A stretch of DNA of 64,000 nt, from assembly GCA_963682055.1 (NCBI GenBank), contig OY821749.1, forward strand, positions 24,249,631 through 24,313,630, read 5' to 3'. The DNA is from Primula veris (lineage: Eukaryota; Streptophyta; Magnoliopsida; Ericales; Primulaceae). This document shows positions 1 to 64,000 of this stretch, one piece after another. Each line of letters opens with the position of its first letter. The stretch's first letter is position 1. The translations under genes were made by a program, and so were the position numbers. The notes beneath the pieces were generated by a model. The model was not told the DNA's origin and made no database searches. It saw nothing but the letters and a program-made list of their open reading frames with translations.

Positions 1-440
1 TCCATATCTTAATTTTGCGAATTTCTAGGATATTTGAAACTGTTAAGATGTCGGTTTCTGATACGATAATCCCAAACTAATAGTCAAGTGTAGACTGACA
101 ACTAGAGCTTAGTTATTGTGAAATGTGGGGGGGTTGTATCGGAAGATCGTGTAGAAGAGACACCACAGAGTCCAGATAATATCAACATTTTGGACTGGAC
201 CAAATAATTAATATATGAAGAATATCATTCAAATTTCAGAATCATATGATCTAATAAACAAGTTAAAGACGTAAGTCTTTTTCTATAACGGCATCTTTGT
301 GTTATTAAAAATAAAATAAAAAACATGACCCCAAAAAATGGTAAAAAATTACCAAGAAAAACCAAAAAAATAAAAATAAAAAGTTGGAAAAAATTGGAAA
401 AAGGCGAAAAATCTAAAAAAATGTTAAAAACTTTAAAATA
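1..440. other. intergenic, nothing recognised
   Basis: AT-rich sequence with no convincing coding potential. The only open frame (225-458, minus) is low-complexity Phe/Leu-rich translation of A/T runs. Confidence 0.5.
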
Positions 441-444
441 ACTT

Positions 445-1548
445 GCAATTGTTTTCAAATGACTTCAAAATTACTCAGACTGTTTTTAGAATTATTCGAG
501 TTGTTTTTTAAAATGACTCATACTGTTTTTAAAATGATTTAAATATGACTCGGATTGTTTTTAAAATTACTTAAAATGACTCAGAATGTTTTTAAAATGA
601 GTTAAAATGGCTTAGACTGTTTTTAAAATGACTTAAAATGGCTCAGACTGTTTTTAAAATAACTCAGACTGTTTTTTAAAATGATTCAAAATAACCCAGA
701 CTGTTTTTAAAATTAATCACATTGTTTCTAAATTACTCAGACTGTTTTTAAAATGACTAAAAATGACTCAGACTGTTTTTAAAATGACTTAAAATGACTC
801 AGACTGTTTTTAAAATGATTTAAATATGTCTCGAATTGTTTTTAAAATTACTTAAAATGACTTGGACTGTTTTAAAAATGACTTAAAATAACTCACGCCG
901 TTTTTAAAAGAACTTAAAACGATTCAAATTGTTTTTAAAATTACTCAAACTGTTTTTAAAATGATTTAAAACGACTCACTATTTTTAAAATGACTTAAAA
1001 CGACTCAGAATGTTTTTAAAATTACTCAGACTGCTTTTAAAATGATTTAAAATAACTCAGACTGTTTTTAAAATTACTTAAAACGACTCAAATTGTTTTT
1101 AAAATTACTTAAAACGACTGAGATTGTTTTTAAAATTACTTAAAACGACTCAGATTGTTTTTAAAATTACTTAAAACGACTCAGATTGTTTCTAAAATGA
1201 TTTAAAACGATTCAGATTGTTTTGAAAATGACTTAAAACGACTAAAATTACTTTTAAATGGCTTAAAATGACTCAGACTATTTTTAAAATTACTCAAATT
1301 GTTTTTAAAACGACTTAAAATAACTCAGAATATTTTTAAAATTACCAGACTGCTTCTAAATGACTTGAAACGACTCAGACTGTTTTAAAATTACTTAAAG
1401 CGACTCAGACTATTTTTAAAATGATTTAAAACGAGACAGACTGTTTTTAAATTGACTTAAAATAACACAGACTGTTTTTAAAATGACTCAGACTATTTTT
1501 AAAATAACTCAGACTATTTTTAATATGAATTAAAACGACTCAAACTGT
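445..1548. repeat. degenerate minisatellite upstream of trehalase
   Basis: About 1.1 kb made almost entirely of variants of a short motif, GACTCAGACTG followed by TTTTTAAAATGACTTAAAA. Motifs recur every 18-31 bp, with some units lacking the GACTTAAAA half. Several adjacent units near 1080-1200 are almost identical, with TTACTTAAAACGACTCAGATTG recurring in blocks, so local expansion is fairly recent. It ends in a T run at 1550-1563, about 330 bp before the trehalase start codon. There are no regular spacers, so it is not a CRISPR. Function unknown. Confidence 0.9.
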
Positions 1549-1783
1549 TTTTTTTTTTTTTTTACGTTATTGGATTTTTATTGATTCTATATTTTTAATG
1601 ATTCATTTTTTATTTTTTGAGATTTTTCATTTTTCGAGGTTTATTTACAAAAATGGAAGGGGTATACAAAATTTTAAGTCGAATAGTATTAAGCCTGATT
1701 CAGGATTATGAGAGAGTTTTTCAAATATTCACATTGTTCTTGTCAAAAATCATCCAAATCAGGGAATTGAAATATTCCTTCAC

Positions 1784-1892
1784 CATCTCCCTCTTCTTCA
1801 CACACAAATATATACTATACTAAATATGTATATATATATGTAAACATGCATACACATACATGTAAAGAATCAAAGCTCATCATCCTTTCAAA
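1784..1892 (+). promoter_or_regulatory. possible core promoter/leader of trehalase
   Basis: A pyrimidine-rich stretch (1784-1803) is followed by TATA-like runs (about 1808-1840) and then the start codon at 1893. Positions are suggestive only, because the region is so AT-rich that TATA matches are expected by chance. Confidence 0.3.
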
Positions 1893-4800
1893 ATGGCTAA
1901 TCTTGGATACCTCTTCTTAATTAGCATACTAACACTTATCCCAATATTCTCAATGTCACAAACACCACCAAATTGCATTGACAAAATCCCGTTAGTACCC
2001 ACAACCCCTCTCGTCTCTTTCCTCGAACGTCTCCAAGAAACTTCCTTAACCACTTTTGGACCCAAATCTTTCGACCCTAAACTTTACGTAGACTTATCCC
2101 TCAAATCCGACCTCGCCAACACCGAACTAGTTTTCAACAACCTTCCTAAAACAACAAATGGGTCGGTCTCAGCATCGGATTTGAATGCCTTCATGAATGA
2201 TTATCTAAACGGAGCGGATGAGGATTTGGTTTACGTGGACCCTGCGGATTTTGTGAGATCACCGGAGGGCTTTTTGCCTTTGGTGAAGAGTGAGGAGATG
2301 AGGGATTGGGCGCTCGAGGTGCATTCTCTATGGAAGCTTCTGAGTCGGAGGGTGGCGGACGGGGTTATTGACCGACCGGAGCTGCATTCACTTCTGCCGT
2401 TGCCTGAGCCGGTGATGATTCCTGGGTCGAGGTTTCGAGAGGTTTACTATTGGGACTCATATTGGGTTATCAGGTTCGCTCTTTCTTTCTGTTTTCTTTT
2501 TCGAAATTTGATTTATGAAATTCTTAAAGTGAAGATTTTGATTTTCGGATTGTTTGGCTACTAGTTTTTAAGTAAATTATCTGTCTTCTTTTAGGCTGTG
2601 AAAAATGTAGTCATTTAGCTTATAAGTTCAAGCTTCTTGAGGAAGAAAGCGAAAACTAACTCCTTTCCAGTGACGGGTTGGTTCATGTGCCTGGTAATAA
2701 TGATACACGGCGTGAGAGAGTTTAAGTTCAAAATTTTCTGAATCTTTTTGTACTTTCATCACTTGAGTAGGTGAGATCTGAGAAGTTGTGTTTTCGCTTG
2801 TTTGGCAGAAGCAGGTTTAGAATTTACTTATGATACGTTTAATTGATACGTATACAAAATTAAGCTTTTATCATATACAAATTTAATTGATACATTTTGC
2901 GTTAAGCAGCGAAAAAAATTCTAAGGAAATGAGCTGTTCAAAGATATACTTCTTTTCCATTTTTCGATAAAAAAAAGCTTGCCCTAACCGACTTGTTCTC
3001 TAAAATGGGCAGCGTGTATAGGTAGGTAATAGATCTTAACCCTACAAAGTTGGAACATGTGTGAGCTATCATAAATTTGTTAATGATTTAACTTCAATAT
3101 ATGACCGTATCGTGTAACTATTTTACAGGGGTTTGCTAGCAAGTAAGATGTACGACACTGCCAAAGGGATCGTAGCGAATCTTGTTTCTCTTATTGATGA
3201 ATTTGGTTACGTCCTTAATGGCGCAAGGGCATATTACACTAACAGAAGGTCATATATCGTCAATAATTCCCTGAATTTTAAGATCTTTATTTTTTTTTCT
3301 CAATTCTTGTAATTTAATAAGTTGTGTCAGAAATTTGCAGCCAACCTCCACTACTAAGTTCAATGATCTACGATATCTACGACAGAACTGGTGATATGGA
3401 CTTTCTTAAAAAATCTCTCCCCGCTTTGTTGAAAGAACATGATTTCTGGAATTCAGGTACCTATTGTTTTTGTTTTTGGTTTCCAAAACATTTTAATGAC
3501 CAAAATAAGATACTCCTATAATTCTTCGGTGGCATGATGTTTTATTTGCTTTGCATTTTGTCTTTTTGCAGGAGTTCATAGCGTCACTGTTCGCGATGCT
3601 CAAGGAAACAGTCACATGTTAAGTCGGTATTTTGCAATGTGGAATCAACCCCGACCAGAATCTGCAACTATTGTAAGTGTACTCATGACTATTACACATA
3701 CAGAAAATAAAGTTAATTTCAGTTTATTGTACTTTTTTCTCAAAAATTCTTTCACCTTTCAGGATCAGTTAACTGCTTCGAAACTAGTAGATGAAAATGA
3801 GAAACAACATCTTTATCGAGAAATTGCTTCCGCAGCTGAATCTGGATGGGATTTCAGTACTAGATGGATGAGGTAGCAATTTATTCTGATTAAATATTAA
3901 TATCACTACTACTCTATTTGGGTGTTCTTTTAAAATAAATAAGCCACTAAGCCAGTGTGTGCACACACTTTTTTCATAGAAATGTACAATCTACTATTGA
4001 AGTTTTATTATTCTTGAAGGGTTTTTGTTTAATCATACATTTCCAGGAATTCATCTGATCTTACAACATTGGCCGCCACATCGATCTTGCCTGTGGATTT
4101 GAATTCGTTTATAATGAAGGTTCGATCATGAGTGAATTTAATTATAAATCATTAATTTAAGTAATTAGTTTTAAGTAAATCTGAGCTCATAATATTATTT
4201 GCACAGATGGAACTCGACATAGCCTACTTGTCCAATGTAACTGGAGATGGGTTTAATTCTGTACGCTTTTCCACATTTGCTCAGACTAGAAAACTGGCAA
4301 TGAATTCTATTTTATGGAACGAAGAGAAGGGTCAGTGGCTCGATTACTGGCTTAGTACTAATGGAACTTGTGAGGTGGGTAATTCATCTCAGATGGTTGA
4401 GATTATAATATTACAAGATGACGACTAAATGACAACGTCATACGCTTATTAATTGCAGTTTAGTGAGACATGGGAAGCCTCAAACCAGAACAAGAATGCA
4501 TATGCCTCGAATTTTAGCCCGTTATGGGTCGAGCTGTTTTATTCAGGTCCTTTTCATTACCTTTATTTATTTTATTTAACATCACCCTCTAAATTGAGCT
4601 ACACTTCGCATAAATCATCATCTTTCTTTGTATTAACCGTGTTTTGTTGTTTTGATTATGTGAAGATGAGGCATTGGTGAAAAAAATTATGAAGAGTCTT
4701 CTAAGTTCAGGACTAGTCCGTAAGGTGGGAATCGCGACTTCGTTAATCAATAGTTCACAACAATGGTAAATAACATTTCAATATTTGCTACCCGCCCTAC

Positions 4801-5307
4801 AATACTTAATGAAGTTTAAGTGACAATGGTGTACAACATAAGTGTTTTTTCTTTATAGGTGTAGAACAGTGTTCTAATATTGAGCTGTTACACAGGGATT
4901 TACCTAATGGTTGGGCCCCACTTCAACATCTGATTGTCGAAGGTTTAGTTAAGTCTGGATCAACAGAAGCGAGAGCATTAGCTCAAGACATAGCTATAAG
5001 GTGGATCACAATTAATCATATAGCTTACAAAATCTCCGGATCAATGCATGAGAAATACGATGTTGACAATTGCGGAGAATTTGGAGGTGGTGGTGAATAT
5101 GTGCCTCAGGTATGATAAGTTGTTTACTGTACTGCTTAATAGCATTTAAAAGGGGAATTAACACATCTCCTTGTTTTCTTAATCTAATTTTTTGGTGTTT
5201 TATTGCAATTTCAGACGGGTTTCGGGTGGTCTAACGGCGTTGTGTTGGCTTTCTTGGAGGAGTTTGGGTGGCCTCAAGATCTGAAAACTACCTGTGGATC
5301 AGCATAA
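1893..5307 (+). CDS. TRE1: trehalase (GH37), 11 exons
   Basis: Hydrolyses trehalose to two glucose molecules. Plant trehalase is usually extracellular or plasma-membrane-associated and keeps trehalose low. Exons by GT-AG sites and frame: 1893-2473, 3129-3248, 3341-3456, 3572-3672, 3763-3872, 4047-4119, 4207-4374, 4459-4546, 4666-4765, 4896-5109, 5215-5307. They total 1764 nt, giving 587 aa, normal for the family. An N-terminal hydrophobic segment (about residues 5-22) looks like a signal peptide or anchor. Signature 1, PGSRFREVYYWDSY, ends exon 1. NGARAYYTNRSQPP spans exons 2-3. SGWDF (about residue 336) carries the likely catalytic Asp. Signature 2, QWDLPNGWAP, is rebuilt exactly across the exon 9/10 junction. 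EKYD (about 538), with the likely catalytic Glu, and GGGGEYVPQTGFGW follow. No break is seen. Family is certain; the symbol is by homology. Confidence 0.96.
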
Positions 5308-5860
5308 AAAAACGGATTTCCTTAAATACTGGCAAGATTATTGTGAAAGTTGAAACTTTTAAACGAAGATGAATAATGGGTGGAAGAGTTACTAGTACAT
5401 AAATTAATGTGGATCTGGAAAAGTTGGTTAATGAAAGGCTTTCTCTTTTGAGCATTTGATCAAAATATATTGAAGTTATTTACTTATTTACCATCATTTT
5501 CTCGTTTCACTGAACTTGATAAAAAGTCTAAATTGTCCATGAACTAAGGTAATTTTAAATACTGTATAAGAATAGAAGTGCATATCGAATTTACGGTTAA
5601 ACATATCATCAAATTAATTGTCTTTATAGGGATGGTAAAAGTCTTTTATTTATCGAGATCAACTTAGCTTGAAGATTAAATTGATGTTGGTCACTCACAA
5701 GAAAACAGAAAAAGTAAATGAAATTTCTCTCTGCGACATATGATTACTACAATGGATTTTCACTGTTCCTTTGCACTTACACCAATATCACCTAAGCTTT
5801 ACTCGTCATAGCAGTCTGAATTTAAGTAAATTGTGAGCCTGGACCATATCGAAGGGCGGT
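5308..5860. other. trehalase 3' flank
   Basis: AT-rich 3' untranslated and intergenic sequence. No further gene is recognised before the F-box fragment. Confidence 0.4.
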
Positions 5861-5867
5861 CATTTCC

Positions 5868-5985
5868 TTTAAACTTGGCGATTCCATCTCCCAAAGATAC
5901 TAAACTTTCGTGGTACTCTAAAGCCTTAAAACCACGAGAATGTCCTCGGCTCAACGATCCTCATTTCTCAAGTAGTGGTATCAGT
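5868..5985 (-). pseudogene. F-box gene 3' fragment (third, older copy)
   Basis: On the minus strand this matches the last ~40 codons region of the two intact F-box genes downstream (compare about 9463-9580), with many substitutions. Blocks such as CCTTTAAACTTGGCGATTCCA and GATACTAAACT are recognisable. Similarity stops near 5990, where an unrelated GC-rich transposon-like terminus begins, so the rest of the gene is lost or displaced. It marks an F-box cluster older than the 6-17 kb duplication. Confidence 0.75.
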
Positions 5986-5991
5986 AGCGGG

Positions 5992-6050
5992 CAGGGGCGG
6001 CCCTAAGATTTTTGGGGCCCGGTGCCGAAAAAATTGGGGCTTTTTTTTTC
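5992..6050. mobile_element. possible DNA-transposon terminus
   Basis: Begins CAGGGGCGGCCC and continues GGGGCCCGGTGCCG in otherwise AT-rich DNA. CAGGGGCGG-type starts are common at hAT-like ends in plants. The other end was not found, so this is a fragment at best. It abuts the broken F-box remnant. Confidence 0.35.
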
Positions 6051-6456
6051 TATTGGTCGTTCCAAGAAATTTTACAATTAAATTAAATATATTAATAGTA
6101 GATTAATCTGAAACAAACTACCATGAACTAAGATTTATTAAAAAAAAGAGCAAAATTTTGGACTTTTTGCAGTCCAAACTGTGAACTATCTTACTTCTGT
6201 ATCTAATAACCCCTTTTCGGCCTTTAATTGACACAACGTTTCCTATGCTCTACGTACTTCTTTGGTGTTTTGGATGCTTCCGGTGTGCTCACTTTACTTG
6301 CTCTGATCTCGTCGGTTCAGAGACTACACAAATGCTTTGGGTCTATTTTTTTGAAGTTTTATTAGCAGGTTTCAAAACGTAGGTAAAACTATAGTTGCAA
6401 ATGTGTAGTAGTCTTAGACTTAATCGCATACGTAGTTGTTTGTCTATGGGGATTTG

Positions 6457-7818
6457 TGTTGGTTTCCGTGTACGAAATAACAATTAATAATAAATAAAGG
6501 ACTAAACAATAATTAAATAAAACCAGTGTAATCTTTATTAATTTCCAAATGAAATACAATAAACTGATTACAACATGTAGGTACTGAATTGTAAATAGAA
6601 ACAAACGTAATCAGATTATTATTAATTAATAATCTGATGTACTGATTTGCAATTAAAAGAAACTGCCGGACTGGAAAGTATAGACTTAACAGCCGGACTG
6701 TTCTGTTATGAATTTAAATTACAGGACTGAATAGAAACTAATCTAATTACAGAATTAAAATACAGAAATGAAATTACAGAATAGAAACAGTACTTTAAAC
6801 TAATTACAGAAAAGTAAATACAGAATATAAAAGCTACAGCTAATGACAGAATATTTAAATACTGAATTAAAATACTGAATTGAAAGGACAGAATGTAAAA
6901 ACTGAATTTAAATGCGAAAAATCAAAACGGACAGAATGTAAAATTAAACGGACGAGGCTACTGTTAACAGTATGCCCTTAACCGATATTCGCCCAACCAC
7001 CTTAAGGTTTCTGGTTGCGTTGGCGCTTCGATCCCAAGGTACAACGTCTCTCGGAAGACTCGCCGGAAACTGTCGACGAGTCTAAGTCGAGCTTTTAGTG
7101 GGTGGTTCTCTCTGGTTTCTAAGTGCTATGAAAAAAAATATATGCAGCTTTTGGTTAGAGAGAAGATACTGATTTGAATGTGTGTTAAAATGTGAGGGGA
7201 TGGCTGCCTCTTTATAGAGGAAATTCTGAAACCGCAGAATTTATTGGTCATTTAATTCTGAGAGTTACATCCCCAGAATCCGCCTCCAATTACTGCTGGA
7301 GTTTCAAACCTTCTTTCAGATTTAGTACGAGACCCAAGACCCGAGACATTCCCCAAATCCCGCATCCTGCGGCCCGCGGGACGCGGCGCGTCCCGTGCCC
7401 CGAGTCCCAAGACCCGAGCGAGCGCGCGCGTGTGGTACACACTAACCCACTCATGCGTATGCGGACTTTATTAGTTACCAACTACATGGGATGAACTTGT
7501 ATATATAGAGTAAAAAACAACCTTGTTTTTCCAATGTGGGATAACCCTCATGGTTTATTCACACTCTCTACTCCACTTTCCAGATTTCGTTTTTTTTCCT
7601 CTTTCGAGTACCAACATTCGAGTCCAATTATCATTCACACCATTCCTCCGAATAGGTCATGCGATATACCGTTGCGAAACTCGTCGCACGAGCTACTCAA
7701 ACGCATAGAGTATGGCCTCAGAAAAACTGAGGAGTCACATTAAAAATTGACTCAAAGTTGGTCCCTGACCACTTTGGAAAAACATGTTTAAACTACATGT
7801 TTTCCTATTTTTCCAACA
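6457..7818 (-). mobile_element. solo LTR, 1362 bp
   Basis: Starts TGTTGG and ends CCAACA, the inverted termini of an LTR. It is flanked by the 5-bp target duplication ATTTG at 6452-6456 and 7819-7823. The corresponding site in copy B (about 13755) is uninterrupted. No internal retrotransposon domain or second LTR is present. A TATA-like CTATAAAG on the minus strand near 7210, followed by a leader-like stretch, suggests minus orientation. A GC-rich block at about 7340-7440 contrasts with the surroundings. Copia-type is likely from the termini and TSD, but the superfamily is not proven. Confidence 0.9.
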
Positions 7819-7823
7819 ATTTG

Positions 7824-8400
7824 TACCTTTCGAGGTGTTTTTGTTGCAATTATCTTGTAACACACAAGTGTTGTAATTGGGTTTGGTCCCAATTTTATGT
7901 TAATAATATCAGTCGTTTCGCAAAAAAAAAAAAATCATAGAAAACTTTTTAACACAAAAGAAGTTTAATAGGCACCTAAATGTGTATTTTTAGGAGGAAA
8001 AAAAATTGGTTCTAGAGTGCAATGGGTTGCTGGAGTTATATATATATACATATATATGATATATGGTTTGGTAAAGTTGTACGTGTTTTAGTAGAGAACA
8101 TTTGTTTAGCAACGAAATGAGTATATGGTTTGATGGAGTTACAAATACATTAAAATGATACTGTATCCGTTTTTATTTAATTGTCATATATACTACCTGA
8201 CAAAATATACTACATGTCATTTTGAAAGAACAACAAAAAATTGTCATATACACTACATGTCCTTTTGAAAGAACAACAAAATTTTGAAAAGAGTATAATT
8301 TAAGGTTTGAACTAAAAATGATCAGTTCTAAAAAATAGGGTTTAGGGTAGTTTGTTACTGTCAATAATTTTTTTGTTAGAATTGAGAAGCTTGTGCATTG
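7824..8400. other. duplicated intergenic DNA with MITE remnant
   Basis: Matches 13765-14520 of copy B. At about 8070-8130 only the last ~50 bp of the Stowaway-like MITE intact at 14009-14239 survives, including AGCAACGAAATGAGTA. Most of the element was therefore deleted here after the duplication. Short AT runs lie at 8040-8060. Confidence 0.65.
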
Positions 8401-8827
8401 CAAAGCACCATTACAATGGACAATTTTCAGCTGACACCCTCACACCACAGCAAATATCTATTTCGACCTACTTTTAAAATGGTTTCATGAGCTTTCCATT
8501 CTTCAGATTTTATCTAGCATGCATTTTATGTATGGAGTGGAGATAAAGCCAGGTTATAGAGAGCCTTTTATTTCAATGTAGCCCACATCGGGTTTGTAAA
8601 GAGGAACGCAAGTGATCGAATCCTCAGAATACGTCGAACCTCTGGTGCTTCAACAATCAATCTAAAAAGGGTTGGTTGGCTAAATATGCCACACTTGTCC
8701 TAGTTTAATTGACGAGCTCCGTTTGTATATCAAGACATGGTCGAGATAAGTTATGGAATTATCTCATAGAGTTTGCTTGCTTTGGTCTACTCTCCGGTTT
8801 CAGTATTATATTCTTTCGACAATGTTA

Positions 8828-8930
8828 ACATATTACTATATGAAAGTTTTGTAGTTATATTGTGTAAACATATTACTATATGAAAGTTTTGTAGTTATAT
8901 TGTGTAAACATATTACTATATGAAAGTTTT
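8828..8930. repeat. 40-bp tandem repeat, ~2.6 copies
   Basis: The unit ACATATTACTATATGAAAGT plus 20 more bases occurs twice in full (8828-8867, 8868-8907) and once in part (8908-8930). The same array is present in copy B, so it predates the duplication. Confidence 0.9.
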
Positions 8931-9385
8931 AAATTCACGAAAATGTAGGGGATCATTAAACAACAAAAACATGTAACATATACTTCAAGAAAACCTAAGG
9001 ACACATTGAAAAAGTATTTTATTTTACCAGTATAAAAATTTGGGAAATGGCAAAAATAATTAAAACACATCCTAAAAATTAAACGAGAATGACCATTCCA
9101 AATATGAACAGAAATAACGAAGACAACTACCATTAAGTGCAAATCAGAATTTCGTATAACAAATATTTTCATTCTGGTAGTTGACATCACATAATCTATT
9201 TGCTTCACCTTTGTGCAATATTTACCATCTCACCATATTTCTCACAATTAGCTAATTAGCTAGAAACTCTTTTCTTCTTCTAGATATGGGCAATATTATT
9301 TATGAAAAATAAATAAAATTAAGGTGATGAAAGTATTCAAACAATAACTGAACTATTATTATCAATGGACATCAATCACTACATG

Positions 9386-10729
9386 TCATTCTTCATCACA
9401 ATCCGTATTAACATTTAAAAGAAAAAACCAAAACTCATTCAACAAAGAAGCTAAGCTATTTCCTTTGAACTTGTTGATTCCACCAGTTATAGATACTAAA
9501 CTCTCGTAGTAGATCGAAGCCCTAAAAGCACGAGACCTTCCTCTAGGCCCAATATTCATAGTTTCTCGGGTAGTTGTATTATACAACACCGTTTGCTTAT
9601 TATTCAGACCAGACGTCTCCTCGAAGTCATCAATTACCAGAAAAATCTGATTTTCTGTCTTCCAGAAACCTAGCGACCTCACCACACTCCCTTGCATCCC
9701 TTCGACGGATATCGTTTTTAACCAGTTACTTTCTTCCAGCATCACCCATATCTCAACCATGTTGAGATTTTTGTTCACCGAAAACAAAGTGATACGATCA
9801 TTATGCAATGCAAGGTCAGCATCATGACAAGGAGTGGTCATCTTTCGAAAAGATTCCTCATTCTTGCTCATGTTGAACACAAGCGCTGTGTACTTGAACA
9901 CTGAAGTCCAATAATAACGCCCGTTCAAATATGTATTGTTCAAAGAACGACGCACTGACACAACTTCATCCTTGATAATTCTCCAGGAGTTTGTTTTGGT
10001 GGTGTATAGCATGCCATGTATGTGATCAAATTCCTCAAAATGATCCAATTGAGAGATGACAATTACTTTGTAATCTTCTTCATCCAACGGATCAGTACCA
10101 AACCCAATAACACCTTCCTCTAACCATTTTCTATCTTCGAATTCTGGTGCATCATACATATTATGAGGTATTTGGTCCTCGGGGTATGGGAGGAAAACTA
10201 CTTCGTTAGTTGCGGGGTTCCAAATGACGAAGCAATTTCGTCGATTGTGCAGACAATACAAGCCATTGATAGGCCCATCAATTTCAAGCTGGTTGTAATC
10301 CTCCACTAGAGAAATATTGAAAAGATTGTGGTATGAGGACGAAGGCAGTGTTGACGACATGGTGCTGTTAAAGAACTCATCATCAAACAAGAAAAAATTG
10401 TATACCCTAGCGATCTCATCCTCATGCTCAAGGAGGAACTGGCCGCAGTCATGGCTGATCATCTTCTGAAATTGGAGATGCTTATGTACGAAACTCGGGT
10501 CTTTAATTACAAAGTACCAATGTTTACAAACACACATTCCTAGCAGCAAAGATTTAACAGATGCTCTAATGAATATCTGAATCAATAAATCATCTGGCAA
10601 CTCTTCAAAAGATCGGGGATTTATAGATTCATTACAGTCAATACTTGTAAGGCAAGTTGATGAAGAATTGTCGATATAGCTGCTGATTCTTGCTGCATCG
10701 TCACCGTGTACGTCGTAAAAGGATGTCAT
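9386..10729 (-). CDS. F-box protein with F-box-associated domain (copy A)
   Basis: Single-exon gene, 447 aa. It is a likely substrate-recognition subunit of an SCF (Skp1-Cullin1-F-box) E3 ubiquitin ligase. The F-box lies at about residues 41-85 (ELPDDLLIQIFIRASVKSLL, then CVCKHW). The C-terminal half resembles the F-box-associated/kelch-like FBA domain, with GPINGLYCLH and FVIWNPATNEVVFLP at about 150-185. The start is the first ATG upstream of the F-box. Its tail, NVNTDCDEE, is 8 residues longer than that of copy B. The target is unknown. Confidence 0.9.
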   Translation of the reverse strand: MTSFYDVHGDDAARISSYIDNSSSTCLTSIDCNESINPRSFEELPDDLLIQIFIRASVKSLLLGMCVCKHWYFVIKDPSFVHKHLQFQKMISHDCGQFLLEHEDEIARVYNFFLFDDEFFNSTMSSTLPSSSYHNLFNISLVEDYNQLEIDGPINGLYCLHNRRNCFVIWNPATNEVVFLPYPEDQIPHNMYDAPEFEDRKWLEEGVIGFGTDPLDEEDYKVIVISQLDHFEEFDHIHGMLYTTKTNSWRIIKDEVVSVRRSLNNTYLNGRYYWTSVFKYTALVFNMSKNEESFRKMTTPCHDADLALHNDRITLFSVNKNLNMVEIWVMLEESNWLKTISVEGMQGSVVRSLGFWKTENQIFLVIDDFEETSGLNNKQTVLYNTTTRETMNIGPRGRSRAFRASIYYESLVSITGGINKFKGNSLASLLNEFWFFLLNVNTDCDEE

Positions 10730-11260
10730 TAATGGAGAAATTTATAAATTTTGTGACCTCTTTCTGGTCCAACAAAAAACTGAATTAGCAAACAAGAAAA
10801 AAATTAACAGTCAAATAATATGGCACAAAAAAGAACCAAGATAAATCTGGCACCGACTTAGCTAGAAAAATAAAGACTTGAAAACGAAACAAGATCAACA
10901 TCAACACAGTTTTTGCTAATCATCTTTTGGTTTAAAGAGTAAGACTTTAATGACATGACTCAAAAGATAACCAAGATAAATCCTCGGGATAAGAAACTTG
11001 AATTAAGGATTCAACTTTTCGCTCAATTAAATCCTACAATATTTAGGTCTCAAAAATATTTGTCGAAATTCTATAAAGCTAAAACTGCCTAACAAAGGAC
11101 ATATATTTATATAACAAACGGCACAAAGAGCATATATCAAATTAGGGTGCATATCAAACAGTACAAAACTCATAGATTACATAACAAACTGCATATTATA
11201 AAAAGACATCCCAATTAAACTGCATGTAAACGCATACCAAACTGTAATTTGGGTAAATAA
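10730..11260. other. upstream region of F-box copy A
   Basis: Noncoding on both strands and collinear with about 16862-17420. Copy B has an extra ~28 bp near 16950. It probably carries the F-box promoter, read on the minus strand. Confidence 0.5.
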
Positions 11261-11816
11261 AATGCCTTACATTTAGAAAATACTAATTGCAAGAGCCCTA
11301 GTTATCATAGCCTAAAAATTCATTAGTACACATAAATAAACCATTAACAATTCTTTTTTTCGAAAATCAGTCAAACGTACATATTAATTAATCAAACAAT
11401 TCAATATATTTTTAAAAATAAATCTCTAAGCCCTAGAATCTATAGATGTGGGTGATAAATGCTTACAACTTTTACTGATTAATGCGGTTTCTGAAGTGGG
11501 AACGTACATATATACGTTCTATATAAAAAATGCCCCAATTTTAGAAAATCCCAATTTCAAGAGCCATAGTTATCATAACCTAATATTCATTAATAATTTG
11601 ATATATATACATAAACCATTTAATCTTCTATTTTTGAATATCAGGAATCCATCAAGGACCGCAGACTAACTGCTAACATATCAATTAACCAAACAATTCA
11701 ATATTAAATAATAAAAAAACTCAAACCCTAGAATATAAAAATAAGGGTGATAAGTACTTACAAATTATACTGATTAATGTGGTTTCTCAAGTGGGAGCGA
11801 ACATACATACGTTCTA
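11261..11816. repeat. local direct duplication of ~270-290 bp in copy A
   Basis: 11261-11528 and 11529-11816 are diverged direct copies. Both run from an AATGCC block through TAGTTATCATA and AACAATTCAATAT to GTGGGAnCG and ACGTTCTAT. Copy B has one unit only (about 17425-17690), which is closer to the first unit. Confidence 0.8.
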
Positions 11817-11973
11817 TCTATACTATACTATTAATATATGAGAATCGAGAAAATGGAAGTTAATATACACGTGTCAGCGTCTGGCTTTCTCTGTAAAATA
11901 AAAGAACAAAAAACACGGATATAATTCGTGTTATTACGCGTCGCACACGCATCACGTGGACAAAACTTACTAG
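11817..11973 (+). mobile_element. non-autonomous mini-Helitron, 157 bp
   Basis: Starts TCTATACTATACTATTAA (Helitron TC end) and ends ACTAG (CTRR end). A small GC hairpin, GCGT-CGCAC-ACGC, lies about 25 bp before the 3' end. It sits between an A and a T with no target duplication. Copy B carries the uninterrupted site (TTGTA then TATAAATATATAAAA, about 17680). No coding capacity. Confidence 0.85.
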
Positions 11974-12237
11974 TATAAATATATAAAAAAGGACAAACTA
12001 TAACCAATTAGTTTGTATATATGTAGGATCGAGGTTGTGGTGGAACATGGAAAATATGGGTAACAGATAAGTAGAAGAAAAAAAATTGAAGATTATTTAC
12101 CCAATAATATGATATCTCGTGATTAATTGTTGTTTTGTAATCCCACCAGATTCCAACTTCGAATTAATTCATTATCATCTCATTAATTTAGAGTCTATTT
12201 CATCTCCAACTCTAACTGAAATCAATCTCATTTATTC

Positions 12238-12300
<63 letters not shown>

Positions 12301-12304
12301 AATG

Positions 12305-12380
<76 letters not shown>

Positions 12381-12402
12381 TGATAATAATAATAATAATA
12401 AT
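12238..12402. repeat. compound microsatellite (GAT)n-(AATGAT)n-(AAT)n
   Basis: A pure GAT run of about 60 bp passes into an AATGAT hexamer run and then an AAT run. The poly-Met/Ile frame across it is an artefact. It lies in the ~700-bp spacer between the two duplicated segments. Confidence 0.97.
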
Positions 12403-12927
12403 TCGTTTCATGTCATTTGAATACGATTATTTTGAGTTAGTTTAAGGTACTGTTTCTGTAACTGTTCATAAAATGATAAAATTTGATAAAATTAGGTATT
12501 GATAATATGATAAAAACTAGTATCAAGTAAAAGATTTAGAAAACATATTTATACTCTTATAAATTATAACTTGAAGAATTTCAATATAACTAAAATAATT
12601 TATATTATCGTACTATAAAACCAATCACAGATTTTATTTTGTAGTGCTCACTCGTTAGATTAATCAATTATATATATGTAAAAAATAATTTTATAAGTAA
12701 ACTTAAAACTAAGACCGATTTGCGTTATAATGTCAAATAAATTATTTAATTGATTTTTCCCAATGATCCTAATGGAGGATGCTAATTAAGATTGTTAAGT
12801 AACCATAAATACATTAAATAGTGTAAATTAAAACAGACTACCATGAACTATGATTTATTAAAAAAAAAAAAGGAGCAAAATTTTGAAACTTTTGCAGTCC
12901 ACTCTGTGAACTATCTTACTTTTGTAG

Positions 12928-13496
12928 CGGGAAAAAATACATTTACTATACCAAACTATAGTGGTATTAACGATTTGAATACCCACCTTTCAAATTTTTC
13001 AATTTGGATAGCACATTATAATAACTTTTCAATTTATATACCACCGTCTAAACAAATCACGGAATCATGTCACGTAACATTTGACAAACATTAATTTGAG
13101 AGGCTAATTTGACAATTTTACACAAAAATATGTCAAATTAGAAAAAATTTCCCCATAATTTCACACATAAAAAAAATTAGCATATGATCCAAATTTTTGT
13201 TATGTGTGAAATTGGGTAAAACGTTTTTATATGATGACATAAGTTTGTGCAAAATTGTCAAATTAGCCTCTCAAATTAATGTTTGTCAAATGTCACGTGA
13301 TATGATTCAGTGATTTATTTAAACGGTTGTACATAAATTGAAAAATTATTATAGTGTGGTATCTAAATTGAAAAGTTATTATAGTGTGGTACCTAAATTG
13401 AAAATTTTGAAAAGTGGATACCTTTGGAAAATTTGAAAGGTGGATACCCAAATCGTTAAAAACAGATAGTTTGGTGTATTAAACCTATAAAACCCC
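12928..13496. mobile_element. long-TIR MITE (Mutator-like), 569 bp
   Basis: A foldback element whose two halves are long imperfect inverted repeats, roughly 230 bp each. Shared blocks include ACCAAACTAT, AACGATTTG, CACCTTTCAAAT and TTAATTTGAGAGGCTAATTT. It is flanked by the 9-bp direct repeat CTTTTGTAG (12919-12927 and 13497-13505). Copy A has the single uninterrupted site near 6195. Long TIRs and a 9-bp TSD fit a MULE-derived MITE. No transposase. Confidence 0.88.
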
Positions 13497-13973
13497 CTTT
13501 TGTAGCTAATAACCCCTTTTCGGCCATTAATTGACATAACCTTCACTATGCTCTTCATACTTCTTTGGTGTTTTGGATGCTTCCCGTGTGCACACTTTAC
13601 TTGCTCTGATCTCGTTGGTTTAAAGACTACACAAATACTCTACGTCTATTTTTTTGAAGTTTTATTTGCATGTTTCAAAACGTAGGTAAAACTATAGTTG
13701 CAAGTGTGTAGCAGTGTTATACTTAATCGATCGTACGTAGTCGTTTGTCTATAAGGTTTGTAACTTTGAGGTGTTTTTGTTGCAATTATCTTGTAACACA
13801 CAAGTGTTGTAACTTGATTTGGTCCCAATTTTATGTTAATATAATATCAGTAGTTTCGCAAAAAAAAAAACCATAGAAAACTGTTTATCACAAAAGAACT
13901 ATAATAGGCACCTGAATGTGTGTTTTTAGAAGAAGGAAAATATTGGTTCTAAAGTGCAATGGGCTGCTGGAGC

Positions 13974-14004
<31 letters not shown>

Positions 14005-14008
14005 GATA

Positions 14009-14239
14009 CTCCGTGCTTAAATAAATGTCTCTTACGAAAATACGTGTAACTTTGACCGATAATTTTTTCATATCTTGATTGCCGAAAAAAATTATTTCAA
14101 AAGGTAATCACGTAGTTCATGGTTAGAACTATATGATATAATTTTCAATATTTTCATTTCGGCAATTTTGATATGAAAAATTTGATGAAAAAAGTTACAC
14201 GTATTTTCGTAGTGAACATTAGTTTATCAACGGAAGGAG
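14009..14239. mobile_element. Stowaway-like MITE, 231 bp
   Basis: Starts CTCCGTGCTTAAATAAATGTC-like and ends GGAAGGAG, with TA on both sides. The internal halves are inverted copies (AAATACGTGTAACTTT against AAAGTTACACGTATTTTC-like). Tc1/Mariner-derived, no coding capacity. Only its right end remains in copy A. Confidence 0.85.
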
Positions 14240-14961
14240 TATATGGTTCGGTGGAGTTACAAATACATTAAAATGATACATGAATAAATATACTACATGT
14301 CATCTTGAAAGAACGACAAAAAATTTGTTATATACACTACATGTCATTTTGAAAGAACAACAAAATATATACCAAATTTGATGAAACAAAAAATTCCAAA
14401 AGTTAATAATGAAAATTTTGAAAAGAGTATAATTTAACGTTTGAACTAAAAATGATCGGTTCCAAAAAATAGGGTTTAGGGTAGTTTGTTACTGTCAATA
14501 ATTTTTCTGTTAAAATTGAGACGCTTGTGCATTGCAAAGCACCATTACAATGGACAATTTTCAGCTGACACCCTCACACCACAGCAAATATCTTTTTCGA
14601 CCTACTTTTAAAATGGTTTCATGAGCTTTCCATTCTTCAGATTTTATCTAGCATGCATTTTATGTATGGAGTGGAGATAAAGCCAGGTTATAGAGAGCCT
14701 TTTATTTCAATGTAGCCCACATCGGGTTTGTAAAGAGGAACGCAAGTGATCGAATCCTCAGGATACGTCGAACCTCTGGTGCTTCAACAATCAATCTAAA
14801 AAGGGTGGGTTGGCTAAATATGCCACACTTGTCCTAGTTTAATTGACGACTTCCGTTTGTATATCAAGACATGGTCGAGATAAGTTATGGAATTATCTCA
14901 TAGAGTTTGCTTGCTTTGGTCTACTCTCCGGTTTCAGTATTATATTCTTTCGACAATGTTA

Positions 14962-15064
14962 ACATATTACTATATGAAAGTTTTGTAGTTATATTGTGTA
15001 AACATATTACTATATGAAAGTTTTGTAGTTATATTGTGTAAACATATTACTATATGAAAGTTTT
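14962..15064. repeat. 40-bp tandem repeat, copy B counterpart
   Basis: Same array of about 2.6 units as at 8828-8930, apparently identical in sequence. Confidence 0.88.
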
Positions 15065-15541
15065 AAATTCACGAAAATGTAGGGGATCATTAAACAACAA
15101 AAACATGTAACATATACTTCAAGAAAACCTAAGGACACATTGAAAAAGTATTTTATTTTACCAGTATAAAAATTTGGGAAATGGCAAAAATAATTAAAAC
15201 ACATCCTAAAAATTAAACGAGAATGACCATTCCAAATATGAACAGAAATAACGAAGACAACTACCATTAAGTGCAAATCAGAATTTCGTATAACAAATAT
15301 TTTCATTCTGGTAGTTGACATCACATAATCTATTTGCTTCACCTTTGTGCAATATTTACCATCTCACCATATTTCTCACAATTAGCTAATTAGCTAGAAA
15401 CTCTTTTCTTCTTCTAGATATGGGCAATATTATTTATGAAAAATGAATAAAATTAAGGTGATGAAAGTATTCAAACAATAACTGAACTATTATTATCAAT
15501 GGACATCAATCACTACATGTCATTCTTCATCACAATCCGTA

Positions 15542-16861
15542 TTAACTTAAAAGAAAAAACCAAAACTCATTCAACAAAGAAGCTAAGCTATTTCCTTTGA
15601 ACTTGTCGATTCCACCAGTTATAGATACTAAACTCTCGTAGTAGATCGAAGCCCTAAAAGCACGAGACCTTCCTCTAGGCCCAATATTCATAGTTTCTCG
15701 GGTAGTTGTATTATACAACACCGTTTGCTTATTATTCAGACCAGACGTCTCCTCGAAGTCATCAATTACCAGAAAAATCTGATTTTCTGTCTTCCAGAAA
15801 CCTAGCGACCTCACCACACTCCCTTGATTCCCTTCGACAGATATCGTTTTTAACCAGTTACTTTCTTCCAGCATCACCCATATCTCAACCATGTTGAGAT
15901 TTTTGTTCACCGAAAATAAAGTGATACGATTATTATGCAATGCAAGGTCAGCATCATGGCAAGGAGTAGTCATCTTTCGAAAAGATTCCTCATTCTTGCT
16001 CATGTTGAACACAAGCGCTGTGTACTTGAACAGTGAAGTCCAATAATAACGCCCGTTCAAATATGTATTGTTCAAAGAACGACGCACCGACACAACTTCA
16101 TCCTTGATAATTCTCCAGGAGTTTGTTTTGGTGGTGTATAGCATGCCATGTATGCGATCAAAATCATCAAAATCAACCAATTGAGAGATGACAATCACTT
16201 TGTAATCTTCTTCATCCAAGGGATCAGTAGCAAACCCAATAACACCTTCCTCTAACCATTTTCTATCTTCAAATTCTGGTGCATCATACATATTATGAGG
16301 TATTTGGTCCTCAGGGAAAGGGAGGAAGACTACTTCGTTAGTTGCGGGGTTCCAAATGACGAAGCGATTTTGTCGATCGTGCAGACAATACAAGCCATTG
16401 ATAGGCCCATCAATTTCAAGCTGGTTGTAGTCCTCCACTAGAGAAATATTGAAAAGATTGCGGTATGAGGACGATGGCAGTGTTGACGACATGGTGCTAT
16501 TAAAGAACTCGTCATCAAACAAGAAAAAATTGTATACCCTAGCGATCTCATCCTCATGCTCAAGGAGGAACTGGCCGCAGTCCTGGCTGATCATCTTCTG
16601 AAATTGGAGATGCTTACGTACGAAACTCGGGTCTTTAATTACAAAGTACCAATGTTTACAAACACACATTCCTAGCAGCAAAGATTTAACAGATGCTCTA
16701 ATGAATATCTGAATCAATAAATCATCTGGCAACTCTTCAAAACATCGGGGATTTATAGATTCATTGCAGTCAATACTTGTAAAGCAAGTTGATGAAGAAT
16801 TGTCGATATAGCTGCTGATTCTTGCTGCATCGTCACCGTGTACGTCGTAAAATGATGTCAT
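15542..16861 (-). CDS. F-box protein with F-box-associated domain (copy B)
   Basis: Single-exon gene, 439 aa, the tandem duplicate of 9386-10729. By eye it has about 19 amino-acid replacements, so about 96% identity. The F-box (about 41-85) and the FBA-like region are intact, so it should still pair with Skp1-type proteins (family inference). A 3-bp loss near 15546 changes a Leu-Asn-Val run to Leu-Ser-stop and trims 8 residues. The densest changes lie around residues 165-180 and 225-240. The target is unknown, and it may be functionally distinct from copy A. Confidence 0.9.
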   Translation of the reverse strand: MTSFYDVHGDDAARISSYIDNSSSTCFTSIDCNESINPRCFEELPDDLLIQIFIRASVKSLLLGMCVCKHWYFVIKDPSFVRKHLQFQKMISQDCGQFLLEHEDEIARVYNFFLFDDEFFNSTMSSTLPSSSYRNLFNISLVEDYNQLEIDGPINGLYCLHDRQNRFVIWNPATNEVVFLPFPEDQIPHNMYDAPEFEDRKWLEEGVIGFATDPLDEEDYKVIVISQLVDFDDFDRIHGMLYTTKTNSWRIIKDEVVSVRRSLNNTYLNGRYYWTSLFKYTALVFNMSKNEESFRKMTTPCHDADLALHNNRITLFSVNKNLNMVEIWVMLEESNWLKTISVEGNQGSVVRSLGFWKTENQIFLVIDDFEETSGLNNKQTVLYNTTTRETMNIGPRGRSRAFRASIYYESLVSITGGIDKFKGNSLASLLNEFWFFLLS

Positions 16862-17934
16862 TAATGGAGAAATTTATAAATTTTGTGACCTCTTTCTGGT
16901 CCAACAAAAAACTGAATTAGCAAACAAGAAAAAAATTAACAGTCAAATAATAAAGCTTAAATCTAAAGACATAGATGATATGGCACAAAAAAGAACCAAG
17001 ATAAATCTGGCGCCTACTTAGCTAGAAAAATAAAGACTTGAAAACGAAACAAGATCAACATCAACACAGTTTTTGCTAATCATCTTTTGGTTTAAAGAGT
17101 AAGACTTTAATGACATGACTCAAAAGATAACCAAGATAAATCCTCGGGATAAGAAACTTGAATTAAGGATTCAACTTTTCGCTCAATTAAATCCTACAAT
17201 ATTTGGGTCTCAAGAATATTTGTCGAAATTCTATAAAGCTAAAACTGCCTAACAAAGGACATATATTTATATAACAAACGGCACAAAGAGCATATATCAA
17301 ATTAGGTTGCATATCAAACAGTACAAAACTCATAAATTACATAACAAACTGCATATTATAAAAAAGACATCCCAATTAAACTGCATGTAAACGCATACCA
17401 AACTGTAATTTGGGTAAATAAAATGCCTTACATTTAGAAAATACTAATTGCAAGAGCCCTAGTTATCATAGCCTAAAAATTCATTAGTACACAAAAATAA
17501 ACCATTAACAATTCTTTTTTTCGAAAATCAGACAAACATATTAATTAATCAAACAATTCAATATATTTTTAAAAATAAATCTCAAGCCCTAGAATCAATA
17601 AATGTGGGTGATAAATGCTTACAAGTTTAACTGATTAATGCGGTTTCTGAAGTGGGAACCTACAACATATATACGTTGTATATAAATATATAAAAAGACA
17701 CATAAACAATTAGTTTGTATAAGTTTAGGATCGGGTTGTAGACTTATAGTGGAACATGGAAATATGGGTAACAGATAGAAAAAAGCAATTGAAGATTATT
17801 TACCCAATTAGTATATGATATCTCTGGTGAATCCAGATTAATTCCAGGATAACAGGATCACGATTAAATACAACGAAAACAAAGCCACCTTCTAACCAAA
17901 TTCATTAGGGAAAACCGAATACAATATATTATTT

Positions 17935-18830
17935 TAAATTTTAAATATAATATAATATAATATAAAAACTTATAAATTTAGGAAACAACTAGTGAAAATT
18001 TAAAATTTAAATGAAAATAGTAATAAGACACGAAGGTAGGAGGGATAATGGAGGTAGAAAACTTTTGTAAATTTTTTTTTACCTCTATTCTCTATCCTTT
18101 CGTGTCCGTCTTGCTTATTTTATCCCAAACAAATTCTAAAAAATAGAAAAAAATTATACAATTATTATAAAATATGTATTAATACATTCCAATAACTATT
18201 TTTAAAAGAAAATTCACACGCAATTTATTTTGAAATAAATGTATAAATTAATATAAATTAAACATTAAATTTTAGAAAAATTGCCTAAAACAATACTATG
18301 TCCAAATATTTTAAAATTTAAATATAATATAAAAGATTATAAATTTACGGAAGAATTTATGAAAATTTAAAATTTGAGTGAAAATAATAAAGATGCTACG
18401 GAAGGAATAGAGAATAGGGGTAGAAGATTTGAACTCGTAAGTAAATAAGAGTACAAATCTCCTATCCCTATTTTCTACCCCTTCCATTCCCGCCTTGCTT
18501 ATTTTATCCCAAAATTTTTTTAAAAAAAATTGTACAATTACTATAAAATATGTATCAATACATTTCAATAATTATTTTTAAAAGAAAATCCACACACAAT
18601 TTATTTTGAAATTAATGTATAAATTAGTGTAAATTAAATATTAAATCTTAGAAAAATTGTCTAAAACAATATTATGTTCAAATATTGTAAAATTTGAATA
18701 TCATATAATATAAAAGCTTATAAATTTACGGAACAATTTGTGAAAATTTAAAATTTGAGTGAAAATAAGAAAGGGGCACGAAAGGGATATATAATAGAGG
18801 TAAAAGATTTGGACTCTGTAAATATAGTAA
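17935..18830. repeat. ~378-bp tandem repeat, ~2.4 units
   Basis: The block AAAATTTAAATATAATAT and all following sequence recur with starts near 17935, 18311 and 18690. Each unit holds ATAAATTTACGGAA, a tract around GAGGTAGAAnAnTTT with an imperfect inverted match (TACCTCTATTCTCTAT), CTTGCTTATTTTATCCCA, and TTTATTTTGAAATnAATGTATAAATTA. The third unit is cut off near 18830. Possibly a dimerised foldback element. No coding capacity. Confidence 0.85.
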
Positions 18831-20570
18831 ATTTTAAATTGATACCTTATTTACAAATTAATTAATATTTAATATTGGTTTTCCCAATTTAGTATATTCT
18901 TGTTGCCAAAAGACGTATTTAAACCAAACACAAATATGGATAATGGCACTTGCCATATCAAATTCAATCATCCTTTTTATTCCATTTTGTTGGTGATTAT
19001 AGTTTCAAAGAAAATTCACCCTAGTTTTAAACGTTTCAATTGTAAGAAAAACATTTAGGAATAATTTTATTAAAAAGATATAGATAAATGTGTAAGATCC
19101 ATATAATTAAATTATATTCTTAATTTTGACTGTATAATGCAACGAATTTTAAGAATTAACTTTAAGAATTTTAAGAATTAACTGTATAATGCCGATTTAA
19201 ATATGTACAAAAATAAAACAATTACATTTCAAAAAAATTATTTAACTAGTTCATCATCATCATCAGACTAGTTCATACTACATACTTTGCTTTGTACATT
19301 ACCTATCATGCATCCTAAAACGAGTATAAATGTATATTAAAAAATAATCGGTGGTCGCCGACTCGCCGTTGAGCTTCATAGTCTAATGTCTGTGACTCCG
19401 TTGTGTGTGTGTGTGTGCATGTGTGAGTGTGGTGGTGGTGTGATGGTGGTGTGGTGGGGGAATACATTTTGGTACTTGCATTTTCAAATAGCCATTAAAT
19501 TTCAAAGTACCAACTTAATTTTGACCTTTTTTATATAGATTTAAATATTTATATGTATTGTTCTTTTTCCTTGTATGAAATTCCCTGAAACCTAGTGGTT
19601 TCATCATTTAAGGTTTGTTTGGGTGCAGCATTTACGCAAATAAACTTGCTTTTAAAATTAGAAAATTGGATGGATTCATCCCGCTTTAAGCTTCTTACTT
19701 CCAGGCATAAAACCCAGAAAAGCAAAGTTTAAAATGAAGTAATTGTGACCAGAAAAAGGCTTAGTCTTGAATCGTTGTTGTTGTTTCTACGATGGTACAC
19801 GTATAAATTTTCTTCTCCCATACTCGTACTCGGTACTCTAGAAGCACCGGATATTTCAAATGTCTCTCGATATTTTTCAAAGGATTTGGTAGCTCTCAGA
19901 CGAGGAGCTTTTGTTGTCGAACCTGTGAGTTTTTTGTTTGGCTTAATTCATGGCATTTCCGCTACGTGACAGATTTTTGTAGCTAGTGTCCTCATGACGG
20001 ACGTTGTCCTTCAATAATACTAGAAAATATTGTCATTTAGCCCAGCATTAGAGAGTAGTGGGATAACATTATAACAAAGCCCTTGTCATTTCCGATAATA
20101 AAAAAAAAACAAGCAATTATTTTAAGTGTTGGGCTAGAATATCAAACTCTTGTGAAGAGTTGTAAAAAAACAGTAGAAGGCGAACTAACATTTTCGTTCT
20201 TTTCTCGACTTACCTGCAAGTTTCATGTGAATAGATTAAACTTTCTTCTCTTCATATTTCACATGAAAGTATGTGGCAAAGCGCATGAAAGAGTGTGAGC
20301 TAGCATCTAGAATGTCCACAAACAAATTAATTTAGGATAAAAATTAACAGATAATCTGATACATGGCAAAGTACGAATGAACTCCTCATTTGATAGGATG
20401 GATTAAATGAAAACATAATTGTGTGATAAAGCATGTGCATATTTGGTTCATGTTTTATTTAGTACGGAGTTATAAATTATATAAAACCAAACCATAACTA
20501 GCCAAATTACATCAGTTTACTCAGGAATGGTTATTATTTTAGCTTGAATATTTAAATAAGATACAAGGTC
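18831..20570. other. gene-poor region with TG/GGT microsatellite
   Basis: No recognisable gene. A TG-rich and GGTGGT-rich simple repeat lies at about 19400-19457. Short frames at 19745-19969 and 20083-20298 match nothing I know and lack gene context. Confidence 0.5.
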
Positions 20571-20579
20571 GGCCCAATG

Positions 20580-20990
20580 CACAAGTCAAGTAAAACTTGT
20601 ATCTTAGACAGTCCTTTTATGTGTGGTGGTGGGAACTCCGTTTTTAATATACTTGGTAATTACTAATATTAGATATTACACTATTCCGTTAACATTGTTT
20701 TACATTAGCTCAATTGTAGGACGGTTGTTATTACGCAACTAAGAGATTATGAGTTCAAAGTGAGTCTTCAAACTCTTAAGTCAAGTAAAACTTGGATCTT
20801 GGACAGCCCTTTTATGTGTGGTGGTGGTGGTGGTGATAGTGATAGGAACTCCGTTTTTAATATACTTGGTAATTACTAATATTAGATATCACACTATTCC
20901 GTTAACATTTGTTTTACATTAGCTCAATTGTAGGATGGTTGTTATTATGCAACTAAGAGCTCATGAGTTCAAAGTGAGTCTTCAAACTCT
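20580..20990 (+). repeat. ~210-bp direct tandem duplication with SINE-like head
   Basis: About 20580-20780 is repeated at about 20781-20990 (AGTCAAGTAAAACTTG, CTTTTATGTGTGGTGGTG, GGAACTCCGTTTTTAATATA). The second unit has an expanded GGT run. Each unit contains TTAGCTCAATTGTAGGA and GAGTTCAAAGTGAG, spaced like the A and B boxes of a tRNA gene. This suggests a tRNA-derived SINE head, although no 3' tail or target duplication is clear. Confidence 0.7.
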
Positions 20991-22500
20991 ATATATTTAG
21001 GATATAAAGTTTTGCTTTGTTTTTTATTTTTATTTGTATTTATCGAGATACTAAAAAAGTTTAAGCATACGCATCTGGATATACGGGACGACACCAAAGA
21101 AGTAGTTCTCTTTCTTTTGTCCATGTCTATCCAGATATGACTAGTTACTACTAGTAATTTACATTAAAGTATCATATAAGAACATTTTGTAAATTCCATT
21201 TTTCTTATCATTATATTAGCAAACTATTCAATTTTAGATGTGTTTCACAATTTAATGACATTATTGAGTTATGGGGTATTATTTTAAAAGTATAAAATCT
21301 CTCACCTTACATAATAGGAGTATTCTCGATCAAAATAAAAAACCGGGATCTCCCTATACAATATAATGTTAATTAAGTGGGGTTAAAACCTATCACAAAT
21401 ATATTTACTAATTCGAAAAATTGTTACATGACTGTCGCAAAATCAACTAAGTAGACAAAAAAAAAACGATACCAATATCTTACTAAGCAGCTCGTCACAA
21501 CCATAATTGTCACTATTCATATTTTTTTTTTGTAGTGTATAAAGGAGCGGACTAAGGATTATTCATGTCAACTTAGTCATAATTTGGTAAATGAACAAAA
21601 ATAAATAAAAAACACTACTGTAAACAGAACATGAAATTAGTATATCATGTAGTAATAGAACATAGGATAAATATTATACATAATAATATACTTACTCCAT
21701 TCCATTGTTTATTACAAAATTATGTGTAATTAAAAAAAACTTCGTAATCGATAATTAAAATTAAATAGTAATAGATGAATTATACATCATCACTCTGAAA
21801 ATATTACAAGTGGGAACAAAAAATGTGACGAGTAAACGCACCTCGGGAAACAGCAAATGTGTCCACGTCGTTTGAATAGGCAAAAGCAGGGTTTTGGAAT
21901 ATAAGGTAACCTAGGGATCATAATAATGTAATATATCCAACGGCTGTTATTAATTACTTGATTGGATGGGTAACAAAATAGATTCACCCCTTTATCAATT
22001 TTTTCTGTAAATTTTTTTTTTTTTTAAATCAATATTTTATTTTATTTTTAAAGTGTTTGTTAAAAAAAATTATAAAATTTAAATTTTATATATTTTTTGA
22101 GCTATTTATTAATAATATTACCTTATAAATTGTAAAAAAAATTATAAATACCAAAATATATAAACAAAAGTCAAATTTTACATATTTTGTTGAACAAACG
22201 CTTTAAAATTAAAAATAATAAATGTCTTATATCGAAATTTAACGATTTGAACCTAAAATTCAACAAAAAAGTATAAAAGGTTTCAAGCAAAACTATTTTT
22301 TTTTTTAATTAATCAGATAAATTTGATATGATTTAATTAAAAAAAAATTGACATTTAAAAAAAATAAATATATAAGTAGATGTGTGATGATGTTAAGTGG
22401 GGTCCAAATAGCACCGTCCATCATCACGCTTTTCTCGAATGGCTTTCGTGTCGTCAACATCACAAGCTCTTAACACTCTTTTTTGGCTTCCACTTGCCTT
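20991..22500. other. intergenic, no gene recognised
   Basis: Very AT-rich, with several homopolymer runs (for example 22010-22030). I see no domain-bearing frame on either strand. Confidence 0.45.
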
Positions 22501-22501
22501 C

Positions 22502-22601
22502 TATATTAAAAAAATGTCTATACCCTACTGCTACTAATATTGGACTACCAATATATTAAAAAATGTCTATATCCTACTGCTACTAATATTGGACTACCAA
22601 T
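22502..22601. repeat. 50-bp direct repeat, 2 copies
   Basis: TATATTAAAAAAATGTCTAT through GGACTACCAA occurs twice back to back (about 22502-22551 and 22552-22601), with nearly no differences. A third copy is begun only. Confidence 0.9.
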
Positions 22602-22844
22602 ATATTAAAAAATGTAAATAATAATTACTCAATTATATACTACGGAGTAGCAAGGTTCTAAAATACGCATTGCGGAATTTACTCTGTCGCATTGTGTTGG
22701 GTCTAATTCCGTCTAATGTCACTTAGTTACTGATTAATTCGTTCAAGTTTTTCTAATCATTTAGCCGTTTAATTTCCGTCAAGGGAATGAATTTATATAA
22801 TTAATGAAATCAGATTACAACAATTTTATGAAAACGAGCAGGGG

Positions 22845-23060
22845 AGGACTCAGGGGTGGTCGGGGATGGTCGTGGCCATCCCGACGGTGATTTTTTATTT
22901 ATTTTTTATATTTTTTTACATGTGTAATTTAAATTTTTCTAAAATATATATTTTGATGGTCCTGTTAATTAAACAAGAGCATTGTTGGTGTAGTGTTTGT
23001 TCAAATTGGATTTAACATAATGGAATGTTGTGAGTTCAAATCATGTTAGTTTTTTTTTCT
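22845..23060 (+). mobile_element. transposable-element debris, SINE-like box
   Basis: A GC-rich GGTCGGGGATGGTCGTGGCC stretch near 22858-22880 stands out from the AT-rich surroundings. At 22985-23045, GTTGGTGTAGTGTTTG and GTGAGTTCAAATCATG resemble tRNA-type A and B boxes and are followed by a T run. Superfamily uncertain. Confidence 0.4.
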
Positions 23061-24657
23061 AAAATTTTCTATTTTTTACCTTAAAATTACCAAATTTCGT
23101 AGATGACCATTTTATTTTTCCAAACAATATTACTAAAAAAAATATTTTATTACCCAATAGCCTTTATTTTAATTTCATATTTATTTTATACTATGTTGAA
23201 CATAAAAAAAACTTTATTTTTATATAACACCTTGTTTATTTTATCTTCTATTCGATATTTTATTCGATATTTTTTTATACCATGCACCTAAAAAATTATA
23301 CCGATTGCCCCACTGAAAAAGAGTATATAAATATTTTCCTAACATCCTCAACATGTAACACAATGGCTTTGCTAAAAAAGTATAGACGCTGTTTTTCTTA
23401 TGCGACTAGGAGCAATCATGTTGCTACGTGAAGAAAAAGCAAAATAGCAGTAGTCGAACCCGTATAAAGCCGTCGGTAATTGATTAAACAAGTCGCAAAC
23501 ATGAACACTAAATAGGATGCCGGTAGAAAAATACAGCCGCTATTCTAATCATCATTTGTTTTTAATTATGTGTTATAAAGTTAAGACACATTATATCATA
23601 TCCTTAAATGAACTTATTAATGGCGTTAAGGTTATCATAGTTAACTGCTTGTATATATAATAATGAATGGAAAAATCTTCTCAAAACTTGAATTTTGTGA
23701 CGTCCCCTTTATTTGTTCAAGTCTGTATTAAGTGTTGCGAAGGTAAAGATTACCATCTTATTTTATATTGTACTCAAAATACCCGTTGAGAACCATGATA
23801 TCATGTTAAACATGAAAAATCTTTTCAAAAGAAATTCTGCTAAAAGAATAAAAGATAGATAGTGATACTGATATCTATGTATATATCAACAGTATTTTGG
23901 TTGCATGCAAATAGTATAAATTTGTCGATATACAAACCAATTCAATTAAACTGGATTTTTATAGTTTTAGTTTACCCATCTTAAAAGTATAAAACAACAC
24001 TAGCTAATTAAGATTTTATAATTACTATTCAATTGTTTCCTTTCTGGAAAAATTAATTTGCAGTACTGTTTTCACTTTTGATGAGCTTTTCAAGGACAGG
24101 TTAAAGGTTACGAGAGGTCATGCTTACTATTTTAGGTAGGAAATTAACAAACTAGAGATCCAAAAGAATACTATTACTCCCACTAATTTAAACAGAGATC
24201 GATTAAATTATCGTTTTCTTCATATAAAAAGGTGTTAGGATAAATTTGGAACTCATTAAAAGCAACGTACGTACAATAATTTGTACACCTGACTTTACGA
24301 AAGGATTATTAGACTATGAGCTTAAATACAAACATGCATACGTACGTAATAGTCTTTCAACAAAACATAACCACACAGGTCATTGTTAACTTTAGTCTTT
24401 TCCGAACCAGCAAATTTAATAAGAACACGGAAGTTTAAGCGAAGATTATCGAAGTCGACGACACCCACATAGCTCCAAATTTTATGACTTTTTCAAAATT
24501 TATCATCTAATTTTACAAATGTTTATTAAAAATGTTCATTTGCCCCCCATAATCTATAATTTCATTTATCCTTAGTGATATAAAATCAGTTTGCACATCA
24601 GAAAAAACGTGTCCAGATTTTTAGGTTTAGTATGTACCTATATTATTAATAAAATCA
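23061..24657. other. intergenic, no gene recognised
   Basis: AT-rich. Around 23385-23545 a slightly GC-richer stretch (GCCGTCGGTAATTG) may be decayed transposon sequence. Nothing firm. Confidence 0.4.
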
Positions 24658-25816
24658 TGTTTTACCGTATAAGTTTAGATCATACCGAATAACAGAAGGA
24701 AACAGATGGCGGTTGTGATGGAATAGATTCGTCTCAACTCTTCTAACTTATTTATGAACTAGCAGCTTTCTCCTTGAAAATGGTGGACTCTTTCTCTCTC
24801 TAAACAATCTCGGAATATAGTTATGAAAACTTATTCTGCCAATAAAATGGGACGTGCTATATGTAGGATAAGGTAGAGACTTGCAGGCTGATTATGATAG
24901 AACTCTTAAAATGATTTCGTGCTATCATATCTCCTTAAAAACCGAGATATATACAATCAATTTAAATCGTGATTTATTTCACTAAACATCACGACTGATC
25001 TCTCTATCATAATCCGAATATCCAATTCATTCCAATTGTCAAACATGTTCATTATCTCCCCTAATCAGACTCATTTATTAAATTAAATCACACTTATTTA
25101 ATAAATGTATTATCCTTAAACTTGTCCGCTTAACTTATTTGTCGTGTCGGATTATAAATCCACATGCAGGGTTTACACGAACAAAACTTATAAGCTTCCT
25201 CAATGGAGTATTATCAATCCCTTACCGGACGTGTATTTATTTTATTACTAATAAACACTAATACGAATAATGCTGTCATCCAACTCATTAACTTTATTGA
25301 CTCGTGACAAATATTACCATGTATGAATCGAAATGACAAACACATTCATGCATGTCTAAATAGAAATATAGGAATTAAGAGCATAAACAATAACTATGAC
25401 CACGAGTTATAAATCATTTTGTCTAGTCAGTAATCAAATGATTATTTCGTAACAGTCCTGTTTAATACACACAAAATGTACTAGTAAATAAAGTTGGAAT
25501 TTATCCGTTCCCTGTAGTCAAGACAGACTTACTAAAACTACGTACTATAACTATATTGATGGTGTGTCCATTTCCATCTAAAGTTGTAAATATATAACTT
25601 ATATTATATTAGAACCAACAGTCTAATCTTTCGTGTGTAAACTCTACTCTACACACTAGATAATGTACTAAATAGAATAATAGACACTTATTTAGTCATT
25701 TAAACAATAATGATAAATAACAATTGCTTATATTATTCTCATTAAATAGATCAATTCAAAATATTATCAAATATAAATCGAAAAACAAGCATGTATTTTA
25801 CTATATTTTTGTAACA
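24658..25816 (-). mobile_element. possible degenerate solo LTR, 1159 bp
   Basis: Bounded by TGTTTTAC and GTAACA, short inverted LTR-like ends. The interior has LTR-like composition with a TATA-like ATATAGCACG on the minus strand near 24860. No clear target duplication flanks it and no second copy is in the window, so the call rests on ends and texture only. Confidence 0.35.
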
Positions 25817-26818
25817 CTTAATTCTACAAATTCTACACCCCATTTAGAGTACCTGGCTTCAGCTCATTATGTAATACCATAAGTGCATATTTACTTTTGG
25901 GGAACTAAGGCATGGTACATTTTGCGCACACTACAAATAAAGTTTGGGAAATATTGAGACGGAACTAGTGCATCTTAAGTATCTTACAAGTTAAAAAATG
26001 TACTAGTCCCACAAATTTTGCAATAGAAGGAAGCTATAGTACATCATTCTATTATATGCAACACGACAATATCCAAGTTATCAATACGTACAAAATTATC
26101 CAAGCTAAAGCGCACCCTCGATGAGTCATTTTTTAATTAACTGTAACTTTTTACTATATATGTACGTAGTTAAGTAAAATAAAACGTTCTTATTATAAAT
26201 GTACCGTACGTATATATCTTTCATCTAATCCAAACGGTGTGAAAATGTTTCAAGCTATTTATATATATATACTGGTAATCGTATCCCACATGTTGCGTGT
26301 ACGGTGCGTAATGCAATAAAAATATAGAAAATATGTATAGTTATGCTATAAATATGTGTATAATATAAAAAAAAACATAGTTTAAGATTTTAAAAAAAAA
26401 TTGTTTGTTAAAGAGTGATAAATAGTTTTATTAGTTTTTAATTTTTATATTTTTATAGGAGTATGACATTATTGTAATTAATATAAATGTGTATGTGTAT
26501 ATGTATTTTTGAAAAAAATTGGTTAAATTTGACAGACTCATTTGACTTGTGTTGACTTATTATAATAGAATCATATGGAAATAAAAAATAGACGGGATGA
26601 AATAATATAGGTTTGTAAGTTGTAACGGGTGCAGATAATATCAGCACAATCTAACTAGCTATATCTTAGCGTATATATGTTCCAAAATCAAATGTACGTT
26701 CACTATGAATATATAGAAGTTATACCATATGACTTTTAGCTTGCATTTACCAGCATAATCTGTTTTTATTTTTAGATTAAATGAACCAATAGATTAAAAG
26801 AGGCCTGATCCGGTATTT
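25817..26818. other. intergenic, no gene recognised
   Basis: AT-rich, with alternating TATA runs. The one short frame (26453-26647, minus) has no recognisable domain. Confidence 0.45.
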
Positions 26819-26835
26819 TAGAATGCCTAAACCTT

Positions 26836-26880
26836 TTTTTTTTTAAATGAATTGTGGGGGAAATCCCACATTTTTATTTA
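26836..26880 (-). mobile_element. 45-bp LINE 3'-end micro-insertion
   Basis: A 45-bp insert beginning with a T run (the poly(A) end in minus orientation), then the complement of a GTGGGATTTCCCCCACAAT tail. It is bracketed by a 17-bp target duplication, TAGAATGCCTAAACCTT, at 26819-26835 and 26881-26897. The same tail ends the LINE fragment at about 34890-34919. It is a severely 5'-truncated retrotransposition product. Confidence 0.88.
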
Positions 26881-27104
26881 TAGAATGCCTAAACCTTAAA
26901 TTTTGTTTGTTACTCGTTAAAAACACAAATAAAAAATAAATAAATATGAAATTGTAATTAAAGATATTTCAACTCATGATCTTATATGTAAACTACTAAA
27001 CTTATTTACTATTTGAGTTATTGTAACACATTATAAATAAATTGTTGTTTAATATTTTTATTTTAATTATTAATTATATTAAAAATGTAATAATGTGTTG
27101 CATG

Positions 27105-27540
27105 TAATTTTTTTTCCGAGTACATTACCAATGCCCAGACCTTACTCGATTTGGGCTTGTACCGCCCCTGAAAGAAGCAATGCTTCCGCCAAAAGGGCAA
27201 GAACAACAAACAAGCGAGATGAAGAAAACGCGACTAGTTACCCATAAATTTGGGGCTTAATCGTCAATTAATGACTATGAATCGATCCCTACGAGAGAAA
27301 ACTTTCCAAATTTATTCAAGTTGTTGACAACAAAAAATTCAACTAATTTAAACACATTTTCGGGACTCGAACACGTCCCTTCGTACGCTCTCTCCAAATC
27401 TAATAAACCGTCGATGCGAAAAGCGACCTTTCTAAACTCGCGGACACCGTCTTACCTTTGAAAAGATCCGAAGCCCACTTCACCAAGTTCTTCCACGATT
27501 TGCATGAACCTGGAAATCCCGACTGAGCACCCCCTTCCCC
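27105..27540 (-). pseudogene. probable LINE ORF2 3'-terminal fragment
   Basis: GC content rises sharply compared with the flanks. The minus strand, in broken frames, reads WASDLFKGK, then YxIWRERTKGR-like. That pattern resembles the region after the reverse transcriptase in plant L1-type LINEs. It then runs into a 3' tail and an A run (T run on + at about 27107-27116). Several frameshifts and stops. Assignment by motif memory only. Confidence 0.5.
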
Positions 27541-29025
27541 AATCTGATTAGCTATATATCTTAGTGTATATATGCATTATTTATATGAAATTATAAAATA
27601 TTTATTTTCAGAAAAGAAAGCTGCAAGATGACAAAATAAACAAGGAAAAACCACCAAGTAAACGCAAATACACTAATTAGCCAACAATTAATGACAAAAC
27701 GGGCAGACATATATAGTCCCTTTCATAGGGGGAGGCTAAGAGGGGACATGGGAGAATAATGAGTTGACAATTTACATTAAGCTGTTTTTGTAATAAAATT
27801 GACTATGGATTGAATTTGCATTATACATGGATTGAATTTGCACTATAGTGTTGCGTCAAATCTAATGTCTATAAGTGGAGACTATATGAATAGTTCCAAT
27901 GTGTACAGTGAAGATTATATGTATAGTTTCAGGTTTATGGCCTGATAGCCAGGGAGTGCTCTAGTGATCATATACCTAAGGTATTAATAAATTTTGAGAT
28001 TTCTAATTCCCAGCTTTAAATATTGAGAAGAAAAAAAACATATTGAGAGTTACAAGCTTAGACTACGAACTCCAAATATAAAGGTCTTCCTAGTATGTAA
28101 ATGTGATCGAATTATATGGATTTTCTCGTCAACGAGAACTTTTTGGAAACGGAAACTATATTTTAGTACAAATTTTGCGGTTTCAATTCTTTTTCGAGAT
28201 CAGGAACCAATGCTCTCGATGCTTCATATATTTTCTCTCCCTTTATCGTGCAATACTTGATGATGCTCGATTGGTATGTACGCATCTTAAAAACAAGACA
28301 AAAATACTTCCCCGGCATAGTACATATATACTTGAACAGTTATGTAGTATATCAGATCAGAATTTTCAAAGATACTGGAAATATGATTGTAATTTGATCG
28401 GAAATGATAAAAAAACAAACTGTTATTTTCATGCTTACTAATCTGTTATAGTTTTTTTTTAATACTAATTAGAAAGAAGTTTCAAATTTCAGACGGTTAC
28501 TAGGGAGTTTATTAACTGCTCCATCACAGTCATTGATCTGGACTACATGTCATGATCCTAATACATACGTTAATTTAATCATACGGTACACATAGATTTA
28601 ATCATATGGTTCTAATAATTCTGTAAAATACACATAATAAACGTAATTTTCCCAAATCACTCTCCGTTTCAATCTATGCCTAATTAAGGTTCATTCTCCT
28701 TTCACACAGAACTTGATCTTATCAAACGTAGGGTAATAACACTACAAGTTATAACATTACCCTTCAGTTTTGAATCTTAGCAAACTTCCTTCCAAATAAG
28801 AAACTAAAATGTGTATATAAAGCCGTATGATTTTTCATCTTAGTTTAAATACCAATTGAGACATTTCAAAAATAATTAATAAGACTAGGATTTTGCAAAT
28901 TAGCTGGGAAGTGCAATGGGTACCATATGAAAAATGAAAATTCAATTTTATGGGACCAAGGATTCCAGTTTTGATCCATATCTAGGTGAATAACATCGTT
29001 GGAGTTTTACCCAGGTAAGTGAAAC
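27541..29025. other. intergenic, no gene recognised
   Basis: AT-rich. A 112-codon frame at 28103-28441 has no recognisable domain, no introns to join and no codon bias, and I do not call it a gene. Confidence 0.45.
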
Positions 29026-29221
29026 ACAGTATTACGAAATTACATGCAATTTTGACCAGACAAGAACTTGTATCAAAATTGTCGGAATGAAAATTTTCAA
29101 TTATATTTTAAATTTTATGATTAGATTTATAAAAATTCATTTCGACAATTTTGATATAACCTATAAGTCGGTTAAAATTATACGTAGTTTTGTAATGGAT
29201 AATTAAATAAGAACAAAGTGA
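29026..29221. mobile_element. degenerate Stowaway-like MITE
   Basis: Contains the same inner inverted blocks as the intact element at 58712-58946 (ACGAAATTACATGCAATTTTG against AAATTATACGTAGTTTTGTA, and CAAAATTGTCGGAATGAAA against TTTCGACAATTTTGATA). The outer CTCCCTCCGT ends are worn to GTGAGTA-like sequence. Confidence 0.75.
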
Positions 29222-29816
29222 GTAGTCTATATAGAATTAACATTTCACTTATCAAACCTTTAGGTTTACATCTTTTAAATTTAAAAATCTAACTCAACAT
29301 GCTTATTAGCAGTGAAAAATTCGTCAGATTTGTATAGTTTGGAGCAAACTCATGATCTCTTGCTCTTTATCACCACTCTAACTTAAACAATATAAGAATT
29401 TGCTCTAAATAATTGACCATGTAACTCAACCTTTTTCGGGAGATCTTACATTTGTAATTAAAAAGTAATTTATCGAAAGACATTCTTGACCTTTAGTTCT
29501 AGGGTCAGAAAAGGTAAATGACAAGCCAACCTAGAATGTACGTACACACACATTCACCCACTATAACTTTTCAATATGTTTATTACTATTCCCACATTCT
29601 CCACTTAAATAAAATAATAATACAGTCGTAACTTGACAAACAAATACACACTCCTACATACACACACATAATAAACCAAAAATATATTTAAAAAAAATAC
29701 ACAGAGATAAAGCACAACCATCCCAAACAATTCCTTTTACCTGCTTTTCAAACCACTTTCAATAATAGAGCTGATCACTTTCTCTATCTCTCTCTTGATC
29801 ACCATTTTCTTCATCC

Positions 29817-31223
29817 ATGGATACTGCTCAATGGCCACAGGTAAAGACATAACTAAACTCCAAATCCACTCTTATCTTTATTGTAAATTTTGCTTTCTTA
29901 AAGCGTTATTTATGTGGATATAAGGCTTGCAAAGCCATCTTTTTCTTTAAACCTTTTTCCATTCACTTTACCACTTTTTTTTTCACTTTTTTTCCCTTAT
30001 GATTAATATTAGATAATAAAGGATGTCAGAGAAGATTATGTTTTTTTTAGTTGTGCCTGAGAGCTAATTTTCCTCTTTCTTCTTATTTTCATACATCTAA
30101 ATTTATTTTCTATTTTCTTAACTAGGGTTTTGATCTTCACTGATCTGTATGATCATGAAGCCCAGTCTTTTTTTAGGTGGGTGTGGGTAAATACTGGATA
30201 CTTCTATGAATCATGTTCTTACTTTTTATTTTTCTTGTATGCTTTTTAATCATATAAAACTTATGAATAAAATCAGAGATTTCCCTCGTTCATATAAAAA
30301 AAAAAAATACTTGCAATTGTTTTTTCCCTCTTTTTCCTTCATTTTTTTTAGTTTTTTGCCTTTTGTAGGAGGTGGTGGTGAAGCCAATGGAGGAGATATT
30401 GATACCAGTTAACAACAACAACAACAACAACAACAACACAACATGCTTAAACCCAAAGGGAAATAATGGAAATGATAACTCTTCAATTGAGAGAAAAATG
30501 AGGCCTCAAAGAGCACAAGCTGTGAATTGTCCAAGGTGCAACTCTACAAACACCAAGTTTTGCTATTACAACAACTATAGTCTCTCTCAACCAAGGTACT
30601 TTTGCAAGACTTGTAGAAGGTATTGGACTGAGGGTGGATCCCTTAGGAACATCCCTGTTGGTGGTGGTTCAAGAAAGAACAAAAAAACACCTTCTAATTC
30701 ATCTAATAATTCCTCAAACTCCTCAAAAAAGCCTCCCCATTTAGGTCCTAGTACTAACACTCTTGGTACTAATCATGATCTAAATCACAACCCTAAATTG
30801 CTTGACCAAGGGCAAGATCTTAACTTGGGTTATGATTTCAAAACTATTTCTCAGCTTATCCAAGTGCCCAATTTTGAAGACAATGACAATAAGTCTCATC
30901 TTTCAGCTTTAGAACTCATGAATGGAAATAGCAATAACTCATACATGACGGCTCCCGGTATGCCTATACATAACGATCATATGTATTCATCAGGGTTTTC
31001 TTCTTTGCCAACACTTAGTTTTTCTCTTGATGGGATTGGAAATAATGGCTATGGGAGTATACATGGGGTGGAAGAGAGTGATAATATTGGAAGGGTTTTG
31101 TTCCCATTTGAGGATTTAAAGCAAGGATCAAACACTAATGATCTTAATTTGGAGATTACTAGAGATCAGCAAGGGGATTCTACTGGCTACTGGAATGGAG
31201 TTTTAGGTGGTGGATCTTGGTAA
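29817..31223 (+). CDS. Dof zinc-finger transcription factor, 2 exons
   Basis: Plant-specific nuclear transcription factor; Dof domains bind AAAG core sites. Exon 1 (29817-29840) encodes only MDTAQWPQ. Exon 2 (30369-31223) continues [10 protein letters not shown], giving 292 aa in all. The MDTAQWPQE[IV]VVKP start and the [12 protein letters not shown] end are typical of the Dof group that includes Arabidopsis DOF2.4, DOF3.6 and DOF5.1. I do not assign an orthologue. The Dof domain spans about residues 58-112, with the CX2CX21CX2C zinc ligands at about C62, C65, C87 and C90, followed by the basic GGGSRKNKK tail. An (AAC)n tract encodes a poly-Asn run near residue 24. The rest is Asn/Ser-rich, as usual for this family. 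Starting at the exon 2 GTG would miss the conserved MDTAQWPQ, so the two-exon model is preferred. Confidence 0.95.
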
Positions 31224-33440
31224 AGAAAAGGTTATATATTTAAAAGACATCAAATATTAATTTACTGAAATGTTATTTACTTATGGGCTTCTCTATCATT
31301 TGTGAGTTTTAAATTTCCATTTTTCCTTTTTTTCATTGGGGGTTACTTGCGTTACTTCTAACTGATAGGATCTCTATCTTTCTCTTGAGAAATGTTTGTA
31401 AGTTTTAGGCTTAAGTGGAGGTGACTCGGGGACATGGAATGGAAGTGATCAAAAAACTAATGCCTGTATTTTTGAAGGGCAGTTAATAGTCTTCTTTTCT
31501 GGCTTGGTTGAAATGGTTTAATAGTATAATTAATGTTCAACTTTGTGTGGAGTATTTATTATCTTTTTAATTATTAATATAAATTCGATAGTGTTTATTT
31601 TCTGAAAGCTCAATATGTTACTTTCAAGTTTTAAGATTCTATCCTTCACTTTCTCTCTATTATTTCCGGTAAGCTGTGTGTTTCATTCAGGTTTGTCATC
31701 TGATTTGGGAAATAAATGATTGAAGAATATGAAGTAAAAATTGAAAAGTGGCTGATATATGTTCATAAAGCTTATAGCCAAAGAAAGAAAAAGGGGTGGT
31801 AATTGAACTCTCATGATCGCATTTCACATGGGTTGTGATCATAAAGTAGAACTTCATCATAAGCACGGCCTGTACACCTTACTTTTTATTTATTTTGTTT
31901 TGAAAAAGAATCTCTTGCTACAAATATTTTAGGTAATGGTTAAATAGACAATTACATTTTTGATAAACGTGTCAATATGGGGATATCTTTAATAATCTCT
32001 TTTTAGTGGAGTACTATTTTTCAGTTTAGTAAACTGGTACACACTAAGCGTCAAATCTTTTTCTTTAATCTAACTGCACGATTCATGATTAGAAACGATT
32101 ACTTACCATTATAAATATTCTCATTGGAAAACCATTAGTACAATCGCATTTTTTTCAGTGTATTACCAAATGACATTCGTTCAGAGCGTAAATAAAGCCA
32201 AGTCTCCCAAGTTTGAGAACTTGACATCCCGAGGAATTAAGGTTGGCAGCTAAGCAGGAAAGTAATAAATAAAAAATCATGTTATTGAAATTTGTCAGTA
32301 GGTCGTTTGCTTAATCGCTTTGCATATAACATAAAATGGGAAACTGACACTGTTAATGGACGTTAATATTTTCTATTATAACTAGTTAAGGGTTTTTTTG
32401 TTGTTGATAAAACTAGCTAAGGTTTGTAGGATCATGTTTCTTACTTTTGCTTTTCCAACAGAAACACTAGCGTATGCATCAAGCTGGAAAAATGAACACT
32501 AATTTCGAATAAACACGATCTAATAAACACTATCAAAATGAAACTATATCGCTCCTTAATTTGTCAAATGACGTTTGAGAAATTCAATAGTATCATCTAC
32601 TACGAAAAGGCAAGTACCTAGCACTGCTATATCAGTGATACTATTATTTTGTGTGTTACATCCAATTTTTTAATGGCAAGTTACTACGTCGTTAAGTGAG
32701 TACATAGTACTACTTTGAAATGTTATTTACCCTATAAGTTGGACCCTTCAAATATGTTTATTTGATTTTAGCATCCATCGTTAGATAATTAGACAAAAAA
32801 ATATTTTATTTGACAAATACGGTTAATAATACCAATAATAAAATTCCCCGGACCAAATTAGCAATTGCGCGTAGTAGAAAGTATTAAATATTTGTTTTCG
32901 TTAGTATAGAACACCAAGGTATATATATTGAACTTTAAGACTAAAAGACTTCAAATTAAAATCAAATGTTGTGTTAAGAACTTAAGACTAAAGACTAATT
33001 ATAGGTGCACAATTTCAACGAGTGATGATTGCGTCTGCTACCATCTCCCCATGCCTAGCATATATTTTATAGTTTCATAATAGTGCAAAGATTTGCCCAA
33101 GATTTGTGAAATGAATATATTGACAAGATGTCCTTTGAGTTTGGACCTACAAACATTCCCCTTGTCAAGTGTGTTCATCGAATAATCTTCATTTCTCACC
33201 AACTTTACAGAACTATTGTATTTAAAAATATTTAATTATCTCTACCTGGAACAGTTTTTTACTATAGTATTTAACCTCCGTAATAGCATACGCATCTCAG
33301 TTATCAAAACATTATTTTTATTAAAATTCGATGATTATGGTATAAAAAATAACATGTATCATAAATCCTATAAATTTCTTAAATTTAATAAAACACAAAA
33401 TCCACCTCATATATAAGAAATGCATATGATTTTCTAGATT
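31224..33440. other. Dof 3' flank and intergenic
   Basis: 3' UTR followed by AT-rich sequence. No gene, RNA or complete transposon recognised. Confidence 0.45.
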
Positions 33441-33448
33441 AATATTTC

Positions 33449-33580
33449 ATCCGTCCCTAAACAAATGTCCCCTACAAAAATACGTACAATTTTAATCGAT
33501 AATTTTTTCATATTTAAATTGCCGAAAAAAATTATTTTAAAAGTTAATCACGTAATTTATAGTTAAAACTATACGATCAA
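33449..33580. mobile_element. half of a Stowaway-like MITE
   Basis: CATCCGTCCCTAAACAAATG, AAAATACGTACAATTTTAAT and ATTGCCGAAAAAAATTATTT closely match the left half of the element at 14009-14239. The right half is missing, so it is truncated near 33580. Confidence 0.75.
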
Positions 33581-34349
33581 ACAACTAAGGATAGTCTAAA
33601 CAACTTTTACAAAAGAAAAGCACTACAAAACATGCCTGAGGCTACAATGAAAAAAATGCCAAAATTGACAGATTTGTAAAAATGAATAAGAAACCCTCCT
33701 AGGTAGGGGGAAGTATGCACCAAAATAAAAAATAAAAATTACTCATTACTTTAAATTCTCTCTAATTAATCATTTTGTAACAAGGCAGTTCACGATGAGA
33801 TGCGTAACGAGCTAAGCAGTACCATTTAACCAATAACTTAAGTTGTATGTATATATACCGCTAAAAGAGAGTTGGAATTTGCAATTAAGTTTGACTATTT
33901 AAGATGCAGCAAAACATACTAAAGAAATACTGAGAAGGTGGTCAAAAATTAATATATTTTAATGAACTTGCTTGATCAATCTCCTATCCCTAACAGGAAC
34001 CGCATCAGTCCTTTATATGACTCATTTACTTTAAATATTAGGATATTGTTTTAAAATTGTACACGCATCAGTTTTCTTATCCATTACCTTAAATTTACAT
34101 GAACTCAAATATTACTTAAATATAAGGGATAATATGTTCCCTTATAATTAAAATAATAATTTCTATCTATTACTTTTTTCTTTTATTCTCTCTCATTTAT
34201 TTATAGTTTTCACATATAAATTAATAAAATAACAAAAAGATGAGTTGTATAGTTTTGATAGAGAAATTGATAAAAAAAAACTGATAATTTGTATAAACCA
34301 AAACGTTTACTTATAAGTTGTAAAAATGTATTTTTTGCTTTAAATACGA

Positions 34350-34919
34350 GAAAACTTGTAAGTTATTTAATATTGTTACTCGACAAGGGGAAAATTCCAT
34401 GGAAGATCAGATTGAAGGTTATTAAAATCAAGCAATTAAAAATAGAAGAAGAAGGAAAATTGAAGATACAACATACCTTAAGAGAGGCTAATGGTATAGC
34501 AGATTTGCTAGCCAAACAAGCTCGAGAGCTTACAAATCCCATTTTCTCTGCCGAATTGAAGGACTTTCCCAAGGAGATAAAAGGGCTACTGGCGTCAGAC
34601 AAATCAGGTTTGACCAATCTCCGAATCGACATGGAAGAAAGAATATATAATCGTCTTATGGAGGCGATAATATAAGAAGGGAGAAGACATAGACTAAATG
34701 GGTTTTTCTTCGGCAGAAGCGTGGATAAAGATGATTTTCTTAAAGTTTTGTCCAAATTAGTCCCTCAAGTTTATTTACTTATGTTCCAAAGAGTTGTTTT
34801 AAATTTTGTAACAGCTAAGGCTTTAACTCGTAATGTTGTAAGGGGTTTTTTCCCCTCTCATCATTTATTTCTTATTAATGAAACAAAAAGGTGGGCTTCC
34901 CCCACAATTATTTAAAAAA
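34350..34919 (+). pseudogene. LINE 3' fragment with RNase H (RVT_3-like) end
   Basis: The reading frame through 34675 contains KIPWKIRLKVIKIKQL and LKIQHTLREANGIADLLAK, the last part of the RNase H-like domain common at the C terminus of plant L1-type LINEs (ending REANxxADxLAK). It is followed by about 240 bp of 3' tail and an A run at about 34912-34919. No reverse transcriptase precedes it, so it is a 5'-truncated copy. The tail GTGGGCTTCCCCCACAAT is shared with the 45-bp insert at 26836-26880. Confidence 0.78.
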
Positions 34920-34997
34920 ATTTAATGTTGTTGCTCTATTAAATTAATTTATGTTGAAAAAAATTGATAGAATTATATTAAAATATAGCAATATTTA

Positions 34998-35396
34998 GAG
35001 CATCCATAATAGTTGTGTTAATTTTAACAATATTAAGTTTGACACATCATTATTTAATTGCATGTTAAATGACACATATGTAACTTAAATTTAACCTTCA
35101 CATTAGTGTATTAACTTAACAAAGTTATCTAATTTTAATTAAAATTAATTATTAATTGAAATTTGATTAATTAGTTATTTTGTAAACCCAATAATATAGG
35201 TACTAAAATAGAAGTATTTGAAATATAGTTCACGTTTTAATTAATTGTATTTTGTCACGTCATTCATTAACAACATTAAAAATATTGTTATATTGCATCT
35301 ATAAAGATAACACATGATAACTAATGGAGAAAAAAAAATATTATTAACTAAGTATTTTAGTTAACAATAGAGATAACAAGACTATTGTAGATGCTC
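34998..35396. mobile_element. Tourist-like (PIF/Harbinger) MITE, 399 bp
   Basis: Inverted ends GAGCATCCATAATAGT and ACTATTGTAGATGCTC. Flanked by TTA on both sides (34995-34997 and 35397-35399), the 3-bp target duplication typical of PIF/Harbinger. Very AT-rich, no coding capacity. Confidence 0.85.
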
Positions 35397-35399
35397 TTA

Positions 35400-36990
35400 G
35401 TTATTATAAGAAATTTGATAGAGAAGATGAAAAATGTATAAAGTTAAACGGTTACCCTAAAAATATAAAAATAATGATAATTAACTTAAATATAAAGTAA
35501 AATGTAAGAAAACTGGTACGGTTGCTTCCTTAAAGTTTCGTCTTTCTTTAAAATGGAATATGCAACTCTAAAAAGCTAAAACAGATACTATTTGGGGTGA
35601 TAACTTAAGGTTCCAAAGATGCAACTTCATTTTGTCAATTTCTCCCTTTAGTCCTAAAAAGCTAAAACAACCATCAAAAGGAACCAAATTGAAGAAATTG
35701 CTATACTTCCCTTTGCATTAAATGTCATTCTCGCCTAGCCGAAATTATTTTTGGCAAGTCACTTCGTTAAAACGTGAAATAAACATAATGACATCATAAC
35801 TCTGGTTGCTAATACAGGACATGTTAAGATCTAAATGTTATAGACTTCAAGTGAATCATGAATTAACTTACATCATCGTTTGTACTGTTTAATGTTAATA
35901 TAAATGAGTGTATATATGGTAGTAAGAAGCGGTTTTAGGAGGGATTTGATTAGTATCTTACTAACTACCGAGGAAACTAATTGCATTTTGCATCACGGTT
36001 CTAAAGCAGAGTTCTTGAGATATACATCCAAAAAGAAGACTAGCAGAGAGAGTCTACAGAAACTGGTAACAAAAACTAGCCTAACACTAACATTTCAAAA
36101 TATAGAATTACAATATTCAGTAGAAAAATATCTAAGAGAGACGAAGTGGGTTAAGGAGCATCGCTTAATCAGGGAAGACAGTAAGGGAAATAAAACACGC
36201 ACAGCATTATGCAAAAAAAAAAAAAAAGATGCAAAACAAGCGCAAAGCAGCAGTAGCATCTATTTTTATCAATGTGAAACAGCTCATACCAGATACCAAG
36301 AGCCACTACCTCGCATTCTAGTAATTTTCAGCAACAAAATTTTTATAACTAAAGGCCAACAACAGCAGATACTACATACCAGAAAGGCAGAAAATATAAA
36401 CCAACCGCAAACATATAAGCCAAAAAAGGGTTTTATCGAAAAGAATGTAGCTCCGTTTAAAAGAGTACATTGCTTTACGGTCTGCGCAATACATTATTCT
36501 GCTTAATTATATGCAAAGCTGTACAACTTCAGAAATACAAAACATTTGGTTCATTTTCTCCAAAACCATCAAGCTAAGTCACACATATAAGAGGCTCTGA
36601 GCGATAATTATGGTCTTTGCAGCTACAACAATTAGGATCAATTTCAAGTTTTCAACATACTAAATCATCACAACTCTCATTCCAATTTCCACAAACAAGA
36701 ACAATATCAAATTGAGAGAGAACAAAAATCTAGGATTAACATAAAAGTATATAATCTGCAAATTCATTACTTATAATGGTACATCAAGATCCAAACTTCC
36801 ATCAAAAAAAAGTTTCATGATTGTACAATTGTGTGGTAGCTACCATGTCCAGAAAGAGAATACCTCACAGGATTTTTTGATCTCGAATCCATGGTCTAGA
36901 GAAAAGAAAGTTGTCACATCGACTTGTCTTTATTTGAGTATCATCCGGCCGCTAACCGTTTTTTTTTAAGAAAACAGACATACAACAATA
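35400..36990. other. intergenic and BTB gene 3' region
   Basis: A 200-codon open frame at 35904-36506 (+) has an A15 run encoding poly-Lys and no domain. It overlaps what is probably the 3' region of the minus-strand BTB gene, and I consider it fortuitous. Confidence 0.4.
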
Positions 36991-38310
36991 TTAATGTGAC
37001 AAATCAAGGCCAATGCTATCATTTGCCTCGTCAACTATATTTAATCCCTCTAGTAATCGTCTCTTAGCGGATTTGGTTCGGTAACACCAAACTTCAAAAG
37101 CCTCCGTTAGATCAGGATACTTCACTTGCTCACTACTCATCCAATCCGTAAGAATATCTGCTTGATCATTAGATGGCAATGCCGATATAATTGATAGAAC
37201 AGCCCCTTCGATCCCCTGGCAAAGTTCTTCATCCATTTTATAAGAAAAATCACAACTTTCATTGTGCAACATGTCTAAAAGAGATCTCATTTTCCTTATA
37301 TAGGGTAGCCAGGTTTTTAGCAAGTGAACCCTAGACGTTGCTTTGATAACTATGTTTCCATACCCAACTGCTTCAAAAGCCTTCAATGTTAAATCTATTA
37401 GTTTTACCTTAAAACCCCACATGACTGAAGCGAATTTCTCATTTCCAGCAATTGTCAAAATATTTTCGGAAATTTCATCCCAGATCATTACAAAATCCTT
37501 CATCAAATCCATCTTTGAGAGAATATTACACATCCATTCTAAATCAGATAAAGACTGCATTATTTTGTTTTCCCACTTATCATATACAATGTCTGACTCT
37601 AACTTCAACAAAGACATATCCTTTTCGAACGATAAACGAATATTTAAAAGCCCCAGTCTTACTGCTGATTTCACTTCCTGGTCAGCTATAACTAAGGAAG
37701 CATCTTCATCTTCTCCGAGCATGTACTCAACTTGTTCTTGAGCAGAGGTTTTCAACTCATCCCCAAATTGAGGGCAAGGACTATCCGAAGATGTAGCAAA
37801 TTGAATTGCAGATAAAAAAACACTTTTTGAAACAATCGAAACAACGGGTTGGATTCTAGCTAGTACAGGCATCGCTATTGGGCCTAATTTCGAGACAATT
37901 CGTAATACGCTCTCTTCTTCGTTATCTTCCCAAGGGACGGCTTCTAGGTACTTTACACAATTAGATACAATCTCGTCACATCTTAAAGAAGATGCAGCTT
38001 GGAGAACACCGATAGTGGATTTAACAGATTCGAACGAGTCTATAAGCAAGTCTTCTGGTAGATATAAAAGATGTAAAAGGGTAACGTGGTGTCCGTAGTC
38101 AATATCTGAGCAATGAATTTTAATAACAGAAATGGGTTCTGGGTGAGTGAGATTTTCGGAAAAATACTTGCTCTTAGGTTTGAGGATACATGAGTGGGCG
38201 TAAAATATTTTTGTTCCCCCTTCTCTACTTATCAAGTGAATCGCAATGTCAGTGTCACTTGTACACGTATCGCCAAGCTTGTACGACTTGACTATATCAG
38301 CATTGTCCAT
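36991..38310 (-). CDS. BTB/POZ domain protein, At3g05675-like
   Basis: Single coding exon, 439 aa, close to the ~440-residue size of this plant family. The BTB/POZ fold is at about residues 10-120, with DTDIAIHLIS, FYAHSCILKPKSKYFSENL and the helical LLHLLYLPEDLL segment. A C-terminal helical region with no named motif follows. BTB proteins commonly act as Cullin3 adaptors or dimerisation modules; the role of this one is not established by sequence. The start is the first ATG in the frame, just before the conserved BTB region. Splice-like sites on the minus strand (donor AAG/GTAAAAC at about 39267, acceptor TTTCAG/GTTACTG at about 38416) suggest an ~850-bp intron in the 5' leader. Confidence 0.9.
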   Translation of the reverse strand: MDNADIVKSYKLGDTCTSDTDIAIHLISREGGTKIFYAHSCILKPKSKYFSENLTHPEPISVIKIHCSDIDYGHHVTLLHLLYLPEDLLIDSFESVKSTIGVLQAASSLRCDEIVSNCVKYLEAVPWEDNEEESVLRIVSKLGPIAMPVLARIQPVVSIVSKSVFLSAIQFATSSDSPCPQFGDELKTSAQEQVEYMLGEDEDASLVIADQEVKSAVRLGLLNIRLSFEKDMSLLKLESDIVYDKWENKIMQSLSDLEWMCNILSKMDLMKDFVMIWDEISENILTIAGNEKFASVMWGFKVKLIDLTLKAFEAVGYGNIVIKATSRVHLLKTWLPYIRKMRSLLDMLHNESCDFSYKMDEELCQGIEGAVLSIISALPSNDQADILTDWMSSEQVKYPDLTEAFEVWCYRTKSAKRRLLEGLNIVDEANDSIGLDLSH

Positions 38311-39330
38311 GTAGAACTCAACTAAGCTTTTCTCCTCAATTTACTCATTCTGCATTTTCTTTGGCTTATCCTCTGTCAGCATAAACTGGAGGAAAGCTTT
38401 TCAATCTTTCAGTAACCTGAAATAACCGATCAAAATAGTATTCAGCTGGAGGGAATAACAGTATTTTTTGTTTATGAAACAGAGTTAAAAACTTATTCAT
38501 TTTCCATAGAGAAACAGATAGTGAGAATATTTAAGTTCTCGCAAAAAGATTTGTTCAATCAAACAAAAGACCAGTTTCGGTATATTGTTATGTTCAACAA
38601 CCTTACATAAACTCACAAAATGACAAGCTAGGAAAATGAAGACAGGATTGTTTCCCATAAACTATACTAGAACAAAGTATACAAGCGGAAACTAATGTCT
38701 AATTACTAAAACTTAAAAACGAAGTGATATACGAGATTGAAATGGTCAGATTACCAAATAAGAAGTCGAAATAATGATTAAACCGCCGTAATCAATAGAA
38801 AATCAGCACAACAACATAGCATTTAATCTCAACCCAACATCAATTCATAAATGGGTATTGAATAAAAATCAAGTCTTTGATCATACTCCATCATAAAAAT
38901 TAAGAATCTGAATTTTATTTAAATAAATATAGAATAGTCTCACCTAAAAAGCACACCAATACACCTTCATGGAAAATACATCAATACCCAAAATTTAGCA
39001 TCAAATTATGGGCACTGATTAAAGAACAACCAAGTCTTTGATTATACAAACAATCAAAAATTAGTAAAATTACCCATTTATGAGTAATAGTGGAGAAGAA
39101 AATTAACATAATAATATAATTATGGGCACCAATAATACAAACAAAAAACATCAAACAACTACAATTTGACATCAGATTAAAAAATGAGCTGAATTAAAAA
39201 TCAAATCTTGGATAATAGAGGATAAGAAAAAAACAGAAAAAAAAAAAGAAAGAAGAGAGTGTTTTACCTTTAAATAACCAAAGATTCCACCAAGGGAGAA
39301 CTTCAGAGATGCAAATCAATATACCAATTA
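38311..39330 (-). other. BTB gene leader with probable 5' UTR intron
   Basis: Noncoding. The intron boundaries proposed above would leave a short leader exon at about 39268-39330 and a second leader piece at 38311-38416. The transcription start is not determinable from sequence. A (TTTTC)n repeat lies just upstream, at about 39437-39467. Confidence 0.5.
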
Positions 39331-39606
39331 GCAAATATGGACAATTTAGAAACAGTTCACTATTTTTATTTTATTTTATTTTGAAACAAAACAGTTCACT
39401 ATCTAGACTTGTAGAGTTGATAGAGAGATAATTATTACTTTTCTTTTCTTTTCTTTTCTTTTCTTTTGGTCCAAACTTAAAAGAGTTTGTTAAAAAATAA
39501 GCCCTAAACTTAATTAACTTTGGAAGTTGGACGAAAACTTCAAATATGGAGTGTACTTTTATTTTATTTTCTTTTTTTAAAATAAATTGGCTTATATAAA
39601 ATTAAA

Positions 39607-40080
39607 CTAAATCATATGATAACAAGTACTACGACTGATCGGGTATTTCCAAAAAAAATTAGAATGAGCAACACTGTTTCTAGCATATCGGACTAAACAG
39701 TCAGTCGGCTTATAAATTATTCTCAGACTCCAAATAAATGATGACTCCATTCCTTTCGATAGGCTTTTAATATTCTTTATCAAAAGTGCTACTTCCCGCG
39801 GAAAAAGTTTCGTTTTTAATATTGCACAATGCTGTGAAAACTTTGTTATCAGTTTCAAATGCCGCACGGGTCAAGTTTTTCTCTAACGTATGGGTACCAC
39901 CTATTCTCAAAGTCATTGCTTCAGCTGCCAAATGAAGGACGCCATCAAGCCACCACTTCAAATATCTACTAAATCACCAATCTCTTTTTGGACGATCAAA
40001 CCACCCCCGACACAACCACTTTTCGATTTAAAAGACGCATCAAAGTCCACTTTCACAAGTCCACAACCATGATATCATTG
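39607..40080 (-). pseudogene. LINE RNase H (RVT_3-like) fragment
   Basis: Minus-strand frames read VDFDASFKSKSGCVGGGLIV (about 40080-40020), then AAEAMTLRIG and NLTRAAFETDNKV (about 39920-39850), then REVALLIKNIKSL and DCLVRYARNSVAHS (about 39790-39660). This is the order of a complete RNase H-like domain of plant non-LTR elements. At least two frameshifts and an internal stop break it. No reverse transcriptase adjoins it. Confidence 0.82.
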
Positions 40081-41480
40081 TTCATCGATCAAACTACCCT
40101 CGACACAACCATGATGTTATTACTCATCGGTCATTCACTGCTTTGCTTTGACTAGTCTGTTCCTCTTTGTCATGATTTTAACATTCATAAAGAAAACCCG
40201 TGAAGAACCTCTGTGATTTTCCAACAACATCATTCGGCTTTGGAATCAATCCTTTAAAAATAAATTGTTCATAGCCTTCGACACTTCCCAGCATACATTC
40301 CTAATAAGTTCTATGTAATTGTTGTGTGTATTTCGCTTTCATGATATTTTGAAACCATTGAGCCAGATTAGTAATGTAGAAGCAAAAGCCGAAGGGAATG
40401 CTAAACCAAATAACCCTTAATTTTATTTTTTAAATTATGCCATTTATTAATTCATTTTCGACACAAGTAGTGACCATATTTGGTCAAGCATATCGAGAAC
40501 ATACATGTTTTCGAGCTTATTTTTAGCACGGGTCGCTAAACAATTTGCGGCCCGGTTAGTTGAAGCTAATTTTTTTACTAAAATCTATGAATCCAAACGA
40601 CTCATCGGTGGGAGGTCACATTTCAATAAGACTTTTGTTCATATGTCACTACTTTCATAAAATTTTTAAGTGTAAATCACCTTACAAGTGATAAAAAAAA
40701 TATTATTTTCGTAACTTTTTTGTATTTTTTTTACTATTTAATAATTCAAACAAACACTGCAAAAACTAAAAAGAGCTAAAAAAAATAGCTTTTTAAGTTA
40801 TTTTTGTACACTCTGATATCTTTCTCGTGTAGATTATAATATCTTTTTTAAGGTTAAAAACAAATTTTAAACTTTTTTATATATTTTAATATTTTTCCCG
40901 TATAGATTATAAGTTATTTTTTTAACCTTAAAATAATTTTTAATCTATTTTTATTGGGTCAGGTGACTGAAACTTAAAAAAGTTTCGGCCCAACAAGTCC
41001 ATTTAAAAAATATTGAAAAAGCCGAAAAAGTGACCTAGACTAATATTCTCATGTTTTCCAGCTTATTTCTAATACGAGTCGCTAAACAATTTGCCGTCCG
41101 ATTAGTTGAACCTAGATTTTTCCTAAATATATGAATAGAAATAAGGTGCAACCAAACCCAAAAGCAGGCCTACTAATATATCCAAGTCCATATATTTGGC
41201 CCATTAATAATATATATAATACAGGTACTCCTTTCCATAAAATAAAAAAGGTTTAAGGAAATTAGAATAAAATTAAAATAAAAATGGAATCCTCTGTAAA
41301 ATCCCACATTTCCCATTCTGTTCCATCTTATTAAACATTCCACAACAAGGGTTTTGCAATAACCAAGTTTTCTGAGCTGGGTTTTCTCCCAATTTTGAAA
41401 TCCCATTGAAAAATAGCTTAAAATTGTAGCTTTATAATATATTAGAAAGGTGATAAATAGCTTAAATAATAGAGTGAAAA
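40081..41480. other. intergenic, no gene recognised
   Basis: AT-rich. GTCGCTAAACAATTTGC recurs near 40530 and 41080 with similar flanks (TTAGTTGAA), hinting at a decayed repeat. The end of this stretch should hold the ZNHIT2 promoter. Confidence 0.45.
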
Positions 41481-41583
41481 ATGGCGGAGAATAAAGCAGT
41501 TTTAACATCTGAGACTTCTTCCACTTCCTCTGAATTAAATCCTCCTTCCCGGATTATTTGTAGAGTGTATGTTTTTTCCTCTT

Positions 41584-41617
<34 letters not shown>

Positions 41618-44600
41618 ATATATATATGTATATATAAGTTTTAATTTGTTTGAAGATTACTTTTGGTCTTTCACTAGATTTTCAGTCATTGGAATGTTTA
41701 TTTTAGCACATATTTCTATATGCATAGGCTTTGTGTTGTTTTGATTTTTATAGCTCAGCTTTTTATTTTATTTTTTCTTATAAGCTGTTAGGTATTTCAC
41801 TGTTCATCTTAAAAACTGAGTATATTGCTTTTAAGGTTAGTCATATAAAATCATGTACATAATTAGGCTTGTGTTGTTTGGTTAAATGCACTTTTTTTTT
41901 TTGCTTGAAGCTGCAACGCATTTAGTGGTCAGCTTAATAGCGGAGTTTATTGGTTTTCTGGTATGAGAAAGATAGAACCTTTGGAGCTGGATGAACCTAC
42001 CTTTGATTAAATGATGTGACAGTGTCAGTTATGTAATTTGAGGCGATAGTTTTTTTAAATTTGTAGGCATTCATTTTATTGGCGGAGCTAGGAGTCCATA
42101 ATTGGGGTGTTGAAATTCCAACAAAGTATATGAGGGGTGCTAATCCACTGTTTTTAGAAATTTATATCTAAAATATAAACTGGGTGGTAGCGTATTAATA
42201 ATATGGGGTGGTTGTGCTAACCCCCTTCTAACTCCACTCTGTAATTGAGTTGGCTTGTGCTTGCGTTTTGTACAATAGGCAAAATTGTGTGCTTTGCGTT
42301 ACACTACTTTTGGTACACTCTTGTATAGAATCAGATAGTCATGTTGAGTATATTAATTAGGTAGTTGTCTCCTCTGTGCAGGTGCCAAAAGCAGTTTTCA
42401 CAATATACTTGCCCGCGATGCAATGCTCGGTATTGTTCACTCCCATGTTACAAGGTAACAAGTTTGTTATTTTGGTTATAACGGTTTTGTTTACCTTTAA
42501 ATTGTGTTGAGCCAAAATTGCTAACTTCGTAAATTTACGGCGGACAAATTGTTTAAGCTTTTATTTCTATCATATTTACTTCAACAGCGCGATTACTATC
42601 TTAGATTTGCTTTTATATAGCGTATGTTATATCTCACTTCGAACTATAAAATAATTCTTTATGGTTAGTGTGGTAAGTGAGGATGATAAAACATTTCGTT
42701 TGTTGTTTTTACTTTGATTTTTCAATAGTTTTTGAACATTATTTTTCTGTAATACAGTCCCACAGTTTACGTTGCACTGAGTCATTTATGCGTGAGAATG
42801 TGCTGGGAGAGATGCGGCAATTGCAAACTGACGATGAACTAAAACAGAAAACAATCGACATGCTTAAACGTTTCCATTCAGAAGAAGAGATAGATCCAAT
42901 GGATGAAGAAGATGGTATGTACTGCGTACACTGGCAATTCTAAAGCTGTGCTCTTAATAGATTCATGTTTTTTGCTTGATTGAAATCGTAGGCCATTCTG
43001 TGAGGAGTCAATATGGTTTGAAATTTATTTCCAATTAAACACAAATCTAAGACTAGAACCAATGTATCTGTGACTAGTATCTGTTTTTGGAATTTGATTC
43101 AATTGAATAAAGGTTGTAATATTGAATCACAGTAGAAAACTAGGATTCCTACAAAAAAGATGAAGGTAAAGAAGCAAAAAGTACCTAAAGTAGATAAGAG
43201 ATAACTGGAAATTGACAAATATGAAACAGACATTAGTTTCTTTGATGGTCTCTAATCCATCTTCCTTCTTCTTTTAGTTTTCTAAACTGCTTATTTGTAA
43301 GAGTTTGAAATGGCAAATTACCCTTGCCTATACGCAATTGCACAAAAGCTCCCCTAAGTTCTCAAAGCATCCTAACTCATTCCAACAGTTAATAGTTTGT
43401 ACTTCGTAGATTTCAACTCCCTTGACTTGTGTAATGACAATTAAGCCCATTTTCCTCAGACCACAGTTTCCATCTCCTTCTCTCTAGTTATCCACAAATC
43501 GTGTTCATTACACACTCTTAGGTACCTCTTGATAATCTCCTTTAGTGACTCTACTGCTTATGCATTCAGGCTTGAGGTTATATATCGATATGGACATGTC
43601 CTGTTATAAACTATTGTTGCATACTCGTTGTGTGGGGATTAGGTATTTGTTAGTGTTCCAATTGCATTTATAAATTAACTTCATTTGTGGATATAGTCAT
43701 CCAAAGTGACCAAAACTGCCAACATGAGTATTGATAGAAGTAAACTGCCAGAGGGTTATCTGTTGTGGGTGCTTTTCTATTTTCTTTTTTCATTGTGTTA
43801 AATTTGCTTTGGATTGACCCTTTCTTAATGGAAGTATATTGCCTGCAATCCTTCAAACTGCTCAGTGACTTTTTCTTACTCTTTATTTTGTTTCTCATCA
43901 ATCTACTGTATAAGGTTATATATGTTTTCATGTCGTCTGCATATCATATGGATCTAATCTTATTTATTTGTCTATTCTTGTCAGGCTCAATGTTGTCAGA
44001 GGAGACCATGGAGAAAATTTTGTCAGGTCAGTTTATTCGTTCCCTCTTTTTGCTAAACACGCAAACGTATTTATTTCCCTTGTAATACATATTTTTTTAT
44101 AACTTCAAGCCATATCCTTACCTCCATCTTTCCCTTTGCAGGATCACAAGTTAGTTACGACGATTTGTCTGAAAATGAAAAAAAACAGTTTCAGAGATCG
44201 ATGGCATCTGGAGAGCTCAGCAAACTAATCAAGTTATGGGAACCATGGTGGTTAAACCCTTCTGCTAAAACTCTATCTCTTAGCCGTGATGGGACCCAAC
44301 TCATTCAGCCTCTGGTTAACGAAAAGACACCGGGACCACCATCTACTGAACAAGATAAAGAACAATCAAATGATATACCAGTGGGCCCAGAAGAACCCTT
44401 AACTCCAATTCATAAACTCACCACAACCGAACCATCACCACTATTAGCTGTCCATTTAGTGGATATTATATACACTTACAGTTTTACTCTTCGGTTATAT
44501 AACGGAGATTGGAAATCTGATATTCTAGGATCAGCCATGGTTGTGCTTAGTGTATCTTCTGTTCTTGGCCATAATGCCCAACCTGAGACTGTTCACGAGG

Positions 44601-45022
44601 CTTTGTCTCTCTGTCTAGAGCAAACTTGTTCTCCGGATTTTAAGCACATGGGTGGGGTCCGATTCGGAATTGGTCTTCTTGACGATGTTATAGCTTTGCT
44701 TTCGTTAGGTGGGTCTGCTTTAGTTTGTCTTTTGAGTGATTTGAGTAGATTGATTAAGGCTGCTGAGGGTGAACTGAAATCAGAGAAAATGAATAAACCG
44801 AAGAAACTGGAAATGAGGAGTAAGCTCAAGAATGCGGAGAGGAAGATATATTTTATTACGTGTTGGGCCCACGAGCAGGGTAGGGAAGTGTGGTCTTCGA
44901 TGGCGGGTATTGTTGGCGTAGAGAAAAGTTTGGTGTTGGAGTTTGAAGAGGGGAAAAGAGGAGATGTGAGAGTAGAGAAGATAGTTGGAACCAAGGGTAA
45001 AGCTATTATCGAGGAAATTTAG
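41481..45022 (+). CDS. ZNHIT2: HIT-type zinc-finger protein, ZNHIT2-like, 5 exons
   Basis: Exons 41481-41566, 42382-42454, 42758-42914, 43985-44026 and 44142-45022 total 1239 nt, giving 412 aa. This is close to the ~400 residues of animal ZNHIT2. The zf-HIT finger is split over exons 1-3, with ligands at about C27, C30, C39, C42, C47, C51, H55 and C59 (IICRVCQKQFSQYTCPRC). Animal ZNHIT2 associates with the R2TP/RUVBL chaperone machinery and U5 snRNP assembly; a matching plant role is inferred. After the finger come an acidic region (EEEIDPMDEEDG), the conserved LIKLWEPWW motif (about residues 140-150) and a long helical C-terminal domain. The start ATG precedes the finger with no in-frame alternative. 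All splice sites are GT-AG and frame-consistent. Confidence 0.92.
41590..41638. repeat. (AT)n(AC)n(AT)n microsatellite in ZNHIT2 intron 1
   Basis: Compound dinucleotide run just inside the first intron. Confidence 0.95.
42078..42235. mobile_element. possible MITE in ZNHIT2 intron 1
   Basis: TTGGCGGAGCTAGGAGT at one end and CTAACTCCACTCTGTAA at the other form imperfect inverted ends. The GGCGGAGCTAGGA motif is frequent at DNA-transposon ends in plants. Target duplication not clear. Confidence 0.5.
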
Positions 45023-46256
45023 TGAGACGTTTTTTTTGCAAGTAATGTTGAATGAAACAGACATGAAGCTATATGAAAGAAGTCCGAAAAAGAAAAGTTG
45101 TTCAAGGTTTACATACTTGCATGAACTAGAGTTGGGATGATGCCCACTAATGTTTATTGTTGTGAATTTTAGTTTTCTTAGGATTTATGTGGAATACAAT
45201 GGTGCGAATGGCTTAACCCTTTTCATATTTCCTGTAGCTAATTTGATGAAAACTCAAGTATTTGTTCATATTATTATTGTGGTATTGATAATTTTGGGTT
45301 AGTCCCATAAACGTTTCTTATATATTTCATTCTATTTTTTAAAACTTCAACGAGGTTTCAGTTTTCCATCTTGTGTTTTCCGCATTATTTTAGTTTTCCA
45401 TCTTGTGTTTTCCGCATTATTTCCCACATGCGTTTATCAATCCTGAATCGGAACGGGTTATGACATAAGCCTTTATTTACGTGTATCACTCACCTTGACC
45501 TTGCTATAACCATAATTCCTCCGTCCGAATTTTTTTAGGGGACACACCCATGACATTTTTGTCCCTTATTTTTTCCTAGATTTAAGTGAGGATATATTGT
45601 TGGAAAGAGGGTTAATATAGGAAATGTAATAAAACTATTTGATATTTTTGGTATCAATTCATGGTTATGTGTCCCAAATATCAACTATCAATTAGATACA
45701 CACCAAAAATACAATATTGGCCGAATGAAGAGGAAAGAATATGGTTAACGATTTAGACATGGGACTATCATTTTTAATAATTGAGGTATCGAATTATAAA
45801 TTTTTATCTAATTAAGGGACAGCATAAATCGATGAAATTACGGTCGTTATATCGCACATTTGAGGATATACTTTATACGGATGTCGATAGAATTGCACTC
45901 AATGTGTGATAGGCAAGAAAACGTGAGTGTCATTTTATTATTTTGTTTAACGATAGATATTCAATTATAACAAATTTCATAAATTAATATATCAATTATT
46001 AAAATTAATAGCATAGTATTTTAAATGGTTAAACGAGCCATAATACAGTAGTACAACACTAACTATTTTAGCCAAATAAAACGTAACAGAAAGATTAATA
46101 AACATAATTATTAACAACAATAATATGGACACATCTGGATAACTTATAAAACTAGGAAAAAAAAATGTAAATATCTCTCTAAAACTATACCCTCTCTCTA
46201 TATGTATATATCTCTCTCAATTCCTTTCTTCTAACTTCCCAAATACCCAATACATA
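45023..46256. other. ZNHIT2-PUX10 intergenic
   Basis: 3' UTR, then AT-rich sequence. CTCCGTCCGAATTTTTTTAG near 45518 looks like one end of a Stowaway-type element without a clear partner. A 33-bp block, AGTTTTCCATCTTGTGTTTT plus 13 more bases, is duplicated at about 45359-45421. Confidence 0.45.
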
Positions 46257-46257
46257 C

Positions 46258-46281
46258 ATACATATATACATACACATATAC

Positions 46282-46312
<31 letters not shown>
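46258..46312 (+). repeat. (AT)n(AG)n run abutting the PUX10 start codon
   Basis: An AT run followed by GAGAGAGAG ends directly at the ATG (46313). It is likely to lie in the 5' leader and so to be length-variable. Confidence 0.85.
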
Positions 46313-46313
<1 letters not shown>

Positions 46314-49300
46314 TGGGAGATGCAGTAGCAGAGAAGATAGAGTATTTCAAAGCAGTAACAGGTGTAGACGACACCGATTTATGCACCGATATCCTCACTG
46401 CACATAACTGGGACCTTGAACAAGCCATCAACTCCTTCACCACCAACACCGATAACCATCCTCCCGTTGCCACCTCATCATCTTCCCCCTCCTCCTCGGC
46501 CAATCCTCCGATGACCCAACCGCTGCTGCAGCAACAGGAGTTAGGTCTCGTCGCCCCTCCGGGTATTGCGTGGAAGCTTGTTACGCTCCCGTTTTCGATT
46601 ATTGCTGGAACTATTGGGCTTGTCTCTGGTGCCGTCGGTTTAGGTAAAAAAAAAAAGAACTAGTTTTCTTTTTCTTTTAACCTTAAATAGCCTGAATTGT
46701 TGGCAAAGATTGAACCTTTAATCGTTTATTTGGTTTAACAACACTATTAGTGATGTGGGTAATTCTCAAATTCATGGTTATTCAATTTTACAGTAGGCCT
46801 TGCAAAGTTTTAGTTTTATGTGGAATTCCAGTTAGGAGTAATTTACTAGAACTAGGTCGCCCTCCAGGTATCGCTTGGAGGATTGCTACGTTTCCGTTCT
46901 CCATTATTGCAGGAATCATAGGGCTAGTCTCCGGTGCTGTCGGTTTAGGTAATTTTTTGAGTTTTTTAACTTTAAAAGCTCGTATTGTTGGTAAAGATGA
47001 CCTTTTTAATCGATGATTTTGTTCTAGAACACTATTGGTCATGTGGGTTGGACTCATATTGAGGTAAATTAATGCCTTGCAGAGTTTGGGTTTTTAGGGT
47101 TTTTTAGTTAGGCTAATTAACTAGAGTTGGGTCTCCTCGCGCCTCCGGGTATTGCATGGAGGCTTGTTACGCTCCCGTTTTCTGTTATTGCTGGAACCAT
47201 GGGGATGGTCTCCGGTGCTGTTGGTTTAGGTAATTTTTTTAGTTTTTGTGCTTACAAAGATTGAAATTTTTATGGTTTATTCCGTTTTAGAACACTATTG
47301 GTCATGCAGGTTGGACTCTTATTGATGTTATTCAGTGTCTTGCAAAGTTTGAGTTTTTAGGGATTTTCAGTTAGGTTAATTAACTAGACCGCGGTTAGTC
47401 TCCGGTGCCTTTGGTTTAAGTACATTTTGGCAGTTTTTATATCAAGTAGAAAAGATTAAATTGTTGGTAAAGATTAAAGTTTTAATTGTTTATTTTGTTT
47501 TAGAACACTATTAGTTATGTGGCTTGGACTCAATTTGAGGTTATTCAAATTTAAGGTAACTCAAGTTTACAGTATTGCAAAGTTTTAAGCAGTTAAGTGT
47601 ATTTTACTAGAGCTGGGCCTAGTAGCGCCTCCAGGTATCGCTTGGAGACTTGTTACGCTCCCGTTCTCCATTATTTCCGGAACCATAGGGCTAGTCTCTG
47701 GTGCCGTCGGTTTAGGTAATTTTTTATTTGAAAAGCTCGAATTGTTGGTAATGATTAAACCTGAAATTGTTTAATTTTGTTTTAAAACACTAGTAGTATC
47801 TGGTGCCGTCGGTTTGGGTTGTTTTTTTAAAGTTTTTTTTGCTTAAAAAGGTTAAGTTTTTAATCGTTAATTCTTTTTTAGAACATTATTGGTCTTATGG
47901 GTTGGACTAATATTGAGGCAATTCAAAATATTTAGTCGGTTAGGTGTAATTTACTAGAGCTAGACCTTGTCGCGCCTCCGGGTATTGCTTGGAGGCTTGT
48001 TACGCTTCCGTTCTCCGGTGCCGTTGGTTTAGGTAATTTTTTGAACTAATTTTAATGAAAAAGATTAAATTGTTGGTAAAGATGACCTTTTTAATTGTTT
48101 ATTTTGTTTTAGAACACTACGGGTGTGTTTGGAACCCGGAAAATATCACGGAAAAGAAAAGAAAAGTAAAGTAAAATAAAGTAAAACCAAGGAAAATGAA
48201 CATGAAATCATTTTCCGGTCATGTGTTTGGAAGGTTGGGAAATCAAGAGAAAAGATAAGAAAAAAAGGGGAGAGAGAGATAGCTAGTCCCAATTTTCCCA
48301 TTTGTTTTCATTTTTCTCCCACTTTTGGAAGGAAAATGGTTTCTCTCATTATACACAAAGTTTTCCCTCACTTTCTTTTGTTTTATTTTCCATTGGTTTT
48401 ACTATACAAGCAAACGCAAGAAAATATTTTCTCGGTAAATCATTTTCATTTTCCCATGAGTTTTCCGGGTTCCAAACACACCCTAATAGTCTTGTGGGTT
48501 GGATCTATTTTGAGGTACAGTGGTTCAATTCTAAGATAACTCAAATCTACAGCAATCCTTGCAAAGCATTGGTTTAATAGGAAATTCCAGTTGGGTGTAA
48601 TTTACTAGAGCTAGGCTTAGTCGTGCCTCCGGGTATCACTTGGAGACTTGTAATGCTCTGATTTTCTATTGTTGCCGCAACCCTACGGATAGTCTCCGGC
48701 ACCGTCGGTTAGGTAGATTTTGAGTTATTAATATTAATAAAAAAGATTGATTTGTTTAAATAGATGACATGTTCAGTCATTTAATTTGTTGTCAAACACT
48801 GTTAGTCGGTCATGTGGGTAAGGCTCATTTTAAGCCAATTCAGTTTTAGTGCAGGCCTTTGAGGGTGTGTTTGGAACCTGGAAAACGTCATGGGAAAAGA
48901 AAAGAAAATGAAAAGAAAGGAATTCAAAAGAAAATTAGCATGAAATCATTTTCCGCTCGTGTTTGGAAGGTTGGGAAAGCGACGAGAAAATGAAAATAAA
49001 ATCAAATGTTTTATTCATTTTCTTAAGACTTAATTTTAAATTAAATACTTATTTCTCAAAGAAGCACATATTTAAAAAAAAAAAACTTATTGGGGAGAAA
49101 TGAGTGCCACGGGAGAGACATAATTGGGTGCTAATGTAGGTAGGAGAGATAGAGAGGGAGAAATGGGTGTTACCCTGGAGAAAGACGCAAATGGTTGCTG
49201 CAGTAGACTGAGGATAGATAGAGAGTGTGAGAGGAAGAAAGAGTTTTCTTTCATTTTCCTCCCATTTTGGAAGGAAATTGGTTTTTCTCAATTTGTACAC

Positions 49301-52300
49301 AAAATTTTCTCACACTTTCTTTTGTTTTCTTTTTCCTTAGTTTTCTTATTAATCCAAACACAAGAAATCGTTTTCTCAGGAAATCATTTTCCTTTTCCCA
49401 CACATTTTCTGGGTTCCAAACACACCCTAAGAGTTTCAGTTTGTACGAATTCAGTAAAGGTAACTTTTTTAGTCAGTTAGGTATATCTTTTACAGTCCTA
49501 CACTGTCTATTGTGCTTTGCCAACGTAGTTTTTAATTTTGGGTTCAATTAGGTATGATTTATAAGACTTATCAAGACAAAAGGGAATATATTTTTTTCAA
49601 TGAATTAGGTAATACTGTCAAGTTGATATATTGGGTAATAGAGGATCCCTTTTTCCTTCGCTGCCGATCCCTAGGATTAATCTGCGGTGATGTTTGGTTA
49701 GGTAAATCATGAATTGTTTATTCCACTTGAAAGCTTTTCCACTAGAAAGCTTTGGTGGTTCGTAAAGATAACTATTAATTGGGTTATACCAGTATCCAAC
49801 ACTATTCGTCATGTGGGTTCTATCCATCGTTGGGAAATATGATTTTACTAAAAAAACACTTGAATGATTTTTTTAATCGTTTATATTAGAATCCAACAGT
49901 ATTGATCTTGTGGGTTCGATCCATTTTAAGTTAATTCCCTTTTATGAAGGTCCTGCAAATTATCAGTTTTTTAGGGTCCTGCAAATTGCAGTTAGGTTTA
50001 ATTTACTACACTTATTAAGTGTACTTTCAGTTAGGTTAACTAGGTCTCGTCAGGGTGTTGCCTGGAGATTTGTAACCCTTCTGTCTCTCTCATTGTCAGA
50101 ACCCTAGGCCTCATATCTGGTGCTGTAGGTTTAGGTAATACCGTAATAACGAGTTACCAATTTTACTAAAAAAGCTTGAATTGTTAATAAAGATAATCTT
50201 AATTGTTTTTCTGGTCATGTGGGTTATACTCATTTTTAGCCAATTCAATTTTAGTGTAGGGCTTTCAAAGTTTCAGTTTTTAGGGAATTTCATTAATGAT
50301 AGCTGTTTCAATCATCGAAGTATGTTTTTGTCCATCACTGCCTTAAGCACTTTGCCCATGTAGTTATAAACTTTGGGAGCAATTAGCACACTGCCTTTAG
50401 AACATTTCTTTTTCTGTTTAGTCACACATTTTGTGGATTGCGGGTATAAGGTGAATTTGAAATACTGGAAATAGGGCTCCTGTTGTCCCTCGTTGGTGGA
50501 ACCGTAGGCCTCATTTCTAGTGCAGTTGAATTTGGTAATTTTGAATCACCAATTTTTCTTAAAAGCACAATTGTTGGTAAAGATGATTTTTTGAATCATT
50601 GATATTAATCTCCAACACTATTGGTCATGTGACTTGGATCCGTTCTAAGCTAATTCAGTTTTATGGAGGCCTTGCAAAGTTTCAGTTTGTAGAGAATTTC
50701 AGTTAGGTTTAATTTATTTTTAAACACTCCCCGTGTGCTTTAGACTCATTTTATGCTAACCATTTTTTCAGAAGCTTTGCCCTTGTAGTTTCAATTTTGG
50801 GGTTCATTTAGATATATTATACTACTAGATTTATATCGCGAAAAGTAATATCTTTTCTGTTTGGTCACTCATGCAACGAATTGCGATACTTGAATTTGAT
50901 ATATTGTCTGTGATGATGGGGGCTCTCCTGTGTTGTTTACTGTCGTTTTGTATTGTTTTAGGTCTAATTTCTGGTGCCATTAGTTTAGGTATTGTTGAAT
51001 TACCAATTATACTAAGAAACTGAAATTGTTAGTAGAGATAACTTCTTAATCATTTCTATTGTTCTCAAATACTGTCGGTTGGGCAGCCTGAACTTATTTT
51101 AAGTTGATTCGTTTTTATGGAGACCTTGCAGACTTTCACGTGCCATTTCAGTTCTTAGAGAATTTCACTTGGGTTAGCAATTCTACTAAAAGCTAAAACT
51201 GTAGTATGCGCAACTTATTAATAATTTATGATTACAAAAAAAATAACTTATTAATAATTTATATTATTTTTCAACAGGTTTATGGGCTGTCGGAGGTATC
51301 CTATCATACTCCTTATCCACTGTAGGGCTCACCTCCCCCCGTAACTCGGCCTCCACGTCATCATCTCCTTCAGAAGCTGCGACCTTTGTATATGATTTTC
51401 AGCAAATCTACGGTTCAATCCACCCGAATTTCATACCTGAGGGGTTTAACGAAGCACTACAGAGGTCTCGGCATGAGTTCAAGCTCCTGTTCGTGTACTT
51501 ACACTCGCCAGATCATCCAGACACTCCGGCGTTCTGCGAGGGGGTTTTGTGTTCTGAGGTTTTAGCGGCATTTATTAATGAGAACTTTGTGGCGTGGGGA
51601 GGGAGTATTCGCGCTCCTGAGGGTTTTAAGATGAGTAATAGCTTGAAGGCGTCTAGGTTTCCGTTTTGTGCCATTGTTATGGCTGCTACCAATAACAGGA
51701 TTGCTTTGCTTCAACAGGTATAAATGTTGTTCATGAAATCAATTATTAGTCGCTTATTATAGTACAAGTTAGGAGATTATCGTGATAAAATTAAGCAATC
51801 TTTGATTCAATGTCAGTGCTTTTTATTAGCAGGATTGTCTTTTTTAGCGGGTTACTGCAGTTCATGATTCAGGATTTAAATAAATATTAGTTGGTTATTG
51901 CAATGAATGATTGTCTACACTGTCAAATTACTTCTGTTTTTTCTGTGTTGCTGAAAAGAACGAAGTTTAGGACTTGCATGGTTAGATCTTTTAAGCTCAA
52001 GTCCTTTTTATTTGCTTTAACAGATATAGCAATGATTGTCGGGTCCTTGAGGAATTTAATGAGTGTTACTTGGCTACTACGGGAAATGGATGTCCTTACT
52101 GTCAAATGTCTCTTGATGTTTGTTTGTGTTTTTTAAGATGTTGCTTAGGAATAGATTCATAGCTGAAAAAATAGAGTGAAATATGGGGCTTGCTTGGTCA
52201 GAGATTTTAAGTTTTAACCTTCAGAATGTGTTGCTTTATTTTCGAAATATTGGGATGCATATGATTGTATGCTGGATGTTTTAAGCTTTAATCATCTGGC

Positions 52301-54323
52301 TTTTCTTATAGTTAAGAAAAGATGATTGCTTATTTAAAAGGTCCAACCAGGCTCAGAGTCACAGCGTGACATGGGGTGCCATCGCTACCGCAAATTATAA
52401 TGAAAAATCATATTTTATTTTATGTTCTTTAAAATACTTCAGAAATTATGTACTTCACAACCCCAGAATCTCTGGCTCCACAGCTGGCTACAAGCACACA
52501 AAACCCAAGTAGTTATGATTAATAGCTTTACTTTACAGGTATAATCTGTTTTGCCATTAGAAAACTAAAAAGCTTTTAGCCTTTAGGAGAAGATGGTAGT
52601 ACTATTTGGGAAGATTGAAGTTTCGGTCAGCGTAGAACTTGTTGGAGGTTTCGTCGTTGAGTAATTTCTTTGTCTACGAGGGAAAAAGTAAAAGCTTGCC
52701 TTAGAATGTGACACTAATCAGAATTTCTGGATTTAATTTTGGCTGTCTTAATCCTGTATGAGTACTTCTTAGGGTCTTTGTTAGGTTTTATGTTTGTTAT
52801 AAGAATTGATACGTGCCTAAAACAAATAAGAAGAATCAAATCATCATAACACTTGAGTGATGATAATGGATAGAAGTTAAGGTTTGTTGTCTCGATGTTG
52901 AGCTTATTGTGACAAAATAGTTGGCATAACTTATATTTGGCATGTCTAATGTTTTTGGTTGTTACATTACAATTGCTCGAAGAATATTGAAAATGAACAG
53001 GAAAGATAATGACATTTACTCGGTAACGTCTAACTTGTTTCCGTGAAAGGAAATCGAGTAATGACTTACATTGGAGTTATAGGATATAGCTAAGCGTTGA
53101 TATGACACACAGTTCTTAGTGTAATGGACGCTTATTAAGCATAATTTGTTTATGGTTCTCAACCCACCTTTGGATTCGTTAATACACACCTTTCCATTTA
53201 TGAAGCACATTGATGAGGCAACCGAAATGTTCTTAGTCCGTTAGTAGTGGAAGCTTCTAGTGTGCAAGTCATGTATCTAGACTAGACACCTTGATCTCTT
53301 CAAAAAGTGAAATTTGATTAATACATTTAATACACCTAATTGTATACACATTCAAAGTAATTAACTGATGAACACGTCTTACACTCATTTCGTAATCGGC
53401 ATTTGAGAAGAGTTATGAAAGTCAACACAATGAGATTAAAAGTGTTTAGAAATCTTTCTTTGCTCTATTTTTGCTAAGTTTCATCTTTGTTAGTAAACTG
53501 ACTTTTCACTTTGTGCTAATAAATGTTCTATCTATTGGTGCAGGTAGAGGGACTCAAATCTACAGAAGAGATGGTGACCATATTACAGAGGGTGCTTGAA
53601 GAAAGTGCACCTGTGCTTGTTTCCGCTAGGCTTGATGCCGAAGAACGAAGAACTAACATTCGTCTGCGAGAGGAACAAGATGCTGCGTATCGAGCTGCAC
53701 TTGAAGCCGATCAAGTATATAACGTCTTCTTACTTTTATTGCTTTCTACGCTCTACTGATACCAAATCTACTACCTTTTCTATCTTTAGCTATCATTATT
53801 CTAGATTGCTTAATTCAAAGATTTGAAGTACACAGAATTAGGAAAATAATTTTAGTTTATGTTTTTAAGGTAGTATTTTATTGCTATCCACATGTTGAAT
53901 AATGTAGTCTTCTAGATATCACTGAACCCATGGAAGGGTTTGTGTTGTATGCAAACGGAGGACTTCATACGATGTCTGAACACGGTCATTTCAAATTTGA
54001 TGATATTGTATATTTGATCAAACAAATAACTATGTTACCAGCTTCTGTCATGCTAACTTAGTAAAAAGTCCTTTTTGGGTTTCGGGTACGCTGACTGATT
54101 AATATTTGAATATATACCAATTTGTGAAGTTTGTTGATTTTCAATTTACTCGTTGCTGAAACTTTGGAACCTTGTTCATTTGTCAGGCTACAGAAGGCCA
54201 GATGAAATTAAATATATTGAAATCTGTGTTTTAAATATCTGAAACTCTCAGATCTGTGTTTTAAATATCTGAAACTCTCAGATCTGTGTTTTAAATATCT
54301 GAAACACTCAACACTGTTATTTA

Positions 54324-54356
<33 letters not shown>

Positions 54357-55538
54357 CGCCCGCGCACTTGCGTGCGTGTATTTGTGTGTGTATATATATT
54401 GGGTATGTTTACTGGACTTTTATGATCTTACTATGATTTGTTTGTCAGGCTAGGGAACGGCAAAGGAAAGAAGAGGAGGAAAGGGTGGAAAGAGAAGCTG
54501 CCGAAGCTGAGAGGAAGAGGAAGGAAGAGGAGGAAGCTCGTGAAAGAGCCGCCCATGAAGCTATTGAGAAAGAAGCTGCTCTGGCTAGAATGAGAGAGGA
54601 AAAAGCGCTGTCTTTAGGCGCTGAGCCTGATAAAGGAGCTGATGTTACTCAAGTAATACTTCTTCTTTACCATACCTTCTTGAAACCTACTACTAAATTG
54701 GAGCACCAAATGCTTAATTTATATTCTGGATTTATTTTATAGTGTTTGTTGGTTCATGGAAATATCTTAACATATGAAATTCCCAAATAATGGTAGCACT
54801 CAAGTATATAAAGTACTCCAATGAGATTATTGACTCTGCTTCAGGACTAGACTCAGTGTGTTGATATTTTCACTGCTTTCTCATTTTATTTTCATGTTTA
54901 CTTCTAAAGTGTGTCCTTTGGTCTATATATTATCTTTTCAATAGGTTCCATAAACTAGTAGTTTGCTTTTCCAGCCCAATTGTCTGAAATTATCTCTGGT
55001 AGCGGTTAGCTGAATGGGTTGTTTGCACAGCAGCACAGATTCTTGTCCAAGATCCCAATTTAAATTGGAAAAGTCTGTTTTCACTAATTTTGTATTAAAT
55101 TTCTCAGTAGTTAGTACTAAGACTTGTGGCATTTCATCATTTTCTACGTTCCTAAAGCCGTTGCTTTTGCGGCACGTTTTATCTGAAAATAGTTTGATTT
55201 CCAGCACGAATTATCTTAAAATCTGTTTGCTAAATACGTATCTCGCGTAGTTCTTGGTTTTGGAACCCACTTCCTAAAACTTCCGCTTCATGATGATGCT
55301 ATTTCAGGTATTAGTACGCTTTCCCACCGGAGAAAGGCAAGGAAGAAGATTCCATTGTACCTCCACTATCCAAACTCTTTACGATTACGTTGATTCTTTG
55401 GGTTGTTTAGAAGTTGAGAGTTACAGCCTCGTATCGAATTTTCCTCGTGTTGTTTATGGCAAAGAAAAACTGAATATGTCTCTGAAAGAAGCAGGGTTAC
55501 ATCCACAGGCCAGCCTTTTTGTGGAGATCAGCTCATAA
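46313..55538 (+). CDS. PUX10: PUX10-like UBX protein (CDC48 adaptor), 5 exons
   Basis: Exons 46313-46643, 51278-51717, 53544-53714, 54449-54652 and 55308-55538 give 458 aa; Arabidopsis PUX10 is of similar length. PUX10 recruits CDC48/p97 to lipid droplets, where it helps extract ubiquitinated oleosins (known for Arabidopsis; inferred here). A UBA-like domain (about 1-45: DLCTDILTAHNWDLEQAI) is followed by a Ser/Pro linker. A hydrophobic hairpin (about 83-135: PPGIAWKLVTLPFSIIAG and VSGAVGLG from exon 1, LWAVGGILSYSL from exon 2) is the likely membrane or droplet anchor. A thioredoxin-like UAS domain (about 145-257), a Glu/Arg-rich coiled coil (about 290-380) and the UBX domain (about 383-458: VLVRFPTGERQGRRF, with the FPR turn as NFPRVVYG) complete it. 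The exon 1/2 junction splits a Gly codon in the hairpin (phase 1). Intron 1 holds the exon array described separately. Confidence 0.95.
46850..46948 (+). other. intact exon-like copy 1 (33 codons, phase 1-1)
   Basis: Preceded by ...TTTACTAG and followed by GTAATT. Spliced after exon 1, the split G plus AA gives Glu and the frame reads ELGRPPGIAWRIATFPFS and on to SGAVGL without a stop, rejoining exon 2 in phase. A second acceptor, CCTCCAG, inside the copy is also phase-1 compatible. It lacks two codons compared with the other copies. No evidence of use. Confidence 0.7.
47125..47229 (+). other. intact exon-like copy 2 (35 codons, phase 1-1)
   Basis: Acceptor-like TTAACTAG before, GTAATTTTTTT after. 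Frame ELGLLAPPGIAWRLVTLPFS through GMVSGAVGL, no stop. It would insert 35 residues in frame. Confidence 0.72.
47611..47715 (+). other. intact exon-like copy 4 (35 codons, phase 1-1)
   Basis: Acceptor-like TTTTACTAG before, GTAATTTTTT after. Frame ELGLVAPPGIAWRLVTLPFS through GLVSGAVGL, no stop. The closest coding match to exon 1 by eye, and it also has the alternative CCTCCAG acceptor. Confidence 0.72.
47958..48032 (+). other. exon-like copy 6 with in-frame 30-nt deletion
   Basis: Acceptor-like TTACTAG before, GTAATTTTTTG after. The frame ELDLVAPPGIAWRLVTLPFS joins directly to GAVGL. Ten codons are lost but the frame is kept, for 25 codons in all. Confidence 0.7.
48121..48483. mobile_element. 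foldback MITE (GGGTGTGTTTGG ends), 363 bp
   Basis: Ends GGGTGTGTTTGGAACCCGGA and TTCCGGGTTCCAAACACACCC are inverted copies, with an A/G-rich left arm and T/C-rich right arm. Probably PIF/Harbinger-like: TAA follows, while the left flank TAC is a near match. It is inserted in a spacer between copies 6 and 7 of the exon array. Confidence 0.85.
48863..49427. mobile_element. second foldback MITE of the same family, 565 bp
   Basis: Same GGGTGTGTTTGGAACCTGGA ends and inner arms as the 48121-48483 element, with a longer unrelated centre (about 49020-49220). It is in the spacer after array copy 7. Flanks TGA and TAA, so the target duplication is imperfect. Confidence 0.83.
54221..54310. repeat. 30-bp tandem repeat x3 in PUX10 intron 3
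   Basis: GATCTGTGTTTTAAATATCT plus GAAACTCTCA occurs three times (54221-54250, 54251-54280, 54281-54310), nearly identical. Followed at 54323-54395 by a TG-rich microsatellite. Confidence 0.93.
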
Positions 55539-56990
55539 GAGCGAAAGGCGTTTAATCCGTTTCGCTAATCTAAACTCAAAAAAATCATTAGCATATGTTG
55601 CTTCGCTCTCTTTTTTATGGGTATCAGATTCTGTAATGATGCCACATAAAGATGTGGATGTTTGATTCTCTTAAGCCTGCAATTTCAAGTAAACGACAGT
55701 GCAACTATTTAATCTTAATAAATATGTTGACCCTAGAAATTAGAAAAATTCAGTGCGTTTCTTGTTGATAAATACTTTACTTGATTGCCGCTTTTGTTTC
55801 TTTTTCTATACTGTTTGGCAGAGGATACTGCAAATCAGTTGTTAGGAGCTTAGTTAAGTTAGAAAACCTTAACAGCGGATGATATTAAAGTCATAAAAAA
55901 AACTAGCCTTCTGGTATCAATAGTATTTTCTAAGCAGTAACAACAAAAGAATCTATGAAGGATAGAAAATATCGTACATGCCAGAACTTGATTCAAATGC
56001 GAATGATTTGCTAAACAAGGCTATTTTAATTCTTTATAAAAAAAAACTTATTTGGCAAATTTCTGTACAAGTTTCTTGTAAAATACCGACTTAAGTGGCC
56101 GCAATCAATCATTTTGACCTTCCTATGAAATATAAAGGTTTAGTTGAGTGTTATAAAGAACATATTCCAATTGAAGTTACATCTTAGTTGTTGGATTCTC
56201 ATTAACAGTAGTACATCATACGCAACGAGTCATTTTGGCCGTTCTATATAAATCACACACTACAAACCTGACTAGTGAAACAAAAAACTTAGTTCCTATT
56301 TATTAATTTCATCTCAACAACTCGGTCCTCGTGTATTTTACAACAACGGTTATACCGGAATCACCATTATAAGTCGCACCAACTCTGCTCGCTCTCACAA
56401 ATAAATGCTAATTTTATTCTAAAATAAATAAATAAATGCAATATTGTGTAACAAAAACCTTACCAATCCAAATTATGGAACACTTGTCAAAGTAAAAGAT
56501 TGCATCATGTTTAAATTGATACTCCCACATAATTATTTTCCTATCTGTTCCTAATATTGTGAGATACATTATATATTATAGTCCCAATTCAATTCTAGAT
56601 TCGTACCCCTACAACTATTATGAAACAAATAGGACACTTATCTCTGATCTCCGGATCTCCATTTTGTGCAGTCATAATAACAAATTTAATTTTTTAATTT
56701 TTATTATATATTAGACAAATTATGATTTAATAAATTAAAAAATAAATTTTACAACACAATAAAAATATATAACTCTAATGGATGGATACTGTATTAAATT
56801 TAATTATTAATTAAAAATTAAAAAAAACATAATAATTAAATATTTATTTTTAAAAATGTTATTCGCACTGGCCAAGACAAAAACCCCTAATCTCCTACAA
56901 CAACAGTAACACTAATAAAAAATCAATTCAAAATAGTCAAATATAATTGCATCTTTATCACTCACCTAAAAAACACAATAATAATCTTCA
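55539..56990. other. PUX10 3' UTR and intergenic
   Basis: No gene, RNA or complete transposon recognised. AT-rich, with short homopolymer runs. Confidence 0.45.
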
Positions 56991-57518
56991 TTATTCTCTC
57001 TCTCTCTCTCTCCGATTTTTCATCCCTCCCAACCCTTTTTCTCTCTCTAAAAAACAAAACTAGGGTTTTATTTTATTTTCCCTCTCTCTGTCATTTTTTA
57101 GGGCTACTAAAATTGTCTTAAAAATTCAATTTTTTTGATATAAATCTCTTTTTTTAGTCAATTATGATGGGGGATTGATTTTGTCAATCAGGCTAAATCA
57201 TCCCCTTCCCCCACAAACCTTTTATTTTATCATGTAAATAAAAATATTCATTTAGATTAAAACTTAAATTTTATATCAGATGAATGGCTAGGTCAATTAA
57301 AGAAATGGGAATGAATACGATTTGGTGTCGTTTTATGCCCTTGTTAGCAATTGTTTCTTATTCCGCAGCTTGTGAAGCGTTTTATGAACCACTTATCGTT
57401 TTATAGCATACAGTTTTTTTCTGCCAAAAAATGTGTTCTTTTATTAGTCTTGTGCAATTGTAATTAGGGTTATTTTTTAAATATTTTATTTGCTCTGACT
57501 TTGTGAGAATTCAAACGA
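56991..57518 (+). promoter_or_regulatory. WNK leader: CT-rich tract and upstream ATGs
   Basis: A (TC)n run (about 56997-57022) and CT-rich stretches with ACTAGGGTTTT, features usual around plant transcription starts, precede the WNK start by about 500 bp. Several short upstream ATGs with quick stops follow (for example ATGATGGGGGATTGA near 57163 and ATGAATGGCTAG near 57279). If transcribed they would be small uORFs. Confidence 0.45.
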
Positions 57519-60500
57519 ATGGATTCGGTTTCCGGGTCGGGTTTATTTTGGCCTGAGAGTGGGAAACCGAAAGCAAAGTTGGAGCTTGATGATGACGATA
57601 TAGTAGAGACTTCCCCGAACGGTCGCTATGTTCGGGTATTAATTTCTTTTATTTATTATGTATTTGTTTAGCTTGCTTGGCTAACATAATTATTATTGTT
57701 GTATTAATATGATTGTATGTGTATGCAATGATTTTCTTTGTTGTTCTGTAGTTCATATTACCGGAATTTGAATAGTTAACATGAAGATACGCCTAAATTG
57801 CCTGGTAGGACTTTATTTGATTGAAAAAAGTATTAGGCTGATTAAGGTTCGATCGTTTTCTTGTATCCGTATATGTATTTGTATCGATATATACATATTG
57901 GTTTGGTCGTATAAATATGTCAAGTAATTGATCGTGATGAAAAAGCCATATCCAGGACACCCCAAAATGGTCATTAGATTTGGTAATTTAAAATCTTCTG
58001 CGTTGCTCATTGCGCTGTTCGTGTCAGTTATTATTGTTATTTTAGTCAAATTTTGTTTATCTTTTAATGTTCATTGTTTTTGTTTGTCGTGTATATGGTT
58101 CATTTTACTAGAATATGTTTGATTTTAAGGCAACACAACTAATTAATTCTGTGGATTGCCAGATAGGCTTTATTCAAATGTAAGAAGGTCGTATTAGGTC
58201 AAAATTTGGATCTTTCCATTGGGTATTCTTCTTTATTAATACTATATACACATCTGTCTAGCCGTTTGTCCTTGTGTAAATGACTCTTTCCCTACAAGTA
58301 AACTCGTTATTTTTTTCAGGTTTTTGTGAGAGTTCTAGCTCTTGTCTAAATGCTGTTGATTTCCAAAAGTAAATATTAATATATTTAATATTGATGTAAG
58401 AGCTATGGAAAAACCATTTATTCTCTGTCCCATATTATTGTCCACTTTGTTAAATATATGTGACTATGTGAGGTATATTATAATGAAAGTGGACAGTTGT
58501 TTTGGGACGGAGGGAGTACTAAATTACCTTTGCCAATAGTGCTATGGAAAAAGACTTGAAAATTTCAACTTCTGCGGAATCTCCTGATTGAAGATAATTA
58601 TTTGTATATAGAATTGCCTTTGTGTGTCCCTTATGTACTCAACCATAAGCAAAGACAGAGTTCTGCAATGATGATGCTGTACAGATGGAAATGGGATGTT
58701 ATTCTTAGTTACTCCCTCCGTTCCCATTTAATTGTCCACTACGAAATTACGTGCAATTTTGACCGACTTATAACTTGTATCAAAATTGTCGAAATGAATT
58801 TTTTTAAAATCTAATCATAAAATTTAACATTTGAACTATATTATCAACTTTTGAAAATTTTCATTCCGACAATTTTGATACAAGTTCTTGGCCGGTCAAA
58901 ATTGCATATAGTTTCGTAGTGGACAATTAAATAGGAACGGAGGGAGTATTTAATTTCTTTTGCTACACCCTACATTCATTCTCTATGTGGATTTTAACTG
59001 ACTTATTGTGACTCTGGTGCATATTTTTGCTGTTAATAATATAAATACTTTCTATTGGATTCTGATCTTAACTTTCTTATTGCTGTCTAAGTGATACATT
59101 TCCCTGTTTTTCCTGTTTTCCTTTCTCCAGTATAATGAAGTCTTGGGGAGAGGAGCATGCAAGATTGTGTATGGTTCTCAACCCATCTTCAGCTCCATTA
59201 TCTGTTACTTTTGTTGTTACGGCATTCGGTAAAAGTAGCTTCTCATAGTCTTAACTGTGTTGTCCTGCTAAGACTGTTTTTTTTTTGCTGTTCGTGTAAT
59301 ATCAGGTATAGGGGGTTTGATGAGGTGGACGGAATAGAAGTTGCCTGGAATCAAGTTAGTCTTGACCAAGCTTGTCGTTCAAAAGAACATTTGGAAAGAA
59401 TACACTCAGAGGTCCATTTGCTTAAGACACTCAAACATGGAAACATCATTAGATCTTACTGTTCTTGGGTTAATGATGATAAGAAAACCATCAATATGAT
59501 CACCGAGTTGTTTACTTCTGGAAGCTTGAGGCAGTGAGTGTCCTTGAATTTCACATTCCCATTCATGTTGCTGCTCTTTATAAATATTAAACTTTTTTGT
59601 TTGGGGTCTTGTAGGTACCGCCGGAAACATAAGAGCGTTGATATTAAAGCAATTAGAAAGTGGGTTAAGCAGATTCTCCAAGGTTTACACTATCTGCATA
59701 GCCATAATCCGTCTATTATTCACAGAGATTTGAAATGTGACAACATTTTTGTGAATGGAAATACTGGAGAAATCAAAATTGGTGACCTTGGGTTGGCTAT
59801 TATCATGGAGCGCCCTACTGCCAGTAGCGTTATTGGTATGTATTTCTCGCCCTTTTCGTTAGTTATTTCATGAATATTAAATCAAAGGCCCGTAAAGTAT
59901 ATGTGGATTCTTCTTATTTTAGCTGCTGAGATACAGTGTGTAGATAATTTTAGATAGGTAACTAAAGTAACTGCTGATTTCATATCCTTTTATGATAAGG
60001 TGTAATTAGTTTAACTGATGAGATAGGTTTAGATCATCCGGTCAGTAAAGACAATGAATGTTTTCTGCACCGTCTTTTCTAAGAGTATCATGAGGCAAAA
60101 GGAAATGCTCTGTTTTGATGTGAGCTATGTCAAATTTTAGTTGCGCACTTGTTTTTCAAACTTTAAATTCATAGAAAAGCTAAGCTGTTCTCTAGGTTTT
60201 ATCTTAGTTTTGGTTCTATTGAAAAACGAGTATATAATTTTTAATTTTTATTTTGCATATTTGTAATAGGTACTCCTGAGTTTATGGCTCCAGAGCTTTA
60301 TGAAGAGGAATACAATGAATTAGTCGACATATATTCTTTCGGCATGTGTATGTTGGAGCTGGTGACCTGTGAATATCCATATAGTGAGTGCAAATATCCA
60401 GCACAAATATTTAAGAAAGTCACATCTGTAAGTTCTCTTTCACCCCACAAATAAGATGATTCTTTTTTCACAAAGGCATATCTTCTTAGTCTCTTTCTGT

Positions 60501-61991
60501 TCTATTTACTATGTAGGGTGTAAAACCAGCTGCCCTTGGAAAAGTGGAGAATATTCAAGTTAAGCAGTTTATCGAGAAGTGTATAGGTCCAGTTCAGCTG
60601 AGGCTAAGTGCATTCGAATTATTACAAGATCCCTTTTTTTCGTTTGAAACCCTGAACATGCCCCCTCAGATGCACAGTTTTGCGCCCGAACCAGAAGAAG
60701 AGCCGAAACCTGATTCTGTTACCATGGAGATAGACTTTGGGCATAACCAGATTTCAGATATTACATCTGCTAAGGGCTCAGGCGAAACCAGTCATGTTTC
60801 TGCTGTAGAATTGAGAAGATCTAATGGTAAATATGAGTTTATTCTAGAAGCTGATACGAATAATGATGATTTAGTTGTTTTCAACTTGCGCATCTTCGCC
60901 TCATGGGGTAAGTGATTATTTTTCTACCATCCGTTATATTTGATTTACGTGAAGTCCTATATTCTTTCGTTATTTAATTTTTTTTAGTTATTACGCTTTC
61001 GTTTTTGTCCCACCTTTACCCCTATACATTTGTATTAAAACACTCTTATTTATCTAAATCATTCTTTCTTCTCAAACATTATGTCTAATTTCTATACAAT
61101 GTTGATTTAAAATAGTAGTAGTGTTGTTTTAGAAGTATATAATACTCCTCTCTCTAACCGGAAAACTAAAAAAACGTTATATTTAGATATGAATAAAGTA
61201 CTACTCGTAACTAAAACTGCGTAGTACACAATATAAGGATTAAGGACGGAGCAAAATGGTTTCCCCAGTGGTTGGGGTACCTAGCTTACTACCTCCAGTG
61301 TGGGGTTATTGGATATAAAAAAAAAAGGGACAAAAATGGGACAGACAATTTTAAGGACTAAAAATGGAATAAATCTAAATTCTCTTTTAAGGAAGAATTT
61401 CAACTTGGTTGTTTCCTCAAAAGAATCTCCTGAATTTTGTCTTAAGCAGGTCTTTTGAAGAATGTACATTTTGAATTTGACCTTGTTTCTGATACTGCTA
61501 TCAAGATATCTGGTGAAATGGTCGACCAATTTGTTGTCGAAAGTGAAGATTTAACTTTTGTAGCTGAGTTGATCGACACCCTCATCCTCGAGCTTGTACC
61601 TGGCTGGATATCATCATTTCAGAATTCCAGTCAGTCTGATATTAAACTTGAAAATAATGTTTCTGAAAATCAAGATATAGATATAAGCAATAATTCAAAT
61701 GAGTCTGGATTTGAGAGTTGCGAAGATGGTGGGTCCGGGTCCGTGGTAATGAATGAAGTGGTGAAGATTTCAGACGTTTCATTTTCATTTGATGCTTTAT
61801 CTAATGATTTTGGATCGTTTAGCGTATCTGCTCAGTATTTAGGAGATGAAGATCATAATGATGAGTTGAAAACGGAGCTCGATGCTATTGATATGGAATA
61901 TTGTCAACAATTTCGGGAACTTATCAGAATGAGAGAGGAAGCAATTGAGAGTGCAAAGAGAAAGTGGAGTGCGGGGAAGAAGTTGATGTGA
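57519..61991 (+). CDS. WNK serine/threonine kinase, WNK8/WNK10-like, 7 exons
   Basis: Exons 57519-57635, 59131-59168, 59306-59533, 59615-59835, 60270-60427, 60517-60907 and 61450-61991 give 564 aa. WNK (with-no-lysine) kinases regulate ion transport, circadian output and sugar/G-protein signalling in plants. The kinase domain is about residues 40-305. The glycine loop [10 protein letters not shown] carries the family's relocated Lys (K50), and VAWNQV has Asn where other kinases have the ATP Lys. HRDLKCDN (164-171), DLG (185-187, the WNK variant of DFG) and [17 protein letters not shown] follow. An OSR1-C-terminal-like domain begins near 350 ([19 protein letters not shown], then [19 protein letters not shown]). 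The end [20 protein letters not shown] resembles WNK8/10. Exon 2 is only 38 nt and carries the glycine loop. Confidence 0.94.
58422..58516. mobile_element. short Stowaway-like element in WNK intron 1
   Basis: CTCTGTCCCATATTATTGTCCACTT and the inverse of AAAGTGGACAGTTGTTTTGGGACGGAGGGAG form short inverted ends around about 40 bp. The left end is worn. Confidence 0.7.
58712..58946. mobile_element. intact Stowaway MITE, 235 bp, WNK intron 1
   Basis: Inverted ends CTCCCTCCGTTCC and GGAACGGAGGGAG, with TA on both sides (58710-58711 and 58947-58948). The halves are near-perfect inverted copies (ATTTAATTGTCCACTACGAA against its complement). Reference copy for the decayed family members at 14009, 29026 and 33449. 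Confidence 0.95.
61255..61330 (+). mobile_element. possible SINE-like tRNA-related block in WNK intron 6
   Basis: GGTTTCCCCAGTGGTTGGGG and, about 35 bp on, GTGTGGGGTTATTGGATA are spaced like A and B boxes. They are followed by an A run (61317-61327). No target duplication found. Confidence 0.35.
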
Positions 61992-62868
61992 ATATATTTT
62001 TTTTTGATATTTATTCTCTTTTATAGAAAATGAAAGAGTTTTGAGGGTTTTTTTATTTGGGAATTTGTTTATTTCAGTGAGTAGTGGTTTTGTGCTTTTA
62101 TAGTGTGATTCATCTTGTCAGGCGAATACGGTCTTGATGAACGAGATGTTTTGCCAACAATGGTTTCGAAAACAACTATTTTTTGGATGACTTTTGATAT
62201 TGGCTGCCCCTTATTTTATTTTTTGGGTTAGAGTACCTTAATTATTAGTATTGACGATTGGAAAATAATCTTCCAGTTGGTGTTCGTAGTGAAATATTCA
62301 CCTTCAGTTGACTCTAATCTTGTATTCACGTCTCGTTTTCTTCTCTTTTCTGTTGAAATTACAGTTACACCTGTTTTGGTGTTTCATTGGATTTGAAAAA
62401 TGTCGTTTCAGCTGCTAGGGAAAACCTGTGTTTTAGTCTTCCTAGATTTAAGAACGATATTCATTGTTTATTTCTTATCTGGACATAAAAATTGGTGCTA
62501 TCTTTTCTTAAAAAAGTGCTCTTAAAAAAGTGCGAAGGGTGAAGATCTATGTTTGGATTTTCTCTTAATTATGTCTATTTGTGTCATAAAGTTCATAGAA
62601 ATGTAAACTAGAAACATAAAAAGGAGCTATACCACTACTAAAATTGAATCTGAAAAACACCATGCCTAGATCCAATCTCAAACACATTTTTATTCTTTAA
62701 TAACATAAAAAGAATAACAGATTTTGAACATCAATAAATCAAACTCCTCGAGTGGGGCTCAAAACATATTAATATAAACATTAACAAAGAAAAAAATCCT
62801 TCTCATTTCAAAAATTCAAGTGGAACCACTTGTTGATCTTAATCATCATCGTATCTTAATCATCATCG
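61992..62868. other. convergent 3' region between WNK and nodulin-like gene
   Basis: Two 3' UTRs face each other here. No additional gene seen. Short duplicated blocks: CTTAAAAAAGTGC at about 62507-62530 and ATCTTAATCATCATCGT at about 62836-62869. Confidence 0.5.
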
Positions 62869-63720
62869 TCAGATCTGCAAGCTGATTAATATCACAATTA
62901 CAGCAGTAAAAACCGAAAACGGAGCTTTCAAGATAGAGGAAGAAGATGAGATTGAAGCAGAAGGAGCCATTGGGATAGAGCCAAAGACATTGGAATAAGA
63001 AGGAGCTGAGGCACTTGGATCAGAAGATGGTGTTGATGACCCATCTCCTGCTATTGACACTTGGAGCTTCTGGTGTTTTTCACAGTGACCTTTTACACCA
63101 CTTGTGAAGTAAAAGTTACCAGCTTTGGTAAAATTAAAGAGTGAGTTGCCATTGTTCATGAACAATATTGGATCTTCCAAGTTGCAGCTATTAAATGACT
63201 CCTCACTCACTTGGATCAGTGAATCTTGGCTTGGTGGATACAGAAACACTGCAATCGAAAACATATTGAGAAACTTGTTACTGTTAAGCACAATTTCATT
63301 TCTTGAACCTTAAAGCAAAAAACTTTAAAGCGGCAATGAACAAAGCCCAAGTTGCGAAGGATTCGGTTGGCCAGCTCAAAAGCAGGGTCCGGAAAAGCTT
63401 AAAGTTTACGCTGGATGAATCTTGTTTTTTTTCCGAATAACCCAACTTATTTGTTAAAAAAGTACAGCCAAATAAGCTCAAAACTACTAGTGTAATACTG
63501 TGATTGATTAGAGATAAGAAGGAAACTTACATAGAGAGTCTCCAAGTTTGAAGATGTTATTCTTAGCCCAGTCTGTATATATTTTAGGATTAGCAGAGGT
63601 TGGTATTCCCCAAGCATGTAAATCTCCCACTTTAAATTGGTAGCATTTCACATTACTACTTTGAATAATCATCAAGAGAATAAGCAAGACAGCATATGTT
63701 GTATTTCTCACAATGCCCAT
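62869..63720 (-). CDS. early nodulin-like protein (phytocyanin fold), 2 exons
   Basis: Exon 1 63720-63531 and exon 2 63248-62869 (minus strand) give 189 aa. A signal peptide (about 1-25, ending near SSNVKC) is followed by a plastocyanin-like domain (about 26-127: YQFKVGDLHAW, FKLGDSLLFLYPPSQDS, then SFNSCNLEDPILFMNNGNSL and FYFTSGVKGHCEKHQKL). The copper Cys is replaced by Ser (FTSG) and the first His is absent, as in ENODLs, so it is not expected to bind copper. The two Cys (SC and HC) keep the disulphide. A Ser/Pro-rich linker and a C-terminal hydrophobic tail suggest an arabinogalactan-type, GPI-anchored cell-surface protein (family inference). Divergent orientation to anything beyond the window edge. 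Confidence 0.93.
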
Positions 63721-64000
63721 CTCTTTCTTTCTCTCTCTTAAAACAAGGAGAGAATTTGGACTAGGGAGGGGGGAAATGAACGTTTGAGGTGACTATTTAG
63801 ATTGGTGAATGATTTAGGTAGGGATGGGAAAAAAAAAAAAAAAAAAAAAAAGGTAAATCCGTCCCCTGACCGAATCTATATGGATTGGGGTGGGTTGAAT
63901 GTCCAAAAAAAATCAATCCGTCCCGCCCCAATCCGCTATATATTTTGCGGGTTAGGTTAGGGTTGAGGTTCACAAACCACGGGTTAATCCGTTCTCAATC
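63721..64000. other. nodulin-like promoter side and repeat-like edge
   Basis: CT-rich leader on the minus strand (63721-63745), then an A23-like run (about 63829-63851). Beyond the run lies a GC-richer stretch (GTCCCGCCCCAATCCGC) that looks like the start of a dispersed repeat cut by the window edge. Confidence 0.4.

Follow-up and report, generated by a model that had tools for sequence, protein, structure and literature searches.

Serial partial copies of a membrane-segment exon in the first intron of a PUX10-type gene of Primula veris

A PUX10-type gene and the array in its first intron

The window, a 64,000-nt stretch of the Primula veris genome, contains a complete five-exon gene of the PUX10 type that hosts an array of exon copies (Table 1). 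Its protein presents the UBA-like, FAF1/UAS-like, UBX order of PUX10 (UBA_4 at residues 7-46, FAF1 at 147-228 and UBX at 376-455, every one above cut-off), and hydropathy places a hydrophobic segment between the UBA and the FAF1/UAS-like region. Protein relatives were 56-77% identical over 98-100% of the query (120 listed of 594 matches); many of these 120 bear the name plant UBX domain-containing protein 10, and the nearest among the matches listed was only 77% identical. Domain order, named relatives and hydrophobic segment bear out an earlier note on this DNA, which had assigned the gene to PUX10 and had read the repeated piece as coding for a hydrophobic membrane segment. That note also called the segment a hairpin, which was an assumption: the available part of a 2024 paper reports two transmembrane spans in PUX10 of Arabidopsis, a CDC48 adaptor (PMC11410653), and one copy may therefore encode one span. 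The Arabidopsis protein has the same order of UBA, hydrophobic region and UBX as the window protein, and the same part of that paper makes no mention of a repeated hydrophobic segment. With the array left out, the window protein looks like an ordinary PUX10. An AlphaFold2 model of a relative (P0001) was uninformative on the hydrophobic region, where pLDDT was below 50.

The final 105 bp of exon 1 recur, in full or in part, eleven more times on the same strand within intron 1. A profile made from copies 1, 2, 3, 5, 7 and 8 found eleven matches on the + strand within the intron, five of which are themselves profile members; ten had E < 0.001 and the eleventh (50960-50991) had E = 0.06. One further hit, on the minus strand (E 2.9, 0.0 bits), was attributed to chance. 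The top score was just 1.2 bits outside the array (window positions 1-46000 and 51800-64000) and 2.2 bits on five shuffles of intron 1. The array was also recovered by a repeat search and by a BLAST self-comparison, whose off-diagonals showed 73-78% identity. These three approaches agree and confirm the array of about eleven further copies that the earlier note had described, together with the diagonals that it expected from comparing the intron with itself. Its unit length of 275-290 bp was roughly right: the first copies start 311 and 275 bp apart, and the spacing of further neighbours is 213-378 bp (repeat family D1).

The note had also given each unit a donor and, where preserved, an acceptor-like site. 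A GT directly follows the 3' end in 12/12 copies (exon 1 counted), a figure that is partly so by construction, as the ends of degenerate copies were set by hand at the homologous point. The matching acceptor position reads AG in C2, C3, C5, C7 and C8. In four copies (C2, C3, C5 and C7) the frame is open and the length divisible by three; these copies sit between AG and GT and share the phase of exon 1. The other seven of the eleven are truncated or broken, and C4, C6, C9, C11 and C12 lack the 5' part. We also considered in-phase mini-exons of 21 or 27 nt in C4, C6 and C9-C12; their sites look inherited from the parent, and we found no sign of use.

Table 1. Coordinates of the PUX10-type gene, the exon copies and the insertions in the window.
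Feature	Position	Strand	Description
Exon 1, coding part	46313..46643	+	start codon to phase-1 donor; UBA domain and first membrane-segment copy
Intron 1	46644-51277	+	holds the array
C1	46539..46643	+	exon-1 tail, repeated in the array (ELGLVAPPGIAWKLVTLPFSIIAGTIGLVSGAVGL)
C2	46850..46948	+	open, 99 nt, phase 1-1, AG/GT, in-frame 6-nt deletion; private changes neutral
C3	47125..47229	+	open, 105 nt, phase 1-1, AG/GT; private changes neutral
C4	47391..47422	+	truncated; 3' end and GT kept
C5	47611..47715	+	open, 105 nt, phase 1-1, AG/GT; pooled with C7, fewer private changes in exon than in own intron
C6	47787..47819	+	truncated; 3' end and GT kept
C7	47958..48032	+	open, 75 nt after in-frame 30-nt deletion, phase 1-1, AG/GT; pooled with C5, fewer private changes in exon than in own intron
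MITE-like insertion in unit 7	48121..48483	.	inverted-repeat ends
C8	48609..48712	+	dead: in-frame TGA and 1-nt deletion close to donor
Second MITE-like insertion	48863..49427	.	terminal inverted repeats similar to those of the first insertion
C9	49643..49705	+	5'-truncated
C10	50040..50138	+	diverged; deletions including 1 nt (frameshift)
C11	50476..50538	+	5'-truncated
C12	50960..50991	+	weakest match, E 0.06; 27-nt in-phase stretch 50962-50988, T-rich AG before, GT after
Exon 2	51278..51717	+	second hydrophobic stretch LWAVGGILSYSLSTVGL, then FAF1-like region
Exon 3	53544..53714	+	
Exon 4	54449..54652	+	
Exon 5	55308..55538	+	UBX domain and stop codon

The array segment had no match outside the PUX10-type gene in the 436.5-Mb genome. 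All matches of the DNA search (9/9, the query itself included) and of the protein search (7/7, exons 1 and 2 included) lie inside this gene, the counts being lower bounds (at least nine and at least seven); we rejected a dispersed or mobile origin of the unit on this ground. The MITE-like insertion in unit 7 has at least 47 genome matches, itself included (40 of 563 candidates scored). The idea of another array-bearing PUX10 was dropped as well: the other genome matches, at 44-53% identity on C3, show no comparable hydrophobic stretch in the open stretches of at least 40 aa read in three frames of the gene's strand.

Substitutions among the copies

The ten pairwise comparisons among C1, C2, C3, C5 and C7 all give a low dN/dS (0.03-0.26). 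The changes private to the four open copies tell a different story: pooled, they comprise 5 synonymous and 10 nonsynonymous changes (5:12 with two codon-6 changes caused by the C2 deletion), where neutrality predicts 32.7% synonymous and an omega of 0.3 is rejected (p 0.019). The pooled private changes are thus not biased toward synonymous sites. C5 and C7 contribute one synonymous and one nonsynonymous change each, too few to judge. Changes introducing charged residues, N/Q/H, proline or a stop were 1/10, against 31% expected (p 0.14).

Variants shared between copies behave in another way. All 11 shared variable columns are synonymous at that column, three of them falling in codons with an additional private replacement, and 34/55 pairs of these columns are incompatible with one tree. 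Such conflict would be expected if exon 1 and the copies exchanged sequence and the array served as a source of variation, or of repair, for the coding membrane segment. We consider this reading very unlikely: five of the 11 columns are transitions in CpG context, for which recurrent mutation would look the same, and exon 1 carries a single private amino-acid change. In view of the private changes and the shared columns, we set aside low pairwise dN/dS as proof of use; it can reflect the history of the parent exon and recurrent or CpG change. The stop-free frames had no power either, since the frame survived in 77-91% of neutral simulations run at 0.05-0.15 changes per site.

Several observations weigh against a reading of mostly decaying copies, the branch test below among them. 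C5 and C7 are the sole copies with fewer private changes in the exon than in their own intron (4/166 versus 26/243 sites, p 0.0016, a post hoc pairing picked after looking), whereas for C2 and C3 together the rates are similar in exon (13/191) and intron (20/297). A branch test gave omega of 0.24-0.37 on the end branches of the copies (LRT p 0.04, 0.0013 and 0.008 on the three best trees), with C5 alone significant copy by copy (p 0.0035, two of three trees); the test presumes one tree, which the incompatible columns contradict. Using the intron as a clock with exon 1 fully constrained, nonsynonymous differences were too few in 4/10 pairs (C1-C5 0.012, C1-C7 0.009, C3-C7 0.012, C5-C7 0.039), with no deficit for C1-C2 (0.26) and C1-C3 (0.24); with both members neutral, they were too few in 8/10. 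Once potential CpG columns were dropped, third positions differed more than first and second positions at p < 0.05 in 2/10 pairs (C1-C5 0.004, C3-C7 0.038). The two exon indels found in open copies, of 6 and 30 nt, each have a length divisible by three.

Splice sites and predicted isoforms

Judged by phase, frame and AG/GT, in-frame addition is possible for C2, C3, C5 and C7, as the earlier note had envisaged for lengthened isoforms, and the predicted isoforms with open copies stay open to the normal stop codon. Five copies have acceptors with fewer pyrimidines than the four constitutive acceptors of the gene (pyrimidine fraction 0.38-0.50 with TAG, versus 0.56-0.75 with CAG in exons 2-5). TTNGATYTG and CGATT are intron-enhancer motifs, and neither occurs on the + strand of intron 1. 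By hydropathy, a clear new hydrophobic stretch of its own arises from C2 and C5 only; C3 is borderline, with no above-threshold peak in two- and four-copy isoforms, and the shortened C7 falls below threshold. If spliced in, at least these two, C2 and C5, would likely add an extra membrane segment. The four copies are best described as potential exons, not proven ones.

It is possible, though doubtful, that C5 and C7, and perhaps C2 and C3, are functional cassette exons whose alternative splicing enlarges or repeats the membrane segment and so shifts membrane choice or topology. The open, in-phase frames and splice sites, the low pairwise omega, the branch test, the exon conservation of C5 and C7 and the uninterrupted isoforms are all consistent with this idea. 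Against it stand the neutral private changes of C2 and C3, the pyrimidine-poor acceptors, the lack of an above-threshold peak from C7 and from C3 in the isoforms above, and the absence of a two-segment protein among 209 relatives examined, though the closest relative listed shares just 77% identity. An improbable extension is that the number of phase-1 cassettes spliced in (zero, one, two or more) would set the number of spans in PUX10, odd or even counts flipping the side of the CDC48-binding UBX domain, or would redistribute the adaptor among lipid droplet, ER, peroxisome and chloroplast envelope.

The copies could instead act as decoys that compete for the donor of exon 1 or the acceptor of exon 2, inclusion of the broken C8 or C10 leading to transcript decay and less PUX10. 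The GT found after every copy, with its hand-placed ends, and the stop that C8 would introduce fit this proposal; against it, those copies whose sites are best preserved keep the reading frame, and including them would not provoke decay. We consider it very unlikely. The earlier suggestion of array-derived isoforms, or of an array that adjusts the level of PUX10, is unsupported, given neutral private changes, open frames that are expected in any case, pyrimidine-poor acceptors and one segment in 209/209 relatives examined.

Clusters of mutually exclusive exons are defined by similar length, same frame, conserved splice sites and homology (PMC3228551, in the part available), and only C2, C3, C5 and C7 have these properties. 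The start codon and the first copy both lie in exon 1, and exclusive use would require a donor at 46544|46545 (TTAG|GTCTCG), where the site is in phase and a poor match.

Origin, comparison with known systems and meaning

Whereas duplication of a whole exon would carry along both original splice sites, the copies here correspond to just the 3' part of exon 1, and the sequence leading up to their AG is unlike that preceding the corresponding point of exon 1. They are homologous and include intron sequence, as in tandem duplication. A tree of the intron units groups U1-U7 (93/92), U8+U10 (81/77) and U9/U11/U12 (88/84), none reaching 95, and exon divergence showed no significant gradient with position (rho 0.55, p 0.26, six copies). 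No duplicated segment was found in the 209 relatives.

We consider it rather probable that the array arose by serial tandem duplication of a partial exon and now consists mostly of decaying pseudo-exons that the predicted splice from exon 1 to exon 2 bypasses. The unit would be about 280 bp of exon tail plus intron, its source the last third of exon 1. If the duplicated segment started inside exon 1, the acceptor of the copies would have been created at the duplication junction, where intron ...TTTACTAG would have been joined to exon ...AGTTAGG. Younger copies would lie nearer exon 1 and older ones nearer exon 2. Shared variants would have gone through exon 1, whether by descent or by gene conversion, and private changes would build up unchecked. 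C5 and C7 might still enter transcripts in frame at a low level; an included C5 would add one membrane-span-like segment, the shortened C7 probably no full one. Perhaps one to four of the copies are usable cassettes.

Tandem exon duplication with alternative splicing is known, for example, from the Dscam clusters in flies. Like these, the PUX10 array places homologous exon copies that share a phase next to each other within a gene. Unlike them, it copies only the tail of the first coding exon, so that the acceptors of the copies would have to be new; the original, lying in the exon with the start codon, cannot be skipped, and the copies are putative exons. UBXD8 and PUX10 are related proteins. 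UBXD8, which has a UBX domain and is located at ER and lipid droplets, resembles PUX10 in its membrane-inserted hydrophobic region; one V-shaped hairpin region is described for it, unlike the multiple segment copies of the array (PMC11130287, in the part available). Among plant genes, Arabidopsis FLM/MAF1 has a mutually exclusive in-frame exon pair, and homologous intron stretches of MAF2/MAF3 are unusable or carry a stop (PMC3266260, in the part available). The array is alike in combining candidate in-frame exons with unusable or stop-bearing homologous stretches; FLM/MAF1 has one exclusive pair with translatome reads, whereas the PUX10 array has eleven extra copies whose use would be additive.

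Within a single intron, the PUX10 gene displays a series of partial-exon copies that have decayed to different degrees, four with the frame preserved. The series illustrates a way in which part of an exon could give rise to cassette exons, with the acceptor given by the duplication junction, and it cautions that low pairwise dN/dS between exon copies need not mean that the copies are used. Should one of the copies be used, PUX10 would offer a natural system for testing how the membrane-segment number directs a CDC48 adaptor to one organelle or another.

The PUX10-type gene and its array of exon-1-tail copies

The window (24249631-24313630, in a genome of 436.5 Mb) holds a complete five-exon gene model, all of whose introns are GT/AG and whose 458-residue product presents matches to the UBA_4, FAF1 and UBX domains. 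Many of the relatives among the matches listed bear the name plant UBX domain-containing protein 10. In a tree of 39 proteins (the window protein and 38 taken from 209 retrieved relatives), its neighbour was the retrieved relative P0001 (100/97), followed by Escallonia and Apium (91/76), a placement that would point to a campanulid. Another locus of the same genome (C3:35173800-35182800) encodes a distant UBX-domain relative (44-53% identity), and no comparable long hydrophobic stretch was found there among open stretches of at least 40 aa on the gene's strand.

Using a profile from six copies of the exon-1 tail (C1), we detected eleven extra copies in intron 1 (C2-C12), every one on the plus strand. 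E values were below 0.001 for ten of them and 0.06 for the remaining one, five of the eleven having themselves been part of the profile; the roughly eleven further copies that the earlier note had described in this single intron are borne out. A twelfth profile line (E 2.9) was regarded as chance. The profile gave no comparable score in positions 1-46000 and 51800-64000 of the window (maximum 1.2 bits), and five shuffles reached at most 2.2 bits. Genome searches did not find the unit (copy plus adjoining intron) or the encoded segment outside the PUX10-type gene: 9/9 DNA matches and 7/7 protein matches lay inside it, these counts being lower bounds. The array is confirmed, and it is unusual. 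One segment was found in each of the 209 relatives (the best 120 of 594 and the best 120 of 128 matches, overlapping), and the single relative with two hits had overlapping matches to the same segment. No relative among the 209 presented two segments, the nearest being only 77% identical, so that the lineage is thinly sampled and isoforms of the window gene would be compatible with this result. In the accessible parts of the open-licence literature on PUX10, UBX exon duplication and plant tandem or mutually exclusive exons, no such array is described.

The array is broken up by two MITE-like insertions, whose inverted ends resemble each other. The first has at least 47 genome matches including itself (40 of 563 candidates scored). 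Because its nearest other copy among the matches listed stands at 93%, whereas the intron units differ from one another by 20-39%, we infer that the array predates this insertion.

Features of the window
Feature	Position	Remark
Exons 1-5	46313-46643, 51278-51717, 53544-53714, 54449-54652, 55308-55538	PUX10-type gene
Intron 1	46644-51277
C1	46539-46643	last 105 bp of exon 1
C2	46850-46948	99 nt, open
C3	47125-47229	105 nt, open
C5	47611-47715	105 nt, open
C7	47958-48032	75 nt, open
Stretch in C12	50962-50988	27 nt, in phase
Donor inside C1	46544-46545	TTAG/GTCTCG, in phase, poor
MITE-like insertions	48121-48483, 48863-49427
Tandem array	508-1552	31/62-bp units around TTAAAATGACTCAGACTGTTTT
Direct duplication	8073-11527, 14191-17686	3.5 kb, 95% identity
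Minus-strand ORFs of the duplicates	9386-10729, 15542-16861	~440 aa; by eye, presumably F-box-like
Inverted pair	29033-29224, 58710-58918	82% identity; ends of the 58.7-kb member resemble those of a Stowaway-type MITE
ORF	30372-31223	includes a stretch we take to be like a Dof-type zinc finger

Coding capacity and splice sites of the copies

Four copies (C2, C3, C5 and C7) have AG directly before and GT directly after them. Spliced onto exon 1 at its phase-1 end, they are free of stops and begin with ELGRPPGIAW, ELGLLAPPGIAW, ELGLVAPPGIAW and ELDLVAPPGIAW, respectively. The normal stop was reached in all six isoforms that we constructed, each carrying one, two or four of the copies. The other copies are damaged: C8 carries a TGA and a 1-nt deletion, C10 a 1-nt deletion, and C4, C6, C9, C11 and C12 are truncated. 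The likeness of the copies to exon 1 begins at the acceptor, the preceding bases being different. Since the match starts only there, the acceptor AG would be best explained as a duplication junction. The C12 stretch (GLISGAISL), with a T-rich AG before it and GT after it, is a possible micro-exon whose acceptor looks better than those of the full copies.

The acceptors of C2, C3, C5, C7 and C8 end in TAG with pyrimidine fractions of 0.38-0.50, and those of exons 2-5 end in CAG with fractions of 0.56-0.75. All four open copies share the donor GTAATT, as against GTAAAA in exon 1. GT lies directly 3' of the copy end in 12/12 copies, the ends of the degenerate copies being placed by hand.

Substitution patterns and possible use of the copies

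Pairwise dN/dS was 0.03-0.26 in 10/10 pairs, and a branch model gave 0.24-0.37 on the end branches of the copies (p 0.0013-0.04 across three trees). Private changes, those seen in one copy only, comprised 5 synonymous and 10 nonsynonymous in the open copies (12 when counting two at the C2 deletion), the neutral expectation being 32.7% synonymous. In C8 and C10, which are dead, the count was 9 synonymous to 18 nonsynonymous (stop-codon changes within the 18), and in exon 1 it was 4 to 1. All 11 variable columns shared between copies were synonymous at that column; they conflicted mutually in 34 of 55 pairs, and five were CpG-context transitions. Because private changes are near neutral and shared columns are all synonymous and conflicting, the low pairwise ratio appears to stem mostly from variation that came by way of exon 1, or from recurrent change, and not from the copies being used. 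Over all pairs, nonsynonymous differences were tested against an intron clock; they were fewer than predicted at p < 0.05 in 4/10 pairs when exon 1 was taken as constrained and in 8/10 when both members were neutral.

Overall, the best account, and in our judgement a probable one, is that part of an exon was duplicated serially and that the copies have decayed progressively. The main rival, that C5 and C7 are really used as cassettes, seems rather unlikely. These two copies changed less than their own introns (private changes at 4 of 166 exon sites but at 26 of 243 in the introns; p 0.0016), a pooling chosen after the rates were seen (singly, p 0.076 for C5 and 0.045 for C7), and their nonsynonymous differences from exon 1 fall below the intron-clock prediction (p 0.012 and 0.009). 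Their acceptors, however, are pyrimidine-poor relative to those of exons 2-5, and their private changes, one synonymous and one nonsynonymous apiece, are too few for judgement. The earlier suggestion that the array could yield isoforms with longer or repeated hairpins, or tune PUX10 level through splicing competition, finds little support in the substitution data, with C5 and C7 as the exception.

Possible consequences for the membrane segment

PMC11410653 gives Arabidopsis PUX10 two transmembrane spans with both the N and C ends cytosolic, describes its membrane region as required for envelope location and sufficient without UBA and UBX, and credits its lipid-droplet location to two 2018 papers. 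In the window gene, the intron falls within the hydrophobic region, one part of which lies in exon 1 and the other in exon 2; a cassette would therefore add a second exon-1-like part and a short linker. By hydropathy (19-residue scan, threshold 1.6), the canonical protein has a single long hydrophobic stretch, and C2 and C5 each add a clear second one. C3 was borderline when added alone (1.61-1.67, jointly with exon 2) and gave no stretch in isoforms with two or four copies; nor did C7. In the AlphaFold2 model of P0001, pLDDT is < 50 over the hydrophobic region. A PUX10 relative from Zingiber (P0201) misses ~7 residues after the LPF motif of the hydrophobic segment, a gap whose position resembles that of the in-frame deletion in C7. 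For a cassette to replace the first membrane segment, finally, splicing would have to use the poor donor just inside the exon-1 copy.
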